The notes under the pieces: model-generated
Told to the model about the DNA's origin: nothing
Databases searched by the model: none
Seen by the model: the letters and a program-made list of their open reading frames with translations, nothing else
Source: Halobaculum gomorrense
GTDB taxonomy: Archaea; Halobacteriota; Halobacteria; Halobacteriales; Haloferacaceae
DNA length: 64,000 nucleotides
Reading direction: 5' to 3'
Assembly: GCF_900129775.1 (NCBI RefSeq)
Contig: NZ_FQWV01000006.1
Coordinates: 1-64,000, forward strand
In this document: positions 1 through 64,000 of the stretch, piece after piece
Position numbering within the stretch: the stretch's first letter is position 1
Layout: every line of letters begins with the position of its first letter
Translations under genes and position numbers: made by a program

Positions 1-139
1 GAAGCAGTCGCTACCTCCGTTGAGGCGGGCGATTTCGAGCATAGATCACTCAAAGATCGTTCCGCCTCACTCTTCATCCTTATCTGAACACCGCCATCGG
101 GCACAACAGGCATATTCGACGGGACCAATACACCAGTAC

Positions 140-529
140 ATGGCCGAGTACGAACCGGGCGTCTGCAACATCGGCGCCGGAGAACAGCGGCGACGGTACG
201 CGCTCGGTGCGGTCTCGTTCGCGGCGACGCTGGGGCTCCTGTTCGCCATCTACGCGGCGAACCTTCCCAAGACGCTCGCGCTCGCCACCTTCCTGCCGCT
301 GTTCGGCGCGGCGGAGGGGTACTATCAGGGTCGCTATCAGTTCTGCGCGGGCTACGCGCTTCTGGGCGTGTACAACGTGGCCGACGAGGGAGGCGATCGA
401 ACGCCCGTCACCGATCCCGACGCGCGGCGAGCCGACCGGCGGCGCGCGCTGCGGATCCACGCGTACGCCGGGGGGACTGCCCTGCTCGGTGCGTCGCTCG
501 TGCACGGAGTCGGGCTGCTCATCTTGTGA
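140..529 (+). CDS. Small membrane protein, unknown function
   Basis: A 129-residue protein of unknown function. I start it at the internal ATG at 140, because the upstream in-frame part reads like non-coding sequence. The N-terminus carries CNIGAGEQRRR, followed by two or three hydrophobic segments (about residues 20-42, 43-60 and 108-129) and a charged loop of Asp/Arg around residues 85-105. The Cys-Asn-Ile-Gly...Glu...Arg-Arg pattern followed by membrane segments suggests a small integral membrane protein with a short cytoplasmic head. No neighbour points to a pathway. Nothing convincing lies in the first 139 bases. Confidence 0.6.
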   Translation: MAEYEPGVCNIGAGEQRRRYALGAVSFAATLGLLFAIYAANLPKTLALATFLPLFGAAEGYYQGRYQFCAGYALLGVYNVADEGGDRTPVTDPDARRADRRRALRIHAYAGGTALLGASLVHGVGLLIL

Positions 530-752
530 CCGACGACGGCGATGGTCTTCGCCGAATAGAACGCTGTACGCCGATTCCGGCAATTCCCGTAGTGCGCGCC
601 CCCGGTCACCGTCGGTCGGCCACGCCGGCGCGATCCGGAGGCCGCGGGGTCGTCCGGTGGCGCGAGATGTGTGGCGCTCTCACGCGAGGAGTCTTCGGTA
701 CGAGACCGGGTGGCCATCCGGCGCCCGACGAGCGTCAGCGATCAGTCGGACA

Positions 753-760
753 ACTTTATA
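753..760 (+). promoter_or_regulatory. TATA-like box in the gap before the histidine kinase
   Basis: The gap 530-851 has no believable gene. It holds an A/T-rich stretch (ACTTTATAATCG) in very GC-rich surroundings, about 92 nt before the chosen GTG start. This would give a leader of roughly 65 nt, consistent with the purine-rich GGGAGA just ahead of that GTG. Inference from spacing only. Confidence 0.4.
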
Positions 761-851
761 ATCGTTGTATCACTTGCTACTTCAGAGTGGAACCGAGCAT
801 CCGCGACACAGCTCCGTCTCCGCGGTCCGAGAACCGCTGGGAGAGATCCCC

Positions 852-2102
852 GTGAACAGCGACCCGATCCGGGGGCTCGTCGTCGAAACGCTGAGCGACG
901 GGATCGTCGTCGTCAACGAGGACGAAGCGGTGCTGGACTGCAACCCCGCGGCCAGACGGACGTTAGGTCTCAGTTCCGATCGGGCGATCGGTGAACCGCT
1001 CGAATCGGTCGCCCCGGACCTCGCTTCGGTCGTCGACGAGGCGGACCTCGAACCGGACTCACGGCCGACCGGTCAGAGTCGGCGTACCGACCGAGACACG
1101 ACACGCGATGACCCCGTCGGGGACGCGTCTTCGGAAAGAGCGGTGGTCGGAACTATCCTCGGGAGCGGAGATGGGGAGAACCGACAATACGAGGTCGCAG
1201 TCTCGTCGTTCGAGGCCGAGAGTCGCTCGGGGCGGATCCTCTCGCTTCGAGACGTTACCGACAGACAGCGACACCGTCGACGGCTCGGCGTCCTCAATCG
1301 CGTCCTTCGTCACGACCTGCGCAACAAGATGAACGTAATCCTCGGCTACGCCGAGGTGCTGGAAGAGCGGCTGCAAGGCCGAGCGGACCGTCGAGCGGAT
1401 CAAGCCCCGTTGGGCGACCCGCTGAGTGGAGGCTCCCCCGTGACAGACACCGAACGCGGACGGAGCAGACCGGACAGTACGCGGCCCTCAAACCGGACCG
1501 ACCAGAGCCGGTCAGCCGACGGCATCAGCGGGGAACACACGACCGAAGACGACGACGGACCGTCTCCCGTCGATCGGATCCATGAGGTGGGGACGACCCT
1601 GCTCGATCTGGCCGATCAGGTCCGCGAGGTGGAGGCGACGGTCGACGCGACGGAGTCCGCCCGGACCACGCTGGATGTTGTGGGGCTTCTGACTGCGTTG
1701 ACGGACTCGCTGGAGTTGCAACACCCCGAAGCGGACGTGACGCTCAACTGCCCGGGAACCGCGTGGGTCTCGGCGGTCGACATCGTCGATTCGGCGTTCG
1801 ACAACCTCCTCGAGAACGCCGTCGTCCACAGCCATCGCGAGCACCCGACCGTCGAGGTGACCGTCCGCGAGGCGGACGAACACGTCGAGATCGTCGTCGC
1901 TGACGACGGACCCGGGATTCCGGACCAGGAACTGGCGACGTTCCGCGCTGGCAGGGAGACGCAGCTCACCCACTCGTCGGGGTTCGGGCTGTGGCTCGTC
2001 GTCTGGCTCGTCGAGGAGTCCGGCGGGAGCGTCGAATTCGACATCGACGAGACGGGAACGGCTGTCACGGTACGGCTGCCGGCCGCCGACCCGCCACGGT
2101 GA
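852..2102 (+). CDS. PAS-domain sensor histidine kinase (orphan)
   Basis: Signal-transducing histidine kinase of 416 residues from the GTG at 852, chosen because GGGAGA lies just upstream and PAS homology begins at once; a TTG at 765 would add 29 unlikely residues. It has an N-terminal PAS sensor (about 10-125) and a DHp segment LRHDLRNKMN with the phosphoacceptor His near 154. The catalytic ATPase shows an N box DNLLENA (about 317), G1 DDGPGIP (about 351) and G2 GFGLWL (about 377). No transmembrane helix is seen, so it is probably cytoplasmic. About 75 residues of Ser/Arg/Asp-rich low complexity separate the two DHp helices. No response regulator is adjacent, so partner and signal are unknown. 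Confidence 0.88.
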   Translation: MNSDPIRGLVVETLSDGIVVVNEDEAVLDCNPAARRTLGLSSDRAIGEPLESVAPDLASVVDEADLEPDSRPTGQSRRTDRDTTRDDPVGDASSERAVVGTILGSGDGENRQYEVAVSSFEAESRSGRILSLRDVTDRQRHRRRLGVLNRVLRHDLRNKMNVILGYAEVLEERLQGRADRRADQAPLGDPLSGGSPVTDTERGRSRPDSTRPSNRTDQSRSADGISGEHTTEDDDGPSPVDRIHEVGTTLLDLADQVREVEATVDATESARTTLDVVGLLTALTDSLELQHPEADVTLNCPGTAWVSAVDIVDSAFDNLLENAVVHSHREHPTVEVTVREADEHVEIVVADDGPGIPDQELATFRAGRETQLTHSSGFGLWLVVWLVEESGGSVEFDIDETGTAVTVRLPAADPPR

Positions 2103-2166
2103 GCGGCCGAGCGACGACTCTCACGGAACCGTCTCCCTGCGGTGTCGGGACGGCTCTCCCGACCGA

Positions 2167-2865
2167 TCACCGGACCATGTACGGCTCCGAGCCGGCGATG
2201 AAGCGTCCGAGGTCGGACTCCCGACGGTAGTCGGTCGCCTGGAGCGTGTCGAGTGCCTCGACGAGCCGGTCGGCATCGCCCGCGCGGTCGGCGTCGGCTC
2301 CGCCGTTCGGCTCCGGTTCGGCGTCGCCGTCGGTCCACGCCCCGGGGTCTTTGATAGGGAGCACGAGCCACCCGGAGCCGCGGATCTCGCGGCCGTGAAG
2401 CTCGTCCATCTCGATCGCCGTCTTGTGCGCCTGGGTGGTGTACTGCTCCAGCACGTGTCGGGTCGCGCGCTCGCCCACCGGGAGCAGCACGTGGGCGGCG
2501 ATGGCGCGAACCTCCGCGTCGAAGAACCGCTCCATGTCCCCGTAGGACGACGGCGTCGGCGCGCCGTCGCCGCCGCGGCGGTCGCCCGTGGCCTCGCACA
2601 TGTGGAGGTACGAGAGGTACGTCGAGTCGACGGCCGGTGCGTCGCCGGCCTCCGCAAGCAGGCCGGCACGGACGAGCGCGTTGAGGAGCCGCTCGCCGCC
2701 AGCCGTACCGGTGAACGGGACGCCGTGTTCCAGACCGCCGTGGACGCCGGGGTGGTCGCCGATGACGTGGAAGTCGGCGTTCGCGTCGCCGTAGCCGGGG
2801 ACGAACCGATCGCACTCGGGCGACAGTCCGAACGGGTTCGACACGCGATCGGTGACGTTCTTCAC
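2167..2865 (-). CDS. Uracil-DNA glycosylase superfamily protein
   Basis: Base-excision repair enzyme candidate, 232 residues from a GTG at 2865. The frame continues upstream, but there it only shadows the neighbouring gene. The diagnostic N-terminal motif is visible: an IGDHPG loop followed by GVPFTGTAGGERL, the arrangement of family 4/5-like uracil-DNA glycosylases, in which the first loop activates water and the Pro-Phe segment packs around the base. C-terminal residues HVLLPVGERATR and GSGWLVLPIKDPG resemble the second substrate-binding region. No four-Cys iron-sulfur pattern is evident, so it is not a typical family 4 enzyme. The acidic Asp/Gly/Ala segment near the C-terminus is probably a halophilic surface loop. 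Confidence 0.75.
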   Translation of the reverse strand: MKNVTDRVSNPFGLSPECDRFVPGYGDANADFHVIGDHPGVHGGLEHGVPFTGTAGGERLLNALVRAGLLAEAGDAPAVDSTYLSYLHMCEATGDRRGGDGAPTPSSYGDMERFFDAEVRAIAAHVLLPVGERATRHVLEQYTTQAHKTAIEMDELHGREIRGSGWLVLPIKDPGAWTDGDAEPEPNGGADADRAGDADRLVEALDTLQATDYRRESDLGRFIAGSEPYMVR

Positions 2866-2957
2866 GACACCGTGTAGGAAGCGAGCGCTGCAAACCGGTT
2901 TCGGTCCGCGCCGACCGAGCGGGTGGATTCGGATGCGGATCGGGCCGACGGGCCGGA

Positions 2958-3431
2958 CTACAGTTCCACGCCCGACGGGATCAGGCTCTCGCGACGCAGG
3001 AGGTTCCCCTCGGCGTCGTACACGAGGAACGTCTCCTTCTCGTAGGCCACCAGGGGGTCGCCGTCGACCTCGATCTCGACGCGGTAGCGACCGTCGCCGT
3101 CGCTCGCGCGGCCGTACTCGCGGGCCGCCCGGATGAACCGGAGCACGTCGTCGGCGGACTCGTTGAGTTCGAGGACGAAGTCTCCCGTGTGGCGGTTCGT
3201 CACGCCGACGACACCGGTCGCGTCGGGGTCGCGCTCGTGGTCGGACTGGAGCCTGAACGCCACGTCGGTCTCCTCGGCGTCGAGCAGGTCGCCGTCCGTC
3301 CGAGTGAGGCGCTCCCGAAGGAGATCCTCGGGGCCGCGAAAGTCGATATACACGTGCGGCTTGGCGGGGTCCGCGTCGGTATCGACCCAGTCCACGTGCT
3401 CCACAGCCAGCTCGAAGTAATCGCGCCTCAT
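2958..3431 (-). CDS. Conserved haloarchaeal protein (DUF5793-like)
   Basis: A 157-residue soluble acidic protein starting MRRDYFELAVEHVDW; the upstream in-frame extension is discarded as non-coding. I recall this N-terminus from a haloarchaeal family catalogued as DUF5793, but could not check. The middle contains alternating beta-like segments (VYIDFRG, VAFRLQ, FVLELN) and the end YEKETFLVYDAEGNLLRRESLIPSG. There are no catalytic motifs, membrane spans or cysteines. It is transcribed in the same direction as the glycosylase gene with a gap of about 90 nt, so co-transcription is possible. Function unknown. Confidence 0.72.
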   Translation of the reverse strand: MRRDYFELAVEHVDWVDTDADPAKPHVYIDFRGPEDLLRERLTRTDGDLLDAEETDVAFRLQSDHERDPDATGVVGVTNRHTGDFVLELNESADDVLRFIRAAREYGRASDGDGRYRVEIEVDGDPLVAYEKETFLVYDAEGNLLRRESLIPSGVEL

Positions 3432-3560
3432 TCCGTACGACGACGTAGGGTATCTGTGTGTAAGTACGTAACGCCCCCGGGAACGCACGCATGCTCGGGC
3501 GTCGGCCTGTCAGGTCGACGGTCCAATCGATTTATCCCGACGCGGACTGCTCCGGGGAGT

Positions 3561-4094
3561 ATGGTCTGGGTCCGGTCGGAGTACGCGGGGGAACTGGCCG
3601 TCCTCTCGACGTGGGTCGCCGCGCTGCTCCCGTGGAACGTGTTCTACGGCGCCGTCGCCGGCGGGACGGTGCTGTTCGTCCGCTTCCCGCTGTTTCAGAT
3701 CCGCTACGCGTTCGGGGTCCCGTTCGTCCGCGCGACGAGCGTCTCCTCCCCGGTGTCGGCGTACCTCCTCCAGTCGGGAACCTCGGTCCAGGTCGCCTAC
3801 GGCCTCTGGCTCGTCGGCGCGCTCGTGTACCTCCTCGCGCTCGCCGTCTCGCTGTACTACTACCGCGAGGAGGAGCGCGCCGACGCCTGGGCGACCGATC
3901 CCGTCGACGTGCTCGGCGGCCTGCTCGTCGCCGCGGCGGTGCTGTTTTTTGTCGCCTCCGTGCTCTTTCCCGAGCAATTCTTGGGGATCGGCTTCGGCGT
4001 CGGCGGCGGATTCCCCGGCGTGTCGATCCCGGTGGGCGCCGTGCTGCAGCTCGCGCTCGGCGCCGTCCTGCTTCGGGCCGACCGTGTCCGGTGA
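3561..4094 (+). CDS. Four-helix membrane protein, unknown function
   Basis: A 177-residue integral membrane protein starting MVWVRSEYAGELAVL at the ATG 3561. Four hydrophobic stretches are visible: about residues 10-40 (a long double segment), 70-95, 115-135 and 155-173. A charged loop YYYREEERADAW follows the second. The N-terminus is Trp- and aromatic-rich. It matches a recurring haloarchaeal membrane protein type with no known role. The next gene, encoding a pilus-type ATPase, starts 77 nt downstream behind its own A/T-rich box, so it is probably a separate unit. Confidence 0.65.
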   Translation: MVWVRSEYAGELAVLSTWVAALLPWNVFYGAVAGGTVLFVRFPLFQIRYAFGVPFVRATSVSSPVSAYLLQSGTSVQVAYGLWLVGALVYLLALAVSLYYYREEERADAWATDPVDVLGGLLVAAAVLFFVASVLFPEQFLGIGFGVGGGFPGVSIPVGAVLQLALGAVLLRADRVR

Positions 4095-4170
4095 GGGGCC
4101 CCAAGAATCACTGCTGTGACCTGTGGTGGTGAAGTTAAGTACCGGACTTCCCTACGCCCTGCAATCACCG

Positions 4171-5940
4171 ATGTCGGGGAACGCCGCTGACTCGCCGGCC
4201 GACGACCGCCCTCTGTCGACGCTCAGGCGCCGCCTCGAACGGACGCTCGAGGTCCTCAGAGGCGCCGATTTCGACGTTCGGCCGTTCCTCCCCGGCGAGG
4301 ACGGCCCGCTTTCGTCGTTCGACCCGCCGACCGGACACGACGAGGTGGAGCGCTACTGGGTGAACGCGCCCTACGCCTACGTCGTCGTCACCTACGACAC
4401 CGAGTCCGACAACCACGTGTATCACGTCGTCGAGCCCGAGCTCGACGACTTCGAGTTCGACCTCCTCCAACGCGTCGTCAACGACATCCGCGACCCGCTG
4501 TTGTACCGCGACGACGTCGGCGAGGCGGACGACGAGACGCTCCGGACGGAGCTGACGGTGCTGCTCGAACAGTACGGCGTCGACGCGTCGATGCGGACCT
4601 TTCACACTCTCCTGTACTACCTCCGGCGGGACTTCCGGGGCTTCGGGAAGGTCGACGCGCTCCTGTCGGACCGCCACATCGAGGACATCTCCTGCGACGG
4701 CTACGACCTCCCGATCTTCGTCTACCACGACACGTACACCGACATCGAGACGAACGTTGCCTTCGGACCCGAAGAGCTCGACAACTACGTGATCAAGCTC
4801 GCCCAGCAGTCCGGGCGTCACATCTCCGTCGGCGACCCCATCGTCGAGACCACGCTCCCGGACGGCTCGCGCGCGGAATTGGCGCTCGGCGAGGAGGTCA
4901 CGCCGCGCGGCTCGGCGTTCACGATCCGGCAGTACGCAGAGGAGCCCTTCACGCCGATCGACCTGATCAACTACGGGACGTTCTCGATCGAGCAGATGGC
5001 GTACTTCTGGCTGTGCATCGAGCACAACAAGAGCCTCATCTTCGCGGGCGGCACCGCCTCCGGGAAGACCACCTCGATGAACGCGGTGTCGATGTTCATC
5101 CCGCCGCGGTCGAAGGTGCTTACCATCGAGGACACCCGCGAGCTGTCGCTGTATCACGACAATTGGCTCTCGTCGGTCACCCGCGAACGGATGGGCGACG
5201 GCGAGGACATCGACATGTACGACCTGCTACGCTCTGCGCTGCGCCACCGCCCGGAGTACATCGTCGTCGGGGAGGTGCGCGGCGAGGAGGCGCTCACGCT
5301 GTTTCAAGCAATGAACACCGGACACACGACCTTCTCGACGATGCACGCCGACTCCATCGAGACGGTGATCAACCGCCTGGAGAACGAGCCGATCAACGTT
5401 CCACGGGCCATGGTCCGCTCGCTGGACCTGCTGTCGGTGCAGACGCTCACCCGCTTCGAGGGCGAGCGCGTGCGCCGCGCGAAGACCGTCGGCGAGATCG
5501 GCGGGATCGACCAGCGCACCGGCGAGTTGGACTACTCGTCGGTGTTCGAGTGGGAGGCCAACTCCGACAGCTTCCGCCAGCGGGACTCGTCGCTGCTCGA
5601 CGAGATCCAGTCGGAGCGGGGCTGGAACCGCTCGGAGTTGCTCTCGGAGCTTCGCGACCGCCAGCGCTTCCTCGGGCACCTCCGGGACAACGGCGTCACC
5701 GACTACCGCCGCTTCACCGCCCTCGTCAACGAGTACTACGCCGACCCGAGCCGCGTGATGGACCGGATCGACGCCGGCGCCGATGGCGAGGAGTTGGCGT
5801 ACGGCGCCGCGCGGACCGACCGCGGGGGCGACGACGCGACGGCGGCGGAGCCGACGGGCGGGTCCGCCGGAGGATCGACCACCGCCGATGGTGGCCCGGA
5901 CGGGGGTGAGGGGGAACCGGGCGCCGACGGCGGGGAGTGA
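4171..5940 (+). CDS. Type II/IV secretion system ATPase (archaeal PilB/TadA-like), first set
   Basis: Hexameric motor ATPase that would power assembly of a type IV pilus-like structure at the inner face of the membrane; 589 residues from the ATG at 4171. An N-terminal region contains EVERYWVNAPYAYVVV, conserved in the second copy in this window. The core has Walker A FAGGTASGKTTS (about 291-302), an Asp box IEDTRE, Walker B YIVVGEVRGEE and a His box HTTFSTMHAD (about 385). The tail is rich in Gly/Ala/Asp and disordered. The platform-protein gene follows after 3 nt, so the pair is one operon. TTAAGTA about 30 nt before the ATG may be the TATA box. Adhesion pili or another surface filament are the likely products. 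Confidence 0.93.
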   Translation: MSGNAADSPADDRPLSTLRRRLERTLEVLRGADFDVRPFLPGEDGPLSSFDPPTGHDEVERYWVNAPYAYVVVTYDTESDNHVYHVVEPELDDFEFDLLQRVVNDIRDPLLYRDDVGEADDETLRTELTVLLEQYGVDASMRTFHTLLYYLRRDFRGFGKVDALLSDRHIEDISCDGYDLPIFVYHDTYTDIETNVAFGPEELDNYVIKLAQQSGRHISVGDPIVETTLPDGSRAELALGEEVTPRGSAFTIRQYAEEPFTPIDLINYGTFSIEQMAYFWLCIEHNKSLIFAGGTASGKTTSMNAVSMFIPPRSKVLTIEDTRELSLYHDNWLSSVTRERMGDGEDIDMYDLLRSALRHRPEYIVVGEVRGEEALTLFQAMNTGHTTFSTMHADSIETVINRLENEPINVPRAMVRSLDLLSVQTLTRFEGERVRRAKTVGEIGGIDQRTGELDYSSVFEWEANSDSFRQRDSSLLDEIQSERGWNRSELLSELRDRQRFLGHLRDNGVTDYRRFTALVNEYYADPSRVMDRIDAGADGEELAYGAARTDRGGDDATAAEPTGGSAGGSTTADGGPDGGEGEPGADGGE

Positions 5941-5943
5941 CCG

Positions 5944-8088
5944 ATGGTGCTGTCGTTCCTCCCGCTCGTCGGCGCGCTCGTGCTCCTGTCGCCCGTCGCG
6001 GCGGCGCCCGTCAGCAGGTCGGCGAACCTCGCGGTGACGCGGGTCGCTGTCCACGCCTTCGGCGACTACGTCGCCACCGATCGGCCCCGGAGGCATCGAC
6101 AGCAAGACCGGCTTCGGGCGGCGCACGTCGGCGTCACCCACCGGTCGTATGCGTCGAAGACGATCATGTACGCGGCCGTCGCGGGTCTCTCGGGGAGCGT
6201 TCTCGGCGTCTACGTCGCCGCTGCGGCGCTGGCGCTGCTCCGGATCGGCGGAGAGGCGGTCCGGGCGTCGCTGCCGGCGGGGCTGGCGTTCCTCGCGAAC
6301 ATCACCCGGCTCGGCGAGTTGACCGCCGCGGAGCTGTTCCCGCTGCTTTTGTTCTCCTCGGCGACGGTGGGAATCGGGTCGGCCGCCGGAACGTACCTCC
6401 TCCGGTGGGAGATATTGGATCAGCGCGCACAGGCTCGGGCCGGCCGGATCGAAGCGACGCTTCCGCGGACGGTCGCGTTCGTGTACGCGCTGTCGCGCTC
6501 GGGCATGTCGCTGCCGGCGGTGTTGTCCACGCTGTCGCACAACGAGGCGGTGTACGGTGAGGCCGCTCGCGAGCTCGGCGTCGCCGTTCGCGACATGGAC
6601 ACCTTCGGGACGGACGTGATCACTGCCCTCGAGCGGATGTCCGCGCGCACGCCCTCACAAAACATGGCCGAGTTCGGCGAGAACCTCGCGTCCGTGCTCG
6701 GCAGCGGCCAGGAGCTCTCCTCGTTCCTCCGCGACCAGTACGAACGCTACCAGGAGGAGGCCGAGTCCCAACAGGAACAGTACCTCGAACTCGTCTCGAC
6801 GTTCGCCGAGGCGTACGTGACGGTGCTGGTCGCCGGGCCGCTGTTTTTCATCACGATCCTGGTCGTCATCGGGATCGTCCTCTCGGACACGCTCGCGCTG
6901 TTGCGTGCGGTCGTGTACCTCGCGATCCCGCTGGCGAGCGTCGGGTTCGCGGTGTACATCGACTCGATCACCCGATCGACCGGGGACGTGAGCCCGGACG
7001 CCGACCCGGTCCGCGACCCGCGCGTCGTGGCTCTCGCCGCGTCGAACGCCGCCGACTCAAGCGGAGCCCCCGTCGCCCGAGCCGACGGCGGCGCGGCGAG
7101 CGCGCCGGCGGGGTCGCGGGGGATGGAGGCGGCGTCGACGGAGAGCTGGGCCGCCAGCAGGCAGCGGCTGGCCGCGTACGACCGGATCGAATCGCTGCTC
7201 GACGCCGCGAAGCGACCGGGCGAGATCGTGCTCGACCGCCCGGGTCTGACGGCGCTCGTCACCCTCCCGGTCGGAGCGGTGTGGGTGTGGATACGCGCGC
7301 CGTCGTTCCGCCCGTCCCCCCTCGCGTTCGCGCGGGCGATTGACTCGCCGGTGATCGAAGCGGCGCTGTTGGTGCTCGGGGCGTACGGACTCGCCTACGA
7401 GATCGAGAAGCGACGGACGCGGGCGGTCGAGCGTGCGGTCCCGAACTTCCTCGACCGGATGGCCAGCGTCAACGACGCCGGCGTGAGCGTCGTCGAAGCG
7501 CTCGGCCGCCTGGCACGCTCCAATCTGGACGACTTCTCCGCGGAGGTGCAGCGGGCGTGGCGCGACGTGCAGTGGGGCGCAACCGTCACGACGGCGCTAG
7601 GTCGCCTCCGGGACCGGGTTCGATCCCCGATGGTGTCGCGGGCGGTCGCGCTCGTCACGAACGCCGTCGAGGTGAGCGGCGACGTGGCGCCGGTCCTCGA
7701 GATCGCCGCCGACGAGGCGCGCGCGACGCGGCGACTCCGCCGCGAGCGTCGGCAGGTCATGCTGACGTACCTGCTCGTCATCTACGTCTCCTTCGCCGTG
7801 TTCCTCGGGATCATCGCCGCCCTGACGGTCGCGTTCATCCCGGCCGTCGAGGGAGCACAGCTCTCGGCGCCCGGAGGCGTCACCGGCGTCTCCACGGGCG
7901 TGTTCGGTGGGCTCGGCAGCGTCAACACGAGCCGGTACGTGTTGCTGTTTTACCACGCCGCGGCGATCCAGGGGGTCGCATCCGGGCTCATCGCCGGCCA
8001 GTTGGGGGAGGGAAGCGTCAGCGACGGAGCAAAACACGCGACGGTCATGCTCCTGCTCGCGTACCTCACGTTCGTGGTCGTCGGATGA
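5944..8088 (+). CDS. Type II secretion F-domain membrane platform protein (archaeal PilC/TadC-like), first set
   Basis: Membrane platform on which the ATPase of the preceding gene is thought to act; 714 residues. Two T2SF-type cytoplasmic helical domains are visible. The first is at about 165-285, followed by transmembrane helices (FFITILVVIGIVLSDTLAL). The second is at about 490-610, followed by VIYVSFAVFLGIIAAL and a C-terminal pair of helices. A variable Ser/Ala/Gly linker (about 350-400) joins the halves. Start ATG at 5944, 3 nt after the ATPase stop; the end overlaps the methyltransferase start as ATGA. The duplicated-domain layout is the usual haloarchaeal form. No pilin gene sits beside this set, unlike the second one. 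Confidence 0.9.
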   Translation: MVLSFLPLVGALVLLSPVAAAPVSRSANLAVTRVAVHAFGDYVATDRPRRHRQQDRLRAAHVGVTHRSYASKTIMYAAVAGLSGSVLGVYVAAAALALLRIGGEAVRASLPAGLAFLANITRLGELTAAELFPLLLFSSATVGIGSAAGTYLLRWEILDQRAQARAGRIEATLPRTVAFVYALSRSGMSLPAVLSTLSHNEAVYGEAARELGVAVRDMDTFGTDVITALERMSARTPSQNMAEFGENLASVLGSGQELSSFLRDQYERYQEEAESQQEQYLELVSTFAEAYVTVLVAGPLFFITILVVIGIVLSDTLALLRAVVYLAIPLASVGFAVYIDSITRSTGDVSPDADPVRDPRVVALAASNAADSSGAPVARADGGAASAPAGSRGMEAASTESWAASRQRLAAYDRIESLLDAAKRPGEIVLDRPGLTALVTLPVGAVWVWIRAPSFRPSPLAFARAIDSPVIEAALLVLGAYGLAYEIEKRRTRAVERAVPNFLDRMASVNDAGVSVVEALGRLARSNLDDFSAEVQRAWRDVQWGATVTTALGRLRDRVRSPMVSRAVALVTNAVEVSGDVAPVLEIAADEARATRRLRRERRQVMLTYLLVIYVSFAVFLGIIAALTVAFIPAVEGAQLSAPGGVTGVSTGVFGGLGSVNTSRYVLLFYHAAAIQGVASGLIAGQLGEGSVSDGAKHATVMLLLAYLTFVVVG

Positions 8089-8744
8089 CCCGGCCGACTC
8101 CGGTCGCGGAGACCGCGGCCACGTACGACCGGATCGCGGCCCACTTCTCGAAGACGCGCGAACACGCCTGGCCGGAGGTGGCGTCGTTTCTCGACGACCG
8201 CTCGGGCGCGGTCGGGCTGGATGTCGGCTGCGGCAACGGTCGCCACTGCGAACCGCTGTGCGAACGGACCGACCGCGTCGTCGGCGTCGACGTGAGCCGA
8301 CGACTGCTCGGCGAGGCGCGATCACGGGCGCGCGAGCGGGGCTACGCAGCGGGCGTCTCCTTCGTCCGCGGCGACGCCGCCGCGCTCCCCATCGACAGCG
8401 ACCGCGTGGATCTAGCGGCGTACGTCGCCGCGCTGCATCACCTCCGCCCGCGCGAGCGCCGGGTCGCCTCGCTGTCTGAGCTGTCGCGGGTGCTCGCGCC
8501 GGGCGGACGCGCGCTGGTGAGCGCGTGGAGCACCGCCCACGACCGGTTCGACGCCGACGCCGGCGCCGACGAGGGATTCGACACGACGGTCGACTGGACG
8601 CTGCCTGGCGGGGAGACGGTCCCGCGCTTCTATCACGTCTACGCGCCGGCAGAGTTCGACGCGGACCTGACCGCGAGCGACCTCCGGATCGTCGAGTCGG
8701 TCGTCTCCAGTGGCAACTGCTACGCGGTCGTCGCGTCCGAGTGA
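8085..8744 (+). CDS. Class I SAM-dependent methyltransferase, Trm9/ALKBH8-like
   Basis: A 219-residue methyltransferase whose ATGA start overlaps the platform-protein stop. The N-terminus YDRIAAHFSKTREHAWPEV closely follows the yeast Trm9 pattern (YN-I-A-HFS-TR-PWP). SAM motif I is GLDVGCGNGRH; later elements ALHHLRPRERR, LAPGGRALV and RFYHVY also fit Trm9. In eukaryotes Trm9 with Trm112 methylates modified uridine at the tRNA wobble position. By analogy this enzyme may act on tRNA, but the archaeal substrate is an inference. Its place at the end of a pilus operon is probably incidental co-transcription. Confidence 0.82.
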   Translation: MTRPTPVAETAATYDRIAAHFSKTREHAWPEVASFLDDRSGAVGLDVGCGNGRHCEPLCERTDRVVGVDVSRRLLGEARSRARERGYAAGVSFVRGDAAALPIDSDRVDLAAYVAALHHLRPRERRVASLSELSRVLAPGGRALVSAWSTAHDRFDADAGADEGFDTTVDWTLPGGETVPRFYHVYAPAEFDADLTASDLRIVESVVSSGNCYAVVASE

Positions 8745-8780
8745 GGCCGCGACCGACCGGTGCCGACGCCGATCGCGATC

Positions 8781-8872
8781 CGTGTAAACGTCTCACTGTA
8801 TGTCGTGTGAACGTCTCACTGTATGTCGTGTAAACGTCTCACTGTATGTCGTGTGAACGTCTCACTGTGTGA
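8781..8872 (+). repeat. Tandem direct repeat, four 23-bp copies (two 46-bp units)
   Basis: Four back-to-back 23-bp copies start at 8781, 8804, 8827 and 8850. Each begins CGTGTRAACGTCTCACTGT. The sixth base alternates A, G, A, G, so the true unit is a 46-mer that was duplicated. The fourth copy diverges in its last bases (GTGTGA instead of GTATGT). It lies between the methyltransferase gene and the flavoprotein promoter, in a 203-bp gap with no gene. Confidence 0.95.
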
Positions 8873-8913
8873 GCCGTTCGCGGGTGGATGCCCCCGCCGC
8901 ACGACCGGACGCG

Positions 8914-8921
8914 TTTTTATA
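8914..8921 (+). promoter_or_regulatory. TATA-like box of the flavoprotein gene
   Basis: TTTTTATA stands out in GC-rich sequence 27 nt before the ATG at 8948. That is the spacing expected for a leaderless haloarchaeal transcript. The tandem repeat ends about 40 bp upstream. Confidence 0.65.
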
Positions 8922-8947
8922 CGGCCGCCGCCGCAACGGACGTGTAG

Positions 8948-10051
8948 ATGACACCCGACGATGAGTTCGACTTCGACGTGACGGTTGTCGGCGGCGGTCC
9001 GGCGGGGTTGACGAGCGCGCTGTACGCGACCCGATTGGGGCTGGACACGCTCGTCGTGAACCGCGGCGGCGGCCGCGCGGCGATGATGCGCGACACCCAC
9101 AACGTCATCGGCGTCACCGAGGAGACCTCCGGCAACGAGTTCCTCCAGACCGCCCAAGAACAGGTCCAAAGCTACGGCGGCGAGTATCGCCGCGGCTTCG
9201 TCGAGGACATCGAGGCCCTCGGCGGCGGCGACGGAGACGACGACGGCGACGGGGGTCCAGACGGCTTCCACGTCGACACCGGCGACGACGAACTGACGAC
9301 GCGCCGGGTGGTGCTCGCGACGGGGTTCTCTGACGAGCGGCCCGACCCACCGCTCCCGCGGACCGGCATGGGGCTGCACTACTGCCTCCACTGCGACGCG
9401 TACATGTTCGTCGACGAGCCGGTGTACGTGATGGGCACGGGTGACTCCGCCGCCCACGTTGCCATGATCATGCTCAACTTCACCGACGAGGTCGACGTCC
9501 TCCTGCGCGACGAGGAGCCGACGTGGTCCGAGGACACCGCAGAGATGGTGGAGAACCATCCGATCGACGTTGTTTCCGAGGAGATCGCGGAGATGAGCAA
9601 GGACGACGACGGCTGGCTGGAGAGCTTCGAGTTCGAGGACGGCACCGTCCGCGAGTACAAAGGCGGATTCCCCATGTACGGCTCGGACTACAACGCGGAA
9701 CTGGCGGACGCGCTCGGCCTGGAGCGCGAGGACTCCGGCGAGGTCGCCGTCGACGATCACGGCCGCACCTCCGTCGAAGGGGTGTACGCCGTCGGCGACC
9801 TGACGCCCGGCCACAACCAGATCCCCGTCGCGATGGGCGAGGGCGCCAAGTGCGGCATCGCGATCCACATGGACATGCGCGCGTTCCCGCGCTCGACCGA
9901 GGAGATCGGCGAGCTGGGTCCCGTCAACGACAGCGAGGTCCCCGCGATCTCTCCGGAACTCATGGCGACCGCCGTCGCCCACGAAGGACACGCCGCGGGG
10001 CCGCGATCAGAGGCAGAGACCGTGGACGGCGAAGCGGCGGCCGACGACTGA
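8948..10051 (+). CDS. NAD(P)/FAD-dependent oxidoreductase, thioredoxin-reductase-like
   Basis: Flavoprotein disulfide-reductase relative of 367 residues. It has an FAD-binding Rossmann motif VVGGGPAGL (about 13-21), a redox-type dithiol YCLHCDA (about 142-148) followed by an NAD(P)-type motif VMGTGDSAAH (about 157-166), and a C-terminal FAD motif VYAVGDLTPGHNQIP. The CLHC pair sits where thioredoxin reductase has CATC, so thiol-disulfide exchange is plausible. A redox partner is not adjacent. Insertions rich in Gly/Asp (about 95-110) and the long acidic C-terminus are halophilic features. It is probably its own transcription unit, ending before tRNA-Gly. Confidence 0.85.
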   Translation: MTPDDEFDFDVTVVGGGPAGLTSALYATRLGLDTLVVNRGGGRAAMMRDTHNVIGVTEETSGNEFLQTAQEQVQSYGGEYRRGFVEDIEALGGGDGDDDGDGGPDGFHVDTGDDELTTRRVVLATGFSDERPDPPLPRTGMGLHYCLHCDAYMFVDEPVYVMGTGDSAAHVAMIMLNFTDEVDVLLRDEEPTWSEDTAEMVENHPIDVVSEEIAEMSKDDDGWLESFEFEDGTVREYKGGFPMYGSDYNAELADALGLEREDSGEVAVDDHGRTSVEGVYAVGDLTPGHNQIPVAMGEGAKCGIAIHMDMRAFPRSTEEIGELGPVNDSEVPAISPELMATAVAHEGHAAGPRSEAETVDGEAAADD

Positions 10052-10193
10052 TCGGGGCAGCCCCGACCACCGGCCGACGCAAACGGTAAACCCCTTATCC
10101 TTGGACCGGAAAGCACGGGGTAGCTCCGGCGCGCCGACGATGAGCGACCCCGAATGGTCGCGAGGCACGGCGCACGAGCGGAGCGAGCGATGC

Positions 10194-10265
10194 GCGCCGG
10201 TGGTCTAGCTGGTATGACTTTGGCCTTCCAAGCCAACGACCGGGGTTCAAATCCCCGCCGGCGCA
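10194..10265 (+). tRNA. tRNA-Gly (anticodon TCC)
   Basis: Seventy-two bases fold as a cloverleaf. The acceptor is GCGCCGG paired with CCGGCGC with discriminator A, the anticodon stem TTGGC/GCCAA with loop CTTCCAA (anticodon TCC at 10227-10229), and the T arm CGGGG-TTCAAAT-CCCCG. It reads Gly GGA/GGG codons. No CCA is encoded, as usual in archaea. Confidence 0.96.
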
Positions 10266-10305
10266 TCTTCTCGTCGACCTCGAGCCCGCAGCGACGGCGC
10301 TGCGG

Positions 10306-11616
10306 TCAGTCGTCCGCCGGATCCGCGTCTTCGAGGTCCGCCAGCGCCGCATCGCGCGCCGACGCCCGCCGGAAGACGACCCAGAAGACGCCGGAGGCGA
10401 CGATGATGAACCCCGCGGCGGTGTAGAATGCGGCGCTCGTGGAGACGTACTGCTTGATCGCGCCGATCCCGACCGGCCCGGCGACCTGCCCGACTTTCCA
10501 GGAGATCGACCGAAGGCTCATCGCCGAGGCGACCGAGTCGTAGCGCTCGCCCTCCTCGACGAACAGCGACATCGACGCCGGCAGCCGGATCGAGTCGGCG
10601 ACGCCCAGCACCATGTACGCCGTGAAGAGGCTGAAGAACGCGCCGCCGAGCACTTGCTCGCCGCCGAACGCGGCGAACCGGACCGGGTCGATCGTCCCCT
10701 CGAAGTAGTAGCTGAACGGGATGAGCGCCGTCCCGAGGCCGTACAGGAGCGCGCCGGCGACGACGAAGTACTCCTTGTTGCCGACGCGGTCGGAGAGGTC
10801 GCCGACGTACCCCTGGGTGACCGATTTCGTGAGCTTCCCGCCCGCGAGGATCCACCCGATGGCGAACGCGGTCGTTCCGAACTCGGTGCGCGCGAGGATG
10901 GGGAGGAAAATGATCACGGCCATCTTGCCGACCGAGAAGGCGAGTCGGAAGACGACGAGCGCGCGGATCATCGGGAGATCCAGCAGCGCCTTCAGCGTCG
11001 CGACGCCGCCGCCGGCGTCGTTCTCGGCTCCGCCCCCGGGGTCGTCGCGGAGGTTGACGAGCACGAGGACGAACGCGAGGATCGTGACCGCGGTGAGGAC
11101 CACGTAGGTGAAGGTGTATCCTTCGGCGAACAGGAGATAGCCGCCGACCACGTCGCCCGCGAGGCTGGAGAGCGCCGCGACCTGGTTGTACGACCCCAGC
11201 CAGCGCCCGTTCTGGTCGTCGGGCGCGATGGTCCCCACGACGGTCGACCCCGTGATCCAGAGGATCGACGCGCCGACGCCTTGGAGCACCCGGACGAGGA
11301 TGACGTGGGTCGCGCTCTCGACGAGCATGAAGCCGAAGAAGACGACGGCGTTCACCGCGAGTCCGAGGAGCAGCCAGTGTTTCGCGTTGCTCGTGTCGAT
11401 CTTCCGCCCGAGCGGGAGGACGATGAGCAGCTGGACGACGGCGAAGGCCGTGCCGAACAGCCCCTCGACCGTGCCGGTTGTGCCGAAGTCTCCGGCGTAC
11501 AGCGCCAGCGCGATGAGCAGCGTCGAATACGCCTGACTCCGCGCGAACGCCGTGCCCGCCAGCGCCGAGAACTCCTTGTCGCGCAGGAGGGCGACGGAGT
11601 TGCCGAACTGCACCAC
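10306..11616 (-). CDS. Major facilitator superfamily transporter
   Basis: A 436-residue MFS permease with about twelve predicted membrane helices. Loop 2-3 carries LPLGRKIDTSNAKHWLL, a variant of the MFS signature G-x-x-x-D-R/K. The loop at about 220-235 is Gly/Asp-rich, and the second half starts with LVVFRLAFSVGKMAVIIFLPILA. Substrate cannot be told from sequence; an efflux-type or sugar/drug exporter is possible. The C-terminal tail ASARDAALADLEDADPADD is acidic. It is convergent with tRNA-Gly, whose 3' end lies 40 bp from its stop. Confidence 0.85.
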   Translation of the reverse strand: MVQFGNSVALLRDKEFSALAGTAFARSQAYSTLLIALALYAGDFGTTGTVEGLFGTAFAVVQLLIVLPLGRKIDTSNAKHWLLLGLAVNAVVFFGFMLVESATHVILVRVLQGVGASILWITGSTVVGTIAPDDQNGRWLGSYNQVAALSSLAGDVVGGYLLFAEGYTFTYVVLTAVTILAFVLVLVNLRDDPGGGAENDAGGGVATLKALLDLPMIRALVVFRLAFSVGKMAVIIFLPILARTEFGTTAFAIGWILAGGKLTKSVTQGYVGDLSDRVGNKEYFVVAGALLYGLGTALIPFSYYFEGTIDPVRFAAFGGEQVLGGAFFSLFTAYMVLGVADSIRLPASMSLFVEEGERYDSVASAMSLRSISWKVGQVAGPVGIGAIKQYVSTSAAFYTAAGFIIVASGVFWVVFRRASARDAALADLEDADPADD

Positions 11617-11735
11617 TGTTACGTTCCGAAATACGCAGCGGGCGCTTAAATGCCCTCATCGCGGCCGGCGACGGGGTGTTCTCGCGCGGCGCCCGCGGCG
11701 GACCGCGGTGGTCGGGAATTTCGCGTTCGTCGCCC

Positions 11736-12620
11736 TTACAGTTCGATCCGCTCGACGAGCTGGTCGTCGCTTTTTGTGTTGATCGCGACGATGCGCACGA
11801 GATCCTCGATGAGCGAGTCGCGCAGCTTCGCCTTCAGGAGGTTGTCGACCTGGTAGACGCCGGCGGCGTTCACCATCTCGATCTCGACGAGCACGGGCAT
11901 CGCGTCGCCGTCGTCGCCGTCGGTTTCGCTGCCCTGCTTGAGTTCGACGTTGCTGATCGCCTGCGAGGAGAGCGTGTTGATGCCGCGTCCGCCCTTCTCG
12001 TAGGGGATCCGCGACCGACCGCGCTCCATGTCGAGCGCGTCGGCGACGCGGATGACGCCGGCCTCGCGGGTGAGCGGCGTCTCCTCGGTGTGGTGACAGA
12101 GAATGGCGTGCAGCACCTCGGCTTTCACGCGGACGACCTCCTCGGTTCCGTAGTAGTCGAACTGCGGGAGGAACCGGTCCAGCAGATCGGCGGCGAGCGG
12201 GATCGAGTAGTAGGCGTGGTCGTCGCGGTGGACGACGTGGCCGATGTCGTGGATCGTCGCCGCGAGCGCCACGATCACCGGCTCGTCGGCCTCGTCGAGC
12301 CCCTGCTGGCTCGCGCCGTTGAACTCGACTCCACCGCGCTTGAGCAGGTCGTACAGGCGCAGCGCGCGGTTGCGGACGATCTCGATGTGCTTGGCGCCGT
12401 GGTCGTTGTATCCCTTGCGCGTGACGGCGTTAACGTTCTGCGCGCGGAGGTACGTCCGGATCTCGGGGTCGGACTCGATCGCCTCCAGCACCTCGTTCAC
12501 GCGGTCGTCGGGGAAGCCGTGGTCGGCGTCGGGGTGGTACTGGCGGACGCTCATCTTGTTGGGGTCGTCGGCTCGTCCGTCCTTGGAACTCCTCTCCGTC
12601 GAACCGGCGTCGTCGCTCAT
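11736..12620 (-). CDS. HD-domain phosphohydrolase
   Basis: A 294-residue metal-dependent phosphohydrolase of the HD superfamily, starting MSDDAGSTERSS; upstream residues are rejected because Asp/Ser-rich acidic N-termini are typical starts here. HD ligands are visible: HGAKHIEIVRNRA (first His), ATIHDIGHVVH (the HD pair), EVLHAILCHH, and the downstream Asp in IRVADALDMERGR. The C-terminal part VEIEMVNAAGVYQVDNLLKAK may form a regulatory or dimerisation region. Nucleotides, such as dNTPs or signalling nucleotides, are the usual substrates of such proteins; the real one is unknown here. Confidence 0.83.
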   Translation of the reverse strand: MSDDAGSTERSSKDGRADDPNKMSVRQYHPDADHGFPDDRVNEVLEAIESDPEIRTYLRAQNVNAVTRKGYNDHGAKHIEIVRNRALRLYDLLKRGGVEFNGASQQGLDEADEPVIVALAATIHDIGHVVHRDDHAYYSIPLAADLLDRFLPQFDYYGTEEVVRVKAEVLHAILCHHTEETPLTREAGVIRVADALDMERGRSRIPYEKGGRGINTLSSQAISNVELKQGSETDGDDGDAMPVLVEIEMVNAAGVYQVDNLLKAKLRDSLIEDLVRIVAINTKSDDQLVERIEL

Positions 12621-12812
12621 ACCACGGCGGAGGGGCGACGCCCGCAAAAGCCCTCGCACACCTGCGGCCGCGTGAGCCCTGTGGCCCCGTGAGCGGAACC
12701 GCCGGTGCCCACCGTCGGTCGGCCGCCGGCACGACCAACAGGGTCACGCACGGGTCGGTCCGGTACTCATCATGACGAAACATTTACAGTTGGGCGCGGA
12801 GACACGCCAGCC

Positions 12813-13352
12813 ATGTCCGCCGAACCGACCGACGAGAAGGAGGAGTCCGCCGAATCCGTCGGGAGCCCGAGCGACAGCGTCGACGGGGAATCCGTCGAGA
12901 AATCCGATGTCGACGAGTCAGTGGGAGAACACGAGGACTCGGAGACCGCCGAGGCAGCAGTCGAGTCCCCCTCGACTGAGACGCGCCAGAAGGGACCCAA
13001 CGAGATGTTCTGCTCGTTCTGCGGGGCGGTCATCAAGAAGCGGGCGGAGATCTGTCCGGACTGCGGCGTCGCCACCGACGGTGGGGCCGGCGGCGTCTCG
13101 ACGACGGGGACGTCTTCGGCACGAGGGACGACCGGCGGATCCTCCTCGGGGAAGACGAAGTACACTGTCGGCGGGATCGTCTCCGGACTGGTCGGGTTCG
13201 TGCTTCTCCCCATCGTCTTCGGTCCGATCGCCGTGTACTGTGGATATCAGGTCTACCAGAACCACGACGAGACGCACGGCATCGCGCTGATCGCCTGGGG
13301 GGGCCTCAGCCTCGTCGTGGGGATGGCCTTCGGTGCGCTGATGTTCGCGTAG
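12813..13352 (+). CDS. Zinc-ribbon membrane protein
   Basis: A 179-residue protein. The first 65 residues are Ser/Glu/Asp-rich and disordered. A zinc ribbon follows, MFCSFCGAVIKKRAEICPDCG (two CxxC pairs, about 66-85), then a Gly/Ser/Thr linker and two hydrophobic helices (about 112-135 and 150-175). The layout, zinc ribbon plus DUF4190-like or TM2-like helices, is common in archaeal membrane proteins of unknown role. The start is the ATG at 12813; further in-frame residues upstream read as GC-rich noise. No operon partner. Confidence 0.7.
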   Translation: MSAEPTDEKEESAESVGSPSDSVDGESVEKSDVDESVGEHEDSETAEAAVESPSTETRQKGPNEMFCSFCGAVIKKRAEICPDCGVATDGGAGGVSTTGTSSARGTTGGSSSGKTKYTVGGIVSGLVGFVLLPIVFGPIAVYCGYQVYQNHDETHGIALIAWGGLSLVVGMAFGALMFA

Positions 13353-13592
13353 CGGATTCCGGGTCGGACGGTACCCGTCGTTCGCCGTCCACTCGCTTCG
13401 GGATGGATGCAGCTCGTTCGAACCGTCACGACCGAACGGCGATCGGACGACCGCTGCGTGCGTTCAGGTTCCCGATCACGGGACCGGCGGGTCGTGTTAC
13501 GGATCCAATATGATCGCCCTCCTCAGTTCGTGGTTCTGCCGCTGTTCGGGTGAGTGAACGGCTGTAATCGTGATACCGTTCGGTCCAAAAAG

Positions 13593-13600
13593 CCTATAAT
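13593..13600 (+). promoter_or_regulatory. TATA-like box of tatA
   Basis: CCTATAAT, preceded by an A-run (CCAAAAAG), lies 27 nt before the tatA ATG. That is the leaderless spacing. The rest of the 274-bp gap from 13,353 holds nothing recognisable. Confidence 0.65.
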
Positions 13601-13626
13601 TGCCACCGGGTAAGCCGGGAGTAGAG

Positions 13627-13905
13627 ATGCTCACCACCCTACCCCTGTTCGGCGCCATCCCGGGCGGTCCGGAGATGCTCATTATCCTGCTCGTGTTGGT
13701 GCTGCTGTTCGGCGCGAACAAGATCCCCAAGCTGGCCCGTTCGACCGGGCAGGCGATGGGCGAGTTCAAGAAAGGCCGCGAGCAAGTCGAAGAGGAGCTT
13801 CAGGAGATGCAGGAGGGAGAGACCGCCGACGAAGACGCGCAGATCGCGGCCGACTCGACGGAGTCGACCGACGCCGAAGTCGAGACCGACGCCGAGAAGA
13901 ACTGA
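13627..13905 (+). CDS. tatA: Twin-arginine translocase subunit TatA
   Basis: Pore-forming subunit of the Tat pathway, which exports folded proteins and is the main export route in haloarchaea. At 92 residues it has the full plan: a short N-terminus, one membrane helix (MLIILLVLVLLFGANKIP), a hinge with the conserved FG-x-x-K-P-L-like FGANKIPKLAR, an amphipathic helix GQAMGEFKKGREQVEEEL and an acidic tail. Start ATG at 13627, predicted leaderless. Tat substrates in this window include the cupredoxin lipoprotein at 28.6-29.0 kb. Stand-alone gene; tRNA-Arg follows 50 bp later. Confidence 0.92.
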   Translation: MLTTLPLFGAIPGGPEMLIILLVLVLLFGANKIPKLARSTGQAMGEFKKGREQVEEELQEMQEGETADEDAQIAADSTESTDAEVETDAEKN

Positions 13906-13955
13906 GGCGCCGTCCCGGACCGTTTTTACGCGCGCGCCGAACACTCCCCGTCGCG

Positions 13956-14028
13956 GGGCGTGTGGCCAAGCGGATACGGCGAGCGGTTCCTAACCGCTAG
14001 ATCGCGGGTTCGAATCCCGTCACGCCCG
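13956..14028 (+). tRNA. tRNA-Arg (anticodon CCT)
   Basis: Seventy-three bases. The acceptor is GGGCGTG paired with CACGCCC, discriminator G; the anticodon stem AGCGG/CCGCT has loop TTCCTAA (anticodon CCT at 13989-13991); the T arm is GCGGG-TTCGAAT-CCCGT (last pair G-T). It reads AGG. Partial copies of its 3' part lie downstream. Confidence 0.95.
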
Positions 14029-14099
14029 TCTTCATTTCCTTCGGTCACTCGACGGTCGCGACGTTGTCACACTCGTTCGCTCCCCTCGCTCGCGTGACT

Positions 14100-14113
14100 C
14101 CCGTCACGCCCGT
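14100..14113 (+). repeat. Partial copy of the tRNA-Arg 3' end
   Basis: CCCGTCACGCCCGT is identical to tRNA-Arg 14016-14029 and lies 71 bp beyond the gene. Such tRNA 3'-end fragments are what past integrations into the tRNA gene leave behind, though chance duplication cannot be ruled out. Confidence 0.7.
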
Positions 14114-14194
14114 GCAGCGAACGCAGTGATCGAACCGGCAGGCGGGATTCTAATCAGGGAGGTCGCGCGCAGCGGAGCGAGCACGTCCGACCGT

Positions 14195-14213
14195 GGTTCG
14201 AATCCCGTCACGC
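14195..14213 (+). repeat. Second partial copy of the tRNA-Arg T arm and 3' end
   Basis: GGTTCGAATCCCGTCACGC matches tRNA-Arg 14007-14025 exactly (19 bp). It is preceded by CGACCGT, the same lead-in seen at the tRNA-Leu remnant near 60,575. The rest of the 446-bp gap 14,029-14,474 has no gene. Confidence 0.8.
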
Positions 14214-14441
14214 TTGCTGTCGTGTCGAGTGTAGCGAAACCGATAGCGTAGCGTGTGGATTCGGAGTAGGCGAGTGCACTCGGTGGGGTGAGACCCGACA
14301 GCGTGTTGGGACCCGAACAACCCAATTCATTCCGATCTCGCACAATGATTAATAATCGGACACGACTGATCCAGATCTGCAGCGCAAATCGCCGCTTTGG
14401 GTCGGTATTCGGGTTTTCTCACCAGTGATACAGAGGGCAAG

Positions 14442-14449
14442 CATTTAAC
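14442..14449 (+). promoter_or_regulatory. TATA-like box of the second pilus operon
   Basis: CATTTAAC lies about 26 nt before the ATG at 14,475, as expected for a leaderless transcript. The gap upstream also contains AATGATTAATAAT near 14,343, another A/T-rich cluster that could be a regulatory site. Confidence 0.55.
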
Positions 14450-14474
14450 GTGGCGCCAGGGCTGAGTCACCCCA

Positions 14475-17400
14475 ATGGCTACCGACGACGGTGATGCGAC
14501 CGCCGACCCCGGGTTCGAGGACGGGATCGGTCCGGTGTCGCAAGCGGGGGATGCGGCTGTCGTCGGGGAGTACACCTGGCCGGATTTCCTGCGCGAACAC
14601 GGACACGAGAACGTCGCCGACGCCCTCGATGACCGCCTCCGAACCGAGGTCGTCGAGGAGGACGACGACGGCGAGGAGGTCGTTCGGATCGAGGTCCGCC
14701 CGGCGACCGCAGCGGACCTCGACGCGCTGGGTGTCACCGATATCGCAGCCGACGCGTTGGGGATCGACCCCGTCGAGGTTCCCGGGACCGTCGGGAGGGC
14801 CGGCGCGCTCGGTACGGACATCGCCGGCCGGCACCCGCTCCTCGCGTACGACGAGACGCCCGTGTGGAAGGACATCTACACGTGGGACGACTACCGCGAG
14901 GAGTACTTCCTCGACGAGAACGGGAATCCGCCGACCGACGAGGAAGACGAACCGCTGGAGTTCACTGACGCCGACAAAGCCGAGGCGCTCGGCTTCGACC
15001 CGAACCGCGTCGAGGAGACGCTGGGACACCTCTCGAAGCGGGCCCCAGAGCTCGACGCGGTGGTCGACGAGCGAACCGTCGACATCGCCGACGACATCGA
15101 CGAGGAGGCGTTCTTCAGCGACGCCGCGGGCGCGACGACGATTGCGAACCGCTACGACTTGGAGAAGGCGGTGCCGATGCCGAAGAAGCGCCACTTCCGC
15201 GAGGTGGAGCGGTACTGGGTGAACGAGCCGTACTCGTTCGTGATCGTCTTCCACTCGACGAAAGAGAACGAAAAGAAGTACTACGTGGTCGAGCCGTACC
15301 GCAACGCCATCGAGACGGACCTGATCGAGTTCCTCGAAGGGAAGCTCCGGTCGGCGATCAAGTACGCCGACGAGGGTGTGGTCGCGGCCGACGACGATCA
15401 CCGCAAGCTGACGATCCGCGAAGAGACGTACGACCTCCTCGAGCGCTACGACCTCTACACCCGCGAGGAGGGGCTGGGGCTCGGCGACAGGCTCGCGGAT
15501 CTGTTCGGCGTCGACGTCGACGACAAGGGTACTGCGGGGCGGCTGATCCGTGCGCTCGGCGTCGCACCGCGGGAGACGGACGGCGAGATCGACGGGATCG
15601 CCGCGCGACCCGAACCCGCGATCCTCGCGGAGGACCCCGACACGCTCACCGAGTACACCGTGACGAAGGCGCTGTACTACCTCGAGCGCGATTTCATCGG
15701 CTACGAGCGCATCGACGGCCTCAAACACGACATCAACGTCGAGGACATTTCCGTCGACGGGTACAACTCGCCGGTCTTCGTCTACCACTCCGATTACGAG
15801 CAGATCATCTCGAACGTCTACCACGGCGAACAGGAGCTCGACGACTTCGTCGTCAAGCTCGCACAGCGCTCCGGAAAGGGCATCTCCAAGCGTCGTCCGC
15901 AGGTGGACGCCACGCTCCCTGACGGCTCTCGCGCTCAGTTGACCCTCGGGAAAGAGGTGTCCGATCACGGGACGAACTACACGATCCGGCAGTTCAAGGA
16001 CGTCCCGTTCACGCCGATCGACCTCATCAACTGGAACACGTTCAGCCTCGACGAGATGGCGTTCCTGTGGCTGTGCATCGAGAACCACAAGAGCCTGATC
16101 TTCGCGGGCGGCACCGCCTCCGGGAAGACGACGAGCCTGAACGCGGTCTCGCTGTTCATTCCGTCGAACTCGAAGATCGTCTCCATCGAGGACACCCGCG
16201 AGGTGGAGTTGCCCCAGCGCAACTGGATCGCCTCCGTCACCCGGCCGTCGTTCGCGGACGACGACGGCGGCGACGTGGACGAATTCGACCTGCTGGAGGC
16301 CGCGCTGCGCCAGCGCCCCGACTACATCGTGATGGGCGAGATTCGTGGCGAGGAGGGACGCACGCTGTTTCAGGTCATGTCGACCGGCCACACGACCTAC
16401 ACCACCTTCCACGCGGACAACGTCGGCGAGGTGCTCAAGCGGTTCACGACCGAGCCGATCAACGTCTCGAAGACGATGTTCACGGCGCTGGATCTCGTGT
16501 CGGTGCAGACGTCGACGCGGGTGCAGGGGAGCAAGGTCCGCCGGAACAAGTCGCTCACGGAGATCAACCACTACGACGCAGAGAACGACGAGATCAACGT
16601 CCAAGACGTGTACCAGTGGCAGGCCGAGACCGACGAGTTCCTCCACATGGGGGACTCGAACACCCTCGAGGAGATCATGTTCGACCGCGGGTGGGATATC
16701 CAGACGCTCGAAGATGAACTGCTCAAGCGCCGCGCGGTGATAGCGTACCTCATCGACCGCGGTCTCAACACGTACACGCAGGTCGCGGCGACGCTGCAGG
16801 CGTTCATCAACGACCCCGAGACGATCCTCTCGCTGATGGCCAACGAGCGGCTGGAGGCGAGCCTCGACGACCTCCGGGAGATGGAGTCGGTCCTGATCGA
16901 CGTCGACGAGGACAAAGAGGAGATGGTGCCTCGACCCGACCCCTCCGAGAAACAGGCCGCGGAGGCGGAGTCGATCCTCGAGGAGGCGGAGTCGATCCTC
17001 GAGGAGTTCCGCGGTGATCGCTCCGACGGCGTCGCGGCGGCCCTCGGGGCCGTCGAACCCGCCGGCGATGTCGCCGCCGACCCCGGTGCGGGCGCGGACC
17101 TCGCGGACGACGCCGGCGCGCCGTTCGACGGCATCGGTCCCGAGCCGCTCGACATCGGCCGCTCCGTGGGCGACCCGGACGCGGCCGAAGGCGACGTGGG
17201 CGGAGGTACCGACGCCACCGGCCGGGACGACGGGATCGACGCGTTCGATGCGATCGACCAGTTCGACGACGCCGACGGTCCGACCGACCTCGACGAGGGC
17301 GGCGAGTCCACGGCGCCGGCCGAGCGGATCGACGCCGACTACGAACTGAACGGCGGGGAAGCGCGCTCCGACGCGGACTCCGGGGCGACCGGAACCGACG

Positions 17401-17609
17401 GCTCCGACGCCGTCGACGAGGGGGCGATCGACGACTGGGGATTCGGCGAGGTCGCGTCCGCCGACGAGAGTGACGACGGCGGGAACAACAACGATGAGAG
17501 CGACGCCGACGGCGGGAGCGACGCCGACAACAGCGACAGCAACGCCGACGACAGCGACCTCGTCGACACCGACGGCGAGGGCTCAGGAGATGGGAGGACG
17601 GGGAGATGA
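14475..17609 (+). CDS. Type II/IV secretion system ATPase (PilB3-like), second set
   Basis: Motor ATPase of the second pilus machine, 1044 residues, far longer than the first copy (589). The N-terminal extension holds two related segments, each with YTW-x-D and a later A-x-ALG-x-DP element (about 34-115 and 136-190). Then follow the conserved EVERYWVNEPYSFVIV, Walker A FAGGTASGKTTS (about 542-553), Asp box IEDTREVE, Walker B YIVMGEIRGEE and His box HTTYTTFHAD. After about 830 comes a 210-residue Asp/Gly/Ser-rich tail starting with a repeated AESILEE. By size and context it resembles Haloferax PilB3, which powers adhesion-pilus assembly; assignment by recall. Confidence 0.92.
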   Translation: MATDDGDATADPGFEDGIGPVSQAGDAAVVGEYTWPDFLREHGHENVADALDDRLRTEVVEEDDDGEEVVRIEVRPATAADLDALGVTDIAADALGIDPVEVPGTVGRAGALGTDIAGRHPLLAYDETPVWKDIYTWDDYREEYFLDENGNPPTDEEDEPLEFTDADKAEALGFDPNRVEETLGHLSKRAPELDAVVDERTVDIADDIDEEAFFSDAAGATTIANRYDLEKAVPMPKKRHFREVERYWVNEPYSFVIVFHSTKENEKKYYVVEPYRNAIETDLIEFLEGKLRSAIKYADEGVVAADDDHRKLTIREETYDLLERYDLYTREEGLGLGDRLADLFGVDVDDKGTAGRLIRALGVAPRETDGEIDGIAARPEPAILAEDPDTLTEYTVTKALYYLERDFIGYERIDGLKHDINVEDISVDGYNSPVFVYHSDYEQIISNVYHGEQELDDFVVKLAQRSGKGISKRRPQVDATLPDGSRAQLTLGKEVSDHGTNYTIRQFKDVPFTPIDLINWNTFSLDEMAFLWLCIENHKSLIFAGGTASGKTTSLNAVSLFIPSNSKIVSIEDTREVELPQRNWIASVTRPSFADDDGGDVDEFDLLEAALRQRPDYIVMGEIRGEEGRTLFQVMSTGHTTYTTFHADNVGEVLKRFTTEPINVSKTMFTALDLVSVQTSTRVQGSKVRRNKSLTEINHYDAENDEINVQDVYQWQAETDEFLHMGDSNTLEEIMFDRGWDIQTLEDELLKRRAVIAYLIDRGLNTYTQVAATLQAFINDPETILSLMANERLEASLDDLREMESVLIDVDEDKEEMVPRPDPSEKQAAEAESILEEAESILEEFRGDRSDGVAAALGAVEPAGDVAADPGAGADLADDAGAPFDGIGPEPLDIGRSVGDPDAAEGDVGGGTDATGRDDGIDAFDAIDQFDDADGPTDLDEGGESTAPAERIDADYELNGGEARSDADSGATGTDGSDAVDEGAIDDWGFGEVASADESDDGGNNNDESDADGGSDADNSDSNADDSDLVDTDGEGSGDGRTGR

Positions 17610-19651
17610 GCCTGGACAGAGACGCGGGGTTCGAGAGCGCGCGGGGGTTCGCCGACGCCTTCTATCCGCTGTTTCGGCTCCTGTTCGACGAGGAGGGTGA
17701 CTTCGTCGCCACGGTCGGTGAGAAGCTGACGCAAGCGCGGATGAACCAGCCCGTCGAGCTGTACATCTCGCGCGCGCTCGGCGTCGGCGTCCTCGTCGGG
17801 CTGCTGCTGTGGCTGATCGGGACGGTGTTGGGGTGGGGACTGTTCGCGTTCGGGATCATCCAGGCGGAGTCGATCGGCCTCGGGATCCCGGCGAGTTCCC
17901 CGGAGCAGGCGGCGCTGCTGGAGTCGCTCACCGAGCCCGCGGCCGTGCTCGTCAGCGGCGTCGTCTTCGGGGGTGTCGGCTTCGGGCTCGGCTTCGGCAC
18001 CCTGCTCGCGATCCCGTACCAGCGCGCCGACGCCCGAAAGCGTGAGATCAACATGCTCCTGGCCGACGCCGTCTCGTTCATGTACGCCCTCTCCGTGGGC
18101 GGGCTGAACCAACTGGAGATCTTCGAGGCGATGGCGCAGGCCGACGACACGTACGGGGAGGTCGCAAAAGAGTTCCAGAGCATCGTCCAAGAGACGAGCT
18201 ACTTCGGCACGGACTACCGCAACGCGGTCCGCCAGCAGTCCATCGAAACGCCCAGCGAGGAGTTCTCACAGTTCCTCACGGACATGCTGTCGATCATCAA
18301 TTCCGGCGGCGACATGGAGCGGTTCCTCTACGACAAAAAAGAAAAGCACCTCCGCACGGCGAAACAGCAGCAGGAGCTGACGCTGGAGACGCTGGAGCTG
18401 TTCGGCGAGATGTACATGACGCTGTCGCTGTTTCCCCTCCTGCTCATCATCATCCTCGTCATCATGTCGATGCTCGGGCAGGGGAAGGACTTCCTGCTGA
18501 CAGCGACCGTCTACCTCCTCACGCCGCTCATCGGCGTCGGCTTCCTGGTGCTCGTCTCCACGGTCAAGCAGGACGAGGTCGGCGACGGCTACCTCGACCC
18601 CGGCGGCATCGACGACCATTTCGCGGAGGAGCAGCGCGAGGGGCTACTCCACCTCGGACTCGTCGAGGTGTTCACCGGGAAGTACTCGATGTTCGACCGG
18701 ATCCGGTCGCGCGAGGGGACCTACAAGACCGGACAACTGCTGAAGGCGCCGCACCTGTTCTTCCGCGACAACCCCCTGTTCACGCTTGCGCTGACCGGTC
18801 CCGCCGCGCTCGTGCTGGTCGGGTTCGCGATCGCCTCCGGCGACGCGCCGCTGTCGTTCCAGGGGTTCATCGACAACCCCGTGTGGTCGACGTTCGTGTG
18901 GGTGTACGTCCCCGCCTACGTCACGCTGATTCCGCTAGTGGTCTTCTACGAGTGGCACCAGCTCCGCCGTGGCGGGATCACCGGCAAGCTCTCTGACAAC
19001 CTCCGGAAGCTGTCGTCGGCCAACGACACCGGGCAGACGCTGTTGGAGTCTATCCGAACGACCGCCGACACGTCGAGCGGAAAGCTCGCCGAGGAGTTCG
19101 AGGTGATGTACGCGAAGGTGAACTACGGGATGAGCCTCCGGGAGGCGCTCGTCGAGTTCAACAACAAGTACCACATCCCGCGGCTCGCACGGACGGTGAA
19201 GCTCATTTCCGAGGCCCAGCAGGCGTCGAGCCAGATCACCGACGTGTTGACGACGGCGGCGCAGGCCTCCGAGAATCAAGACGACATCGAGCGCGAGCGG
19301 AAGTCGCGCACCCGGATGCAGGTGGCGATCATCCTGATGACGTACCTCACGCTGCTGGCGGTGATGGCGATCCTGAAGCTCCGGTTCCTCGACGTGCTCG
19401 CGGGGCTGACCGCGCAGGCCGGCGGCGCAGAGACGGGTGGCGGTGGTGGGGGCGGGCTCGGCTCCGGCGGCTTCGCCGGCGGCGTCAACATCGACCGCCT
19501 CTCGGTGCTGTTCTTCCACGCGGTGACGATCCAGGCCGTGCTCTCGGGCATCATCGCGGGGTACATCCGCAGCGCCGACATCGTCGCTGGGATGAAGTTC
19601 GTCGTCGTACTGCTCACCGTCGCACTCGGGGTGTGGGTGGTGGTCGCGTGA
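17606..19651 (+). CDS. Membrane platform protein with two T2SF domains (PilC3-like), second set
   Basis: Partner of the ATPase encoded upstream, with ATGA overlap; 681 residues. Helices at about 55-85 and 110-135 precede a first T2SF domain (MLLADAVSFMYALSVGG...). Further helices follow (LFPLLLIIILVIMSMLG, FLLTATVYLLTPLIGVGFLVL), then a second T2SF domain (about 445-560: KLSDNLRKLSSANDTGQTLLESI) and C-terminal helices around a Gly-rich extracellular loop (GGGGGGGLGSGGFAGG). It would anchor the ATPase and the growing pilus in the membrane. The next gene starts inside its stop codon (GTGA), so translation is coupled. Confidence 0.91.
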   Translation: MSLDRDAGFESARGFADAFYPLFRLLFDEEGDFVATVGEKLTQARMNQPVELYISRALGVGVLVGLLLWLIGTVLGWGLFAFGIIQAESIGLGIPASSPEQAALLESLTEPAAVLVSGVVFGGVGFGLGFGTLLAIPYQRADARKREINMLLADAVSFMYALSVGGLNQLEIFEAMAQADDTYGEVAKEFQSIVQETSYFGTDYRNAVRQQSIETPSEEFSQFLTDMLSIINSGGDMERFLYDKKEKHLRTAKQQQELTLETLELFGEMYMTLSLFPLLLIIILVIMSMLGQGKDFLLTATVYLLTPLIGVGFLVLVSTVKQDEVGDGYLDPGGIDDHFAEEQREGLLHLGLVEVFTGKYSMFDRIRSREGTYKTGQLLKAPHLFFRDNPLFTLALTGPAALVLVGFAIASGDAPLSFQGFIDNPVWSTFVWVYVPAYVTLIPLVVFYEWHQLRRGGITGKLSDNLRKLSSANDTGQTLLESIRTTADTSSGKLAEEFEVMYAKVNYGMSLREALVEFNNKYHIPRLARTVKLISEAQQASSQITDVLTTAAQASENQDDIERERKSRTRMQVAIILMTYLTLLAVMAILKLRFLDVLAGLTAQAGGAETGGGGGGGLGSGGFAGGVNIDRLSVLFFHAVTIQAVLSGIIAGYIRSADIVAGMKFVVVLLTVALGVWVVVA

Positions 19652-20172
19652 GCGTCCGCGGGCGCGTGACGGGAACGAGGCTCGAAGGCGACCGCGGGCA
19701 GACGACGATCGATTACGCCGTCGGCGTGAGCGTGTTCCTGCTCGTCGTCGCGTTCGTGTTCGCGTTCGTCCCGTCGCTCGTCGGCCCGTTCACGAGCGAC
19801 GACACCGCCTCGGTCGTCGTCGCCGACCGCGCCGCCGACCGTCTCGCGAACGACTTGCTGGTCGACGACCCGACCGCCCCCAGCGTGTTGAACGAGACGT
19901 GCACGGCGGCGTTCTTCGACGCCGACGGCGCCGCTCCGCCGGACGGGTGCCGGTACGACACCGACGGGAGCGACCTCGTCAAGGCGCTCGGACTCGGCTC
20001 GTCGGCGCCGTCGCTCAACGTGACCGTCAGATCGGGTGAGACGATCGCGACGGTCGACGGAACGACGCTCGCAGTTGGCGCATCGCCGCCCCCCGGCGCC
20101 GAGGTATCAGTGGCCCGTCGGGCGACGCTACTGGCGGGTGAAACGTACTCGCTCGCGGTCAGGGTCTGGTAA
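19648..20172 (+). CDS. Pilin-like protein 1 of the second pilus operon
   Basis: A 174-residue protein starting at a GTG that overlaps the previous stop. After a basic N-terminus comes DRGQTTIDYAVGVSVFLLVV, the layout of a type IV pilin-like signal: charged residues, a short linker, then one hydrophobic helix. The rest is predicted extracellular and contains CTAAFFDADGAAPPDGC, a possible disulfide pair. I recall such proteins as DUF7287. Probable minor pilin or pilus-assembly factor, inferred from position and the N-terminal helix. Confidence 0.72.
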   Translation: MSVRGRVTGTRLEGDRGQTTIDYAVGVSVFLLVVAFVFAFVPSLVGPFTSDDTASVVVADRAADRLANDLLVDDPTAPSVLNETCTAAFFDADGAAPPDGCRYDTDGSDLVKALGLGSSAPSLNVTVRSGETIATVDGTTLAVGASPPPGAEVSVARRATLLAGETYSLAVRVW

Positions 20173-20174
20173 TT

Positions 20175-20756
20175 ATGAGGGCGCAAGCACACACACTGGA
20201 GGGGTTCGCGGCGGCGATCGTGGTGTTGAGCGGCGTCGTCTTCGCGCTGCAGGCGACGGCGGTGACGCCGCTGACGGCCAGCACCTCCAACCAACACATC
20301 GAGAACCAGCAGGCGGCCGTCGCGGAGGGGACGCTCGCGGCCGCGGAGGCGAACGGGACGCTCGCGCCGACGCTGTTGCACTGGAACAGTTCTGGGGAGC
20401 GGTTCATCGGCTCCGGGTCGGACGGCGTGTTCGCGAACGGAGGTCCGCCGACGCCGTTCGGCGCGACGCTGAACCGAACGTTCGGAGCCGACCGCGTCGC
20501 GTTCAACGTGGAGATCGGCTACCGCACCGCGACGGGCGAGTCGGAGTCGACACAGGTGATCCGAATGGGGTCGCCGAGCGACAACGCCGTGTTCGCCAGC
20601 CGGACGGTCGCGGTGTTCGACAACGACCCGCTCGGGGACGGCTCGGGGAACGTCTCGTCGGCCGCCGCCTCGGGGTCGTTCTACGCATCCGACGCGGATC
20701 CCGACGGTCCGCTGTTCAACGTCATGGAGGTGCGCATCGTCGTATGGCGGATCTGA
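20175..20756 (+). CDS. Pilin-like protein 2 of the second pilus operon
   Basis: A 193-residue protein starting MRAQAHTLEGFAAAIVVLSG 2 nt after the preceding stop. A short basic N-terminus followed by HTLEGF and one hydrophobic helix gives a pilin-like membrane anchor with a Glu at the position typical of type IV pilins (residue 5 after processing). The extracellular part has several N-x-S/T sites (WNSSGE, LNRTFG, GNVSSA). I recall the haloarchaeal family as DUF7288. It overlaps the next gene by 13 nt. Probably a minor pilin. Confidence 0.72.
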   Translation: MRAQAHTLEGFAAAIVVLSGVVFALQATAVTPLTASTSNQHIENQQAAVAEGTLAAAEANGTLAPTLLHWNSSGERFIGSGSDGVFANGGPPTPFGATLNRTFGADRVAFNVEIGYRTATGESESTQVIRMGSPSDNAVFASRTVAVFDNDPLGDGSGNVSSAAASGSFYASDADPDGPLFNVMEVRIVVWRI

Positions 20757-21757
20757 ACCCCGCGCCCGACGACCGCGGCGACGGGAGCGGCCGGGGCGAT
20801 CGCGGACAGCTCGTCTTGATCACGGGGCTCGCGCTGGCGGTCGTCCTGGTCGCGCTGGTGCTCGTGACGAACACCGCGATCTTCACCGACAACCTCGCGA
20901 CCCGGGACCGCGGCGTCGGCGACACCGAGGCGCTCGGCTACCGTGCGACCGTGATCGACGGTGTCGGCGGGATCGTCGAGCGCGAGAACGCCGCTGAGTA
21001 CGCCGATCGCGACGAGCTGACCGCGAACGTCACCGCCGGAGTCGTCCGGTTCGACGACGCGATCGGACGGACAGCCGCGATCCGCGCCACGAGCGCACGC
21101 GTGAACCGGTCGTCGCTCAGCTACGTCGACGGCGTCCTCGTCCGACACCGCAACGAGAGCAGCGGGTTCGTCTCGGCCGCCGAATCGGCCGACTGGACGG
21201 TCGCAACCGACGTGAATCGAACGCGGGCGTTCGCGGCGACGGTCGATCGTTCGTCGCTGGCACGAACGGAGGCTGCGACGCTCGACGACGCGTTCGCCGT
21301 CGTCGTCGAGGGGAACGCCAGCAGCGACGAGTGGACCGCGTACGTGTACGAGAACGCGACGACCGGCCACATCGCGGTCGCGGTGAGCCCCGTCGGAGCC
21401 GCGGGCGCGACGGAGGTGTGCTCCGTCGACGCCTCGAGCGCGACCGTCGGGTTCACCACCGGGACGCTCGCCGGCGAGGCGTGTGCCGGACTGGACTGGC
21501 GCGGCGGCGTCGACGACGCCTACGACCTTCGGTTCCGGAACGGAACGAGCGCCGCGGGGACGTACGATCTCACCGTCCGCGGCGGCGTCGGCGCAGTGAA
21601 CGACGCGGCGATCGCCGACGGCACCGCCAGCGACGACCCCGAGTCCCCGTACTTCGTCCCCGCGGTGTACGCCGTCGAGGCGACGATCCGCTACGAGACG
21701 AGCGAACTGGAGTACGAGACGGATATTCGGGTGGCCCCGGGTGAGTCCGATGCGTGA
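20744..21757 (+). CDS. Pilin-like protein 3 of the second pilus operon
   Basis: A 337-residue protein starting MADLNPAPDDRG; start ATG at 20744 overlaps the previous gene. The N-terminus DRGQLVLITGLALAVVLVAL is a pilin-like or signal-anchor helix (about 20-43) followed by an extracellular domain with many N-x-S/T sequons. Two cysteines (VCSVD and EACAG) could form a disulfide. I recall this family as DUF7261. It is the largest of the plus-strand pilin-like proteins, so it could be a tip or adhesive subunit; that is inference. Confidence 0.7.
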   Translation: MADLNPAPDDRGDGSGRGDRGQLVLITGLALAVVLVALVLVTNTAIFTDNLATRDRGVGDTEALGYRATVIDGVGGIVERENAAEYADRDELTANVTAGVVRFDDAIGRTAAIRATSARVNRSSLSYVDGVLVRHRNESSGFVSAAESADWTVATDVNRTRAFAATVDRSSLARTEAATLDDAFAVVVEGNASSDEWTAYVYENATTGHIAVAVSPVGAAGATEVCSVDASSATVGFTTGTLAGEACAGLDWRGGVDDAYDLRFRNGTSAAGTYDLTVRGGVGAVNDAAIADGTASDDPESPYFVPAVYAVEATIRYETSELEYETDIRVAPGESDA

Positions 21758-22256
21758 GAGCGCGCCGTGGAGGCGGTGCCGCTCCGGGAGACCGAGTTCG
21801 AATCCGAATCCCTCACGGTCGCCCCGGCGCGACCGCGGGACGACGACGGCTCTCTCGTACGTGCTTACGCTGTCGATCACCGCGCTCCTTGCGAGCGGAC
21901 TACTCGTCGCCGGCGGCGGACTCGTCGAAGACCAACGGCGCGCCACGACCCAGGACGCCATGGAGGTGGTTGGCCAACAGGTCGGTTCGCGGCTGGCCGC
22001 GGCCGACAGGCTGGTCGCTGCGGGCGCGACGGAAGTGACGGTCCGCGGGACCTTCCCCGAGACGCTCACCGGTTCGTCGTATGCGATCGAGATAGATCCG
22101 GGGTCGCCGACGACGCTGACGCTGACTGCGCGGAGCGTCGATGCCTCGGTCACCGTCTCGGTCGCGACGAACGCGACGGTCGCCGCCGGAACCGTCTCGG
22201 GCGGCGATGTCGCGATCGTGTACGCCGGCGGGGCGTTGGAGGTGCGATCGCGGTGA
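21750..22256 (+). CDS. Pilin-like protein 4 of the second pilus operon
   Basis: A 168-residue protein; I take the ATG at 21750 (MRESAPWRRCR), with a GTG three codons upstream as an alternative. After a basic N-terminal 30 residues comes DRGTTTALSYVLTLSITALL, again the charged-then-hydrophobic pilin-like pattern. The remainder alternates beta-like segments (VTVRGTFPETL, AIEIDPGSPTTLTL, VAIVYAGGALEV). I recall it as DUF7266. It overlaps its neighbours by 8 and 4 nt. Probably a pseudopilin. Confidence 0.7.
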   Translation: MRESAPWRRCRSGRPSSNPNPSRSPRRDRGTTTALSYVLTLSITALLASGLLVAGGGLVEDQRRATTQDAMEVVGQQVGSRLAAADRLVAAGATEVTVRGTFPETLTGSSYAIEIDPGSPTTLTLTARSVDASVTVSVATNATVAAGTVSGGDVAIVYAGGALEVRSR

Positions 22257-23005
22257 CCCGCGCCCAAAGCGACGCGATCGGATTCGTGCTCGTCTTCTCG
22301 ATCATCATCCTGACCGTGGGAACGGTGTACGCCACCGGGTTCGGGGCACTTCAGGATCTCCGATCCGACGAGCAGCTCGACAACATGGAGCGTGCGTTCG
22401 ACGTGCTCGCCGACAACGTCGACGAGATGGCGCACGAGGGCGCACCCAGTCGGGCAACCGAAATCAAGCTCACGGGGGGGACCCTCGCGGTCGACGGGGC
22501 GACGACCATTACGATGCGAGCGGTGAACACCTCGAATTCGGCGGATAACGCGACCGTCAGCGCGACGACCCGACCGATCTCGTACACGCACGATAGCTCG
22601 ACCGTCGCGCTGTCGTTCGGGGCCGTTCTCCGCGAGGACGGGGACGCCGCGGTGATGCGCTCGGACCCGGGGTGGGCGATCGACGACGACCACGCGTTGG
22701 TACCGCTGGTGGTGACGACACACAGCGGCGACACGACGGCGCTCGGCGGGCGCTCGACGGTGCTTGTCGCGGGAACCGTCCGGGCCAGGCGCCTCGTCAC
22801 CGACTTCGACACCGGCGCGGGGAGCCAGGCCCGCGTCAATCTCACTGTGACATCCCCGCGCGTCGAGGCGTGGAAGCGCTATCTGGAGTCAGCCGGACTG
22901 ACCGAACTAGAGGGGGACACCGACGACGGCCAGATCACCTATCAGTTCGAGGTCGACCGGCTCACCGTCACTCGAACGTCGGTCGCCGTGGAGCTCCGAC
23001 GGTAG
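22253..23005 (+). CDS. Pilin-like protein 5, last gene of the second pilus operon
   Basis: A 250-residue protein from a GTG overlapping the previous stop (GTGA). The N-terminus TRAQSDAIGFVLVFSIIIL is a pilin-like anchor. It is followed by ALQDLRSDEQLDNMERAFDVLADN, a helical stalk as in pilins, and a beta-rich extracellular domain. The C-terminal part VEAWKRYLESAG...YQFEVDRL also occurs in related form (YEAWGRFFEQRTGG) in the large protein encoded on the opposite strand at 23.0-24.7 kb, so the two belong to one family (DUF7289 by recall). Convergent with that gene, 11 bp apart. Confidence 0.73.
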   Translation: MTRAQSDAIGFVLVFSIIILTVGTVYATGFGALQDLRSDEQLDNMERAFDVLADNVDEMAHEGAPSRATEIKLTGGTLAVDGATTITMRAVNTSNSADNATVSATTRPISYTHDSSTVALSFGAVLREDGDAAVMRSDPGWAIDDDHALVPLVVTTHSGDTTALGGRSTVLVAGTVRARRLVTDFDTGAGSQARVNLTVTSPRVEAWKRYLESAGLTELEGDTDDGQITYQFEVDRLTVTRTSVAVELRR

Positions 23006-23016
23006 TCCGGACCGGA

Positions 23017-24717
23017 TCAGTCTTCCGAGACAGAGATCTCGGTCACGGAAATGTGGAGGTAGGTGATCCGCGGGACGTTCGCGTCCGCCGGGAGCGGCGT
23101 GCGCGTCGACAGCGACTGGTCGTAGTGGACGGCGCCGCCGGTCTCGATATCGACTTCGCCGGCGACGAGTCCACCGTACACGTCGGCGTGGCGTACCGAC
23201 ACGTCGTTGCTCGCCGACGGAGCGTACAACACGCCGACGAACCTGGTGGTGTCCCCCTGGCTCCCGGAGATAACGGTCCCCGTGTCATCGGTTCCGTAGA
23301 ACCAGGCGCCGGTCGATCGTTCGCCCGGCACGGAAACGTTCGAGCCGCTTGCGACCGAGATGTCGTCCCCGACGTAGAACCGGACCGTTCCGCCACCTTG
23401 CACGGTGATGCTCGCGTCGTCAAGCGAGAGGTCTTCTTCGACGGCGATCTCCACCAGCCCGTCGGCGGTGTCGACGACGAGCGTCTCTCCGTTCATGTCG
23501 ATCCCCGACAGGAAGTACTGACCGGCCGACAGCGTGACCGTCGACCCGCTATCGTTGAGACGGTCACCGGAGATCGCGGACGTGTCGTCGTTGTCGTTCG
23601 ACGAGCGGAGTTCGGAGATCCGGGTCCTGGTGAAGCTGTCGACCGGGTCGGCTGCCTCGACGCCGTCGATCTGTCGTTCGGAGACGTACGACGCACCGCC
23701 GGATGCGCTGAACCCCGTGGTCCACTCGGCCGACCCGTTGAGCTCCGCCGTCCCGCTCAGTTCGACCGCGCCGCCGGCACGAACGTTCCCTTCAACGAGG
23801 CTGTTCCCGCTCAGCTTCACCGTCCCCGCGGTGACGACGGTTCCGTTTGAGGCGGCGGTCTCGGTGTAGTTCCCGTTCGAAGAGTTGTAGCTGTCGGTGA
23901 ACGCGGGGAAGGATCCGCTGCCCTGCATGTCGAGGTCGTCGCCGGCGGCGGTCGCGGCGACGGCGCTGGAGATGGGCCTGACTTGCGGCGGCGTTCGCAG
24001 CGTGATCGTCGCGGTGCCGTTCGCGTGATCGATGGTCACGTCGCCGCCGGTCCGCTGCTCGAAGAATCGGCCCCACGCCTCGTAGTAGCGGCTCTTGACG
24101 GTGACGACGACCTCGCCGCTCTGGAGTGGATTTCGCAGATCGTCGCTCGCGTTCGGGTACACGCCGGTGGACTCGCCGGACTGACGCACGATCACGTCGC
24201 CGTCAAGGCGCTCGTCACCCGCGACCGTGACCAGCGGAAGCGTCAGCGTCGTCCCCTGGTAGTGGAACTCCGGCGGGGAGACCATCGTCGTCCCGCCCTC
24301 GCTGCTGCGCCAGACGCCGCCGCCCTGGTACGCGATCGTCGCGTCGCCGTCGCGGTACTCGACCACGCCGAGGGTCGTGTTCGTCAACACCCGTTCGACG
24401 CTCCCGTCTGTCACGTTCCGAACGGTAACGTTCAGCCACCCCCGGTCGGCGCGAACGCTGCGGACGGCGGTAGGGCTGCCCGAGAGTCGTACGCGCTGTG
24501 CGTCGCTTTCCCCGTGCGCGACGAGGCTCGCCTTCGAGTCGAACTGCGTCATCGACTGCTCGGCCGCGCCCATGGTGGCGGACTCCTGAATGCCGCCGAT
24601 GGCGTCGCCGCCGAGCGCGACGACCGCGCTCGCGCCCGCGACGGTGATCGCCAGCAGGAGCACGACGCTGATCACGTCACCCTGCGCTCGGCGGTCGTCT
24701 CCCCCCCAAGACGCCAT
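23017..24717 (-). CDS. Large pilin-like surface protein with C-terminal polymer-forming-type domain
   Basis: A 566-residue protein with a pilin-like N-terminus: GDDRRAQGDVISVVLLLAIT, then one hydrophobic helix (about 15-38). The N-terminal ectodomain (about 40-260) resembles pilin-like protein 5. The C-terminal half has stepwise repeats (GTVKLSGNSLVEGNVRAGGAVELSGTAELNG; here only described, about 300-330) and later VEIAVEEDLSLDDASITV, suggesting a beta-helical, bactofilin-like fold. It probably forms part of the same surface structure, perhaps its adhesive component. It is transcribed against the operon, so regulation is separate. Confidence 0.72.
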   Translation of the reverse strand: MASWGGDDRRAQGDVISVVLLLAITVAGASAVVALGGDAIGGIQESATMGAAEQSMTQFDSKASLVAHGESDAQRVRLSGSPTAVRSVRADRGWLNVTVRNVTDGSVERVLTNTTLGVVEYRDGDATIAYQGGGVWRSSEGGTTMVSPPEFHYQGTTLTLPLVTVAGDERLDGDVIVRQSGESTGVYPNASDDLRNPLQSGEVVVTVKSRYYEAWGRFFEQRTGGDVTIDHANGTATITLRTPPQVRPISSAVAATAAGDDLDMQGSGSFPAFTDSYNSSNGNYTETAASNGTVVTAGTVKLSGNSLVEGNVRAGGAVELSGTAELNGSAEWTTGFSASGGASYVSERQIDGVEAADPVDSFTRTRISELRSSNDNDDTSAISGDRLNDSGSTVTLSAGQYFLSGIDMNGETLVVDTADGLVEIAVEEDLSLDDASITVQGGGTVRFYVGDDISVASGSNVSVPGERSTGAWFYGTDDTGTVISGSQGDTTRFVGVLYAPSASNDVSVRHADVYGGLVAGEVDIETGGAVHYDQSLSTRTPLPADANVPRITYLHISVTEISVSED

Positions 24718-24866
24718 AAGAAGGGATCCGCAAACGACCGTAATAAGGGTTCGTCTCAGAGTATCAACATCGAGTCCGTTCGCTTCCGACCGTGAGACGG
24801 AATCGCCTCTCCGTAGCTGTCACGCGCGTCGAAAAATGCCGAATCTCGGTACGACTGAAGCCTGAA

Positions 24867-25259
24867 CTACGGTGTCGATTCCTCGGCCAGCGTCTGCGAG
24901 GTGTCGCCGTTCTCGGAGGTCCAGATGACGCGGACTGTGTCACCGGTGTATGTAAGCTTATCTGATGTATCGCCCGCAGTCACAGATGTTTGCGGGAATG
25001 CCTCGCTGTTCGTTCCATCAGTGATGTTCAGTTGGTCACCGGGAATTGAATCCCCGCCAGTGTGAGTAGCCGTCACATTTCCACTTTCGAAATCGAACTG
25101 GAAGTTCGCGCTCGGTGCCGTCTGTTGCACGCTGTTCCCCAGGCCCAGGACGAACGAGCCTATCACAGCCGCGAGGATCACCGTGATCGCCACCATCAGG
25201 ATCACGCCGATCACCGGGCTGACTGCGCGGTCGTCGTCAAAGAGTGCGTTGAAGTCCAT
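24867..25259 (-). CDS. Type IV pilin, PilA family
   Basis: Major-type archaeal pilin of 130 residues starting [18 protein letters not shown]. The class III signal DDDRA followed by [19 protein letters not shown] is nearly identical to the H-domain shared by Haloferax PilA pilins, so the prepilin peptidase should cut just before the hydrophobic stretch. The mature ectodomain is short, acidic and Thr/Asn-rich ([15 protein letters not shown]). An in-frame extension to 25,466 is rejected, because it runs through tRNA-Ala and the promoter. It lies beside the second pilus operon, which probably assembles it. Confidence 0.92.
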
Positions 25260-25350
25260 TGCTCTAATTCCACAGCCCTCCCCGAAGGGAGTCGCCCCCC
25301 GGCGGTACTGTATTGATACGATACGGCTGTTCTCCGTAATAATGGTGCCG

Positions 25351-25379
25351 CCCCTAATATTACATATGATATTGAGGGG
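25351..25379 (-). promoter_or_regulatory. A/T-rich dyad upstream of the pilin gene
   Basis: An imperfect palindrome with CCCCT/AGGGG ends and AATAT inner arms lies about 92 nt before the pilin ATG. It contains the only TATA-like sequences (AATATT, CATATG) between the pilin and tRNA-Ala. It could hold both the TATA box and an operator, with a leader of about 60 nt that includes a CTCCCTTCGGGGAG hairpin. Confidence 0.45.
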
Positions 25380-25424
25380 GCAGAGAACGAATTCTGTTCG
25401 AGACGAGTCGACGGAAAAGCGGAG

Positions 25425-25496
25425 TGGACTCGGTGGGATTTGAACCCACGGCCTTTCCCCTGCCAAGGGAACGATCTACCACTGATCTACGAGCCC
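25425..25496 (-). tRNA. tRNA-Ala (anticodon GGC)
   Basis: Read on the minus strand: acceptor GGGCTCG with CGAGTCC (one G-T pair), discriminator A; anticodon stem TTCCC/GGGAA with loop TTGGCAG (anticodon GGC); T arm GTGGG-TTCAAAT-CCCAC. Seventy-two bases, no CCA encoded. The 278-bp gap after it up to rps15 shows nothing else. Confidence 0.94.
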
Positions 25497-25774
25497 GCCT
25501 ACACTACCGAGTATCGCGGTTCGGTAGTTAAGAGCTTCGACTGCGCCCGTCCTCGCCACGGATCACCACGGTCGAGGCGCGGATGGAAAGCCATTAAGCG
25601 CGGGACCGCGTTCAACGTACTGGGAACAGCACGGCCGCAACTCTGACTCGCCCGCGGTGGGCTTGGGATTGCGGATGTGCCCCCGTCGGTTGCCCGGTCC
25701 GCGCCGGTTCGGCGCGCTCGGGAGCGACAGCCGGCGGTGGCTCGCTTCTGCGGCCGACGTTCCAACCTCAGACA

Positions 25775-26248
25775 ATGGCACGAATGCACACCCGCCGTCG
25801 AGGGTCGTCCGGTTCGGACAACCCCGCGGCAGACGAACCCCCGGAGTGGAGCGACGTGGACGCCGACGACATCGAAGCACGCGTCGTCGAACTCGCCGAA
25901 CAGGGCCATGACCCGAGCGTCATCGGCCTGAAACTGCGCGACGAAGGCGTGAAGGGCACGCCCGTTCCGAACGTGAAGCTCGCGACCGGCAAGAAGGTCA
26001 CCGAGATCCTCGAGGAGCACGACGCCGCCAACGACCTCCCCGAGGACCTCCGGAACCTGATGGCCCGCGCGGTGCGCCTGCGCGAGCACATGGAAGAGAA
26101 CCAGCAGGACGCGCAGAACAAGCGCGCGCTCCAGAACACCGAGTCGAAGATCCGTCGCCTGGTCGACTACTACCGCGGCGACGAACTCGACGAGGAGTTC
26201 ACGTACAGCTACGACGTCGCCGTCGACCTCCTCGAGGACGACAGGTAG
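25775..26248 (+). CDS. rps15: 30S ribosomal protein S15
   Basis: Small-subunit ribosomal protein uS15, 157 residues, starting with the archaeal MARMHTRRRGSSGS. The archaeal N-terminal extension (about 1-70, including WSDVDADDIEARVVELAEQGHDP) precedes the S15 core, LPEDLRNLMARAVRLREHMEENQ, which binds 16S rRNA. First gene of the conserved haloarchaeal cluster with a RecJ-like protein, Pcc1 and S3Ae. Confidence 0.96.
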   Translation: MARMHTRRRGSSGSDNPAADEPPEWSDVDADDIEARVVELAEQGHDPSVIGLKLRDEGVKGTPVPNVKLATGKKVTEILEEHDAANDLPEDLRNLMARAVRLREHMEENQQDAQNKRALQNTESKIRRLVDYYRGDELDEEFTYSYDVAVDLLEDDR

Positions 26249-26279
26249 CGACCCCGACCCACACCCACGATACCCACAG

Positions 26280-27497
26280 ATGTCCACCGCCGCCGATCCG
26301 CCGACCGAGGCCGACCCCGAACGGGTAGCCTCGGCGCTGTCGGGAGCGGCGTTCGTCCGCATGTACCCCCGGCCGACCGGCGACGCGCTCGCCGCGGCGG
26401 GGGTCCTCGCCCGCGCGCTCGACGAGCGCGGCACGCCGTTCCAGGTGCGGACCACGCGCGGTGACGCGGTCCCAGACGGCGACGGGAGCGCGCTCGCGGT
26501 GGGATGGCCCGCGCCGAACGCCACCGGGATCGCGCCCGGTTCGCGTCCGGTGTCGGCCGTCGCGGCCGCGATCGCCGACGCGCTCGGCGCCGACCCGGAC
26601 CCGCTCGTCGGGCTCGCCGGCGTCGTCGCCGCCGGCACCGTCTCCGGCGACGGGGCGAGCGGGGGCCTGCTCGAGGAGGCCGAACGCCGGGGCGTCGTCG
26701 ACCGACGGCCCGGCGTCGCGGTCCCCACGGCGGACCTCGCCGACGGACTCGCGCACTCGACGCTCATCCGGACGCCGTACTCCGGCGACGCAGAGGCCGC
26801 GCGCGAGGTGTGCGCGGACCTCGGGATCGCCGATTCCGACGGCGACGACCTCGACGAGGGCGACCACCGTCGACTCGCGTCGGCGGTCGCACTCGACGCG
26901 ACCGCCGACGCGACCGAGCGGGCCGTTTCGGCCGTCGAGCGGGCGCTGCGCCCGTACGCGACGCCGACCGGGCCGTTCGCGACGCTCGGCGGCCACGCGG
27001 ACGTGCTCAGTGCGCTGGCCCGCGAGCGTCCCGGACTGGGGGTGGCACTGGCGCTCGGCGGAGACGTGGCCGACGCGGCGCTGGCGACGTGGCGCGACCA
27101 CGCCGCCCGCGTCCACGAGGCGCTCGCGGACCCGACGACGGGCCGATACGACGGCGCGTTCGTCGCCCGCGTCGAGGCGGCGCCGGCCGACGCGCCGGCG
27201 CTCGCGGCCGCCGCGCGGCTCGTCCACGACTACGCGTCGCCGGAGCCGGTGGCACTCGTCGTCTCCGACGACGCGGCCGCCGCCGCGAGCGACGGGTCGA
27301 GCGACGTGACCGCCGCCCTGGGCGCCGGCGTCGATGCCACGACGGACAGCGACGAAGGCGACCGGGACGACCCCGCCGGCGTGGACCGAGACGGCGAGCA
27401 CGCCGCGGTGATCGGCGACGACCGCCTCGGCGAGGCGCGCTTCGCCGGCGGCGACGTACAGGCGTTCATCGGCGCGTTCAGGGAGGCCCTGCGATGA
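26280..27497 (+). CDS. RecJ-like DHH-superfamily protein, catalytic motifs degenerate
   Basis: A 405-residue Ala-rich acidic protein in the position that haloarchaea fill with a protein annotated as RecJ exonuclease. Fold-level cues remain (MYPRPTGDALAAAGVLARAL, then LVGLAGVVAAGTVSGDG and a C-terminal region ending RLGEARFAGGDVQAFIGAFREAL). The DHH triad and the D-x-D metal site of RecJ are not visible. It may be a non-catalytic partner, as some archaeal RecJ relatives are for replisome or Okazaki processing; inference from family knowledge. It overlaps pcc1 by ATGA, so the products are co-expressed. Confidence 0.68.
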   Translation: MSTAADPPTEADPERVASALSGAAFVRMYPRPTGDALAAAGVLARALDERGTPFQVRTTRGDAVPDGDGSALAVGWPAPNATGIAPGSRPVSAVAAAIADALGADPDPLVGLAGVVAAGTVSGDGASGGLLEEAERRGVVDRRPGVAVPTADLADGLAHSTLIRTPYSGDAEAAREVCADLGIADSDGDDLDEGDHRRLASAVALDATADATERAVSAVERALRPYATPTGPFATLGGHADVLSALARERPGLGVALALGGDVADAALATWRDHAARVHEALADPTTGRYDGAFVARVEAAPADAPALAAAARLVHDYASPEPVALVVSDDAAAAASDGSSDVTAALGAGVDATTDSDEGDRDDPAGVDRDGEHAAVIGDDRLGEARFAGGDVQAFIGAFREALR

Positions 27498-27904
27498 GCG
27501 GGCCCGAACGGCGCGAGGCCGACGACCGCGACCCGAACGCCGACGGCGACGACGCTGGCGACCTCGCGCGCACCGCGCTGGTCGAGACGACGCACGCCGA
27601 CGCCGGTGCTGCGGCGACGATCGCCGCGGCCATCTCGCCGGACAACACGGCTGACATTCGGACAGAGGCGGACGGATCGACGGTCGTGACCCGCGTCTCG
27701 CGGGCGACGACCGGCGGCGTCCTCGCCTCGGTGGACGACTATCTCGTGAATCTCGACGTGGCCGACGACGTGGTCGCGACGGGACGGGGAGACAAGGGCG
27801 ACACGAACGACGCGGAGGGATTCCGCGAGAGTAATGACGCGGAGGGTATCCGCGACATGAACGACACACGCGACACCGCAGACACAGACACACACGACAC
27901 ATGA
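27494..27904 (+). CDS. pcc1: KEOPS complex subunit Pcc1
   Basis: Dimerising subunit of the KEOPS complex, which makes the universal t6A modification at position 37 of ANN-reading tRNAs. At 136 residues, the core ALVETTHADAGAAATIAAAISPDN...VSRATTGGVLASVDDYLVNLDVAD (given in parts) is the Pcc1 signature and occupies about 28-95. Both ends are acidic and disordered, and the tail holds an imperfect NDAEG-F/I-R repeat plus Thr-Asp runs. It overlaps the RecJ-like gene by ATGA and rps3ae by ATGA. Confidence 0.85.
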   Translation: MSGPERREADDRDPNADGDDAGDLARTALVETTHADAGAAATIAAAISPDNTADIRTEADGSTVVTRVSRATTGGVLASVDDYLVNLDVADDVVATGRGDKGDTNDAEGFRESNDAEGIRDMNDTRDTADTDTHDT

Positions 27905-28542
27905 GCGAACGATCAGTCTCACGACAACGACAGGGGAAACGCTGGTACACCGTCCTCGCGCCCGAGCAGTTCGACCGAGCCGAACTCGGCGACACGATGG
28001 CCGAGGAGCCCGAGCAGGTCGTCGGCCGCACGGTCGAGACCACGCTCGGCGAGATCACCGGTGACCAAGGACAGGACAACGTCAAGCTGACGTTCAAGAT
28101 CACGGACGTCGGGTCGGACGCCGCGTACACCGAGTTCATCCAGCACGAGCTCACCCGCGATTACCTCCGCTCGATGGTCCGCCGCGGCGCCTCGAAGATC
28201 GACCTGCACATCACCGTGCGCACGACCGACGACTACCGCGTCCGCGTCAGCCCGGTCGCGTTCACGACGAAGAAGGCCGACCGCTCGCAGGAGCAGGCCA
28301 TCCGCCAGATCATGATCGACCTGGTCGAGCAGGCCGCCGAGGAACGGTCCTTCTCGGAGCTCATCGACTCCGTCGTCGAGGGACGCCTCTCGTCGGCGAT
28401 CTACGGCGAGGCGAAGACGGTGTACCCGCTTCGCCGCGTCGAGGTCCAGAAGCTCTCGCTTGAGGCACGGCCCGAGGAGATCGCCGCCGAGGAGGAGGCG
28501 GCCGTCGACGTGGACGACGACGACGTGGCCGTCGACGAGTAA
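27901..28542 (+). CDS. rps3ae: 30S ribosomal protein S3Ae (eS1)
   Basis: Archaeal/eukaryotic small-subunit protein eS1, 213 residues, starting MSERSVSRQRQGKRWYTVLAPEQF. Conserved blocks include GRTVETTLGEITGD, VKLTFKI, RRGASKID and a highly acidic C-terminus (VDVDDDDVAVDE). The start overlaps pcc1, so translation is coupled within the operon. A T-run follows the stop. Confidence 0.96.
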   Translation: MSERSVSRQRQGKRWYTVLAPEQFDRAELGDTMAEEPEQVVGRTVETTLGEITGDQGQDNVKLTFKITDVGSDAAYTEFIQHELTRDYLRSMVRRGASKIDLHITVRTTDDYRVRVSPVAFTTKKADRSQEQAIRQIMIDLVEQAAEERSFSELIDSVVEGRLSSAIYGEAKTVYPLRRVEVQKLSLEARPEEIAAEEEAAVDVDDDDVAVDE

Positions 28543-28563
28543 GCGACCGCCCGACGACCGACG

Positions 28564-28569
28564 TTTTTT
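28564..28569 (+). terminator. Poly-T terminator after rps3ae
   Basis: TTTTTT in GC-rich sequence 22 nt after the rps3ae stop. Archaeal termination typically uses T-runs in the non-template strand. No strong hairpin is needed or seen. Confidence 0.5.
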
Positions 28570-28595
28570 GTGTGCTCGCGGCCGGTCAGCGACGG

Positions 28596-29015
28596 CTACT
28601 CCTCGACGCGGACGACGCCGACCATCCCCGCCTGCTCGTGCGGGATGCAAAAGTACGTGTAGTCGCCGGGGACCTCGAAGGTGTGCTCGAAGCGCTGGTT
28701 CGCGGAGATCGCGCCCTTGCTCCCGTCCCAGGCCTCGCGTGCGGCGGCCTCGGAGTCGTACCCCCCGGTCGCGAAGTAGTCGGCGCCCTCGGGGATCTGG
28801 TCCTCGTAGGCGGTCACCGAATGCGCGCGAGTCGACGTGTTCTCCCAGACGACGGTGTCGCCGACGGACACCGTGATCTCGTAGGGACGGAACGCCTGGG
28901 CGGTCATGCCGATGTCGTAGTCGTCTGCGGCCGAGCTGGGAAGGACGGCCGAACAGCCGGCGAGTCCGATCGAGGCGCCGACCCCGGCGGCCGCGAGGAA
29001 GCGGCGTCTGTTCAT
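28596..29015 (-). CDS. Tat-exported lipoprotein cupredoxin (halocyanin-like)
   Basis: Blue-copper electron carrier candidate, 139 residues. The N-terminus MNRRRFLAAAGVGASIGLAGC joins a twin-arginine motif to a lipobox ending at Cys 21, so it should cross folded via Tat and be lipid-anchored outside the membrane. Copper ligands of the plastocyanin type are visible: His in TRAHSVTAY, then Cys, His and Met in YFCIPHEQAGM. The insertion EGADYFATGGYDSEAAAREAWDGS (by position, about 75-98) is usual in haloarchaeal halocyanin domains. The upstream extension to 29,222 is rejected because it lacks a signal. Confidence 0.9.
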   Translation of the reverse strand: MNRRRFLAAAGVGASIGLAGCSAVLPSSAADDYDIGMTAQAFRPYEITVSVGDTVVWENTSTRAHSVTAYEDQIPEGADYFATGGYDSEAAAREAWDGSKGAISANQRFEHTFEVPGDYTYFCIPHEQAGMVGVVRVEE

Positions 29016-29160
29016 ACGCCCGCGTTGGGTTCCGAGTCGTTTAGGCGGCGCGATCCGGGAGAAGAGCGCGCACGCGAACTGCCGTTGCCGGTCCGCCCGC
29101 CTCCGGCGCGGGTCGGACGGGATGGAAAGCCATACGGCCGGCGCCGTCGTCGCCCCGGAC

Positions 29161-29919
29161 ATGACCGACCGGCCGCGCTTCCTCTCCCGCTTGGGAGTGG
29201 CCGACGCCGTCACCGCCGGCAACGCCGCCCTCGGGACGCTCGCCGCCGCCGCGGTGGCGTTCGGCCCGACGCTGGCGGCGCGGCTCGTCCTCCTCGGGGC
29301 GGTCGCCGACGGGCTCGACGGCGTGCTCGCGCGCCGCTACGGCGGCACCGCGGTCGGTCCCCACCTGGACTCCCTCGCGGACGTCGCCTCCTTCGGTGTC
29401 GCCCCTGCACTGATCGTCGCCGCGACGGTGACGGCCGCGTACCCGCTCGATGCCGCCCCGCTCGCGTTCGCCGCCGGGCTGCTCGTCCCCGCCGCGTACG
29501 TCGCGTTCGCCGTGATCCGGCTGGCCGTCTACACCGTCGAGGACGAGGGCGCGAAGACGACCCACGGCGTCCCGACGACGCTCGCGGCGACGGTGATCGC
29601 CGCCTCGGTGCTCGCGGGGCTGGACTCGCCCGCGGTGGTGCTGGGGCTGGCGGCGGCGTCGGCGCCGCTGATGGTGACGCCGGTCCGGTACCCCGACCTG
29701 CACCCGCAGGACGCGCTCGTGATGGGGGTCGTGCAGGCGTGTGCGATCTCGTTCACGGGGATGGCCGGCGAGTCGTTCGCGTTCGCGCTGTTGTTCCTCG
29801 CGCTCGGCTATCTGGTCTTTGGCCCGCGCTTCTACTGGCGGAGCGTGGACGAACCGGGGGGCTCGTGTGACGCCGCCGAGGAGTCACCCGGCGGGGACGA
29901 CGGCGAACTCGGCGCCTGA
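29161..29919 (+). CDS. pssA: CDP-alcohol phosphatidyltransferase, probably archaetidylserine synthase
   Basis: Membrane enzyme of polar-lipid synthesis, 252 residues from the ATG at 29161. The CDP-alcohol signature D-x2-DG-x2-AR-x7-G-x3-D-x3-D is complete in ADGLDGVLARRYGG...PHLDSLAD (about 44-67). About seven membrane helices follow. In haloarchaea close relatives make archaetidylserine, the precursor of the lipid that archaeosortase ArtA attaches to surface proteins; that assignment is by recall and the substrate is inferred. The C-terminal tail is acidic. Confidence 0.8.
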   Translation: MTDRPRFLSRLGVADAVTAGNAALGTLAAAAVAFGPTLAARLVLLGAVADGLDGVLARRYGGTAVGPHLDSLADVASFGVAPALIVAATVTAAYPLDAAPLAFAAGLLVPAAYVAFAVIRLAVYTVEDEGAKTTHGVPTTLAATVIAASVLAGLDSPAVVLGLAAASAPLMVTPVRYPDLHPQDALVMGVVQACAISFTGMAGESFAFALLFLALGYLVFGPRFYWRSVDEPGGSCDAAEESPGGDDGELGA

Positions 29920-29975
29920 TCTCTCGACTCCCGACGCCCCGACTCGTCGCCTACAACCGCCGTTCGGCCGCCGAC

Positions 29976-30278
29976 TCAGCCGACGATCCGCCCGTACACC
30001 CGCGCCGTCCAGTCGCCGCCGTAGATACCGTCGGGGAGGCGCTCGCGCCACTCCACCGCGCGGCCGGTCTCGTCGTCGTCGCCCAGCGCCGCGAGGTCAT
30101 CGGAGACGGCGGGATCGGCCGCGCGGAGGCGGCGGAGTTCCGCGGCCGATCGCGTCGACTCGACGCGAGTTGCGATCACGTCGTCGTGCTCCCGGCGCGG
30201 GTCGCGTGCGGGCCGGTCGCCCTCGTCGCCGCGGTCGCCTTCGTCTGGGGACGCGCTCCCGGCGGCGTCATCACTCAT
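29976..30278 (-). CDS. Conserved haloarchaeal acidic protein, unknown function
   Basis: A 100-residue soluble protein starting MSDDAAGSASPDEG. The first 35 residues are acidic and disordered. The conserved-looking part is AELRRLRAADPAVSDDLAALGD and the end WRERLPDGIYGGDWTARVYGRIVG, rich in Trp/Tyr/Gly, which reads as a small folded tail. It is divergent from hisD with about 70 nt between starts. No function suggested. Confidence 0.6.
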   Translation of the reverse strand: MSDDAAGSASPDEGDRGDEGDRPARDPRREHDDVIATRVESTRSAAELRRLRAADPAVSDDLAALGDDDETGRAVEWRERLPDGIYGGDWTARVYGRIVG

Positions 30279-30350
30279 ACGACCCCCACCCGTGGCCACC
30301 CCGATGCGCGTTCCGGGAACGGTTTACCCCCGGCCCGCCAGTGGTCGCAC

Positions 30351-31649
30351 ATGGAGCTGAGACAGGTCGCAGACCTCTCGCCGGACGAGCGGCGGACGTT
30401 CTTCGAGCGCGACGCCGGCGTCGACGCGGTTCGTGGCGACGTGCGCGACATCGTCGAGCGCGTCCGCGACGAGGGAGACGCCGCGGTCCGGAAGTTCTCC
30501 CGCGAGTTCGACGGCGTCGAGGTGGCGAACATCGACATCACCGACGAGGCCGAGCGCGCCGTCGACGCCGTCGACGACGACGTGCTCGCGGCGATCTGCG
30601 AGTCGATCGCGAACGTCCGCGAGTTCCACGAGGCGCAGGTGCCCGACGACTGGACCCGCGAGTTCGACGATGGCCGCGTGCTCGGCAAGCGATTCCGCCC
30701 GCTGGACCGCGTCGGCGTGTACGTCCCCGGCGGCACCGCCGCGTACCCCTCGTCGGCGATCATGGGGGTCGTCCCGGCCACCGTCGCGGGCGTCGAGCAC
30801 GTCGCGGTCGTGACGCCGCCGGCCGACGAGATCAACCCGGCGACGCTGGCGGCGGTCCACGAAGCCGGCGCCGACGCCGTCTACTCCGTCGGGGGCGCAC
30901 AGGGGATCGCCGCGCTGGCGTACGGCACCGAGACGGTGACGCGCGTGCGCAAGATCGTCGGCCCGGGAAACAAGTGGGTGACCGCCGCGAAAGCGGAGGT
31001 CCGCGGCGACGCGGAGATCGACTTCCTCGCCGGACCCTCAGAGGTGCTGGTGCTCGCCGACGAGACGGCCGACCCGGCGGCCGTCGCCGCCGACCTGATC
31101 GCGCAGGCGGAGCACGACCCGAACGCATCGGTCGTCGCGGTGACCGACGACGAGGCGCTGGCGGAGGCGGTCTGCGCGGAGGTCGAGGCGCGAGCGCCCG
31201 ACCGCGAGCGCGCGGAGACGATCGAGGCCGCCCTCGACAACGGCGCCTCGGGCGTGCTCGTGGCGCGCTCGATGCCCGAGGCGGTGCTGTTCGCCGAGGA
31301 GTACGCCGCCGAGCACCTCTCGATCCAGGCGGAGGACGACGAGGCGCTGCTCGACCGCATCTCGAACGTCGGCTCGGCGTTCCTCGGGCCGTACACTCCG
31401 GTCGCCGCCGGCGACTACGCCTCCGGGACCAACCACGTCCTCCCGACAAACGGCGGCGCGAAGGCGTTCGGCGGGCTCTCGACGGACACCTTCCTCCGGT
31501 CGTCGACCGTCCAGCGGCTCTCCGAGGACGCCCTGCGCGACCTCTCGGGGACGGTGACGACGCTCGCGGAGGCCGAGGGCCTGGAGGCGCACGCCGAGAG
31601 CGTCCGGGCCCGCTTCGAGGACGAGTCCCACTTCGGGGACGAGTCCTAG
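30351..31649 (+). CDS. hisD: Histidinol dehydrogenase
   Basis: Catalyses the last two steps of histidine synthesis, oxidising L-histidinol to L-histidine with two NAD and a bound zinc. It is 432 residues, normal family length. Signature segments include VGVYVPGGTAAYPSSA, the core GPGNKWVTAAKAEVRG, IDFLAGPSEVLVLAD, AQAEHDPNASVV (zinc/substrate His and Gln) and SAEHLSIQ-like AAEHLSIQ with the catalytic Glu-His. The start ATG at 30351 follows GGTTTACCCC, a probable promoter. No other his gene is adjacent, as is usual in haloarchaea. Confidence 0.96.
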   Translation: MELRQVADLSPDERRTFFERDAGVDAVRGDVRDIVERVRDEGDAAVRKFSREFDGVEVANIDITDEAERAVDAVDDDVLAAICESIANVREFHEAQVPDDWTREFDDGRVLGKRFRPLDRVGVYVPGGTAAYPSSAIMGVVPATVAGVEHVAVVTPPADEINPATLAAVHEAGADAVYSVGGAQGIAALAYGTETVTRVRKIVGPGNKWVTAAKAEVRGDAEIDFLAGPSEVLVLADETADPAAVAADLIAQAEHDPNASVVAVTDDEALAEAVCAEVEARAPDRERAETIEAALDNGASGVLVARSMPEAVLFAEEYAAEHLSIQAEDDEALLDRISNVGSAFLGPYTPVAAGDYASGTNHVLPTNGGAKAFGGLSTDTFLRSSTVQRLSEDALRDLSGTVTTLAEAEGLEAHAESVRARFEDESHFGDES

Positions 31650-31744
31650 CACGTCGCGTTCGAGCGCGCGTCCGTTCGACTCGGCACCGGCGACCCGTGC
31701 GAGGCGGCGTCAAGGTTTTACCCGAGTATCCGAATCGATCATAC

Positions 31745-32113
31745 ATGAGTACCAACGCGTCCGGAGGCGGCGACCTCGACTCCGCCGTCACGATCACGCA
31801 GGCGGCGGCCGAGGAGGCGCTCTCGCTCATGGAGGGCGAGGGGATGGACGTGGACATCGGCGGGCTGCGCCTGTTCGTCCAGCAGGGCGGCTGCGCGGGG
31901 CTGTCGTACGGGATGCGCTTCGACACCGAACCCGAGGAGGACGACCGCGTGACCCAACAGCACGGACTGCGCGTGTTCGTCGACCCGGCGTCGATGAACT
32001 ACATCGGCGGGTCGACGCTCGACTACGAGTCGGGGCTGCAGGCCGCGGGATTCACCGTCGAGAACCCGAACGTCGAGGCCGAGTGCGGCTGCGGCGAGTC
32101 GTTCCGAACGTAG
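31745..32113 (+). CDS. HesB/IscA-family iron-sulfur cluster protein
   Basis: A-type iron-sulfur carrier of 122 residues. The three conserved cysteines are present: Cys in QQGGCAGLSYGM and the C-terminal pair in AECGCGESF. DYESGLQAAGFTVENPN, between them, is a family hallmark. Such proteins hand clusters to apo-enzymes in the cytoplasm. The N-terminal dozen residues (MSTNASGGGDLD) are a halophilic extension. Predicted leaderless from an A/T-rich stretch (GGTTTTACCC) upstream. Confidence 0.93.
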   Translation: MSTNASGGGDLDSAVTITQAAAEEALSLMEGEGMDVDIGGLRLFVQQGGCAGLSYGMRFDTEPEEDDRVTQQHGLRVFVDPASMNYIGGSTLDYESGLQAAGFTVENPNVEAECGCGESFRT

Positions 32114-32235
32114 GCCGGACCGACGGACCACACGATCGGATCCGCACGCCACCGATTCTCACGACTGGTCGGTCCGTCTCGACAGGGGGCACTCCGACCC
32201 AGACGCTTTAACAGCCAGCGTCGCCTCCGTCTGGT

Positions 32236-32478
32236 ATGAATCTGGAAGTCGTCGAGACGGCGGCCGGCGAGCTGTACGTCGACCGCGCGGGCGGCGAGCG
32301 CGGGTCGAAAGCGCCCTTCTATCACGTGTACGCGGACGAAGCGGGCGAGACCCGCTGGGGCTACTTCTGCGGGAACTGCGAGACGGTGAACAACGCGATG
32401 GACTCGATGGGCCGCATCGAGTGCAACGAGTGCGGCAACATGCGCAAGCCCGACGAGTGGGACGCCGCCCACGAATAG
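32236..32478 (+). CDS. Small zinc-ribbon protein (DUF5816-like)
   Basis: An 80-residue protein with two CxxC knuckles, YFCGNCETV and IECNECGNM, that should bind one zinc. The N-terminal half is a beta-rich segment (MNLEVVETAAGELYVDR...). I recall the haloarchaeal family as DUF5816. CxxC zinc proteins of this size are often RNA-binding or regulatory in haloarchaea, but no function is established here. Separate unit, with TTTAACAG about 27 nt before the ATG. Confidence 0.8.
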   Translation: MNLEVVETAAGELYVDRAGGERGSKAPFYHVYADEAGETRWGYFCGNCETVNNAMDSMGRIECNECGNMRKPDEWDAAHE

Positions 32479-32562
32479 TGTTGCTGAGGGAGCGAAGCGA
32501 GCGAGCCAGTACTAACGGAAACGAACACGGGAGATAAGTGGCGGCCGGTCACACTCGGGGCC

Positions 32563-33153
32563 GTGCTCGAACTCCCTCTCGCTCAGTCGGGAACTGCACT
32601 CGTACGGGAGGCGATCGAACGGTTCCTCACCGATGTCGCCGACGCCCTGCCAAACGTCATCGCCGGCGTCGTCTTCCTGCTCATCGCGGGCATCGCGATG
32701 AAGGTGTTCATGACCGCCCTTCGGGAAGCACTGAAGCGGACCATCGCCGGCGAATCTCCCGTCTACCGGCAGTTCGTCGCCACCATCGTCGCGGTGTTCC
32801 TGTGGTTCGGCGTCGGTCTCTCGTTTCTCTCTATCGTCGGGCTCGACGGCATCGCCACCTCACTGGGCACGGCCGCGGGGTTCGTTGCGCTCGGTATCTC
32901 CTACGCCACCTCGGGGATGATCGCCGACGCAGTCGCCGGCGTCTATCTCCTGCGTGACGAGGACTTCAACCCCGGCGACACCGTCGACATCGGCGGCACG
33001 GTCGGCGTCGTGAAGTCGATCGAACTGCGCAAGACTCGCCTCGCGGTCGACGACGACACCGTCGTCCGCGGGAACGCCGAGATCGAGAAGAAGTGGACGA
33101 AGGTCGGGGACGCCGTAGCGGATCAGGAGACTCCGTCACCCGCGGGCGACTGA
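32563..33153 (+). CDS. MscS-family mechanosensitive channel (small)
   Basis: A 196-residue channel starting at a GTG. Three membrane segments are visible (about 25-50, 65-90 and 95-120); the last, TAAGFVALGISYATSGMIAD, is the pore-lining type helix of MscS. A short beta domain with EDFNPGDTVDIGGTVGVVKSIELRKT follows. It ends soon after the beta domain, so it lacks most of the C-terminal cage found in full MscS proteins such as the one encoded at 52.2-53.3 kb. Function: release of solutes on hypo-osmotic shock. Confidence 0.83.
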   Translation: MLELPLAQSGTALVREAIERFLTDVADALPNVIAGVVFLLIAGIAMKVFMTALREALKRTIAGESPVYRQFVATIVAVFLWFGVGLSFLSIVGLDGIATSLGTAAGFVALGISYATSGMIADAVAGVYLLRDEDFNPGDTVDIGGTVGVVKSIELRKTRLAVDDDTVVRGNAEIEKKWTKVGDAVADQETPSPAGD

Positions 33154-33290
33154 ACGGACGGATTCTGGACGCGGCGTGACTGGGGGGCCAATCGTCGGTT
33201 CGGACCGACCGTCCCCGGATAGACTGTCACCGAATATCATGACACACGTTCTGCCGCGAGTTTAACTCCGATGAGGTGGTAGTGTTCGTT

Positions 33291-34331
33291 ATGTTCGTGG
33301 GACACGCGTTGGCGGCGTTCGCACTCGTCGCGGTCGTCGCCCGGCGCCTCGGCGAGCGCCCGGCACGTGCGCTCACGTTCGGCGCCGTCGCGGGGGCGTT
33401 CGCCGCTGCGCCGGATGTCGACATCGGGTACGCCCTCGTCGGCGTCGCCGCAGGCGCGAGCGGGGGCGCCGGCCCGCTCGGGCTCGCCGAGTCGTTCTGG
33501 TCGACCGGGAACGTCGTCCACCGCGCAGTCACCCACTCGCTGGTGGTCGCGCCCGTCGTCGCCGCCGTCGCCGCGGCGTGGGTTCACGGGCGGGCGGACG
33601 CCCGGGCGATCGCGCTCGGGCTGGCGGCGGGACTCGTCGCGGTCGTCGCCGCAGTCGGCGGTCCGCTGGCCGCGCTGGTGACGCTGGCGTTCGTCGCGAC
33701 CGCGCTGGCGCTGGCGGCGGCAGTCCGGTCCCGCACGGAACTTTCGGCGCGCGCGACGTTCGCGCTCGCGCTCGTCGGGCTGGTCTCGCATCCGTTCGGC
33801 GACGTGTTCACGGGCGAGCCGCCGGCGCTGTTGTACCCCGTCGCCGCCGAGGTGCTCTCCGCGCGCGTCGCGCTGTCGGCGGACCCGACGCTCCATCTCC
33901 TGGGCGCCTTCGCGATCGAACTCGCGACGATCTGGGCCGCAGCGATCGTCTGGATCCGACTCCGTGCACAGCGAGACGGGCGCCTCGCGGCCGCCGACCG
34001 CGCCGGTCGTGTTGCGGCTCCGGCGTGGCTGCGCGACCGGCTCGACCCGCGAGCGCTCGCGGGCGCCGGCTACGCCGCGAGCGCGTTCGTCATCCCCGCG
34101 CCGACGCTGGAGCTGTCGTATCCGTTCGTGTTCTCCGTGCTGGCGGTCGGCGCGGTCGCCGTGGTTCCGATCCGGATCCGCCGTCTCGGACGCTGGCGCG
34201 AGCGCGGGCGTGCGGCACTGGCGCCCGAGCTTTCGGCGCCGGGCACCGAACGGGCGGTCGTCACCGCGCTGACGGCCGTGTCGCTCGCGGCGGGCGCGTA
34301 CCTAGTCGCGTACCTCGCGGGGGTCCCCTGA
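33291..34331 (+). CDS. Membrane-bound metal-dependent hydrolase family protein (YdjM-like)
   Basis: A 346-residue polytopic membrane protein with eight or more hydrophobic segments. Start ATG at 33291 gives MFVGHALAAFAL; an upstream GTG-type start is less likely. Residues AAAPDVD, NVVHRAVTHSLV and VSHPFGDVFTG reproduce the His/Asp pattern of the YdjM-type putative hydrolases (DUF457), whose activity is unproven. It is likely in the membrane with the His/Asp residues clustering between helices. Stand-alone gene. Confidence 0.75.
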   Translation: MFVGHALAAFALVAVVARRLGERPARALTFGAVAGAFAAAPDVDIGYALVGVAAGASGGAGPLGLAESFWSTGNVVHRAVTHSLVVAPVVAAVAAAWVHGRADARAIALGLAAGLVAVVAAVGGPLAALVTLAFVATALALAAAVRSRTELSARATFALALVGLVSHPFGDVFTGEPPALLYPVAAEVLSARVALSADPTLHLLGAFAIELATIWAAAIVWIRLRAQRDGRLAAADRAGRVAAPAWLRDRLDPRALAGAGYAASAFVIPAPTLELSYPFVFSVLAVGAVAVVPIRIRRLGRWRERGRAALAPELSAPGTERAVVTALTAVSLAAGAYLVAYLAGVP

Positions 34332-34403
34332 CCCGTCGCGGCCGGCACCGACGGTCCCCGTCGGCCGGCGGTTTTTAGGTTCACCCCCGGCGTACTCGCT
34401 GGC

Positions 34404-35045
34404 ATGCAGCGGCACACGGGGCTTCGTCGAGCCGTCGACAGTCGGCGGCCGAACGCGGTCCTCGGATGGACGGTGTTGGCGTTCATCACGGCGGTCGCGC
34501 TCCGGGAGATCGCCGTCGGTGAACAGCTGTGGGGGGCACTCGTTCTCGGGGCCGTCGCAATCGCTGTGGTCCCACCGGTCGCCTTCCGCGACGCGACGGC
34601 GATGCTACCGTGGGAAGTGCTCGCGCTCGCGTCGCTGCCGGCGGTCGGCCGCACGCTCGTCCTGGGCGAGACGGTGGGCGGGATCACTTTCACGGGGCGC
34701 GTCACGACGTACTTGGCGGTCGCGACGGTCGCGCTGGTCGTCGCCGTCGAGTTCGACGTGTTCACCCCGGTTCGTATGAACTACGCGTTCGCCGTCGTCT
34801 TCGTGACCGTGACCACCATGGCCGCCGCGGGGGTGTGGGCGGTGGTTCGGTACCTCGCCGACACCCTCATGGGAACGTCGTACCTCCTGGACGGACGGGC
34901 AGAACACGCCGTGGAGACGGCGCTGATGTGGGACTTCGTTGCCGCCACCGTCGCCGGCATCGCGGCGGGGCTACTGTTCGAGTACTACTTCCGCCGCCGT
35001 GCCGGCGCCGACGAGCGGGTCGTCGTGGAGGTGCCGGAGGCGTGA
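34404..35045 (+). CDS. Six-helix membrane protein, unknown function
   Basis: A 213-residue integral membrane protein starting MQRHTGLRRAVDSRRP. Hydrophobic segments lie at about 18-38, 42-57, 68-85, 100-120, 125-150 and 178-198. A conserved-looking pair VEFDVFTPVRMNYAFAVVFV and ALMWDFVAATVAGIAAG spans the C-terminal half. The next gene starts in its stop codon (GTGA) and also encodes a membrane protein, so the two may form a complex. Function unknown. Confidence 0.65.
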   Translation: MQRHTGLRRAVDSRRPNAVLGWTVLAFITAVALREIAVGEQLWGALVLGAVAIAVVPPVAFRDATAMLPWEVLALASLPAVGRTLVLGETVGGITFTGRVTTYLAVATVALVVAVEFDVFTPVRMNYAFAVVFVTVTTMAAAGVWAVVRYLADTLMGTSYLLDGRAEHAVETALMWDFVAATVAGIAAGLLFEYYFRRRAGADERVVVEVPEA

Positions 35046-35722
35046 GAGTCCGCGACGGCGTGGGGATTTCTGCAAACCGCCAGCAGCAGGCGACACGCGC
35101 GATGCAGTTGCTGCTTCCGGTGTTCGTTGCGGTCGGGCTGTGGAAGGGGAACACCGGCGTCGTCGTCAACGGCGCCGTCGCGTTCGCGATCACGTTTGTC
35201 CCGGCCGCGCTCGAACGTGAGTTCGACCTCCCGATGGACGCGGGCCTGACGCTGTGGGTCACGTCGGCGGTCTTCCTCCACGCGCTCGGCGTCGTCGGCA
35301 TCCCGGGGGTGGTCGAGAGCTTCTACAGCGAGACGAGCCCGATCCCGTTTTACGACCACCTCACGCACGCCCTGTCGGCGTCGGTCGTCGCCGCCGTCGG
35401 ATACACCGTCGCCCGCGGCGTCGACGAGCACAGCGACGCAGTGTATCTTCCGTCGCGGTTCATGTTCGCGTTCATCCTCCTGTTCGTCGCCGCCTTCGGC
35501 GTGTTCTGGGAGGTCATCGAGTTCGCGATCGGCGGCGCGGCCGCGACCCTGGGAAGCGGTAGCGTGCTCACGCAGTACGGGCTCGACGACACGATCTACG
35601 ACCTGATATTCGACCTTGTCGGCGCCGTGATCGTCGCAGTCTGGGGCACGGCCCACCTCACTGACGTGGTGGGCGCGGTGACCGAACGGCTCGACCGCCG
35701 GCGCGAGACGCGCTCGGAGTGA
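35042..35722 (+). CDS. YjdF/DUF2238-like membrane protein
   Basis: A 226-residue membrane protein, GTG start coupled to the preceding gene. About six helices. The C-terminal motif FWEVIEFAIGG...YGLDDTIYDLIFDLVGAVI resembles the DUF2238 (YjdF) pattern, acidic residues within helices followed by D-T-x-x-D. FYDHLTHALSASV adds a His-rich segment. The function of the family is unknown. It is the last backbone gene before the mobile element; dodecin was originally next. Confidence 0.65.
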   Translation: MRVRDGVGISANRQQQATRAMQLLLPVFVAVGLWKGNTGVVVNGAVAFAITFVPAALEREFDLPMDAGLTLWVTSAVFLHALGVVGIPGVVESFYSETSPIPFYDHLTHALSASVVAAVGYTVARGVDEHSDAVYLPSRFMFAFILLFVAAFGVFWEVIEFAIGGAAATLGSGSVLTQYGLDDTIYDLIFDLVGAVIVAVWGTAHLTDVVGAVTERLDRRRETRSE

Positions 35723-35771
35723 GCTCGCAGATCAGCGACCGGATTCGACGCTTCGAGGCGGACCCACGGAT

Positions 35772-35785
35772 ACGCTTTTGACACC
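35772..35785 (+). promoter_or_regulatory. Orphaned dodecin promoter region
   Basis: ACGCTTTTGACACC lies about 30 nt before the ATG at 35808 that originally started dodecin. After integration it drives only the 25-codon stub and possibly the element's first genes. Weak match to a TATA box; the assignment rests on spacing. Confidence 0.4.
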
Positions 35786-35807
35786 TGACGACGAGCAGTT
35801 ATGTGGG

Positions 35808-35885
35808 ATGGTATTCAAGAAGATTACACCTGCAAGATTACAACATTGTTATAACACTAGTCAGCCAATGTGGGTGTATGCCTGA
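35808..35885 (+). pseudogene. Severed 5' stub of the dodecin gene
   Basis: ATG GTA TTC AAG AAG AT is the original start of dodecin (MVFKKI). Element sequence takes over at 35,825 and the frame closes at TGA 35,883 after a 25-residue peptide (MVFKKITPARLQHCYNTSQP...). The intact remainder of the gene lies 16.2 kb away at 51,977. The stub is probably not functional. Confidence 0.85.
35809..35824 (+). repeat. attL core, 16-bp direct repeat
   Basis: TGGTATTCAAGAAGAT, identical to 51,978-51,993. On this side the preceding base is the A of the dodecin ATG, and the following bases (TACACC) belong to the element. Confidence 0.93.
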
Positions 35886-36309
35886 CCGAGACGACGGCCA
35901 AGAACACGAACACCAGCGACCTCCGGAGTGGTCCAGTGAAGAGGCATACCTCAACGTCCCATATGCCCACGATAAGGACGAAGAACACGAACTGAACGAT
36001 TCGGTACGTGTACGCCTCAACAAACGAACAAAGAAAGCCTGGCAGGACTACGTTGATGACCACCCAGAACACACTGGACTATCCACACTTGTGAGAGGCG
36101 CCGTGGCCAAAGAAATCAGTGGGAGGTACGATGAGGCCCAGCAAGACAACCAAGAGTTGGTAGACCTACTGTTAGAAATACAGAGAGCAGTAGAAACAGT
36201 CGGAGAAGAAGTGGAGCGCAGCTACCAGGAACAAATAGATTCCGACGAACTGCTAAGTGTGGTAAAGCAAGCTGTAGGTGTCAAAGAACGTGAGGAAGAA
36301 GATGGATGA
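35878..36309 (+). CDS. Ribbon-helix-helix regulator of the element
   Basis: A 143-residue protein starting MPDRDDGQEHEHQRPPEW. The central SVRVRLNKRTKKAWQDYVDDHP followed by TGLSTLVRGAVAKEI fits a ribbon-helix-helix DNA-binding fold: one beta strand, two helices, about residues 40-80. The second half is a long charged helix, likely coiled coil. It overlaps the integrase start by 8 nt, so it probably controls integrase expression or excision. TTGTTATAAC at 35,846-35,855 is a likely TATA box. Confidence 0.75.
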   Translation: MPDRDDGQEHEHQRPPEWSSEEAYLNVPYAHDKDEEHELNDSVRVRLNKRTKKAWQDYVDDHPEHTGLSTLVRGAVAKEISGRYDEAQQDNQELVDLLLEIQRAVETVGEEVERSYQEQIDSDELLSVVKQAVGVKEREEEDG

Positions 36310-37258
36310 AGCAACTCTCGAAGTGATGGCCGCAGCAAACGACGAGGATTTAAATGAAATCATTGACGACCTCACGCACTTCACCCCTGAAGAACTCAGA
36401 GACGAGATGGACAGATATCTCCTCAGTATAGGTAATCGCAAACGGAACAGAGATTCTACTAACATCCAGCACTTTATTGACTGGATGGCTAAAAATAACA
36501 TAGAATCTGTTTCCGACCACGAGATTAGAATGTATATCAGAGATAAAGTTGAAGAAGGATATGCTAAAAACACATTAAAATCTCATTACTATAGTATTGT
36601 CAACTTTTCCGATGATAGGTTATCCGCAGTATCCACATCGTTGATACGAGATGTGAATTGGTCAGATACCGTAGATTCGTTTACTGATGATGAGGAACAA
36701 AAAGGACGCTTGGGGAAAGGAGTACGGCCCATCACAGAGTCAGAAAAGGACGCCATGAGAGAAGTCGCTTCGGCTCGAAATGAATTACTAACAGAATTAC
36801 TCTGGCAGACAGGTCTACGAGCAAAAGAAGCCGCAAATATAAAAATATCAGATATAAACCTGACTAGTAAAAATATTAAAGTCAAAACTGCCAAAAGAAA
36901 AAAGCACACCAGAGTTGTGTCCATTAATAACGAACTCTATTTCATGTTAGATGAATATCTAGATGTGACACGGCCTAAATATGGAAAATCAAGCAAATAC
37001 CTATGGGTGAGCAATAGCTCCGAGAAACCCCAGCCTCACAACCTCACAAGGTCGGTTCGTGAGCTTGCAGACGAGGCAGGGATTCAGGAATATGACGAGA
37101 TGCAAAACGGTGCTCAGAGAGCCCGAATCGCTGTTCACAGCTTCCGAAAAGCACTGGGCATACGGCTTGATGAGCAGGGAGCGAGTATGAAAGAGATAGC
37201 TGAAACACTCGGTCATTCTAACACAGGAAGTGTGAGCACATATCTCGATATTGATTAG
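36302..37258 (+). CDS. Tyrosine recombinase (integrase) of the element
   Basis: Site-specific recombinase of 318 residues expected to catalyse exchange at the dodecin att site. I use the ATG at 36302 because GTGAGGAAG lies just upstream; a GTG at 36278 is possible. It has an N-terminal core-binding SAM-like domain (about 40-110). The catalytic residues are all visible: Arg in TGLRAKEAANI (about 173), Lys in KTAKRKKHTR, HSFR (His 279, Arg 282), His in LGHSNTGS and the nucleophile Tyr 314 in STYLDID. The gene is intact and adjacent to attL. Codon use is A/T-rich, unlike the backbone. Confidence 0.93.
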   Translation: MDEATLEVMAAANDEDLNEIIDDLTHFTPEELRDEMDRYLLSIGNRKRNRDSTNIQHFIDWMAKNNIESVSDHEIRMYIRDKVEEGYAKNTLKSHYYSIVNFSDDRLSAVSTSLIRDVNWSDTVDSFTDDEEQKGRLGKGVRPITESEKDAMREVASARNELLTELLWQTGLRAKEAANIKISDINLTSKNIKVKTAKRKKHTRVVSINNELYFMLDEYLDVTRPKYGKSSKYLWVSNSSEKPQPHNLTRSVRELADEAGIQEYDEMQNGAQRARIAVHSFRKALGIRLDEQGASMKEIAETLGHSNTGSVSTYLDID

Positions 37259-37274
37259 GCTAGGGTGCTAAATT

Positions 37275-37485
37275 TAATAGGTGTTTAGGGGGTTGTTTAG
37301 GGGGTGAAAATCGCAGTACGGCAGTACTCTATAATACTTTTAATACTTTTTTCATAGAGGGTGTATTATAGAGAGAGTCAGAGCTGATTACATCTCAAGC
37401 TCTATACATAGCTTGCTGTGGTTGGGAAAACCTATTAAAAGTATTAAATCACTTCGCCGTACTGCGATTCTTACCCCCTAAATGG
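37275..37485. other. Origin-like region with large palindromes and direct repeats
   Basis: The 306-bp gap between integrase and rep genes is A/T-rich and strongly structured. ATCGCAGTACGGC (37310-37322) is an exact inverted copy of 37456-37468. Outside it, TTTAGGGGGT on the left (two direct copies, 37283-37293 and 37295-37305 with one extra base) mirrors ACCCCCTAAA (37473-37482) on the right. Inside, CTCTATAATAC (37327-37337) is the inverse of 37363-37373, and TAATACTTT is repeated. This looks like a replication origin or iteron set for the Rep encoded next to it, and possibly a rep operator. Confidence 0.6.
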
Positions 37486-37564
37486 GTATTAAATAGGTAT
37501 TGCAATCTAGTATGTAAAGGTTGCCTAACACTTATTACCCTTCGATGTTAACATATGTATACAG

Positions 37565-37720
37565 ATGAGTAGTAACCAAACAAAACATGTACGAATATCT
37601 GAGAGTAGTATAGAAACGCTGCAAGCAATTCAAGAAACCACGCCTGGAGAACCGAGCTTCAGGAGTCTAGCAGATGCAGCTATCGAACAATTGGCAGAAG
37701 AGATTAACAAAGGTGATTAA
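37565..37720 (+). CDS. Tiny RHH-like protein upstream of rep
   Basis: A 51-residue protein starting MSSNQTKHVRISESSIETL and ending EEINKGD, 3 nt before the rep ATG. A beta strand (KHVRIS) followed by SSIETLQAIQE and FRSLADAAIEQLAEEI fits a minimal ribbon-helix-helix protein of the CopG/Arc size class. In plasmids such proteins repress rep transcription to set copy number; that role is inferred from position between the origin-like repeats and rep. Confidence 0.65.
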   Translation: MSSNQTKHVRISESSIETLQAIQETTPGEPSFRSLADAAIEQLAEEINKGD

Positions 37721-37723
37721 AAT

Positions 37724-39853
37724 ATGTCTGCAGAAGGTGACACTAGTAATGATGTATCGCAGTTAAATAAAGATTCGGGAAGTCTTGTAGAAACGCTAGC
37801 GGAAGATGAAGGTTACCTCTCGACTATGATTATCGAGAGAGGTGAGCTACGTCCTTCGCACAGAGACGGAGTTTCAGATTTAGAGCAGTGGGCTAACGAT
37901 GCTAAGGACTACGCTGAGGAACACGGTGCTTCGCTCGATGAGGCGCGAGAGATGTTCGTCTCTGTTGATGCTGTTGACTCATATGATGACGATGAGCTTG
38001 CGGACACATGGACTGACCTCATTGAGAGCGAGAAAGATAACATGAGCTGGTTGAATGCGTCGTACACTGACTATATCCCTGACGGTCTCGACACAGACCT
38101 ACGTGTGCGTGATAACACGTACGGTGTCATCGAAATCGACTATGACAACGATGAGCTACCTGGTGGCATCAAAGAGTTCGAGCCAGTCACATCCTTTGTG
38201 CTAGATGTGCAGGAGTTTGTCGAAAATACACAATCTGGCGAACTGGAGATTCGTATGGAAGTGATTCCTGATTCTGGTGAAGAGTCGTTCAGTGTAACTG
38301 TCTCACCTCGTGTATTCAACGACCCTCGCTCGTTCCGTGAGGAAGTTTGTATCGGGCTCACGACAACGTTCAGTGGGACTCCTGACGATTTGAACGAACT
38401 GCGTCAGGTCGTTGGTCAGCAAGCAGCTGAACACGTCCAGGGCCACACTACGGTCGGTCTGCACGACGGCGTGATGGTCACACCGGAGGGAGTCATAGGT
38501 GGTAGTTGCTGGACGGATTTCCGTAACAGTCACACGTACCTCGATACTGGCCAAAATATCAATGACAAGTGGGCTCTTGATGTCGATGGTTCGGACGGTG
38601 AGTTCGACTTCCATAACGTCGCTGAAGTGCTTGAACTGATTGTTGAGAGTCGTTCTGATACGGAGCGTTTCGTCCCTGCTCTCGGGTGGTGGATGGCGTC
38701 GCTGGTCGCACCGAGTATCCGAGCATGGGAAGGTGAGTTACCTTCGGTCATGGTGTCTGGCGACACTGGTGTGGGTAAGTCGTCGTTCCTTCAGACACTA
38801 AGCAAGCTGACCGGCTTGAATGGCTCTCCTGGGTCAGCTAAAGACACTAGTTTCGCTCTCATCAAAGGGATGGCCTCAACGAATAACGTCCCCGTCTGGT
38901 TCGATGAGTACAAACCATCTGACATGCGTGCATATCAAGTCGACAACTTGCAGGACCTCCTCAAAAAGAACACTCGTTGTGGGGGTGAGACACGCGGAAA
39001 TGCTGACCAGACGACGACGAACTATAGGCTAACTGCACCTGTGATATTCAGTGGCGAACAGAGTATACAGGGTAGCGCCGAGGAGAGACGTATGATTCGG
39101 ACACAGCTAACGAAGCCTGAAGGTACTAATAAAGCGTATGCTCGATTGCTCGGTGGTTCGTACACAGAGCATGGTCAAGTCACATACTCAGACGGAGCTG
39201 ATTTCGAAGACGCTGCGACAGCTCTCTGGCAGTGGATTGTGGACAATCCTCCTTGCACGACTAACGAAGCATGGCAAGATGCTCAGAGTGCTGTCTACAC
39301 CGTCCTCGAAGAGCACAACATAGCTGGTGTTGATGACTTGGAGCTTACTGCTCTGACGATGATTCAGTTCGGGATGAATATGTACTTCAAACTAGGCGCG
39401 AAGTTCAATGCAGACTTGTGCGTGGGTGAGAACGACGTTGAAGACGCACTGGTGTACATCGGTTCGAAGATGGGTCAGGAGAGTCGTACGTCACACCTCG
39501 ATGAGTTTGTTAGCCTCACTTCCACGCTCGTACGAAAGGGTCGGCTTGTAGAAGATGAAGAGTACCGGGTGATGGATTCGGGTGAAGTTCGTCTTCGGAT
39601 TGATGATGTGCACCACGAGCTCTCTCGTTACGTCAAGGACTACGACTTGGACAGCTACGACCTACTGAACTCACCGAGAGACTACAAAAACCGACTGCGT
39701 GACGCATTCGACGACGATGACCACTACGCTACACAAAAAGCTACACCAGACCACGTTATCGGAAATTCGTATTGCTTCGATGCTCATGATGCTGCAGACC
39801 AAGTGGATGGATTCGAGCTCGGGGCGTTCGTTGAGGAGTCTGACTGGGACTAG
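37724..39853 (+). CDS. Replication-type AAA+ ATPase (Rep) of the element
   Basis: A 709-residue protein with a central P-loop ATPase: Walker A VSGDTGVGKSSF (about 344-355), Walker B VPVWFDEYK (about 389-397), a sensor segment TAPVIFSGEQS and an Arg-finger-like SAEERRMIRTQL. It resembles the DUF927/superfamily-3-like helicases of plasmids and viruses more than MCM. The N-terminal 300 residues are not recognised and may hold an origin-binding or primase part. The C-terminal 150 residues (from SHLDEFVSL) recur in a second truncated copy downstream. Its place next to repeated palindromes supports a role in element replication. Confidence 0.72.
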   Translation: MSAEGDTSNDVSQLNKDSGSLVETLAEDEGYLSTMIIERGELRPSHRDGVSDLEQWANDAKDYAEEHGASLDEAREMFVSVDAVDSYDDDELADTWTDLIESEKDNMSWLNASYTDYIPDGLDTDLRVRDNTYGVIEIDYDNDELPGGIKEFEPVTSFVLDVQEFVENTQSGELEIRMEVIPDSGEESFSVTVSPRVFNDPRSFREEVCIGLTTTFSGTPDDLNELRQVVGQQAAEHVQGHTTVGLHDGVMVTPEGVIGGSCWTDFRNSHTYLDTGQNINDKWALDVDGSDGEFDFHNVAEVLELIVESRSDTERFVPALGWWMASLVAPSIRAWEGELPSVMVSGDTGVGKSSFLQTLSKLTGLNGSPGSAKDTSFALIKGMASTNNVPVWFDEYKPSDMRAYQVDNLQDLLKKNTRCGGETRGNADQTTTNYRLTAPVIFSGEQSIQGSAEERRMIRTQLTKPEGTNKAYARLLGGSYTEHGQVTYSDGADFEDAATALWQWIVDNPPCTTNEAWQDAQSAVYTVLEEHNIAGVDDLELTALTMIQFGMNMYFKLGAKFNADLCVGENDVEDALVYIGSKMGQESRTSHLDEFVSLTSTLVRKGRLVEDEEYRVMDSGEVRLRIDDVHHELSRYVKDYDLDSYDLLNSPRDYKNRLRDAFDDDDHYATQKATPDHVIGNSYCFDAHDAADQVDGFELGAFVEESDWD

Positions 39854-39920
39854 TTCTATACTCTGTTTTGTTATTGAAATCTAGTCGTTCTTATTTTTCA
39901 GTCAATCGCTATTTGTCTGT

Positions 39921-40169
39921 ATGGACCTCACTCGTAGAACACTCTACAAGCTCGTAGGATTGTCTGTGCTCCCTTTCCCTGTCGACCGTGACACCTACGA
40001 CGTATCTGAACACTCATGGCATCTGGAGAGGGTTAGCGAAGATTCAGACACGTTACGCATCGTGTTCAACAAGCGCACTGCTATACCCGATATCGAATTC
40101 AGTGAGGGTGTCGTAATCGGTGGCGCTGCCGGTCACTGGACTTACTGTAGATACTCCGACCGACGATGA
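39921..40169 (+). pseudogene. Truncated Tat-signal-like small gene (copy 1)
   Basis: Encodes 82 residues starting MDLTRRTLYKLVGLSVLPFP, clearly related to the 110-residue product at 41.2 kb over the first 75 residues (SWHLERVSEDSD... ending GGAAGHWT). After GHWT the similarity stops abruptly and the frame ends in YCRYSDRR. The break coincides with the start of rep-like sequence in another frame. So this is copy 1 of a duplicated gene, cut by a deletion. It may still be translated. Confidence 0.7.
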
Positions 40170-40578
40170 ATGGAGAAATTCGTGGGATGATGTCGTTAAC
40201 TCGATGGGTTCCAGTCAACGAATTTCTCACTTAGATGAATTCTTCACGTTGTTCGCAAGAGCACGACAGCAAGGGTTCATAGGTTCAGAACAAGGCTGGA
40301 GGACAATGGGTGATGGAGATGAGATTCGACTCAAGTTCTCCGAGGTCTTCCCTATCCTACGCAAATTCGTTGTTGAATACGATGTTGCTGATATTGACCT
40401 CTTGGACTCTCACAATGCCTACAAGCAGCGCGCTCGGGACGAACAGGGGACACACCCTTACGCTCTAGGGAGCATCAAAGACGGCGTTCTAAACAGGTGT
40501 GACAGGTTCGATGTTGGGTTGCTCGAACAGAACGTGGATGAGTTTGATTGGGCTGATGTCAAGGAGAGGGATTACTGA
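40120..40578 (+). pseudogene. C-terminal fragment of a second rep gene
   Basis: From about 40,133 this frame encodes a relative of the Rep C-terminus: ISHLDEFFTLFARARQQG against TSHLDEFVSLTSTLVRKG, then EIRLKFSEVFPILRKFVVEYD, IDLLDSHNAYKQRARD and a final DRFDVGLLEQNVDEFDWAD. The ATPase core is absent. The GTG at 40,120 lies inside copy 1 of the small gene, so the 152-residue open frame is a fusion created by deletion. A residual regulatory function cannot be excluded. Confidence 0.75.
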
Positions 40579-40650
40579 TTTCGATACTGTATATGAATTC
40601 CACTACAGACCTCGCAAACATTTTAGTTGTTTTAGTTCGTATTCTAACAT

Positions 40651-40881
40651 ATGGTTGGTACCGAAGCAGATAGACGAGAGATAGTACAGTATTTAATCAA
40701 TAAACTCGACCGTGAAGGCGAGTTCTTTACGCGAAGTAAATATATCGGTTCTGAACTCGGGATGAGTCCTCACAAAGTGGGAGCAGAGATTGGTCAAATT
40801 GATTGGGAGTCTCAAGAAGTCGAATTGGAAGCGTGGTCGAAGTCCCGATGCGCTACTTGGTTGGTTAAGAAATCTTCTTAG
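40651..40881 (+). CDS. Small winged-helix-like protein (DUF7123-like)
   Basis: A 76-residue protein starting MVGTEADRREIVQYLINKLDREGEFF. Its pattern, helix, then RSKYIGSELGMSPHKVGAEIGQI (helix-turn-helix-like), then beta strands ELEAWSKSRCATWLV, is that of small haloarchaeal winged-helix proteins; I recall the name DUF7123 but cannot verify it. Such proteins are common on haloarchaeal plasmids near replication genes. Separate from its neighbours by 58-70 nt. Confidence 0.68.
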   Translation: MVGTEADRREIVQYLINKLDREGEFFTRSKYIGSELGMSPHKVGAEIGQIDWESQEVELEAWSKSRCATWLVKKSS

Positions 40882-40939
40882 TTATTTTCGCGTCTATTGT
40901 ACCTGAAAGTATATAAGGGAGCGGTGGTTATTGTTGGGT

Positions 40940-41101
40940 ATGGTGGCACACATAAACCAGGAAGAACTCGATGAGATTGCACGGCGCTTAGACCAACTCG
41001 CATCCGGCGATTCAGGACCCTCAGAGCCGAGTGAGGATACTCGCGCTCGGTTGGCCCTCGAACACAATTCGGGGGTCTTCTGGTGGGACGCTGAAGCCTA
41101 G
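40940..41101 (+). CDS. Small acidic protein, 53 residues
   Basis: MVAHINQEELDEIARRLDQL opens a short helical protein, then an acidic linker and RLALEHNSGVFWWDAEA. TATATAAGG (40,911-40,919) lies about 25 nt before the ATG, a good leaderless promoter. The stop TAG is followed by TTCTATTCTCCG, nearly the same sequence that follows the rep stop at 39,853, so the boundary lies in the duplicated module. Function unknown; antitoxin- or regulator-like size. Confidence 0.55.
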   Translation: MVAHINQEELDEIARRLDQLASGDSGPSEPSEDTRARLALEHNSGVFWWDAEA

Positions 41102-41144
41102 TTCTATTCTCCGTTTATTTTTGCAAATCTAGTCAGTCGTTCAT

Positions 41145-41158
41145 GTAGACTTGTCTAC
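41145..41158 (+). promoter_or_regulatory. Inverted repeat before copy 2 of the Tat-like gene
   Basis: GTAGACTTGTCTAC is a perfect 6-bp dyad with a 2-bp spacer, 15 nt before the ATG at 41,173. A further half-site GTAGATATGTCTGC follows. A regulator bound here would cover the predicted transcription start. Confidence 0.45.
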
Positions 41159-41172
41159 GTAGATATGTCTGC

Positions 41173-41505
41173 ATGGAACTGACCAGACGCACCTTACACA
41201 AGCTCGTAGCATCGTCTGTACTCGCTTTTCCTCCGGCGCGTGACTCGTACAACCCCAAAGAGAAATCGTGGCATCTCGAACGCATTAGCGAGGATTCTGA
41301 ATTCGTACGTATCGTGTTCACCCACAGAAGAGCAGTACCTCCCGAAGAGGTCGATGCAGGAGTGGTTGTGGGAGGAGTCGGTGGCCAGTGGACAGTCACT
41401 CTACACGACCACACTGAGAGTACTACGCAGACGCACGACCACGCAGACCTTTGGCTGGCGTTACATACTGCTCACAACATTATGCAGGATGTTGAAAAAG
41501 AGTAG
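41173..41505 (+). CDS. Small protein with Tat-like signal (copy 2, full length)
   Basis: A 110-residue protein starting MELTRRTLHKLVASSVLAFP. TRRTLHK fits the Tat consensus (S/T-R-R-x-F/L-L-K), and a short hydrophobic stretch with a possible cleavage site after AFP follows. The body is SWHLERISEDSEFVRIVF... and the C-terminal part LHDHTESTTQTHDHADLWLALHTAH is rich in His, a possible metal site. The truncated relative is at 39.9 kb. Export by Tat is inferred from the motif only; the hydrophobic region is short, so it could be cytoplasmic. Confidence 0.6.
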   Translation: MELTRRTLHKLVASSVLAFPPARDSYNPKEKSWHLERISEDSEFVRIVFTHRRAVPPEEVDAGVVVGGVGGQWTVTLHDHTESTTQTHDHADLWLALHTAHNIMQDVEKE

Positions 41506-41687
41506 CTTGGCACCATTGAAATTTCTACCGAGAAACATATTCTTGAACTCGTACCGACAACGGAGCGTGAATCTGTCTTAATACCCAAGAGTCGTTCGGC
41601 AGCATGCCAGATGCCAAGCAACCATCAGCATGGGCGTAAATACTCGGCAATCAGAACTCATTCAGCATGTTCAGCAATTCTACCTCG

Positions 41688-42344
41688 TCACATGTCGACC
41701 GGGCTAACGCTTTGATTTCCTGTATACATTTGAGTTACCTTCTCAGCCCCGACTTTCGCCGTTATACGACCTGGACCTGCCTCAATTGAGGTGGGATTAT
41801 AGCAGACAATCGCATTCAGGGCGGGGCTCAAATCATTAGTCACAGACCAGTCAGCGTCAATTGCATTTCCACATATCTCCACGACATCCAATTCCTGAGA
41901 AAATTGTAAGAGTTCATTTTGTGGCTTTGATGTATGGATAGTCCCGAGTAAGATACTATCTGAAATTGGGTAAACTGTGATTAGAGATGCACCACAATCG
42001 CTCAGCATTTTTATTGTCTGTTGGAGGGAATATGGTGGCCGCTCTGATTCTATTTCGGACATAACAGACATGGCAGTTCTGAAAGCTTCCTCTGGCGAAT
42101 CCGTATGTTCCTGAACCAGACTCGGGCCGTCGACGAAACCGTAATGCCCGTAAGAACCCTCTGAGCCCTCCACAACAATACCCCCAGAATCCTGAGCGAT
42201 AATCCGAATTTGGAAAGCCGAATCGCTTGACATACCACACAGTACTATCCGGTCACTTTCAGATTTTGGCTCGTTAATTAGCCAACCGCTCTCAGATATA
42301 CCCGTACTATTCAGCTCGTCATAGATGTATTCTATCGAATTCAT
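41688..42344 (-). CDS. Hypothetical cargo protein
   Basis: A 218-residue soluble protein starting MNSIEYIYDELNSTG (ATG at 42344; a TTG one codon upstream is possible). Segments such as IVLCGMSSDSAFQIRIIAQDSGGIVVEG and VEICGNAIDADWS suggest an alternating beta/alpha fold. No catalytic motif, membrane helix or zinc site was recognised. It lies immediately beyond the restriction-modification block in the same direction, but 207 bp of A/T-rich sequence separate it, so it has its own promoter. It could be an accessory defence protein; only position suggests that. Confidence 0.55.
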   Translation of the reverse strand: MNSIEYIYDELNSTGISESGWLINEPKSESDRIVLCGMSSDSAFQIRIIAQDSGGIVVEGSEGSYGHYGFVDGPSLVQEHTDSPEEAFRTAMSVMSEIESERPPYSLQQTIKMLSDCGASLITVYPISDSILLGTIHTSKPQNELLQFSQELDVVEICGNAIDADWSVTNDLSPALNAIVCYNPTSIEAGPGRITAKVGAEKVTQMYTGNQSVSPVDM

Positions 42345-42554
42345 CAATTAATGATAGTAAATAGTGTAATATAAATTTAAGTGTTTTCTGAGTAGCGCAG
42401 ACAAACAAGAACCCAAAATAAGCAGGATAGACTACTGATTCAAGAATATGTTCTCCTTTGTGACACTCAGCACCTAGAACTATTTCATCGTCGGAAGGAA
42501 CTCCAACGTTCGCCATCGAAACTTTGGGTATGTTTCTGCCACTATAGTCAGAAA

Positions 42555-43271
42555 TTAGACAGCAAGCGTGTTGCCATTCACCCGAAGCCACTCTCGCCTG
42601 TCGCGATAATCCGGGACGAGCGTACCGACCGTGTTCCAGAACGCGTCAGAGTGTTCTTCGTGCCTGAAATGGGCGAGTTCGTGGGCGACGACGTAGTCCT
42701 GTATTTTCCGAGGGGCAAGTATGAGACGCCAGTGAAGCACCACTTCTCCCGGTCGATACTCACCCCATCGGCGCTGGAGTGCCTGTACCCTGATGTCTAC
42801 GTCGGCTAGTCCTAACTTGTCGATATACCGGTCTGCACGTGAGGGGAGTGTTTCAGTCGCTTTCTCTACGTACCAGTCAGTGACCGCTTGGCGTTTGCGC
42901 CTGACGCTGACCGGCGAGTCGTTCGGAACCCGGAGCTCAAACCGCGTTCCATCGAAGTCGAGTTTCGGCTCCGGCACGTCGTCTTCATACACTTTGAGCC
43001 GATACCGCCGCCCGTTGTAGAGGAGCTTCTCCCCACTCAGGTACTCCTTGTCGAGAGGTGGGTCTTCCTGCTCGGCGAGGCCGTAGAGGGTCTCCAGTAT
43101 CCACTGCTTCTTCTCCTCCAACACGTCTCCCACGTCCTCAATGGAAGCCTCCACGGGCGCACGGACTACGAGCTCCATCGAGGAGTCCATCGAGAGTCCG
43201 ATAGTCGAGCGGTCCGGGCTCCACTCGACTTCATACGGGACCACCGTCTGCCCGATATGATACTCTCTCAT
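42555..43271 (-). CDS. DUF45/YgjP-type metallopeptidase of the restriction block
   Basis: A 238-residue SprT-like metallopeptidase of the YgjP/DUF45 family starting MREYHIGQTVVPYEVEWS. The zinc motif VVAHELAHFRHEEHSDAFW gives HExxH plus the downstream His (about 190-205). RRWGEYRPGEVVLHWRLILAP just before it is the usual DUF45 block (W-G-x3-x-G-x-I-x-L-x-W-x-L). The start overlaps the hsdR stop by ATGA. DUF45 genes often accompany type I restriction genes; they may process or turn over HsdR, but this has not been shown. Confidence 0.88.
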   Translation of the reverse strand: MREYHIGQTVVPYEVEWSPDRSTIGLSMDSSMELVVRAPVEASIEDVGDVLEEKKQWILETLYGLAEQEDPPLDKEYLSGEKLLYNGRRYRLKVYEDDVPEPKLDFDGTRFELRVPNDSPVSVRRKRQAVTDWYVEKATETLPSRADRYIDKLGLADVDIRVQALQRRWGEYRPGEVVLHWRLILAPRKIQDYVVAHELAHFRHEEHSDAFWNTVGTLVPDYRDRREWLRVNGNTLAV

Positions 43272-46240
43272 GGCTGGTAGTGGGCACGCGCCAGTTCGAC
43301 GATGCGGTTCGTGAGCTCGGTTCGCTCCTCCCCCGACATCTGTATGTCGGCCTTCATCAGTCGCAGCTTCACCCGCTTCCGGAGCTTTTGTTGGACAGTG
43401 ACCTTCTCCTGCCATTCGACCACATCGGCGACATCCTCCACCTCGGCAATGATATCGCCCGTCAACTCGACGAGTTCCTGCTGGTCGGTGTCGTGGTCCT
43501 CAGTGAGAAGGACCTCTTCGAGCGCGTGGTAGAACGACAGTTCGGTGGCGTCCTCCAGACCCTTCGCCTTGGCCTGCTGGTCGCGTGTCCGCATCTCATC
43601 AAGTACCTCACGAAGCTCTTCGATGATTTCGCGGTCGTTCAGCCGTTTCTGTTTGTACTTCTCAATGAGTTCCTCAACGCGCTCCTGTAACGACTCGTAC
43701 TGAACGGGGTCCTCGTCGTACCGGACGGATATCTCGTGCTTGATTGCGTGTTGCATCTCGCTCGCACGGGCTTCGTCGCTCTCTAGGCCTTCAAGTTCAG
43801 CATCGAACTCGTCGCCCTCCATTATCGACACCGGGTCGTCGTTGAGTACGTCGATGCCCTTCGAGCGGATGTGCTTCTGGATGAGCTCGCGCACCTTCTC
43901 GCCGGTGCCCTCCAGATTCATCGAGTCGTCACGATAGCGTTGCTTCGCCCTCGCGTAAATCTCGCTCAGGCGGTCGAGGTCGCCCTTGTATGGGTTCGCC
44001 ATCGGATTAGGCAGCACGATGTCCATCAGCTTGGAGAACCGCTTGTAGGCGTTCTTGAACTCGATACGCGTGTCCTCGTCTTCGAGCGTCTGCAGACACG
44101 CCTCCATATCGTCGAGGTCGTCGAAGAACGACTTCGCCTTCCGATGGGCAGCTTCGAGCTCAGGCTTCTTGTCCTCCAGCGGGACCATCGCGTGCTTCAC
44201 GTCGTCCTCGCTAAACATCGCCAACGCCTCGCGGAGGTCGTCAGAGACACCGTAGTAGTCGACGATGAGGCCGTGATTTTTCTCCGGGAACGGCCGATTG
44301 ACACGGGCGATAGCTTGTAGAAGACTATGCTCTTTCAGCGGTTTGTCGAGGTACATCACCTGCGCCACCGGTGCGTCGAACCCCGTGAGGAGCATATCAC
44401 AGACAACGAGCAGTTCGACCTCACCCTCTGGGTCGACGAACGAGTCCTTGTACTCCGAAATCTCGCTGTCCGTCGGCGTCCACTCCTTGATGTGCTCCGG
44501 GTCGTTGTGACCCTTCGAGATGACGACCCGCGATTCAGGGCCGTTCAGCTCGTCGAGCTTCTTCTTGTAGCGGACGGCGGCCTCCTTGCTGGTCGTGACG
44601 ACCATCCCCTTGAACTGGTCGGCGATTTCGTCCTCGTAGTGCTCGATGATGTCGAGAGCGACTTCCTCGACACGTGTCTCAGCTTCGGCAAGGTCCTGCT
44701 CGCGGGCATACCGCTTCTTGATTTCTGCCTTCTCCTCGTCGGAGTAGTCGGCGAACACGCGGTCGAAGATGCGGTCGAGATTCGCTCCTTCGAGGTGGAT
44801 GTCCGCGAGGCGGCCCTGATAGAGGATTTCGACCGTGGTGTCGTCGTCGAGCGACTGGTCGATGGTGTACGTGTCGATGTAGTTCCCGAACGCCCGACGG
44901 GTGTCGCGTTCCTCTTTCTCGATAGGTGTCCCCGTGAACCCGATGTAGTAGGCGTTGGGGAGTGCGGTCCGCATATTGTTCGCGAGCGTCGCGTACTGCG
45001 TCCGGTGGGCCTCGTCGACCATCACGAAGATGTCGTCATCACTGGAGAGGACCGGGAAGTCACCCTCCTCGTCATCGTCAAGCTGGAACTTCTGGATGAG
45101 AGTCGTGATGGTCTCCCCGGCGTGGCTGCTCAGTTTCTCACGAAGGTCCTCTTTGTCCTGCGCCCGCTTCGGGTTCGGGAAGCCGCACCGCTGGAACGTG
45201 GCGTGTATCTGGCTGTCGAGAGCCGTTCGGTCAGTAACGAGCAGCAGTGTCGGGTCAGGTTTCTCACGGCGGAGCTTTAGCCCGAGAAAGAGCATCGTGA
45301 GCGACTTGCCAGAGCCCTGCGTGTGCCAGACGACTCCGCCCTGTGCTTCCCGACGGCTCCGATGGTCAATACGCTCCAAGGCCTTCTGAACCGCTCGGTA
45401 CTGCTGATACCGAGCGACCATCTTCACGGTCCCGCTCTGCTTGGTCTCGAAGACCGTGAAGTGACGGAGTTGGTCGAGGAGACGCTCAGGCTCGAAGAGT
45501 GCGTAGAGCATCCGATGCTGTGGAGACACGTAGTCGATATCGAAGAGCTCGGCGAGCTCGTCGTCATCCGCCGGGTACGTGTCGCGCCACGGTTTGTACT
45601 GGCTCTTGGGTGTCCCGTACGTTCCCATCACCGCGCCTTCGTACCACGTCGCGACCGAGAACTGATTGTAGCGGAAGAGCTCGGTCGCCCCTTCGCTCCC
45701 GGTCTCGGTACGTTCGTTCTGGTATCGTTGGAGCTGTTCGAGAGCCTCGCTTTTCGGTTCCGCGATAGTTGGAGCCTTGCACTCAATGACACCGAGCGGG
45801 ATGCCATTGACGAAGAGCGTGATGTCGGGCTTGATAATCTCGATGTCGCCTGCTACGTCGAACTGGCTGAGCGCGAAGAAGTCGTTGTTCTCCGGGTTCT
45901 CGAAGTCAATGTACTTGACCGTCTGGTGTTTCGTGCCGTGACCCCGGTCCTGTTTTACTGACGTGTGGCGAACGAGCTTCTCGTGTATCTGCTCGTTCTC
46001 GTCCATCGGACTCGTCCCGGCAACCTGCTGAATTTCACGGACGACTGCATTCAGGTTGTTATCTGAAAGCAACGGATTTAGACGAGAGACAGCATTACCC
46101 AGCCGGGGTTCGAGTACAGCCGAGGACTTGGTGTCCCGTGGGTCTTGCCAGCTGGCGTCTTGCTGGTCGGAAATCTCCCAACCAAGAGTCTGAAGCGATT
46201 CGAGTGCTGGCCCTTCGGTCTCGGTGTACTCGTCGCTCAT
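43268..46240 (-). CDS. hsdR: Type I restriction enzyme, R subunit (HsdR)
   Basis: Motor and nuclease subunit, 990 residues, full length. The N-terminal nuclease domain shows PDITLFVNGIPLGVIECKAP (Asp ... Glu-x-Lys, about 138-157). The SF2 translocase has Walker A TQGSGKS (about 306-312), VDEAHRTQ (about 406-413), TGTP and the helicase C-lobe motifs MLLTGFDAP and QAIARVNRPF. The long helical C-terminus binds HsdM/HsdS. With HsdM and HsdS it cuts unmethylated foreign DNA after translocation. It lies 3 nt after hsdS; no frameshift is visible, so the system should be active. Confidence 0.96.
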   Translation of the reverse strand: MSDEYTETEGPALESLQTLGWEISDQQDASWQDPRDTKSSAVLEPRLGNAVSRLNPLLSDNNLNAVVREIQQVAGTSPMDENEQIHEKLVRHTSVKQDRGHGTKHQTVKYIDFENPENNDFFALSQFDVAGDIEIIKPDITLFVNGIPLGVIECKAPTIAEPKSEALEQLQRYQNERTETGSEGATELFRYNQFSVATWYEGAVMGTYGTPKSQYKPWRDTYPADDDELAELFDIDYVSPQHRMLYALFEPERLLDQLRHFTVFETKQSGTVKMVARYQQYRAVQKALERIDHRSRREAQGGVVWHTQGSGKSLTMLFLGLKLRREKPDPTLLLVTDRTALDSQIHATFQRCGFPNPKRAQDKEDLREKLSSHAGETITTLIQKFQLDDDEEGDFPVLSSDDDIFVMVDEAHRTQYATLANNMRTALPNAYYIGFTGTPIEKEERDTRRAFGNYIDTYTIDQSLDDDTTVEILYQGRLADIHLEGANLDRIFDRVFADYSDEEKAEIKKRYAREQDLAEAETRVEEVALDIIEHYEDEIADQFKGMVVTTSKEAAVRYKKKLDELNGPESRVVISKGHNDPEHIKEWTPTDSEISEYKDSFVDPEGEVELLVVCDMLLTGFDAPVAQVMYLDKPLKEHSLLQAIARVNRPFPEKNHGLIVDYYGVSDDLREALAMFSEDDVKHAMVPLEDKKPELEAAHRKAKSFFDDLDDMEACLQTLEDEDTRIEFKNAYKRFSKLMDIVLPNPMANPYKGDLDRLSEIYARAKQRYRDDSMNLEGTGEKVRELIQKHIRSKGIDVLNDDPVSIMEGDEFDAELEGLESDEARASEMQHAIKHEISVRYDEDPVQYESLQERVEELIEKYKQKRLNDREIIEELREVLDEMRTRDQQAKAKGLEDATELSFYHALEEVLLTEDHDTDQQELVELTGDIIAEVEDVADVVEWQEKVTVQQKLRKRVKLRLMKADIQMSGEERTELTNRIVELARAHYQP

Positions 46241-46243
46241 AGA

Positions 46244-47548
46244 TTATGTCTCTACTTCGAGTCGACGAGTCCCAGTAAGGAGGTCCTGCATAATCCCCTG
46301 TTTGAGTTCTTGAAGCTCGCTTTTCTCGTCCTGCGCCACGTTAGTCAGTTTATTGGCACGATAGAATGCTTCAGAGATTTCTCTCTGCTCGTCAATTGGT
46401 GGGAGGAGAATCGGCATCGTCTGAAGGTCCGTTTTCGAAAGTTCAATCTGTCCAGTGGACCCGGCAACACAGAACGCGTACAACATCTTTTGGCCGTGGT
46501 TCGACTCAAGATAGAATCGAAGGTACGTTGGGTCAAGCACGGATTCATCAGGGTGGACACGAGTGATATGTGAGTCAAGCGCGTGAGTGTCGGACTCCTT
46601 GGTCCACTCCAATGCGCGACCGAGAGTTCCTTTTCCCGTCGAGTTGATTAGCACGTCACCATTCTTCACCCAGTATTTGTCCTTCCAACCAGACGCGACC
46701 TCACTATCAAGACGCTTCAGTGCCCCCAGATGAAACCCGTCCCAGTATATACACGATTGATTTAGCACGGGAACACCGCCCTCCTCAACGTACGTCGGCT
46801 GTTTTCCCCGGGTGATGATTTCACTCACTTCACTCAGCCGTGCCTTTCGCCACTCGGCTGGGACTTCGAGCTCCAGAGGCCCGAGATACTTTTGCTCGTA
46901 CGTGTCGTGATTAATGCCCTTAATCAGAAGGTCTTGCATTAATCCGTATTTTAGTTTCTTAGCCTGCTCAATCGCTTCGTCCGCCTCTTGAATGTCGTTT
47001 TCCACTGTCGAGAGCACGTCCGCGATACGGCGTCGCTCACCTTCGGGTGGAATCGGAACCGGCGTGGACTCCAAATCATCCCATGAGGTTCGGGGGAGGT
47101 TCGTACCTTCCATCGTGGAGACAACTCTATCACGAATAATCTTCGAGTGCATCAGATACGGTAAGTAGTTGTTTAGCGTACTGTCTTCAGCGTATATTGG
47201 TATAATATCTGAAGAGCAAATTCCATCAAATGGGGCAACCGCTGCCTTGTTTAGGTTTGGCCGGAGCTTACCGAACAGTACATCGCTTTCCCTGAACACG
47301 CGTGAACTGCTCCGGCCTCTACCGTCTTCGTCATAGCCCGCAATATCTAATTCACCACTATTGATATGTTTGAGCCCGATGTACTTGACCGGCTCCCCTT
47401 CCTCATCGCTAATGGATTCACTCCTTCTGTGGAACACCTCACCGAATTGTCTTACACTCCAGTCGTTTGGGACGACAAGCGTCTTCGGGCCGAACTCTAC
47501 CTCTCGGTAACCACCGGGGCTATCCGTGGTTCCCAGTGTCTCCTTCAT
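46244..47548 (-). CDS. hsdS: Type I restriction enzyme, specificity subunit (HsdS)
   Basis: DNA-recognition subunit, 434 residues, with the two-fold plan of HsdS. Target-recognition domain 1 is at about 30-180, followed by the spacer helix IADVLSTVENDIQEADEAIEQAKKLKYGLMQDLL (by position, about 185-220). Domain 2 is at about 235-390, followed by REISEAFYRANKLTNVAQDEK and ELKQGIMQDLLTG. Each domain would read one half of a bipartite recognition site; the sequence recognised cannot be predicted. It overlaps hsdM by ATGA. The variable recognition domains are A/T-richer than the flanking genes, as expected for exchanged modules. Confidence 0.95.
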   Translation of the reverse strand: MKETLGTTDSPGGYREVEFGPKTLVVPNDWSVRQFGEVFHRRSESISDEEGEPVKYIGLKHINSGELDIAGYDEDGRGRSSSRVFRESDVLFGKLRPNLNKAAVAPFDGICSSDIIPIYAEDSTLNNYLPYLMHSKIIRDRVVSTMEGTNLPRTSWDDLESTPVPIPPEGERRRIADVLSTVENDIQEADEAIEQAKKLKYGLMQDLLIKGINHDTYEQKYLGPLELEVPAEWRKARLSEVSEIITRGKQPTYVEEGGVPVLNQSCIYWDGFHLGALKRLDSEVASGWKDKYWVKNGDVLINSTGKGTLGRALEWTKESDTHALDSHITRVHPDESVLDPTYLRFYLESNHGQKMLYAFCVAGSTGQIELSKTDLQTMPILLPPIDEQREISEAFYRANKLTNVAQDEKSELQELKQGIMQDLLTGTRRLEVET

Positions 47549-49134
47549 CGATAATTCAGCTCTTCCATGTATTCTGCCAACTCTGCTTCTGTCTTCTCAC
47601 GCTTCTCTGCGAGTCTATCCAACTCAGCTAGCTTCTCACTGACGTTGATTTCCTCTTCTGGTTCTGTCGTGTCCACGTATCGAGGGACGTTGAGATTCCA
47701 GTCGTTCTCCGCAATTTCGTCCATCTCAACAAGTCGACTATGATGTGGCTCCTCGCGTCCTGTCAGAAACGTCTCCGCGATGTATTCAACACCCTCACTG
47801 GTCAACTGGTTTTGACTCGACAGTTCTTCAAATACCTGAGCCCCGGATTTCCGGAGTTTCTGGTCTTCTGCATATATGAATAGAACCTTGTTCTTGCGTT
47901 CTTCTGGCTTATTCTTATTGAATATGAGGAGGCATCCCGGCGAGGAGGTATTATAAAACAAATTCTCCGGGAGAGCGATTACCGCCTCGATAAGGTCGTC
48001 TTCAAGGAACGGTTTGCGAATCTTCTTTTCAGACCGTGAGCGGAACAATGTGCCGTTGTCCATGACGATACCGGCCTTTCCCTGCTCAGACAATGAGGCG
48101 ACCATCAGCTGAATCCACGCCCAATCGCCACGGTTCGACGGTGGGAGGCCATAGGGGAATCGATTATATGGCTCGTTTTCCTGAACCCAGTCTTTCGCCC
48201 ACTTCTTGTCGTTCCAAGGGGGGTTGGCGACGACGCGGTCGAACACTTCCAGCTCGTCATGCTCGGTAACGAACTTCGTCTCTGTAATGGTGTCTCCCTT
48301 TGCGATAGTCGCGTCCTGCAGCTCGTGCAGGAGAACGTTCATCTGACCGATGGCCCACGTATTCAGATTCTTCTCCTGCCCGTAGAGCGAGATATCGTCT
48401 CGGTTGCCACCTTCGTCCTCAACGTGCTGGGCGGAGTAGACGAGCATTCCACCGGACCCACAGGCGGGGTCGTACACGCGGTCGCCGGGCTCGGGGTCAA
48501 CGCACTCGACGAGAAGCTGGACGACCTCGCGGGGCGTGTAGAACTCTCCGCCCTTCTTGCCGGCGTCGTCGGCGAACTGCCGAATGAGGTACTCGTACGC
48601 CCGCCCGAAGATATCGGGGTCATCGAGGTCCGCGTTCCGGTAGCGGTGCTTCGAGAAGTGCGTGACGAGCTCTTCCAGCGTCGCGTCCGAGAGTCGGTCC
48701 TTGTCGTTGAAGTCGACAGAGGTGAGAACGCGGTCGGCGATGGCGTCGTTCTCGTCCTCGACCGCTTCGAGGGCCTTGTTCAGCGTCGCTCCGATGTCGC
48801 TGCTCTGCGCGGCGATGTGTCCCCAGCGAGCACGCTCGGGAACCCAGAACTCCTCGTGGAGGTCGCGGTCGCCTCGAATCTGTTCGAGAAGGTCTTCGTC
48901 CGGCTCCTCGTCGTCGCCGGTGAGTTCCTCGGCGATTTCCCACGTTTCCTCTTCGAATCGGTCGTTGATTCGCTTCAGGAAGAGCAGCCCGAAGATGTAG
49001 TTCTTGTAGTCCGCCGCGTCGATACTTCCACGGAGAATATCCGCCGCCTCCCAGAGGTGAGATTCCAGCGTGTCGAGTTCGAGAGTCTCCCCGGCCTCGG
49101 TATACTGGAGGAGGCTCTCGTCTTTAGAAGCCAT
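47545..49134 (-). CDS. hsdM: Type I DNA methyltransferase subunit (HsdM)
   Basis: N6-adenine methyltransferase of 529 residues. The N-terminal helical HsdM domain (about 25-175: LWEAADILRGSIDAADYKNYIFGLLFLKRI) is followed by the methylase. Motif I is VYDPACGSGGML (about 219-230) and the catalytic motif IV is VANPPWND (about 300-307, NPPW). FYTPREVVQLLVE is the conserved lead-in. With HsdS it protects host DNA. First gene of the minus-strand operon hsdM-hsdS-hsdR-DUF45; the promoter must lie in the 182-bp gap before the gene at 49,317. Confidence 0.96.
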   Translation of the reverse strand: MASKDESLLQYTEAGETLELDTLESHLWEAADILRGSIDAADYKNYIFGLLFLKRINDRFEEETWEIAEELTGDDEEPDEDLLEQIRGDRDLHEEFWVPERARWGHIAAQSSDIGATLNKALEAVEDENDAIADRVLTSVDFNDKDRLSDATLEELVTHFSKHRYRNADLDDPDIFGRAYEYLIRQFADDAGKKGGEFYTPREVVQLLVECVDPEPGDRVYDPACGSGGMLVYSAQHVEDEGGNRDDISLYGQEKNLNTWAIGQMNVLLHELQDATIAKGDTITETKFVTEHDELEVFDRVVANPPWNDKKWAKDWVQENEPYNRFPYGLPPSNRGDWAWIQLMVASLSEQGKAGIVMDNGTLFRSRSEKKIRKPFLEDDLIEAVIALPENLFYNTSSPGCLLIFNKNKPEERKNKVLFIYAEDQKLRKSGAQVFEELSSQNQLTSEGVEYIAETFLTGREEPHHSRLVEMDEIAENDWNLNVPRYVDTTEPEEEINVSEKLAELDRLAEKREKTEAELAEYMEELNYR

Positions 49135-49316
49135 ACTGCCACCATGTGCTATCTGCCGTTTATCTCTTTCTGGTGCAATTGTGGACTCCAGCAGTTGGAC
49201 CCCTTCTACATTTTCTTGAACGGTGTCGCGCCCGTGTTGTTTGACTAGCTGCTGATTGAGGCTGAAATATAATTAAAAGCATATACTTATGTTATTTGCT
49301 CCCACATTTGAACAGT

Positions 49317-49583
49317 ATGGGAATTGATATTGAAGAACTCATGGAATCAGACGGAGAAGGGATTATTGTTTCAATAAACGAAGCTCCGTGGGACGATGAG
49401 TCAGGCACAATTAGCTATTCTGCGAAGTTTGAAAAGTTAGATGAAATGCCTGGAGACATTTCGAAGAAGCTGAGTCGTGAATTGGATGTTGAAAATCGCA
49501 GGGGAGAAGTGGGTCGTATCGTCAAACGTAATGACTCACTCGTATTTGAGGACTCAGAATTCGAGCGAACGATAAAGCTGTAA
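49317..49583 (+). CDS. Small hypothetical protein
   Basis: An 88-residue protein starting MGIDIEELMESDGEGIIVSIN. Beta-rich with charged loops, ending VKRNDSLVFEDSEFERTIKL. No motif recognised. Divergent from hsdM, with A/T-rich sequence (TATAATTAAAAGCATATAC) between them that may serve both promoters. An inverted repeat CTCGGATTTGTTGTCCGAG just after the stop could be a terminator. Confidence 0.5.
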   Translation: MGIDIEELMESDGEGIIVSINEAPWDDESGTISYSAKFEKLDEMPGDISKKLSRELDVENRRGEVGRIVKRNDSLVFEDSEFERTIKL

Positions 49584-49752
49584 GCTCCAACTCGGATTTG
49601 TTGTCCGAGAATAACCTATTCTTGCACAGTTTAGTTCCATAGAGTCGTCTAAATCGAATTTTATAGCCGTGAGTGTGGGGGTAAACGTCCTCACAGACAA
49701 ACGAATGTCGGGATTAATCTTATACTAGAGTAAAACAAACATAGTATTTACA

Positions 49753-50352
49753 ATGCAAATAGAACCATATCCTAGCAAAGATGGATTCAGATGCTGGTTA
49801 AATCCTAGTGAAGAAGCACTACTACTTGAACAAGTCGAAGAAGAACCTGAAAAAGACCTCGCACTCCGTTCCATGCTACACGGTCTGCGCGCCGACGAAT
49901 TGGAACATGTTTGTACAGACAATCTAAGAGAACTCGACAGCGAAGATTCGGCGTACAAACTTCGAGTGCGAAGTGGAAAAACTGGTTGGAGAGAAGTTCC
50001 TGTTTCTACAGAACTGGTGCAGCGTATGAAGATGTTGAAGAACGTGAGAAGCGCGCACGCTGATGAAGAGCTCATATCTGTGCACAAAGGCTCGGTGCAG
50101 CGTTGGGTGCGAAACATCGCGCAAGACCTCGCAGAGACACACAACGACGATTGGCAGTACTTGACTGCACACGACCTACGGCGTACGTGGGCGACTCGGA
50201 CCTATTACGCGCTCGACTCGCACCACGCTGTCGACCTCATAATGAGATGGGGAGGATGGGACTCGCGCGATGTGTTCACACAGAATTACTTGGGCAGGGA
50301 AAGCGACGAGATGGCTGCCTCGATGATGCAGTCACTCGGGATGCTCGGCTAA
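49753..50352 (+). CDS. Second tyrosine recombinase, catalytic domain only
   Basis: A 199-residue recombinase of the phage-integrase family without an N-terminal core-binding domain. Catalytic residues: Arg 46 in LHGLRADELEHV, Lys 76 in SGKTGWRE, His 140 and Arg 143 in AHDLRRTWATR, Trp 169 in WGGWDSRDV in place of the second His, and Tyr 179 in FTQNYLG. Small integrases of this type are frequent in haloarchaeal viruses and plasmids. It is intact, lies about 1.6 kb from attR and may resolve multimers or act on another site; which recombinase does the dodecin reaction is not settled by sequence. Confidence 0.85.
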   Translation: MQIEPYPSKDGFRCWLNPSEEALLLEQVEEEPEKDLALRSMLHGLRADELEHVCTDNLRELDSEDSAYKLRVRSGKTGWREVPVSTELVQRMKMLKNVRSAHADEELISVHKGSVQRWVRNIAQDLAETHNDDWQYLTAHDLRRTWATRTYYALDSHHAVDLIMRWGGWDSRDVFTQNYLGRESDEMAASMMQSLGMLG

Positions 50353-50487
50353 GTTTTGAAATTTACAGTTTTCACAAAGCCAATTTAACACTCTCTGGTA
50401 GATTAGACACTCTCAATTCACATACCAGATTAACGTTTTTGACAGTGCTAAACCCCTTAGCGACACCTCTCAAGGGACCCCCACTGA

Positions 50488-51060
50488 CTACGAAACCACT
50501 CTATAAAATAAAAGAAACACCAGACCCATCCAACAGAGACGAACAGCGAAAAATATGTAAGAGCGACCCCAGCGCGCCGGTAAACTAGCGATTAGAAAAG
50601 GCGAGACCAGGGCGAGAGCGATGATAGAAGAAATTGGATTAGAATAGCTCAGGGAATCAGTTACGCAGCGACAGTCAGCGTGAGAAGGTAGACTGTGCAA
50701 GGAGAGTTCATACCCAAACACCAGCAGTGCCAGACTCAATAGAAAACCAGAGAGAGACCACGAGAAGTACCTTACAGCAGAAGAGAGCAACAGCCCGGAT
50801 GGGATACTCAAAGCGACGGGTGCACAACAAATCACCAACGACTGCAACGGGGTCCTCTCATCGAGCCTCAGCTGATACGCAGTACCAGATGTGTTCCAAC
50901 CTAAATCTGTATACTCGATACCCAGGGCGCGCGCACATGTCTTGTGTGTGAACTCATGCGAGAGTAGGGCAAACAACGAGATATGGCACCACGCGAGCCA
51001 GAGCGCGCCACCAACCAACCCCAAAATTACCAACAGCCCCCAGAAGACCCACCCGAACAC
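50488..51060 (-). CDS. Membrane protein with HExxH motif (putative intramembrane-type metalloprotease)
   Basis: A 190-residue protein from a GTG at 51060, with five hydrophobic segments. The second segment leads into SLFALLSHEFTHKTCARALG, an HExxH zinc-protease motif at the membrane face, followed by IEYTDLGWNTSGTAYQL. That layout recalls M50 or DUF3267-type proteases, but the usual second motif with Asp was not identified. The gene ends the minus-strand trio with two zinc-related small genes. Role in the element unknown; cleavage of a membrane-bound regulator would be one possibility. Confidence 0.6.
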   Translation of the reverse strand: MFGWVFWGLLVILGLVGGALWLAWCHISLFALLSHEFTHKTCARALGIEYTDLGWNTSGTAYQLRLDERTPLQSLVICCAPVALSIPSGLLLSSAVRYFSWSLSGFLLSLALLVFGYELSLHSLPSHADCRCVTDSLSYSNPISSIIALALVSPFLIASLPARWGRSYIFFAVRLCWMGLVFLLFYRVVS

Positions 51061-51064
51061 TCTA

Positions 51065-51274
51065 TCAAAAATTACGATGCTCTCTACAATTGGGGCACCA
51101 TCTCAGTGTACGACCACCGAGCCAACCCTTGCTCTTCGTCGGGAGCTCAGGATAGCACTCACCACAAACCCATCCTTCACACTCAGGGCATTGAGCAGGT
51201 TCAGCGTCAGGATTCTGATGCAGCCAGTGAGTTTCGACCTGCTCGCCACACTGCTGACAGTGCTCACCCGACAT
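51065..51274 (-). CDS. Small zinc-finger protein
   Basis: A 69-residue protein starting MSGEHCQQCGEQVETHWL (ATG 51274; a GTG one codon earlier would overlap the upstream stop by GTGA). It contains CQQC, then CPECEGWVCGECYPE and CPNCREH: four CxxC-type knuckles enough for two zinc ions. Middle gene of a three-gene minus-strand operon; 4 nt separate it from the membrane HExxH gene. Function unknown, nucleic-acid or protein binding likely. Confidence 0.65.
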   Translation of the reverse strand: MSGEHCQQCGEQVETHWLHQNPDAEPAQCPECEGWVCGECYPELPTKSKGWLGGRTLRWCPNCREHRNF

Positions 51275-51570
51275 CACTGACCTCCGAAGAGTACGAAGTT
51301 GTCTTCGTCCAGCTTGTTACGCAGCGTGTCCTGCTTCGACTGTTCCATCTCTTCGATTCGCCCTTCCCAGATACGCTCAAACGCTTCTACGGTTTCTGTA
51401 AGCGACTCATGGCTGTCGATACGCATCGAGAACATTCCCAACGAAGCCGATACGCGCTCTTTGTCCCTCGACTCCAGTTCTCGGCTCACCCTGTTGGTAA
51501 TTTCCTCTACGGCTTCATCTGAGAGTTGCTCCATGTCGATTTCATCGGGGTCTGAATCCTGCTGCGACAT
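51274..51570 (-). CDS. Small helical protein, first gene of the minus-strand trio
   Basis: A 98-residue protein starting MSQQDSDPDEIDMEQLSDEA. Predicted almost entirely helical (VEEITNRVSRELESRDKERV, then LTETVEAFERIWEGRIEEME), likely a coiled-coil dimer. It overlaps the zinc-finger gene at the stop. Upstream it carries the 16-bp motif AAATCTAGTCAGTCGT shared with the Tat-like gene at 41.2 kb. Function unknown. Confidence 0.6.
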   Translation of the reverse strand: MSQQDSDPDEIDMEQLSDEAVEEITNRVSRELESRDKERVSASLGMFSMRIDSHESLTETVEAFERIWEGRIEEMEQSKQDTLRNKLDEDNFVLFGGQ

Positions 51571-51599
51571 GGAACACAATACACACGATTAGGATAAGT

Positions 51600-51615
51600 A
51601 CGACTGACTAGATTT
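51600..51615 (-). promoter_or_regulatory. Shared upstream motif of the element (third copy)
   Basis: On the minus strand this reads AAATCTAGTCAGTCGT, identical to 41,125-41,140, and ends 29 nt before the ATG at 51,570. A shorter form, AAATCTAGTC at 39,877-39,886, ends 34 nt before the gene at 39,921. Same orientation and similar spacing in all three indicate a common promoter or operator element. Confidence 0.6.
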
Positions 51616-51655
51616 CAGCACAGTTCCCTTAGGATTCTAATACATTCTTTTATGT

Positions 51656-51826
51656 ATGAAAAATGTAGAAGAAAAAATCCGAGAACAGTTCATCGAATGT
51701 GAAGACGACCCTGGATTTTGGAGGTGTAGAGGCTGTCAGTCAAAATACTCCTACGGAGACGTGGCTAAGAGCGATTTGTTGTTACACCTCGACAACTGCG
51801 ACGACTTCGAAAAAGGTGACGAGTAA
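51656..51826 (+). CDS. Small C2HC-type zinc-finger protein
   Basis: A 56-residue protein starting MKNVEEKIREQFIECEDDPG. WRCRGCQSKYSYGD followed by LLLHLDNCDDF supplies Cys-x2-Cys ... His-x4-Cys, the BED/C2HC pattern of DNA-binding zinc fingers. A start at 51,652 in another frame gives a 16-residue dead end, so 51,656 is right. CTAATACATTCTTTTA upstream supplies A/T-rich promoter sequence. Last convincing gene of the element before dodecin; it may regulate integration or the nearby trio. Confidence 0.65.
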   Translation: MKNVEEKIREQFIECEDDPGFWRCRGCQSKYSYGDVAKSDLLLHLDNCDDFEKGDE

Positions 51827-51878
51827 TTCGTGACACTGTTGGTAATTATTGAACGAGCCTAAGACCAGTAGCACTCAT

Positions 51879-51886
51879 TTTTATTA
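51879..51886 (+). promoter_or_regulatory. Element-borne TATA-like box facing dodecin
   Basis: TTTTATTA lies about 27 nt before an ATG (51,913) that opens an 18-codon micro-frame ([18 protein letters not shown]). The frame closes at TAA 51,967, 7 nt before the dodecin GTG. If active, this promoter replaces the lost dodecin promoter and couples dodecin translation to the micro-frame. Inference from spacing. Confidence 0.4.
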
Positions 51887-51976
51887 GACGACACGGCGAC
51901 TAGAAGCGTGCAATGTCAACACTAAACACAGGGTACGACAGCCTGCAATCTGTTGTAACAACGTGGTAACAGACGA

Positions 51977-52192
51977 GTGGTATTCAAGAAGATCACGCTC
52001 GTCGGCCGGAGCACTGAGGGGTTCGACGAGGCGACTGACGACGCGATCGACCGCGCGGAAGAGACGCTCGACGAGGTCCATTGGGTCGAGGTGACCGAAT
52101 TCGGCGTCGAGGTCGCCGCCGTCGAGGGGCGAGAGTACCAAGCGGAAGTCGAGGTGGCGTTCGAGTTGCAGCGGGCAGAACAACAGGAGTGA
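51977..52192 (+). CDS. Dodecin (flavin-binding), with start codon rebuilt by integration
   Basis: Dodecameric flavin-storage protein of 71 residues that sequesters riboflavin/lumichrome or FMN and protects the cell from photo-reactive flavin. [18 protein letters not shown] closely matches haloarchaeal dodecin. The flavin-stacking Trp 36 (DEVHWVEV) and hydrogen-bonding Gln 55 (REYQAEV) are present. The start is GTG here, while the original ATG with identical following bases lies at 35,808. The protein is thus intact, but its upstream region is now element DNA. The right att repeat covers codons 1-6. Confidence 0.93.
51978..51993 (+). repeat. attR core, 16-bp direct repeat
   Basis: TGGTATTCAAGAAGAT, identical to 35,809-35,824. 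Here it is preceded by G (giving GTG) and followed by CACGCTCG, the true continuation of dodecin. Confidence 0.93.
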
Positions 52193-52219
52193 CCGTCGGG
52201 CGGGCGGCGCCCGAGTCGT

Positions 52220-53323
52220 TCACGCCGTCTCGGTCGTCGCGTCGGCCCCTTCCTCCCCGTCGGACTTGTCGCCGCGAGCGTCGACATCGCCAGCGTCGCC
52301 GCCGTCGGGTCGTTTGCCGGGCGTCGCCGGCGCCGAGCGGTCCCCGTCTGTGTCGGTGCCGTCCCGCATCGTCACCTGCGCAACGCCGCTGGTGTCATCG
52401 AACACGAGGTGGCTGTGTGGGTACGCGAACTCCACGTCGATGGAGCCGTCTTCTTCGAGGATCTCCCAGACTGCAGTCTGGACCTGTGACCGAACGGTGA
52501 GCGGCTTGTACGGGTTCTTCGCCCAGTAGCGCAGCGTGAGTTCGACCCCGTGGTCTCCGTATGCGTCGATGTAGCAGGTCGGTCTCGCGGGGTAGCGCGC
52601 GACGCCGATCCGGATGTCCGGTCCGCCCTCGATGACCGTCTCGCAGGTGGCGGCCGCGCGCTCGATCAGGCTCCGCGCGCGGGCGATGTCGGACTCGTAG
52701 GTCACGACCGTCGACAGCGAGAGCCGCGTGCGTTCGTCCTCGGCCGAGAGGTTCGTCACGCGGTGATCGCGGATGTAGGAGTTGGGGATCACCTCGAAGG
52801 TGTTGTTGACGGTGAATACCTTCGTGTACCGCAGCGTGATCGCCTCCACGAACCCGCGTGTTCCGTCGGGAAGTTCGACCATGTCGCCGATCTCGAACGG
52901 TTGGTCTGCGAGCACGAACACGCCGCTGATGATCGAGCCGACGATCGGCGCGAGGATGATACCCACGACCGCCGAGAACACGCCGACCGAGAGGACGATG
53001 CTCCCGATCTCGACGCCCGCAGCGTTGAGGCCGGCGAACCCGAACAGGAGGACGACGCCCGAGCGAACGCCCCGGAGCACGACCTGCGCGACCGACTCGC
53101 GGGCGAACCGCCGTGCGATCGGCCGCGCGAACAGGCGGACAACGTAGGTCGCGACGACCACCCCCACGAGGAGAAACAGGAGGACGACCACGATCTGGAC
53201 GCCGGGAACCGCCAGCAACGCCTCGTAGCTGGCGGCGATGCGGCTCAACAGGTTCCCGCCGATCTGCGCGGGCGCCGCGGGCAGCGACTGGACGACCGGC
53301 GGTCCCGTTGTCCCCGTCTGCAT
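52220..53323 (-). CDS. MscS-family mechanosensitive channel
   Basis: A 367-residue channel starting MQTGTTGPPVVQSLP; the upstream stretch to 53,365 is dropped. Three membrane helices lie at about 35-62, 80-100 and 105-135, the last with the pore-helix GIILAPIVGSIISG. The beta domain has ADQPFEIGDMVELPDGTRGFVE and VIPNSYIRDHRVTN. The cytoplasmic alpha/beta domain (about 190-320) is full length, unlike the shorter paralogue at 32.6 kb. The acidic C-terminal tail is disordered. It would open under membrane tension to release solutes on dilution. Convergent with dodecin. Confidence 0.88.
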   Translation of the reverse strand: MQTGTTGPPVVQSLPAAPAQIGGNLLSRIAASYEALLAVPGVQIVVVLLFLLVGVVVATYVVRLFARPIARRFARESVAQVVLRGVRSGVVLLFGFAGLNAAGVEIGSIVLSVGVFSAVVGIILAPIVGSIISGVFVLADQPFEIGDMVELPDGTRGFVEAITLRYTKVFTVNNTFEVIPNSYIRDHRVTNLSAEDERTRLSLSTVVTYESDIARARSLIERAAATCETVIEGGPDIRIGVARYPARPTCYIDAYGDHGVELTLRYWAKNPYKPLTVRSQVQTAVWEILEEDGSIDVEFAYPHSHLVFDDTSGVAQVTMRDGTDTDGDRSAPATPGKRPDGGDAGDVDARGDKSDGEEGADATTETA

Positions 53324-53448
53324 ACCGCGGGCGTCGGCGGCGGTCCGAAAAAGCGTTCCCCTCACGCGCTCGGCGGGCGCGACGGTCCCGCACCCGCAAG
53401 GGGGAAGCGCTCGACACTGCTAACACGGTGTCGGCCGTATCCAGCGAC

Positions 53449-54318
53449 ATGAGCGCGTTCGCCGAGGGGACGACCTTCCACGTGACGACCGTGGACGAAC
53501 CCGCCAGCGCCGTCATCGCTGGCTTTTCGCAGTTCGGACTGGCCGGCTTGACCGCGGCCGATTACCTCGTCGACCACCTCGAACTCGAACAGACGGGCCA
53601 CATTCGCGCCGAGGGGCTGCCGACGATCACGCCGTTCGAGAACGGTCGACCGCGCTATCCGACGCGGCTGTTCTCGCGCGACGACCTCGATGTGACGGTG
53701 CTCGTGGGCGAGCTGTTCGTTCCGTACGGGCTGGCCGAGCCGTTCTCTCGCGCGATCCTCGGCTGGACCGAGGAGGCTGCCGTCGAAGAGATCGCTGTCC
53801 TCTCCGGGGCGCCGTTCCCGCACGGTCCCACCGAACACCGCGCGTTCTACGTCGCCAGCGACGACTACCGGGAGCTGCACTTTCCCGATCACGACCCTGA
53901 CGCGGCGCCGGTGTCGTCGGCGCCTGACAGTGGCTCGCCTGCCGCGAGCGGGGACGACGAGGAGCACGGCGGACAGCCGACGACCGCCGAGGCGGACGCA
54001 GTACCCGATGGCGAGCCGGGCGGGGCGCGTCCGATGACGAACGGCTTCCTCGACGGGACCAACGCGGCGCTGATAGCGCGGGCGATGGAGTCTGACCTCG
54101 GGGGATGCGTGTTCGTCACGCCGGTCCACGCGCAGGTCCCGGACGTCGACGCGGCGGTCCGGCTCGTCGCCGCCGTCGACCACGTGTACGACCTCGGGGT
54201 CGACACCGCCCCGCTGGAGGAGTTCGCCGCCCAGGTCGGCCAGTACTACCGCACGCTCGCCGAGCGGCTCGAAGCGCACGCCGATGAGGAACAGCCGACC
54301 GACCGGATGTACATGTAG
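53449..54318 (+). CDS. PAC2-family (proteasome assembly chaperone-like) protein
   Basis: A 289-residue cytoplasmic protein starting [16 protein letters not shown]. The PAC2 fold is recognisable from [31 protein letters not shown] (by position, about 25-55), [11 protein letters not shown] and the C-terminal [23 protein letters not shown]. An Asp/Ser/Ala-rich insertion (about 150-195) interrupts the domain. Archaeal PAC2 proteins resemble eukaryotic proteasome assembly chaperones; whether they assist the archaeal proteasome is not established. Confidence 0.8.
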
Positions 54319-54424
54319 CACCGCACAGTCCCGTCAGTCTCCGACCGCCCGAATACGCGCTTTCGAAAACGGGTACTACTCGGATTTCAGTAAAACCCTT
54401 AGGTGCGGGTGCAAACAGGGAGGT

Positions 54425-55462
54425 ATGACCGACGACCTCAGGACGACGATGGAGCGGGTCGGCGAGCGCTTCAACCTCGGGGAGTATGAGATCGACGCCT
54501 ACCTCGCGGTGTTAGAGCACGGCGAGCTCACCGCTTCGGAGATCGCGACGGAGACGGATATCCCACAGCCGCGCGTGTACGACACCGTGCGGAGCCTCTC
54601 AGACCGCGGGCAGGTGGAGCTTCGGGAGTCGCGCCCGATGAAGATCGTCGCGGTCGACCCCGACGAGGCGTTCGGGGACATTCGCTCGTCGCTGTCGGAG
54701 ATGGTCGACGAACTGGAGGCGCGCTACACCGCGCCGACGCGAGACACCGAGGCGGTGTCCCTGGTGAAGTCGCGCTCGACGATACTCCGGTATCTCGAAG
54801 AGGTGATCCAGTCGGCCGAGTACGAACTCGCCGTCTCGCTGACGCCCGACCTGCTGCGCCGGTTCCGCGAGATCCTGCAACAGCGCATCGAGGACGGCGT
54901 CGCCGTGGAGCTACTCGTCACGCCGGCGTCCCGGGCGCCCGCACCCGCCGAATTCGACTACGACGCGGTCGCGACCGAGGCGCGCAGCCGGCGCGGCATC
55001 ACCACACCCGTCATCGCGGTCGCCGACGGCGAGTACTCGGTGTACGCGACCCAGGACGCGCTCCGCGACGACCGCGACCGCTACGGCGTCATCTTCAACC
55101 GCTCGGCGCTAGGGTTCCTCGTGAGCGGGTTCTTCGGGACCGTTCTCTGGTCGACCGCCGAGACGCTCTCGACCGACGGCGAGAAGCGGCCGTTCCCCCG
55201 GACCTACGCGTCCATCCGCCGTGCAGTGAAGGACATCCACGAGGTCAGCGGCGACTTCGAGGCGGTCGTCACCGGCCGCGACGTGGAGACCGGCAACGAG
55301 GTCCGCGTGGAGGGGAGCGTGGTCGACTACGAGTACGACGCCTCCGAGCAGGTCGCCTCCTTCACTGTCGACGACCCGGACGGCGGGCGCGTCACCGTCG
55401 GCGGCCTCGTCGCCGCCTTCGAGGACATCGAGGGGCAAGAAATCGAGCTCCGGCGGCGCTGA
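54425..55462 (+). CDS. trmB: TrmB-family transcription regulator
   Basis: Sugar-responsive regulator of 345 residues. The N-terminal winged helix [24 protein letters not shown]...[21 protein letters not shown] (about 20-70) is nearly as I recall Halobacterium TrmB. A helical linker and a C-terminal sensor domain (from about 110) follow, with a final beta domain (about 270-345). In Halobacterium TrmB switches gluconeogenesis and glycolysis genes according to glucose. The start ATG at 54,425 is preceded by AGGGAGGT, a strong ribosome site. No metabolic gene is adjacent; it acts in trans. Confidence 0.88.
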
Positions 55463-55551
55463 TCGGACGGGACGCCCGCGCCCCTCAGTGTGGCCCCTGC
55501 GGGCGGCGCCGGCAGAAACGACCAAGTGACCTTCCGGAGACGTGTCGACCG

Positions 55552-55716
55552 ATGGAACTCTCCTGGTCATCGCTGGCGGACGATATCGCCCCGTCGACCG
55601 TCCTGATCGTCGGCTTCCTGCTGTTCGTGTTCCCGGAGCCGGCGACCTCGGCGTTGGGCGCCGGACTGTTGTTGCTCGGCGCGGCGTGGTGGTTTTATGA
55701 GTGGGACCGGCTGTGA
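55552..55716 (+). CDS. Small two-helix membrane protein, 54 residues
   Basis: MELSWSSLADDIAPSTVLIV begins a 54-residue protein with two hydrophobic helices (about 13-30 and 33-48) separated by PEPATS, ending WWFYEWDRL. The clean reading frame, codon bias and hydrophobic profile with charged ends support a real small membrane protein. Function unknown. Confidence 0.6.
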   Translation: MELSWSSLADDIAPSTVLIVGFLLFVFPEPATSALGAGLLLLGAAWWFYEWDRL

Positions 55717-55734
55717 GTCGGTCGAGTGGTCGGC

Positions 55735-56799
55735 TCAGATGTCGACCGCGAACGGGACGAACTCGGGCGCGCGAGCGGCCATCGAGCCGAACAGGTCCGC
55801 GACCGCGACGAGATCGGCCGCGTCGATCACCTCGACGGGGGTGTGCATGTAGCGGTTCGGGATGCCGACGTTCAGCGACGGGGTCCCGCCGCGGCTGGTG
55901 AAGAAGGCGTCCGCGTCGGTGCCCGTCCGGATTCCCGCCGCCTGCAGCTGGTAGTCGATCCCGCCGGCGTCAGCCGCTCGGCGGGCCAGCTCGACGACGC
56001 GCGGGTGGTTGGCCGAGCCGCGGGCGACGACGGGGCCGGCGCCCAGCTCGACGGGGCCGCGGTTGGCGTCGGTCATGTCGGGGTTATCCGTCGCGTGCGT
56101 CACGTCGGCGGCGACGGCCACGTCCGGGTCCAGATCGAAGCCGACCATCTCCGCGCCGTTGAGACCGATCTCCTCTTGGACCGTCGAGACGGCGTACACC
56201 GTCGCGTCGGCGTCCGCATCGACGGCCCGGCGGAGCCCCTCGGCGACCGCCCACGTGCCGACGCGGTTGTCCATCCCCCGGGCTGCGATCCGGTCGCCGT
56301 GGAGGTCGTGGACCGTCGAGGAGAACGTCACGGGGTCGCCGACTTCTACCAACTCGCTGGCCGCTGCCTCGTCGTCGGCGCCGATATCGACGAACTGCTC
56401 GGAGACATCCTCGATGTCGTCGTTCTCGGGGTCGCGGAGGTGGATCGCCGTCTGACCGATCACGCCCTGAACGGGGCCCTCGGCGGCGTGGACAGTGACG
56501 TGTTGCCCCTTCGAGACGGTCCGGTCGGAGCCGCCGACGCGGGTGAGCCGAACGAAGCCCTCGTCGGTGATCCGCCGGATCATGAAGCCGATCTCGTCGG
56601 CGTGGCCCGCGAAGGCGATCTCCGGGCCGTCGCCGCCGCCCTCGTGGACGGCGACCGCGTTGCCGTAGGCGTCGGTCCACACGTCGTCCGCGAACCGGCG
56701 CACGTACTCGACCCAGACGCGCTGCCCGTCGGTCTCGAAGCCGGACGGCGACGGGGTGGTGAGCAGGTCGTCGAGGAACGCTCTGCGAACGGATTCCAT
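55735..56799 (-). CDS. M42-family metallopeptidase
   Basis: Cytoplasmic zinc aminopeptidase/deblocking enzyme of 354 residues starting MESVRRAFLDDLLTTPSPSGFE. Metal ligands and catalytic residues of the M42 tetrahedral peptidases are visible: FAGHADEIGF (His, Asp), RGMDNRVG (second Asp), VQEEIGLNGA (Glu-Glu) and the C-terminal YMHTPVEV (His). The family forms dodecamers that trim peptides, in particular after the proteasome. A paralogue lies at 58.2 kb. Confidence 0.9.
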   Translation of the reverse strand: MESVRRAFLDDLLTTPSPSGFETDGQRVWVEYVRRFADDVWTDAYGNAVAVHEGGGDGPEIAFAGHADEIGFMIRRITDEGFVRLTRVGGSDRTVSKGQHVTVHAAEGPVQGVIGQTAIHLRDPENDDIEDVSEQFVDIGADDEAAASELVEVGDPVTFSSTVHDLHGDRIAARGMDNRVGTWAVAEGLRRAVDADADATVYAVSTVQEEIGLNGAEMVGFDLDPDVAVAADVTHATDNPDMTDANRGPVELGAGPVVARGSANHPRVVELARRAADAGGIDYQLQAAGIRTGTDADAFFTSRGGTPSLNVGIPNRYMHTPVEVIDAADLVAVADLFGSMAARAPEFVPFAVDI

Positions 56800-56960
56800 A
56801 CCCAGAGGGGCGCGCGGGCACAAATGAACCCGCCGGTCGCGCGGACCTTCGTCGTCGCCGCCGGGCACGCGCACGGAGCGACACGCCCAGCCGACGGGAC
56901 ACCCAGTGACGAAGCGCCACGATCCAAACCAATAACAGGTCGCCGGGCGATCGCTTTGGC

Positions 56961-57236
56961 ATGGCAGACATCACACTGTTCGAGTTGCACTTTCACGACG
57001 GGATCGACGTCGGCCCCTCCTCGATCGGTGCCGCTGTGGGCGACGACGATGCCGACGCCCTCGACGCAGCCGACGCCACCGACGAGGACGAATCGTCCGG
57101 ATCGAACGCCGGGAAGGTCGGCGGCGCGCTCGCGGCGGTTGCGCTGCTCGTGATTCTCGGCGTCGGCGTCAGGAAGCTGCTGAGCGACGATCTCGACCCG
57201 ATCGAGGAGCTGGAGGAACTAGACGACGAGATCTGA
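56961..57236 (+). CDS. Small acidic membrane protein
   Basis: A 91-residue protein: MADITLFELHFHDGIDVGPS, then an Asp/Ala-rich acidic stretch, one helix (GKVGGALAAVALLVILGVGV, about 51-70) and an acidic tail DLDPIEELEELDDEI. It is probably single-pass with both ends soluble. It is divergent from the M42 gene, with about 160 bp between starts. Function unknown. Confidence 0.62.
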   Translation: MADITLFELHFHDGIDVGPSSIGAAVGDDDADALDAADATDEDESSGSNAGKVGGALAAVALLVILGVGVRKLLSDDLDPIEELEELDDEI

Positions 57237-57281
57237 GCCGTCTCGCAGCCCGCGGCGCTCACGGCGCTCGGCCCGCGCCGC

Positions 57282-58166
57282 CTACGCGCGTCGCTCGTCG
57301 AGAACGCCGACGCGGTTGGCGGCGTAGCCGAACAGGTCGGCGTAGCCGTACGGCGACATCAGGGCGGGGTAAAACGACGTATCGGCGGTGAACTCCTCGC
57401 CGTCGGCGGCGGCGAACCGCTCGCCGGCGCGCACCGCCGAGAAGTTCTCGACGAACACCTCGTACTCCCCTGCGGGCGGCTTCGGCACCGGATCGATGAG
57501 TTTGAACACCTCAATGGCCGACTCGGCGTCCGTTCCTGCGGGCGTCCCGCCGTCGGATGCGGCGTTTGCTCCCCCGTCGAACGCGCCGTCAGCCGCGCGC
57601 TCGGGCGACAGCGCCGCCGGCGAGGCCGTCGGAAGCGACCCCGTCGCCGCGAGGAACTCACGGACCAGCCGGTAGCCGTTTTCGGCGGCCTCGTCGCTCC
57701 CCTGGAGCCCGCACTCGACCTCGATCGTGTGGGGGTGCTGAATGAGCCGTCCCTCCGCGAGCTCCTCCGTTTCGAGGAGCTTCGTCACCGACAGGTGCGG
57801 CACGACGGCACGGGCGATCTCGTCGACGGTCTCGGCGACGGCGAACGGCTCGGCCGTCGACTGCGTCGAGTGGAGCGCGAGCACCGTGCACCCCTCCAGT
57901 TCGCTCATGAGGTGGTGTGCGAGCTGTGCTTCGTGGGTGTCGCCGTTCGGGTCGCCGGGGAACGCGCGGTTCAGGTCCTCCTCGGTGTAGCGAACGCCCG
58001 CCTCTAGCGCCTCCTCGTTCGCGACGATCAGCTTCACGGGTCGCACCACGTCGGGGGCGGCCGCGAGCAGCCGGCCGACTGCCCGCGGGCCGCACGGCTC
58101 GTCGCCGTGGATGCCAGCGACGACAGCCACCTCGGGAACGCCGTCTCCGAGCTGGTGGACTTGCAT
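57282..58166 (-). CDS. Succinylglutamate desuccinylase/aspartoacylase-family deacylase
   Basis: Zinc-dependent deacylase relative of 294 residues starting MQVHQLGDGVPEVAVV. Metal-binding GIHGDEPCG (His-x2-Glu, about 18-26) and EDLNRAFPGD are the AstE/ASPA hallmarks; VLALHSTQST holds the third ligand. HTIEVECGLQGSDEAAENGY contains the catalytic Glu. The C-terminal half has a Gly/Ala/Ser insertion (about 190-225) and the beta domain YEVFVENFSAVRAGE. The substrate, an N-acyl amino acid or related amide, is unknown. Flanked by the two M42 peptidases. Confidence 0.85.
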   Translation of the reverse strand: MQVHQLGDGVPEVAVVAGIHGDEPCGPRAVGRLLAAAPDVVRPVKLIVANEEALEAGVRYTEEDLNRAFPGDPNGDTHEAQLAHHLMSELEGCTVLALHSTQSTAEPFAVAETVDEIARAVVPHLSVTKLLETEELAEGRLIQHPHTIEVECGLQGSDEAAENGYRLVREFLAATGSLPTASPAALSPERAADGAFDGGANAASDGGTPAGTDAESAIEVFKLIDPVPKPPAGEYEVFVENFSAVRAGERFAAADGEEFTADTSFYPALMSPYGYADLFGYAANRVGVLDERRA

Positions 58167-58219
58167 ACCGACACTGGAACGGGGACGCATTTGAGCGGCG
58201 CGGTTCCGGCACCGTCGCA

Positions 58220-59356
58220 TCAGGGGTCGGACCGTGGAGACGGCTCTCCGACCGCGTCGCCCTCGTGTGCCAGTCCCCCCGCGCCCGCCTCGGCGGCCGC
58301 GACGAGCAGATCGACGGTCGCCGCAAGGTCGTCGACGTGGGCCGTCTCGACCGTCGAGTGATGGTACCGGACCGGGATCGAGACGGCGCCGACCGGCGTC
58401 GACCCCACGGCCGTCTGGAGCGCGCCCGCGTCGGTGCCGATGTTCGCGGCGACCTCGCGCTGGAACGGGACGCCGCGATCGTCGGCCAGCGCCTCCAGCC
58501 GGTCGGCGACCGCGGGCGTCGACACGACCGTCGCGTCCGTGCGCTTGACCGCGACGCCGGCGCCGAGCGTCGTTACGCGGTCGGCCGCGTCGATGCCTGG
58601 GACGCTCCGTTCGAGCGTCCCGTCGACCGCGAGGGCGACGTCCGGATCGAGGTCGACGCCGACCGCCTCTGCCCCGCGGAGGCCGACCTCCTCCTGGGTG
58701 GTCGCGACGTAGTGGACCGTCGCGTCGGGGTCGGCTCGCTCGGCCGCCCGCAGCACCGCCCACACGCCCGCGCGGTCGTCGAGCGCCTTTCGGCTCACGC
58801 ACTCGCCCATGCGCTCGGTCGGCGCGCGCATCGTCACCGTGTCGCCGACGGAGATGCGTTCGCGCGCCGCCTCGGCGTCGAGACCCACGTCGATCGCAAC
58901 GTCATCGATGTTCTGCTCGGTCTCGGTGTCACGGACGTGAGCCGGAATCGCACCGATGACGCCGTCGACTGGACCCCCACGGGTCGCTTCGCTCCCCGTT
59001 CGCTCCGAGGGCTCGCGTCGCTCGCCCTCACTCCCGTCGCCGCCGGTCGCGTGGATCCGGACGCGCGCGGAGCGCAGGATCTCCGGGTTCCAGCCGCCGA
59101 GTGAACTGACGTGGAGGATGCCCTCTTCGTCGACGTGGCGCACGATGAACCCGATCTCGTCCATGTGCGCGGCGATGAGTAGCTCCGGCGCGTCGTCGTC
59201 GCCCTCGAGGGTGCCGACGACGGTTCCCATCGCGTCGGTCCGGACGCGGTCGGCGGTGCGCTGAAGCTCGCGGACGACGAGTTCGCGCGGTTCCGTCTCG
59301 TGGCCGACGGGGCCGTGAGACTCGGTGAGTCCGCAGAGAAGGTCGAATCCGTCCAT
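58220..59356 (-). CDS. M42-family metallopeptidase, second paralogue
   Basis: A 378-residue peptidase starting MDGFDLLCGLTESHGPVGHE. Active-site pattern as in the other copy: AAHMDEIGF, KALDDRAGVW, TTQEEVGLRGA and the C-terminal RYHHSTVET. It carries an extra acidic/basic insertion (GGDGSEGERREPSERTG, about 108-124) and differs widely from the first copy, so it is an old duplication rather than a recent one. Expected role: peptide trimming in the cytoplasm. Confidence 0.89.
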   Translation of the reverse strand: MDGFDLLCGLTESHGPVGHETEPRELVVRELQRTADRVRTDAMGTVVGTLEGDDDAPELLIAAHMDEIGFIVRHVDEEGILHVSSLGGWNPEILRSARVRIHATGGDGSEGERREPSERTGSEATRGGPVDGVIGAIPAHVRDTETEQNIDDVAIDVGLDAEAARERISVGDTVTMRAPTERMGECVSRKALDDRAGVWAVLRAAERADPDATVHYVATTQEEVGLRGAEAVGVDLDPDVALAVDGTLERSVPGIDAADRVTTLGAGVAVKRTDATVVSTPAVADRLEALADDRGVPFQREVAANIGTDAGALQTAVGSTPVGAVSIPVRYHHSTVETAHVDDLAATVDLLVAAAEAGAGGLAHEGDAVGEPSPRSDP

Positions 59357-59443
59357 GGTCGCCGATCCGTCCGCGAAGCGAAAAACGCGGGGATCGCGGC
59401 GGTCCGGGCCGGTCACGACGTGTGACGTGACCGCAGCGCCCGA

Positions 59444-59929
59444 TCAGTGCTCCAGCGACTCGACGTACTCGTAATCCGCCTCGTATGCGGTCACCCGCTG
59501 GCCGTCGAGTTCGATCCGCCAGCTGTCGAGTACGGCGGGGTCCTCGAGCGCGAGTCGGAGCGTCTCGCGCACGTCGTCGACGTTCACGCCGTAGAAGTCG
59601 CCCGGAATGCCGCGGAGGTACTGCAGCGCGGTCTCAAAGAGGCTGCGCATGCCGCCGTCGTCCTCGAAGTCGACATGCTTGTACGCGCCCGCGGCGACCT
59701 GCACCATCCCGTGGAGGAAGGCGCTCTCGACGGAGCCGCCGCCGTAGTTGTACCACTCGTCTTCGAAGCAGTCGTGTGACTCGTGGTAGTCGCCGGCGTT
59801 GAACAGCCGGACGCCGTGTTCGGTGGCCCGGCGGAGCGTAGCGTGCTCCCAGACGCGCTCGTCGGCGCGCCACCCGGTCGGGTCGCCGAGCGGCGGCGCG
59901 ACGCTCAGGTCGCGCGTGTGGTCGTCCAT
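59444..59929 (-). CDS. DUF309-family protein
   Basis: A 161-residue all-helical protein starting [40 protein letters not shown] is the DUF309 motif (LFN-x-G-x-Y/F-x-x-H-x-x-x-E-x-x-W), and [15 protein letters not shown] follows as the second conserved helix. The conserved His and Glu could bind metal. The family's function is unknown. Confidence 0.85.
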
Positions 59930-60049
59930 ATCGACGCGTCCGCACGCGACCGGCCTAACACCATCGCCAGCGACGGGGGCTCTCTGCGAGCGGCCGTCGG
60001 GAACCGGCGAACGGTTTTACTGTCGTCGCCGCCGAAGCGTCGATAGCCG

Positions 60050-60331
60050 ATGGCACTACTGCGACGAGTGGTGGCTGTGGTCCGGGCGGTCGGCCGGCGG
60101 AGCCGACGCGACCTCGTCCGGACGTGGAGCGTCGTGAGCGACCCGGGTGCGCGCCCGGCCGTGTTGTACGCGGTCGCGCTCGCCGCCGCGGCGGCGAGTT
60201 TCCTGTTGTTCCTCTCGGGCGACGGCGGGACTCCGGACAGGGTCGAGTTCGGCCTGTTGATGGGCTCGTTCAGCACCGTGTTGTACATGTCACTGCAGCA
60301 GGCCGGGAGCGCACCCCGGCGCGGCCAGTGA
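60050..60331 (+). CDS. Small two-helix membrane protein
   Basis: A 93-residue protein starting MALLRRVVAVVRAVGRRSRR. A basic N-terminus is followed by VLYAVALAAAAASFLLFLSG (about 38-57) and EFGLLMGSFSTVLYMSL (about 66-82), two membrane helices. CGGTTTTACTG about 35 nt before the ATG could be its promoter. Function unknown. Confidence 0.6.
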   Translation: MALLRRVVAVVRAVGRRSRRDLVRTWSVVSDPGARPAVLYAVALAAAAASFLLFLSGDGGTPDRVEFGLLMGSFSTVLYMSLQQAGSAPRRGQ

Positions 60332-60417
60332 GGCGTCGACGGCGCTCCGGAGAACGCCCCGACGACCGTCGAAAATCGGAGCATTAACCCACTGGGATAC
60401 CGTCCTCTGATCCGCGT

Positions 60418-60501
60418 GCGAGGGTAGCCAAGCCTGGAAACGGCGGCGGACTCAAGATCCGCTCCTGTAGAGGTCCAAGGGTTCAAATCCCTTCCCTCGC
60501 A
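60418..60501 (+). tRNA. tRNA-Leu (anticodon CAA)
   Basis: Eighty-four bases with the long variable arm of class II tRNAs. The acceptor is GCGAGGG paired with CCCTCGC, discriminator A; the anticodon stem GCGGA/TCCGC has loop CTCAAGA (anticodon CAA at 60453-60455); the T arm ends AAGGG-TTCAAAT-CCCTT. It reads UUG. Pieces of this gene recur in the next 230 bp. Confidence 0.95.
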
Positions 60502-60581
60502 TCGCAGCGAGGTCCCTCGGGGACCGAGCGAGATGCACACGAGGAAGGATTTGAAGCAGGGAGCAACTCGCTGCGACCGTG

Positions 60582-60606
60582 GTTCAAATCTCTTCCCTCG
60601 CATCGC
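60582..60606 (+). repeat. Partial copy of the tRNA-Leu 3' end
   Basis: Matches tRNA-Leu 60481-60505 with one change (GTTCAAATCTCTTCCCTCGC instead of ...CCCTTCCC). It includes five bases beyond the tRNA (TCGC after the discriminator A). Preceded by CGACCGTG as at the tRNA-Arg remnant. Confidence 0.8.
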
Positions 60607-60701
60607 TGGGGTTACGCCCCGTGATGCGGAAGACGCTCTCGGAGCGCTCTTCGCTCGCAACACTCATTCAGAACATCGAACAGCCGCAGGGTTCGCTGCG
60701 G

Positions 60702-60727
60702 GCTCAAGATCCACTCCTGTAGAGGTC
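60702..60727 (+). repeat. Partial copy of the tRNA-Leu anticodon and variable arm
   Basis: CTCAAGATCCACTCCTGTAG and following AGGTC match tRNA-Leu 60451-60475 with one change (A for G). So the order of pieces is 3' end first, then middle. The gap 60,502-60,844 contains no gene otherwise. Confidence 0.8.
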
Positions 60728-60825
60728 TCGTGAGGACAGCGACGAGATGGGGGATGACGATCGGACCGACCGACGAATCTCCCGTTGATTTTGGCCTTCC
60801 TAAACTTCGAAACCGACTTATTCGA

Positions 60826-60839
60826 TTAGGTTGGCCTAA
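60826..60839 (+). promoter_or_regulatory. DtxR/IdeR-like operator
   Basis: TTAGGTTGGCCTAA closely follows the DtxR-family consensus TTAGGTTAGCCTAA. It ends 5 nt before the ATG at 60,845. A related half, TTGGCCTTCCTAAA, is at 60,791-60,804. CTTATT at about 60,817 would be the TATA box, so a bound repressor would sit over the transcription start. Metal response is inferred. Confidence 0.5.
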
Positions 60840-60844
60840 ATTCT

Positions 60845-61114
60845 ATGTCGAGGGAAGCGAGCCGAGACGAACGCTCGGTATCGAGCGGCGAGAGTGGTCG
60901 CAACGATCCGGAAGATGGACCGATAGCGGAACATTCGACGATGCTTGCGCGGACGTGGGTGATCGCGGGCAGCTACGGCGACCCCGCCGATCACGGGGTT
61001 CCGAAGTTGCCGGAGTGGGAAGTCAGCCGAAACGGTGAGCGTCTGTCGTTCGTCGCCGAGGACGGAGACGAGCCGTTCATCAGCGCCGAGAACCCGGTTC
61101 GGGCGCGACGGTGA
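60845..61114 (+). CDS. Small haloarchaeal protein with possible metal-responsive promoter
   Basis: An 89-residue protein starting MSREASRDERSVSSGESG. The first 32 residues are Ser/Arg/Glu-rich. The conserved-looking core is MLARTWVIAGSYGDPADHGVP, then LPEWEVSRNGERLSFVAED and DEPFISAENPVRARR. An ATG at 60,941 would give just the core, but the operator and TATA box favour 60,845. No motif for a function. Overlapping plus-frame 60,730-61,038 is discarded as a shadow. Confidence 0.6.
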   Translation: MSREASRDERSVSSGESGRNDPEDGPIAEHSTMLARTWVIAGSYGDPADHGVPKLPEWEVSRNGERLSFVAEDGDEPFISAENPVRARR

Positions 61115-61225
61115 CGATGATCGAGCCTGGCTGCCGCACGGCTCGGGGTGGGCGGACGCGGTGGAGGAACGGATGGATCGAGTTTCGTCGGCCGATCGAC
61201 GGCCGTCGCGGCGAGGAGGGTGTCG

Positions 61226-61477
61226 TTACTCCCCGCCGTCGGTCGCGACGCCGAGCAGTTCGTCTGCGACGCGGCCGGCCTCCGCGGGGTCCGGGCGCGC
61301 GCCGTCGCGGACCTCGTCACCGAGCACGGTCGCGAGGTCGGCGACATCGTCGCCGGTGCCGGCGGCGTGGACGCGTTCGAACGCCGGGCGGTAGCCGGCC
61401 GCACAGCGTCGGCCGCCGTCGGTCGTCGTCGCGTCGATGACGTACTCGATCTGTCTGACCGCCTCGCCTGGGCGCAT
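61226..61477 (-). CDS. Small hypothetical protein
   Basis: An 83-residue acidic protein starting MRPGEAVRQIEYVIDATTTD; helical, no motif. On the minus strand its start is preceded by GGATTTAAGTCGG, a plausible TATA box about 27 nt upstream, which favours this frame over the longer overlapping plus-strand frames. Function unknown. Confidence 0.55.
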   Translation of the reverse strand: MRPGEAVRQIEYVIDATTTDGGRRCAAGYRPAFERVHAAGTGDDVADLATVLGDEVRDGARPDPAEAGRVADELLGVATDGGE

Positions 61478-61604
61478 GGATGAATGGTGTACACACTCCG
61501 ACTTAAATCCGGCCTGAGTCGAATTCGAGTAAACAGTCTTCGCGGGCGCTCCAGGCCGATATCGACGGATCGAGCGATCGAGCTACTCGAGTTCGAGTAG
61601 TCGA

Positions 61605-61919
61605 TTACGGCAGCCGACGCCGCATCGCGTCGAGGTACTCGATGGCGACCGGCGGGTCGTCGGCCGCGAGGTCGGCGACGCGATCACAGCCGTGGACGAT
61701 CCGTTCCGCCCAGGCGCCGTCGGGGAGCTTATTCCGGGCGACCGTCCGGGCCGTGTCGACGGCGGCGACGGCCTCGTCTGGACGCCCCTCGCGGACGGCG
61801 TCGCGGGCCGATTTGACCAGGTGCGTCAGCGCCGACTCGACGTCTGCGGGGTGGTCGTCGGGCGCCGCTGGCGCCGGAAGGCCGGTGGGGTCGGTGGCGT
61901 CGTCCTCGTCGTCGGGCAC
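61605..61919 (-). CDS. Small helical protein of unknown function
   Basis: A 104-residue protein from a GTG at 61919. About 28 acidic/Pro-rich residues precede a helical core VESALTHLVKSARDAVREGRPDEAVAAVDTA, WAERIVHGCDRVADL and ending AIEYLDAMRRRLP. It looks like a helical-repeat or four-helix protein. A TTTACT box about 30 nt before the start supports this start; the far longer in-frame extension shadows the inositol monophosphatase gene. Confidence 0.62.
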   Translation of the reverse strand: MPDDEDDATDPTGLPAPAAPDDHPADVESALTHLVKSARDAVREGRPDEAVAAVDTARTVARNKLPDGAWAERIVHGCDRVADLAADDPPVAIEYLDAMRRRLP

Positions 61920-62099
61920 GGACGGGGCGTTGTTGCCCCGGGGAGTAAACTCCCGCGGGAGCCGACGGGCACCCGCGGCACTCGCGGCACTCGTGGCGCG
62001 CGCGAGTGTCGGAGCCGGGCCGTCTGCGCGGACGACGGCGCCGGGCCAACGCCGCCAGGAACCGACGGCTATTCGGGGCTGGATGTCGAGCGGTGGCGC

Positions 62100-62918
62100 A
62101 TGACAGCGCAGGAACGCGACGGCGCCGACCGGGCGGCGGTCGCCGAGGCGGCCGCGCGGGCGGGCGCGGCCGTCGCGGGCGACTGGTTCCGCGACGGCAT
62201 CGACATCGAGCACAAGGACGGCAAGACGGACGTAGTGACGGAGGCCGACCGGGCGGGCCAGCGCGCCGTCATCGAACGGGTCCGCGAGGACTTCCCCGAC
62301 GACGCGATCGTCGGCGAGGAGGAGGACGAACTGAAGGCGGTGCCGGAGTCGGGCGCCGCGTGGGTGATCGATCCCATCGACGGGACGAACAACTACGTCC
62401 GCGACATCCGCGCGTTCGCGACGGCCGTGGCCGCCGTCGTCGACGGTGAGCCGGTGGCGGCCGCCACCGTCCTGCCCGCGATGGACGACGTGTACGCCGC
62501 TGACGGGGAGGCGACCTCCCGGAACGGAACGCGGGTGTCGGTCAGCGATCGGGCGGACCCCGAGACTGCGGCGGCGACGCCGACCGTCTGGTGGGACTTC
62601 GACGCCCGCGACGAGTACGCCCGCGCGTGCGCCGAGATCGTCGAGCGTTTCGGCGACATGCGCCGGTTCGGCTCGGCGCAGGTGACGCTCGCGATGGTCG
62701 CGGAGGGCGCGCTCGACGCGACGATCACGAACGTCGACTGCAACCCCTGGGACACCGTCGCCGGCGTCCACATGGTCCGCGTCGCCGGCGGCACGGTGAC
62801 CGACCTCGACGGCGACCATTGGAGCCACGATTCGAGCGGGCTGGTCGCCTCGAACGGCGGCGTTCACGGGGAGGCGCTCGCGGCCGCGCGGGCTGTTCGC
62901 TCGGTCGCCGAGGAGTAG
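62100..62918 (+). CDS. Inositol monophosphatase-family protein
   Basis: Mg-dependent sugar phosphatase of 272 residues from the ATG at 62100. The three metal-site motifs are present: Glu in IVGEEEDE (about 77-84), DPIDGTNNY (about 96-104) and WDTVAGVHMVRVAGG (about 220-234). Archaeal members act as inositol-1-phosphatase and often as fructose-1,6-bisphosphatase; which applies here is open. Followed after 68 nt by an Lrp-type regulator in the same direction. Confidence 0.92.
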   Translation: MTAQERDGADRAAVAEAAARAGAAVAGDWFRDGIDIEHKDGKTDVVTEADRAGQRAVIERVREDFPDDAIVGEEEDELKAVPESGAAWVIDPIDGTNNYVRDIRAFATAVAAVVDGEPVAAATVLPAMDDVYAADGEATSRNGTRVSVSDRADPETAAATPTVWWDFDARDEYARACAEIVERFGDMRRFGSAQVTLAMVAEGALDATITNVDCNPWDTVAGVHMVRVAGGTVTDLDGDHWSHDSSGLVASNGGVHGEALAAARAVRSVAEE

Positions 62919-62986
62919 GGAGTCGGTCCGACGGCGCGCGTCACGGGAACCCAAACCGCAAAGGTGCCGAGGCGGCAGAAGCCGCT

Positions 62987-63436
62987 ATGGAGCTCGACGA
63001 CACCGACCGCGAGATCCTCCGGATCTTACAGGAGGACGCGCGGACGCCGTTCAGCGAGGTCGCGCGCCGGATCGACATGTCGAGCGCGACGGTCCACGAC
63101 CGCGTCTCGCGCATGGAGGAGGCTGGCGTGCTGCGAGGCTACCGCGCGGAGGTCGACCCGAAGGCGCTCGGCTACGGCGTCTCGGCGTTCGTCGGCCTGC
63201 GGGTGCAGCAGGGCCACGAGGAAGAGGCGCTGGAGACGCTTCGCGCGGTCGAGGGCGTCCGCGAGGTCCACCTGACCACCGGCGAGTACGACGTGATGAT
63301 GCGCGTGTACGCCGAGTCGACCGACGACCTGCGCGATCTAATGTTCGGCCAGATCGCGACGATGGACGGCTTCGACAGGTCGCAGACGATGGTGATCCTC
63401 GGGACCGACTACGAAGAGGCCGGCGTGCCGATCTGA
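62987..63436 (+). CDS. Lrp/AsnC-family transcription regulator
   Basis: A 149-residue regulator starting MELDDTDREILRILQEDART. The N-terminal helix-turn-helix FSEVARRIDMSSATVHDRVSRMEEAGVLRGY (about 22-52) is followed by the RAM/AsnC ligand domain (about 65-145), including VSAFVGLRVQQGHEEEAL and GEYDVMMRV. Full length for an Lrp protein, which forms octamers and responds to amino acids. Targets unknown. Confidence 0.92.
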   Translation: MELDDTDREILRILQEDARTPFSEVARRIDMSSATVHDRVSRMEEAGVLRGYRAEVDPKALGYGVSAFVGLRVQQGHEEEALETLRAVEGVREVHLTTGEYDVMMRVYAESTDDLRDLMFGQIATMDGFDRSQTMVILGTDYEEAGVPI

Positions 63437-63510
63437 GCGGGTCCGGGTCGCCCGGCGCCGCCGCAGACCCACACCGACAGCACTACACGAGCCACCCGCG
63501 CCATCGATCC

Positions 63511-64000
63511 ATGATGAAGGCGATCAAGGACAGCGTCCACGACTACATCACCCTCGACCCCGTCGCCGGGGATCTCCTCGACACGCGGACCCTCCAGCGA
63601 CTTCGCCACATCAAGCAGCTCTCCACCGTTCGCCTCGTCTACCCCTCCGCCTCCCACACCCGCTTCGAGCACTCGCTGGGCGTCTACCACCTCGCCTCGC
63701 GAGCGCTGGAGTACCTCGGCGTCGACGGCGATCGCGCACGACACCTCACGGCGGCCGCGCTGCTCCACGACACCGGACACGGGCCGTACGGTCACCAGAC
63801 GGAGGAAGTGATCCGGCGGCGCACAGGCGTCGACCACGACGAACTCGGCGACTTCCTCGGCGACACCGATGCCGGCGCCGTGCTCCGCGATCACGGGCTC
63901 TCGGTCGACCGCGTCGCCGCGATCGTTCGGGGGGAAGGGGAGTTGGGCCAACTGGTCTCAGGGGAACTCGATGTGGACCGGATGGACTACCTCGTGCGCG
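63511..64000 (+). CDS. HD-domain protein (SAMHD1/dGTPase-like), cut by the window end
   Basis: The first 163 residues of a metal-dependent phosphohydrolase starting MMKAIKDSVHDYITLDP. LQRLRHIKQLSTVRLVYPSA followed by HTRFEHSLGVYHLA, then AALLHDTGHGPYGHQTE, is the HD pattern of SAMHD1/YpgQ/dGTPase-type enzymes (first His, then HD pair). VDRMDYLVR at the border is the downstream Asp motif. Such enzymes hydrolyse dNTPs. The C-terminus is beyond the window. A second Met at 63,514 is an equally good start. Confidence 0.85.
   Translation, partial: MMKAIKDSVHDYITLDPVAGDLLDTRTLQRLRHIKQLSTVRLVYPSASHTRFEHSLGVYHLASRALEYLGVDGDRARHLTAAALLHDTGHGPYGHQTEEVIRRRTGVDHDELGDFLGDTDAGAVLRDHGLSVDRVAAIVRGEGELGQLVSGELDVDRMDYLVR

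Follow-up and report, generated by a model that had tools for sequence, protein, structure and literature searches.

The nearest described systems to the locus studied here are the DUF927 helicases SaPIbov1 Rep and Cch, and the Sulfolobus plasmid pRN1. SaPI Rep proteins recognise iterons beside rep; they use the C-terminal domain for this, and two hexamers appear to be bound. The DUF927 helicase Cch is a relative of the SaPIbov1 Rep (PMC7581432). In pRN1, the orf56 and orf904 genes are accompanied by a stem-loop origin (PMC4234260). Fusions of DUF927 to primases have been described in general (PMC5862659). In Sulfolobus, the 'ucm' motif of oriC1 is bound by the nucleoid protein UBP, which also binds it at many other chromosomal sites (PMC12141716). 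Searching the open-licence literature, we found no description of the origin of a haloarchaeal replicon with such a primase-helicase Rep. The HRTV-DL1 virus paper names a primase-helicase, and a term search of it returned no iterons or inverted repeats.

We analysed a 64,000-nucleotide stretch of the Halobaculum gomorrense genome (contig NZ_FQWV01000006.1, positions 1 to 64,000), hereafter the window. The GC content, about 0.70, falls to 0.40-0.60 across 35.8-51.9 kb. The flanks of the attL and attR repeats (Table 1) are contiguous in 10 of 10 congeners, which thus carry an empty site, and they overlap by exactly the 16 bp in those congeners whose alignment spans the junction. Because of the 16-bp repeat and the contiguous flanks in all ten congeners, the island 35809-51993 (16,169 bp, 16.17 kb) is, by its sequence, an integrated element at the 5′ end of a dodecin gene (Pfam PF07311, E 3e-20). 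The rebuilt dodecin gene, for which position 51977 provides a GTG start, stays in frame; thus, the insertion exchanges the upstream region of the gene. From the left, the element carries a small ORF, the integrase gene, the dyad, a 51-aa ORF, rep and small genes; next come a type I restriction-modification operon, which is complete, and a second, short integrase gene. The operon (HsdR, HsdS and HsdM; 43268-49134) is cargo of the element. The second integrase (199 aa, 49753-50352) lies close to the right end, and the element may be composite or bear a remnant of another element. The Pfam scan detected no orc1/cdc6 gene among the scanned ORFs of the element.

Table 1. Features of the integrated element, with positions in the window and the evidence for each.
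Feature	Position	Strand	Evidence
attL, 16-bp direct repeat TGGTATTCAAGAAGAT	35809..35824	+	exact match to 51978-51993
Tyrosine integrase, 326 aa	36278..37258	+	Pfam Phage_integrase, E 6.4e-25
Putative replication origin, whole inverted-repeat region	37272..37494	.	repeats, shuffles, DNA fold, recurrence in relatives
Left half-origin, 56-bp arm (outer G-run block, core box, two iterons)	37296..37351	+	82% identity to inverse of 37427-37482
Core box, left copy GAAAATCGCAGTACGGC	37306..37322	+	top-scoring box of locus, leave-one-out matrix
Left iterons, two of 9 bp, TAATACTTT x2	37332..37349	+	9-bp period common to family
Right half-origin, 56-bp arm	37427..37482	-	82% identity to inverse of 37296-37351
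Right iterons, two (inverse: TTTAATACT TTTAATAGG)	37427..37446	-	repeat and half-origin comparison
Core box, right copy AAGAATCGCAGTACGGC	37456..37472	-	half-origin alignment, leave-one-out matrix
51-aa ORF, RHH-like by eye, first gene of rep operon	37565..37720	+	sequence
Rep, DUF927-type initiator helicase, 709 aa, without relatives' N-terminal primase	37724..39853	+	homologue alignment, profile, fold match
Free-standing paralogue of Rep C-terminal domain, 152 aa	40120..40578	+	33% identity over 129 aa, E 3e-16
Small DUF7123-like protein, 76 aa	40651..40881	+	Pfam PF23438, E 2.7e-4, below curated cut-off
attR	51978..51993	+	at 5′ end of dodecin gene 51977-52192; exact match to attL

An initial annotation had noticed nested palindromes between the integrase and rep genes and proposed a probable replication origin. 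All the repeats that it listed are present: the 13-bp ATCGCAGTACGGC at 37310-37322 and, exactly inverted, at 37456-37468, the mirrored flanking blocks TTTAGGGGG (37284-37292 and 37296-37304, a 12-bp tandem) and CCCCCTAAA (37474-37482), the 11-bp CTCTATAATAC (37327-37337, inverse at 37363-37373), and two copies of TAATACTTT with a 9-bp period. The extent of the dyad had been understated. Its arms are 56 bp long, matching at E = 2.5e-7 in a search within the genome, and an outer 22-nt pair (37272-37293 and 37473-37494) lies beyond them. The ungapped inverted-repeat score was 26; ten dinucleotide shuffles gave no score higher than 12, and no control 2-kb stretch in the surrounding 24 kb scored above 14. 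Folding the DNA of 37272-37494, a check that had been suggested, gave z = -7.8, with none of 200 shuffles folding as well. Shuffle scores, fold and control stretches thus confirm the dyad beyond chance. The inner 11-bp pair overlaps the iterons and may be incidental, and an inner AGAGGGGTGTA motif noticed by eye showed modest enrichment only (14 of 54 halves, control rate 0.044).

Alone in the Pfam scan, Rep matched generic AAA models only; neither DUF927 nor a primase was matched. It also matches phage primase families (best E 2e-11). Homologues at about 30-42% identity were present in 24 of 391 sampled haloarchaeal genomes (the window's own genome counted), in Natronococcus occultus plasmid 1 and in Halorubrum virus CGphi46. 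Pfam DUF927 was found in 9 of 27 aligned homologues, and several of the best viral-library matches to Rep were DUF927 proteins. The N-terminal part of the homologue profile, a part absent from the window Rep, matches NrS-1-type primases. The AlphaFold model of Rep is reliable only for residues 290-580 and of low confidence elsewhere (mean pLDDT 58.7); the top PDB match of this low-confidence model was the SaPIbov1 initiator 8tch (E 2.2e-8, prob 1.00), followed by MCM, and then by AsfvPrimPol and other ring helicases. Scanning viral contigs with peptide patterns, we obtained nothing from single proteins and only distant relatives from the alignment. No HUH-type Rep was encountered: the Pfam matches were of P-loop type only, and the structure model is an AAA+ helicase. 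The earlier description of Rep as AAA+ is therefore right but too general, as the profile and model matches place it more exactly with the DUF927/MCM-like helicases, its predicted fold being nearest to the SaPIbov1 Rep and MCM.

The 51-aa ORF had been counted as part of an origin architecture with copy control. No Pfam match was found for it, and its RHH-like label was given by eye only. A better candidate for a copy-control regulator is the product of 40120-40578. Being a paralogue of the C-terminal domain of Rep, this protein could act as a competitor at the iterons and so limit copy number. Two small ORFs similar to each other, 39921-40169 (MDLTRRTLYKLV...) and 41173-41505 (MELTRRTLHKLV...), lie on either side of this paralogue as a local duplication.

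The dyad is single-copy in the genome and none of the 10 congeners was matched. Searching congeners, plasmids and phages at the DNA level, we recovered only the origin itself and chance matches, low-complexity or weak, to phages of other hosts. An automatic search then covered 2.5 kb on the upstream side and 1.5 kb on the downstream side of every rep gene and kept the top-scoring inverted repeat whose loop was longer than 30 nt; 2-kb stretches of the same loci served as controls. The initial annotation had tied its reading to the conservation of this region together with rep, and among the homologues a score of at least 16 was reached beside rep in 26 of 30 loci, compared with 4 of 128 control stretches. 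In 27 of the 30, no control stretch of the same locus equalled the picked score. The structure was not found near rep in three loci (L041, L054 and L063), and a fourth, L059, fell just under the threshold. What is conserved is therefore an architecture and not an alignable sequence: an inverted pair of iteron arrays with a box, directly upstream or downstream of rep. Most of the structures consist of tandem iterons in opposed orientation with differing sequences (TTTTACGGA, TGTTACGGA, TTTAACGGA, GTTCACTTC and others). In the hand-picked origins, exact repeats at lag 9 covered 512 bases (controls: 46) and no other lag exceeded 117; the automatically picked origins gave 462 bases at lag 9. The window iterons fit this family period. 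Natural replicons with the architecture include the virus CGphi46 (L068) and the plasmid pHTUR06, where it lies directly upstream of the primase-helicase gene (L217). Because the inverted iteron and box architecture recurs beside related rep genes, the origin reading is strongly supported, and 37272-37494 is very probably the replication origin of the element.

Other functions were weighed against the same data. The dyad ends about 70 nt upstream of the RHH/rep operon, and the box also occurs upstream of chromosomal genes, such as those of DUF7123 matches in 10 of 30 loci; the region could thus be the control region of the rep operon, an operator with terminator structure, and the box an ordinary transcription-factor site. 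We consider this unlikely, since several loci, CGphi46 among them, have the structure on the downstream side of rep, which excludes a role as the rep promoter, and the iteron arrays remain an inverted pair on either side. We give a similarly low likelihood to an origin extruded as a hairpin and read by its shape, as proposed for pRN1, instead of iterons read by sequence. The very strong predicted fold would suit such a hairpin, and pRN1 requires an intact 100-nt stem-loop beside its repressor-rep operon (PMC4234260). In the relatives, however, the pairing often involves the iterons only, with loops of 36 to 234 nt, and it is the 9-bp period and the box that are conserved, not the base pairing. 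The position directly 3′ of the integrase gene raised the question of whether the dyad holds arm sites for integrase recombination. This is very improbable: attL is 1.45 kb away, and since the position varies between upstream and downstream, the architecture tracks rep and not one promoter or integrase. A MITE or transposon remnant, whose terminal inverted repeats the 22-56 bp repeats around a short centre would be, can be dismissed almost entirely: the genome has a single copy, the congeners and plasmids gave no match and phages of other hosts no more than weak matches by chance, and the inner organisation recurs beside rep genes of different sequence.

We return to the region as an iteron origin. 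The usual unwinding element is AT-rich, as is the segment that separates the iteron sets in SaPIbov1-type origins. We had expected such a centre and, taking the family mean, did not find it (GC 0.54 vs 0.56 for the loci); the centre of the window origin has a GC of 0.41. In some GC-rich members, e.g. L068, an alternating G/C run (GCGCGCGCGTGCGCGC) lies between the half-origins. Iteron differences tracked differences in the Rep C-terminal domain beyond those of the helicase domain, with hand-called iterons and a partial r of 0.27 (a modest p of 0.029), compared with 0.04 for the helicase domain. This correlation weakly and indirectly supports recognition of the iterons by the C-terminal domain.

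Aligning the half-origins, we obtained a common 17-mer outside the iterons, GAAAATCGCAAGACGGC, of which the 13-bp arm is a part. Using leave-one-out matrices, we found the best box of the whole locus inside the origin in 19 of 27 loci, the window included. None of 228 control windows reached the score of the window box on either strand. The box was weak or missing in about a third of the loci. The 13-bp arm, which had been proposed as a search motif, does recur in haloarchaea as this box and is not specific to the element: the pattern AAAAYCGCANNACGGC occurred in 118 of 391 haloarchaeal genomes, against 8 for the reversed pattern. Of 40 pattern sites examined, most were intergenic with no Rep nearby, and we dropped the notion of a Rep-specific site after this genome-wide search. 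Sites of the pattern were seen near tRNA 3′ ends, upstream of integrase genes and upstream of DUF7123 genes (L112-L151; G041, G059, G070, G090, G116). We know of no described factor for this motif.

The box was also found with a different class of Rep. By BLAST, the D5-type helicases of the plasmid pHTUR06 and the virus HRTV-DL1 show no similarity to the window Rep, yet boxes adjoin both rep genes, in the full inverted arrangement in pHTUR06. Among 22 D5-type loci, which take in these two, an adjacent inverted repeat scoring at least 16 was present in 9, compared with 1 of 80 controls; the lag-9 peak appeared again, and the box density was three times as high beside rep as elsewhere. We tried RepH-like plasmid proteins (our own label, the L136 class) as a further class and rejected them, since only 1 of 21 had the inverted structure. 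At L136 itself, 8518-8773 shows the same inverted box arrangement with an inverted-repeat score of 22.

A box common to unrelated helicases would be best explained by a host protein. As judged from these occurrences, the box is a haloarchaeal host motif contained in the origins, often as two inverted copies, and it is probably a host-factor site, because it is spread across haloarchaea and stands at the origins of some unrelated D5-type Reps. More specifically, we tentatively suggest, with somewhat less than even confidence, that a conserved haloarchaeal host protein binds GAAAATCGCAAGACGGC, and that mobile elements with DUF927 and D5 Reps have taken this site into their origins, with two inverted copies in each. 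DUF7123, a small universal protein found in 145 of 145 genomes searched, is a speculative candidate for the binder, because the box (at least 13 of 16 matches) precedes the DUF7123 match by 81-117 nt in a third of the loci examined (10 of 30) and the element itself has a DUF7123-like gene.

These observations suggest how the element, if it continues to replicate, might do so. Excision would come first, and Rep, as a DUF927/SaPIbov1-Rep-type ring helicase, would then act at the origin. By analogy with the SaPI Reps, its C-terminal domain would contact the 9-bp iterons (TTTAATACT) in each inverted half-origin, Rep would assemble as two facing hexamers, and the DNA would melt between or within the AT-rich iteron tracts. 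Replication would begin bidirectionally with the host primase and polymerase; as the window Rep is without a primase, it would need that of the host. Each half also contains the conserved 17-bp box (GAAAATCGCAGTACGGC), which would offer another site, most likely one for a DNA-binding protein of the host. We consider this account, with the region as the origin at its core, to be highly likely. The repeats, the borders of the element, the recurrence beside rep in relatives, the box, the 9-bp period and the Rep fold match are observed; Rep binding, the double hexamers, the bidirectional start, the host factor and continued replication are inferred.

The inverted 9-bp iterons with a fixed box beside rep form a signature that could locate such origins in plasmids, viruses and integrated elements, and the short origin fragment could be used for shuttle vectors. 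Should the box prove to be a host-factor site, it would offer a direct route to a host protein that mobile elements need for replication, comparable to UBP in Sulfolobus. For such a reading, 'ucm' and UBP may serve as a precedent, although 'ucm' is an 11-bp motif of a chromosomal Orc1 origin in a different archaeal phylum (PMC12141716). The element resembles pRN1 in its small regulator gene followed by rep and in a long dyad as the origin (PMC4234260). The pRN1 ORF904 combines an N-terminal PrimPol with an SF3 helicase and its stem-loop lies downstream of rep, whereas here Rep is without a primase and DUF927/MCM-like, and the dyad is upstream. The phage P4 alpha protein, a helicase with a C-terminal winged-helix domain, is likened by description, being the initiator at an iteron origin; it differs in including a primase. 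P4 alpha is mentioned in the pRN1 literature (PMC4234260). With the SaPIbov1 Rep and the SCCmec Cch, the locus shares an initiator helicase of the DUF927 family with an MCM-like fold, an iteron origin next to rep and an integrative element. The SaPIbov1-type origin beside rep, with two opposed sets of short iterons, is found in the window and beside most related rep genes. The differences are the archaeal host, the 9-bp iterons, origin centres that by the family mean are not AT-rich, the position upstream of rep and the additional 17-bp box, a host motif. An iteron origin with a self-loading helicase is a known kind, and the locus would be a haloarchaeal variant of it with the host box as an added component.
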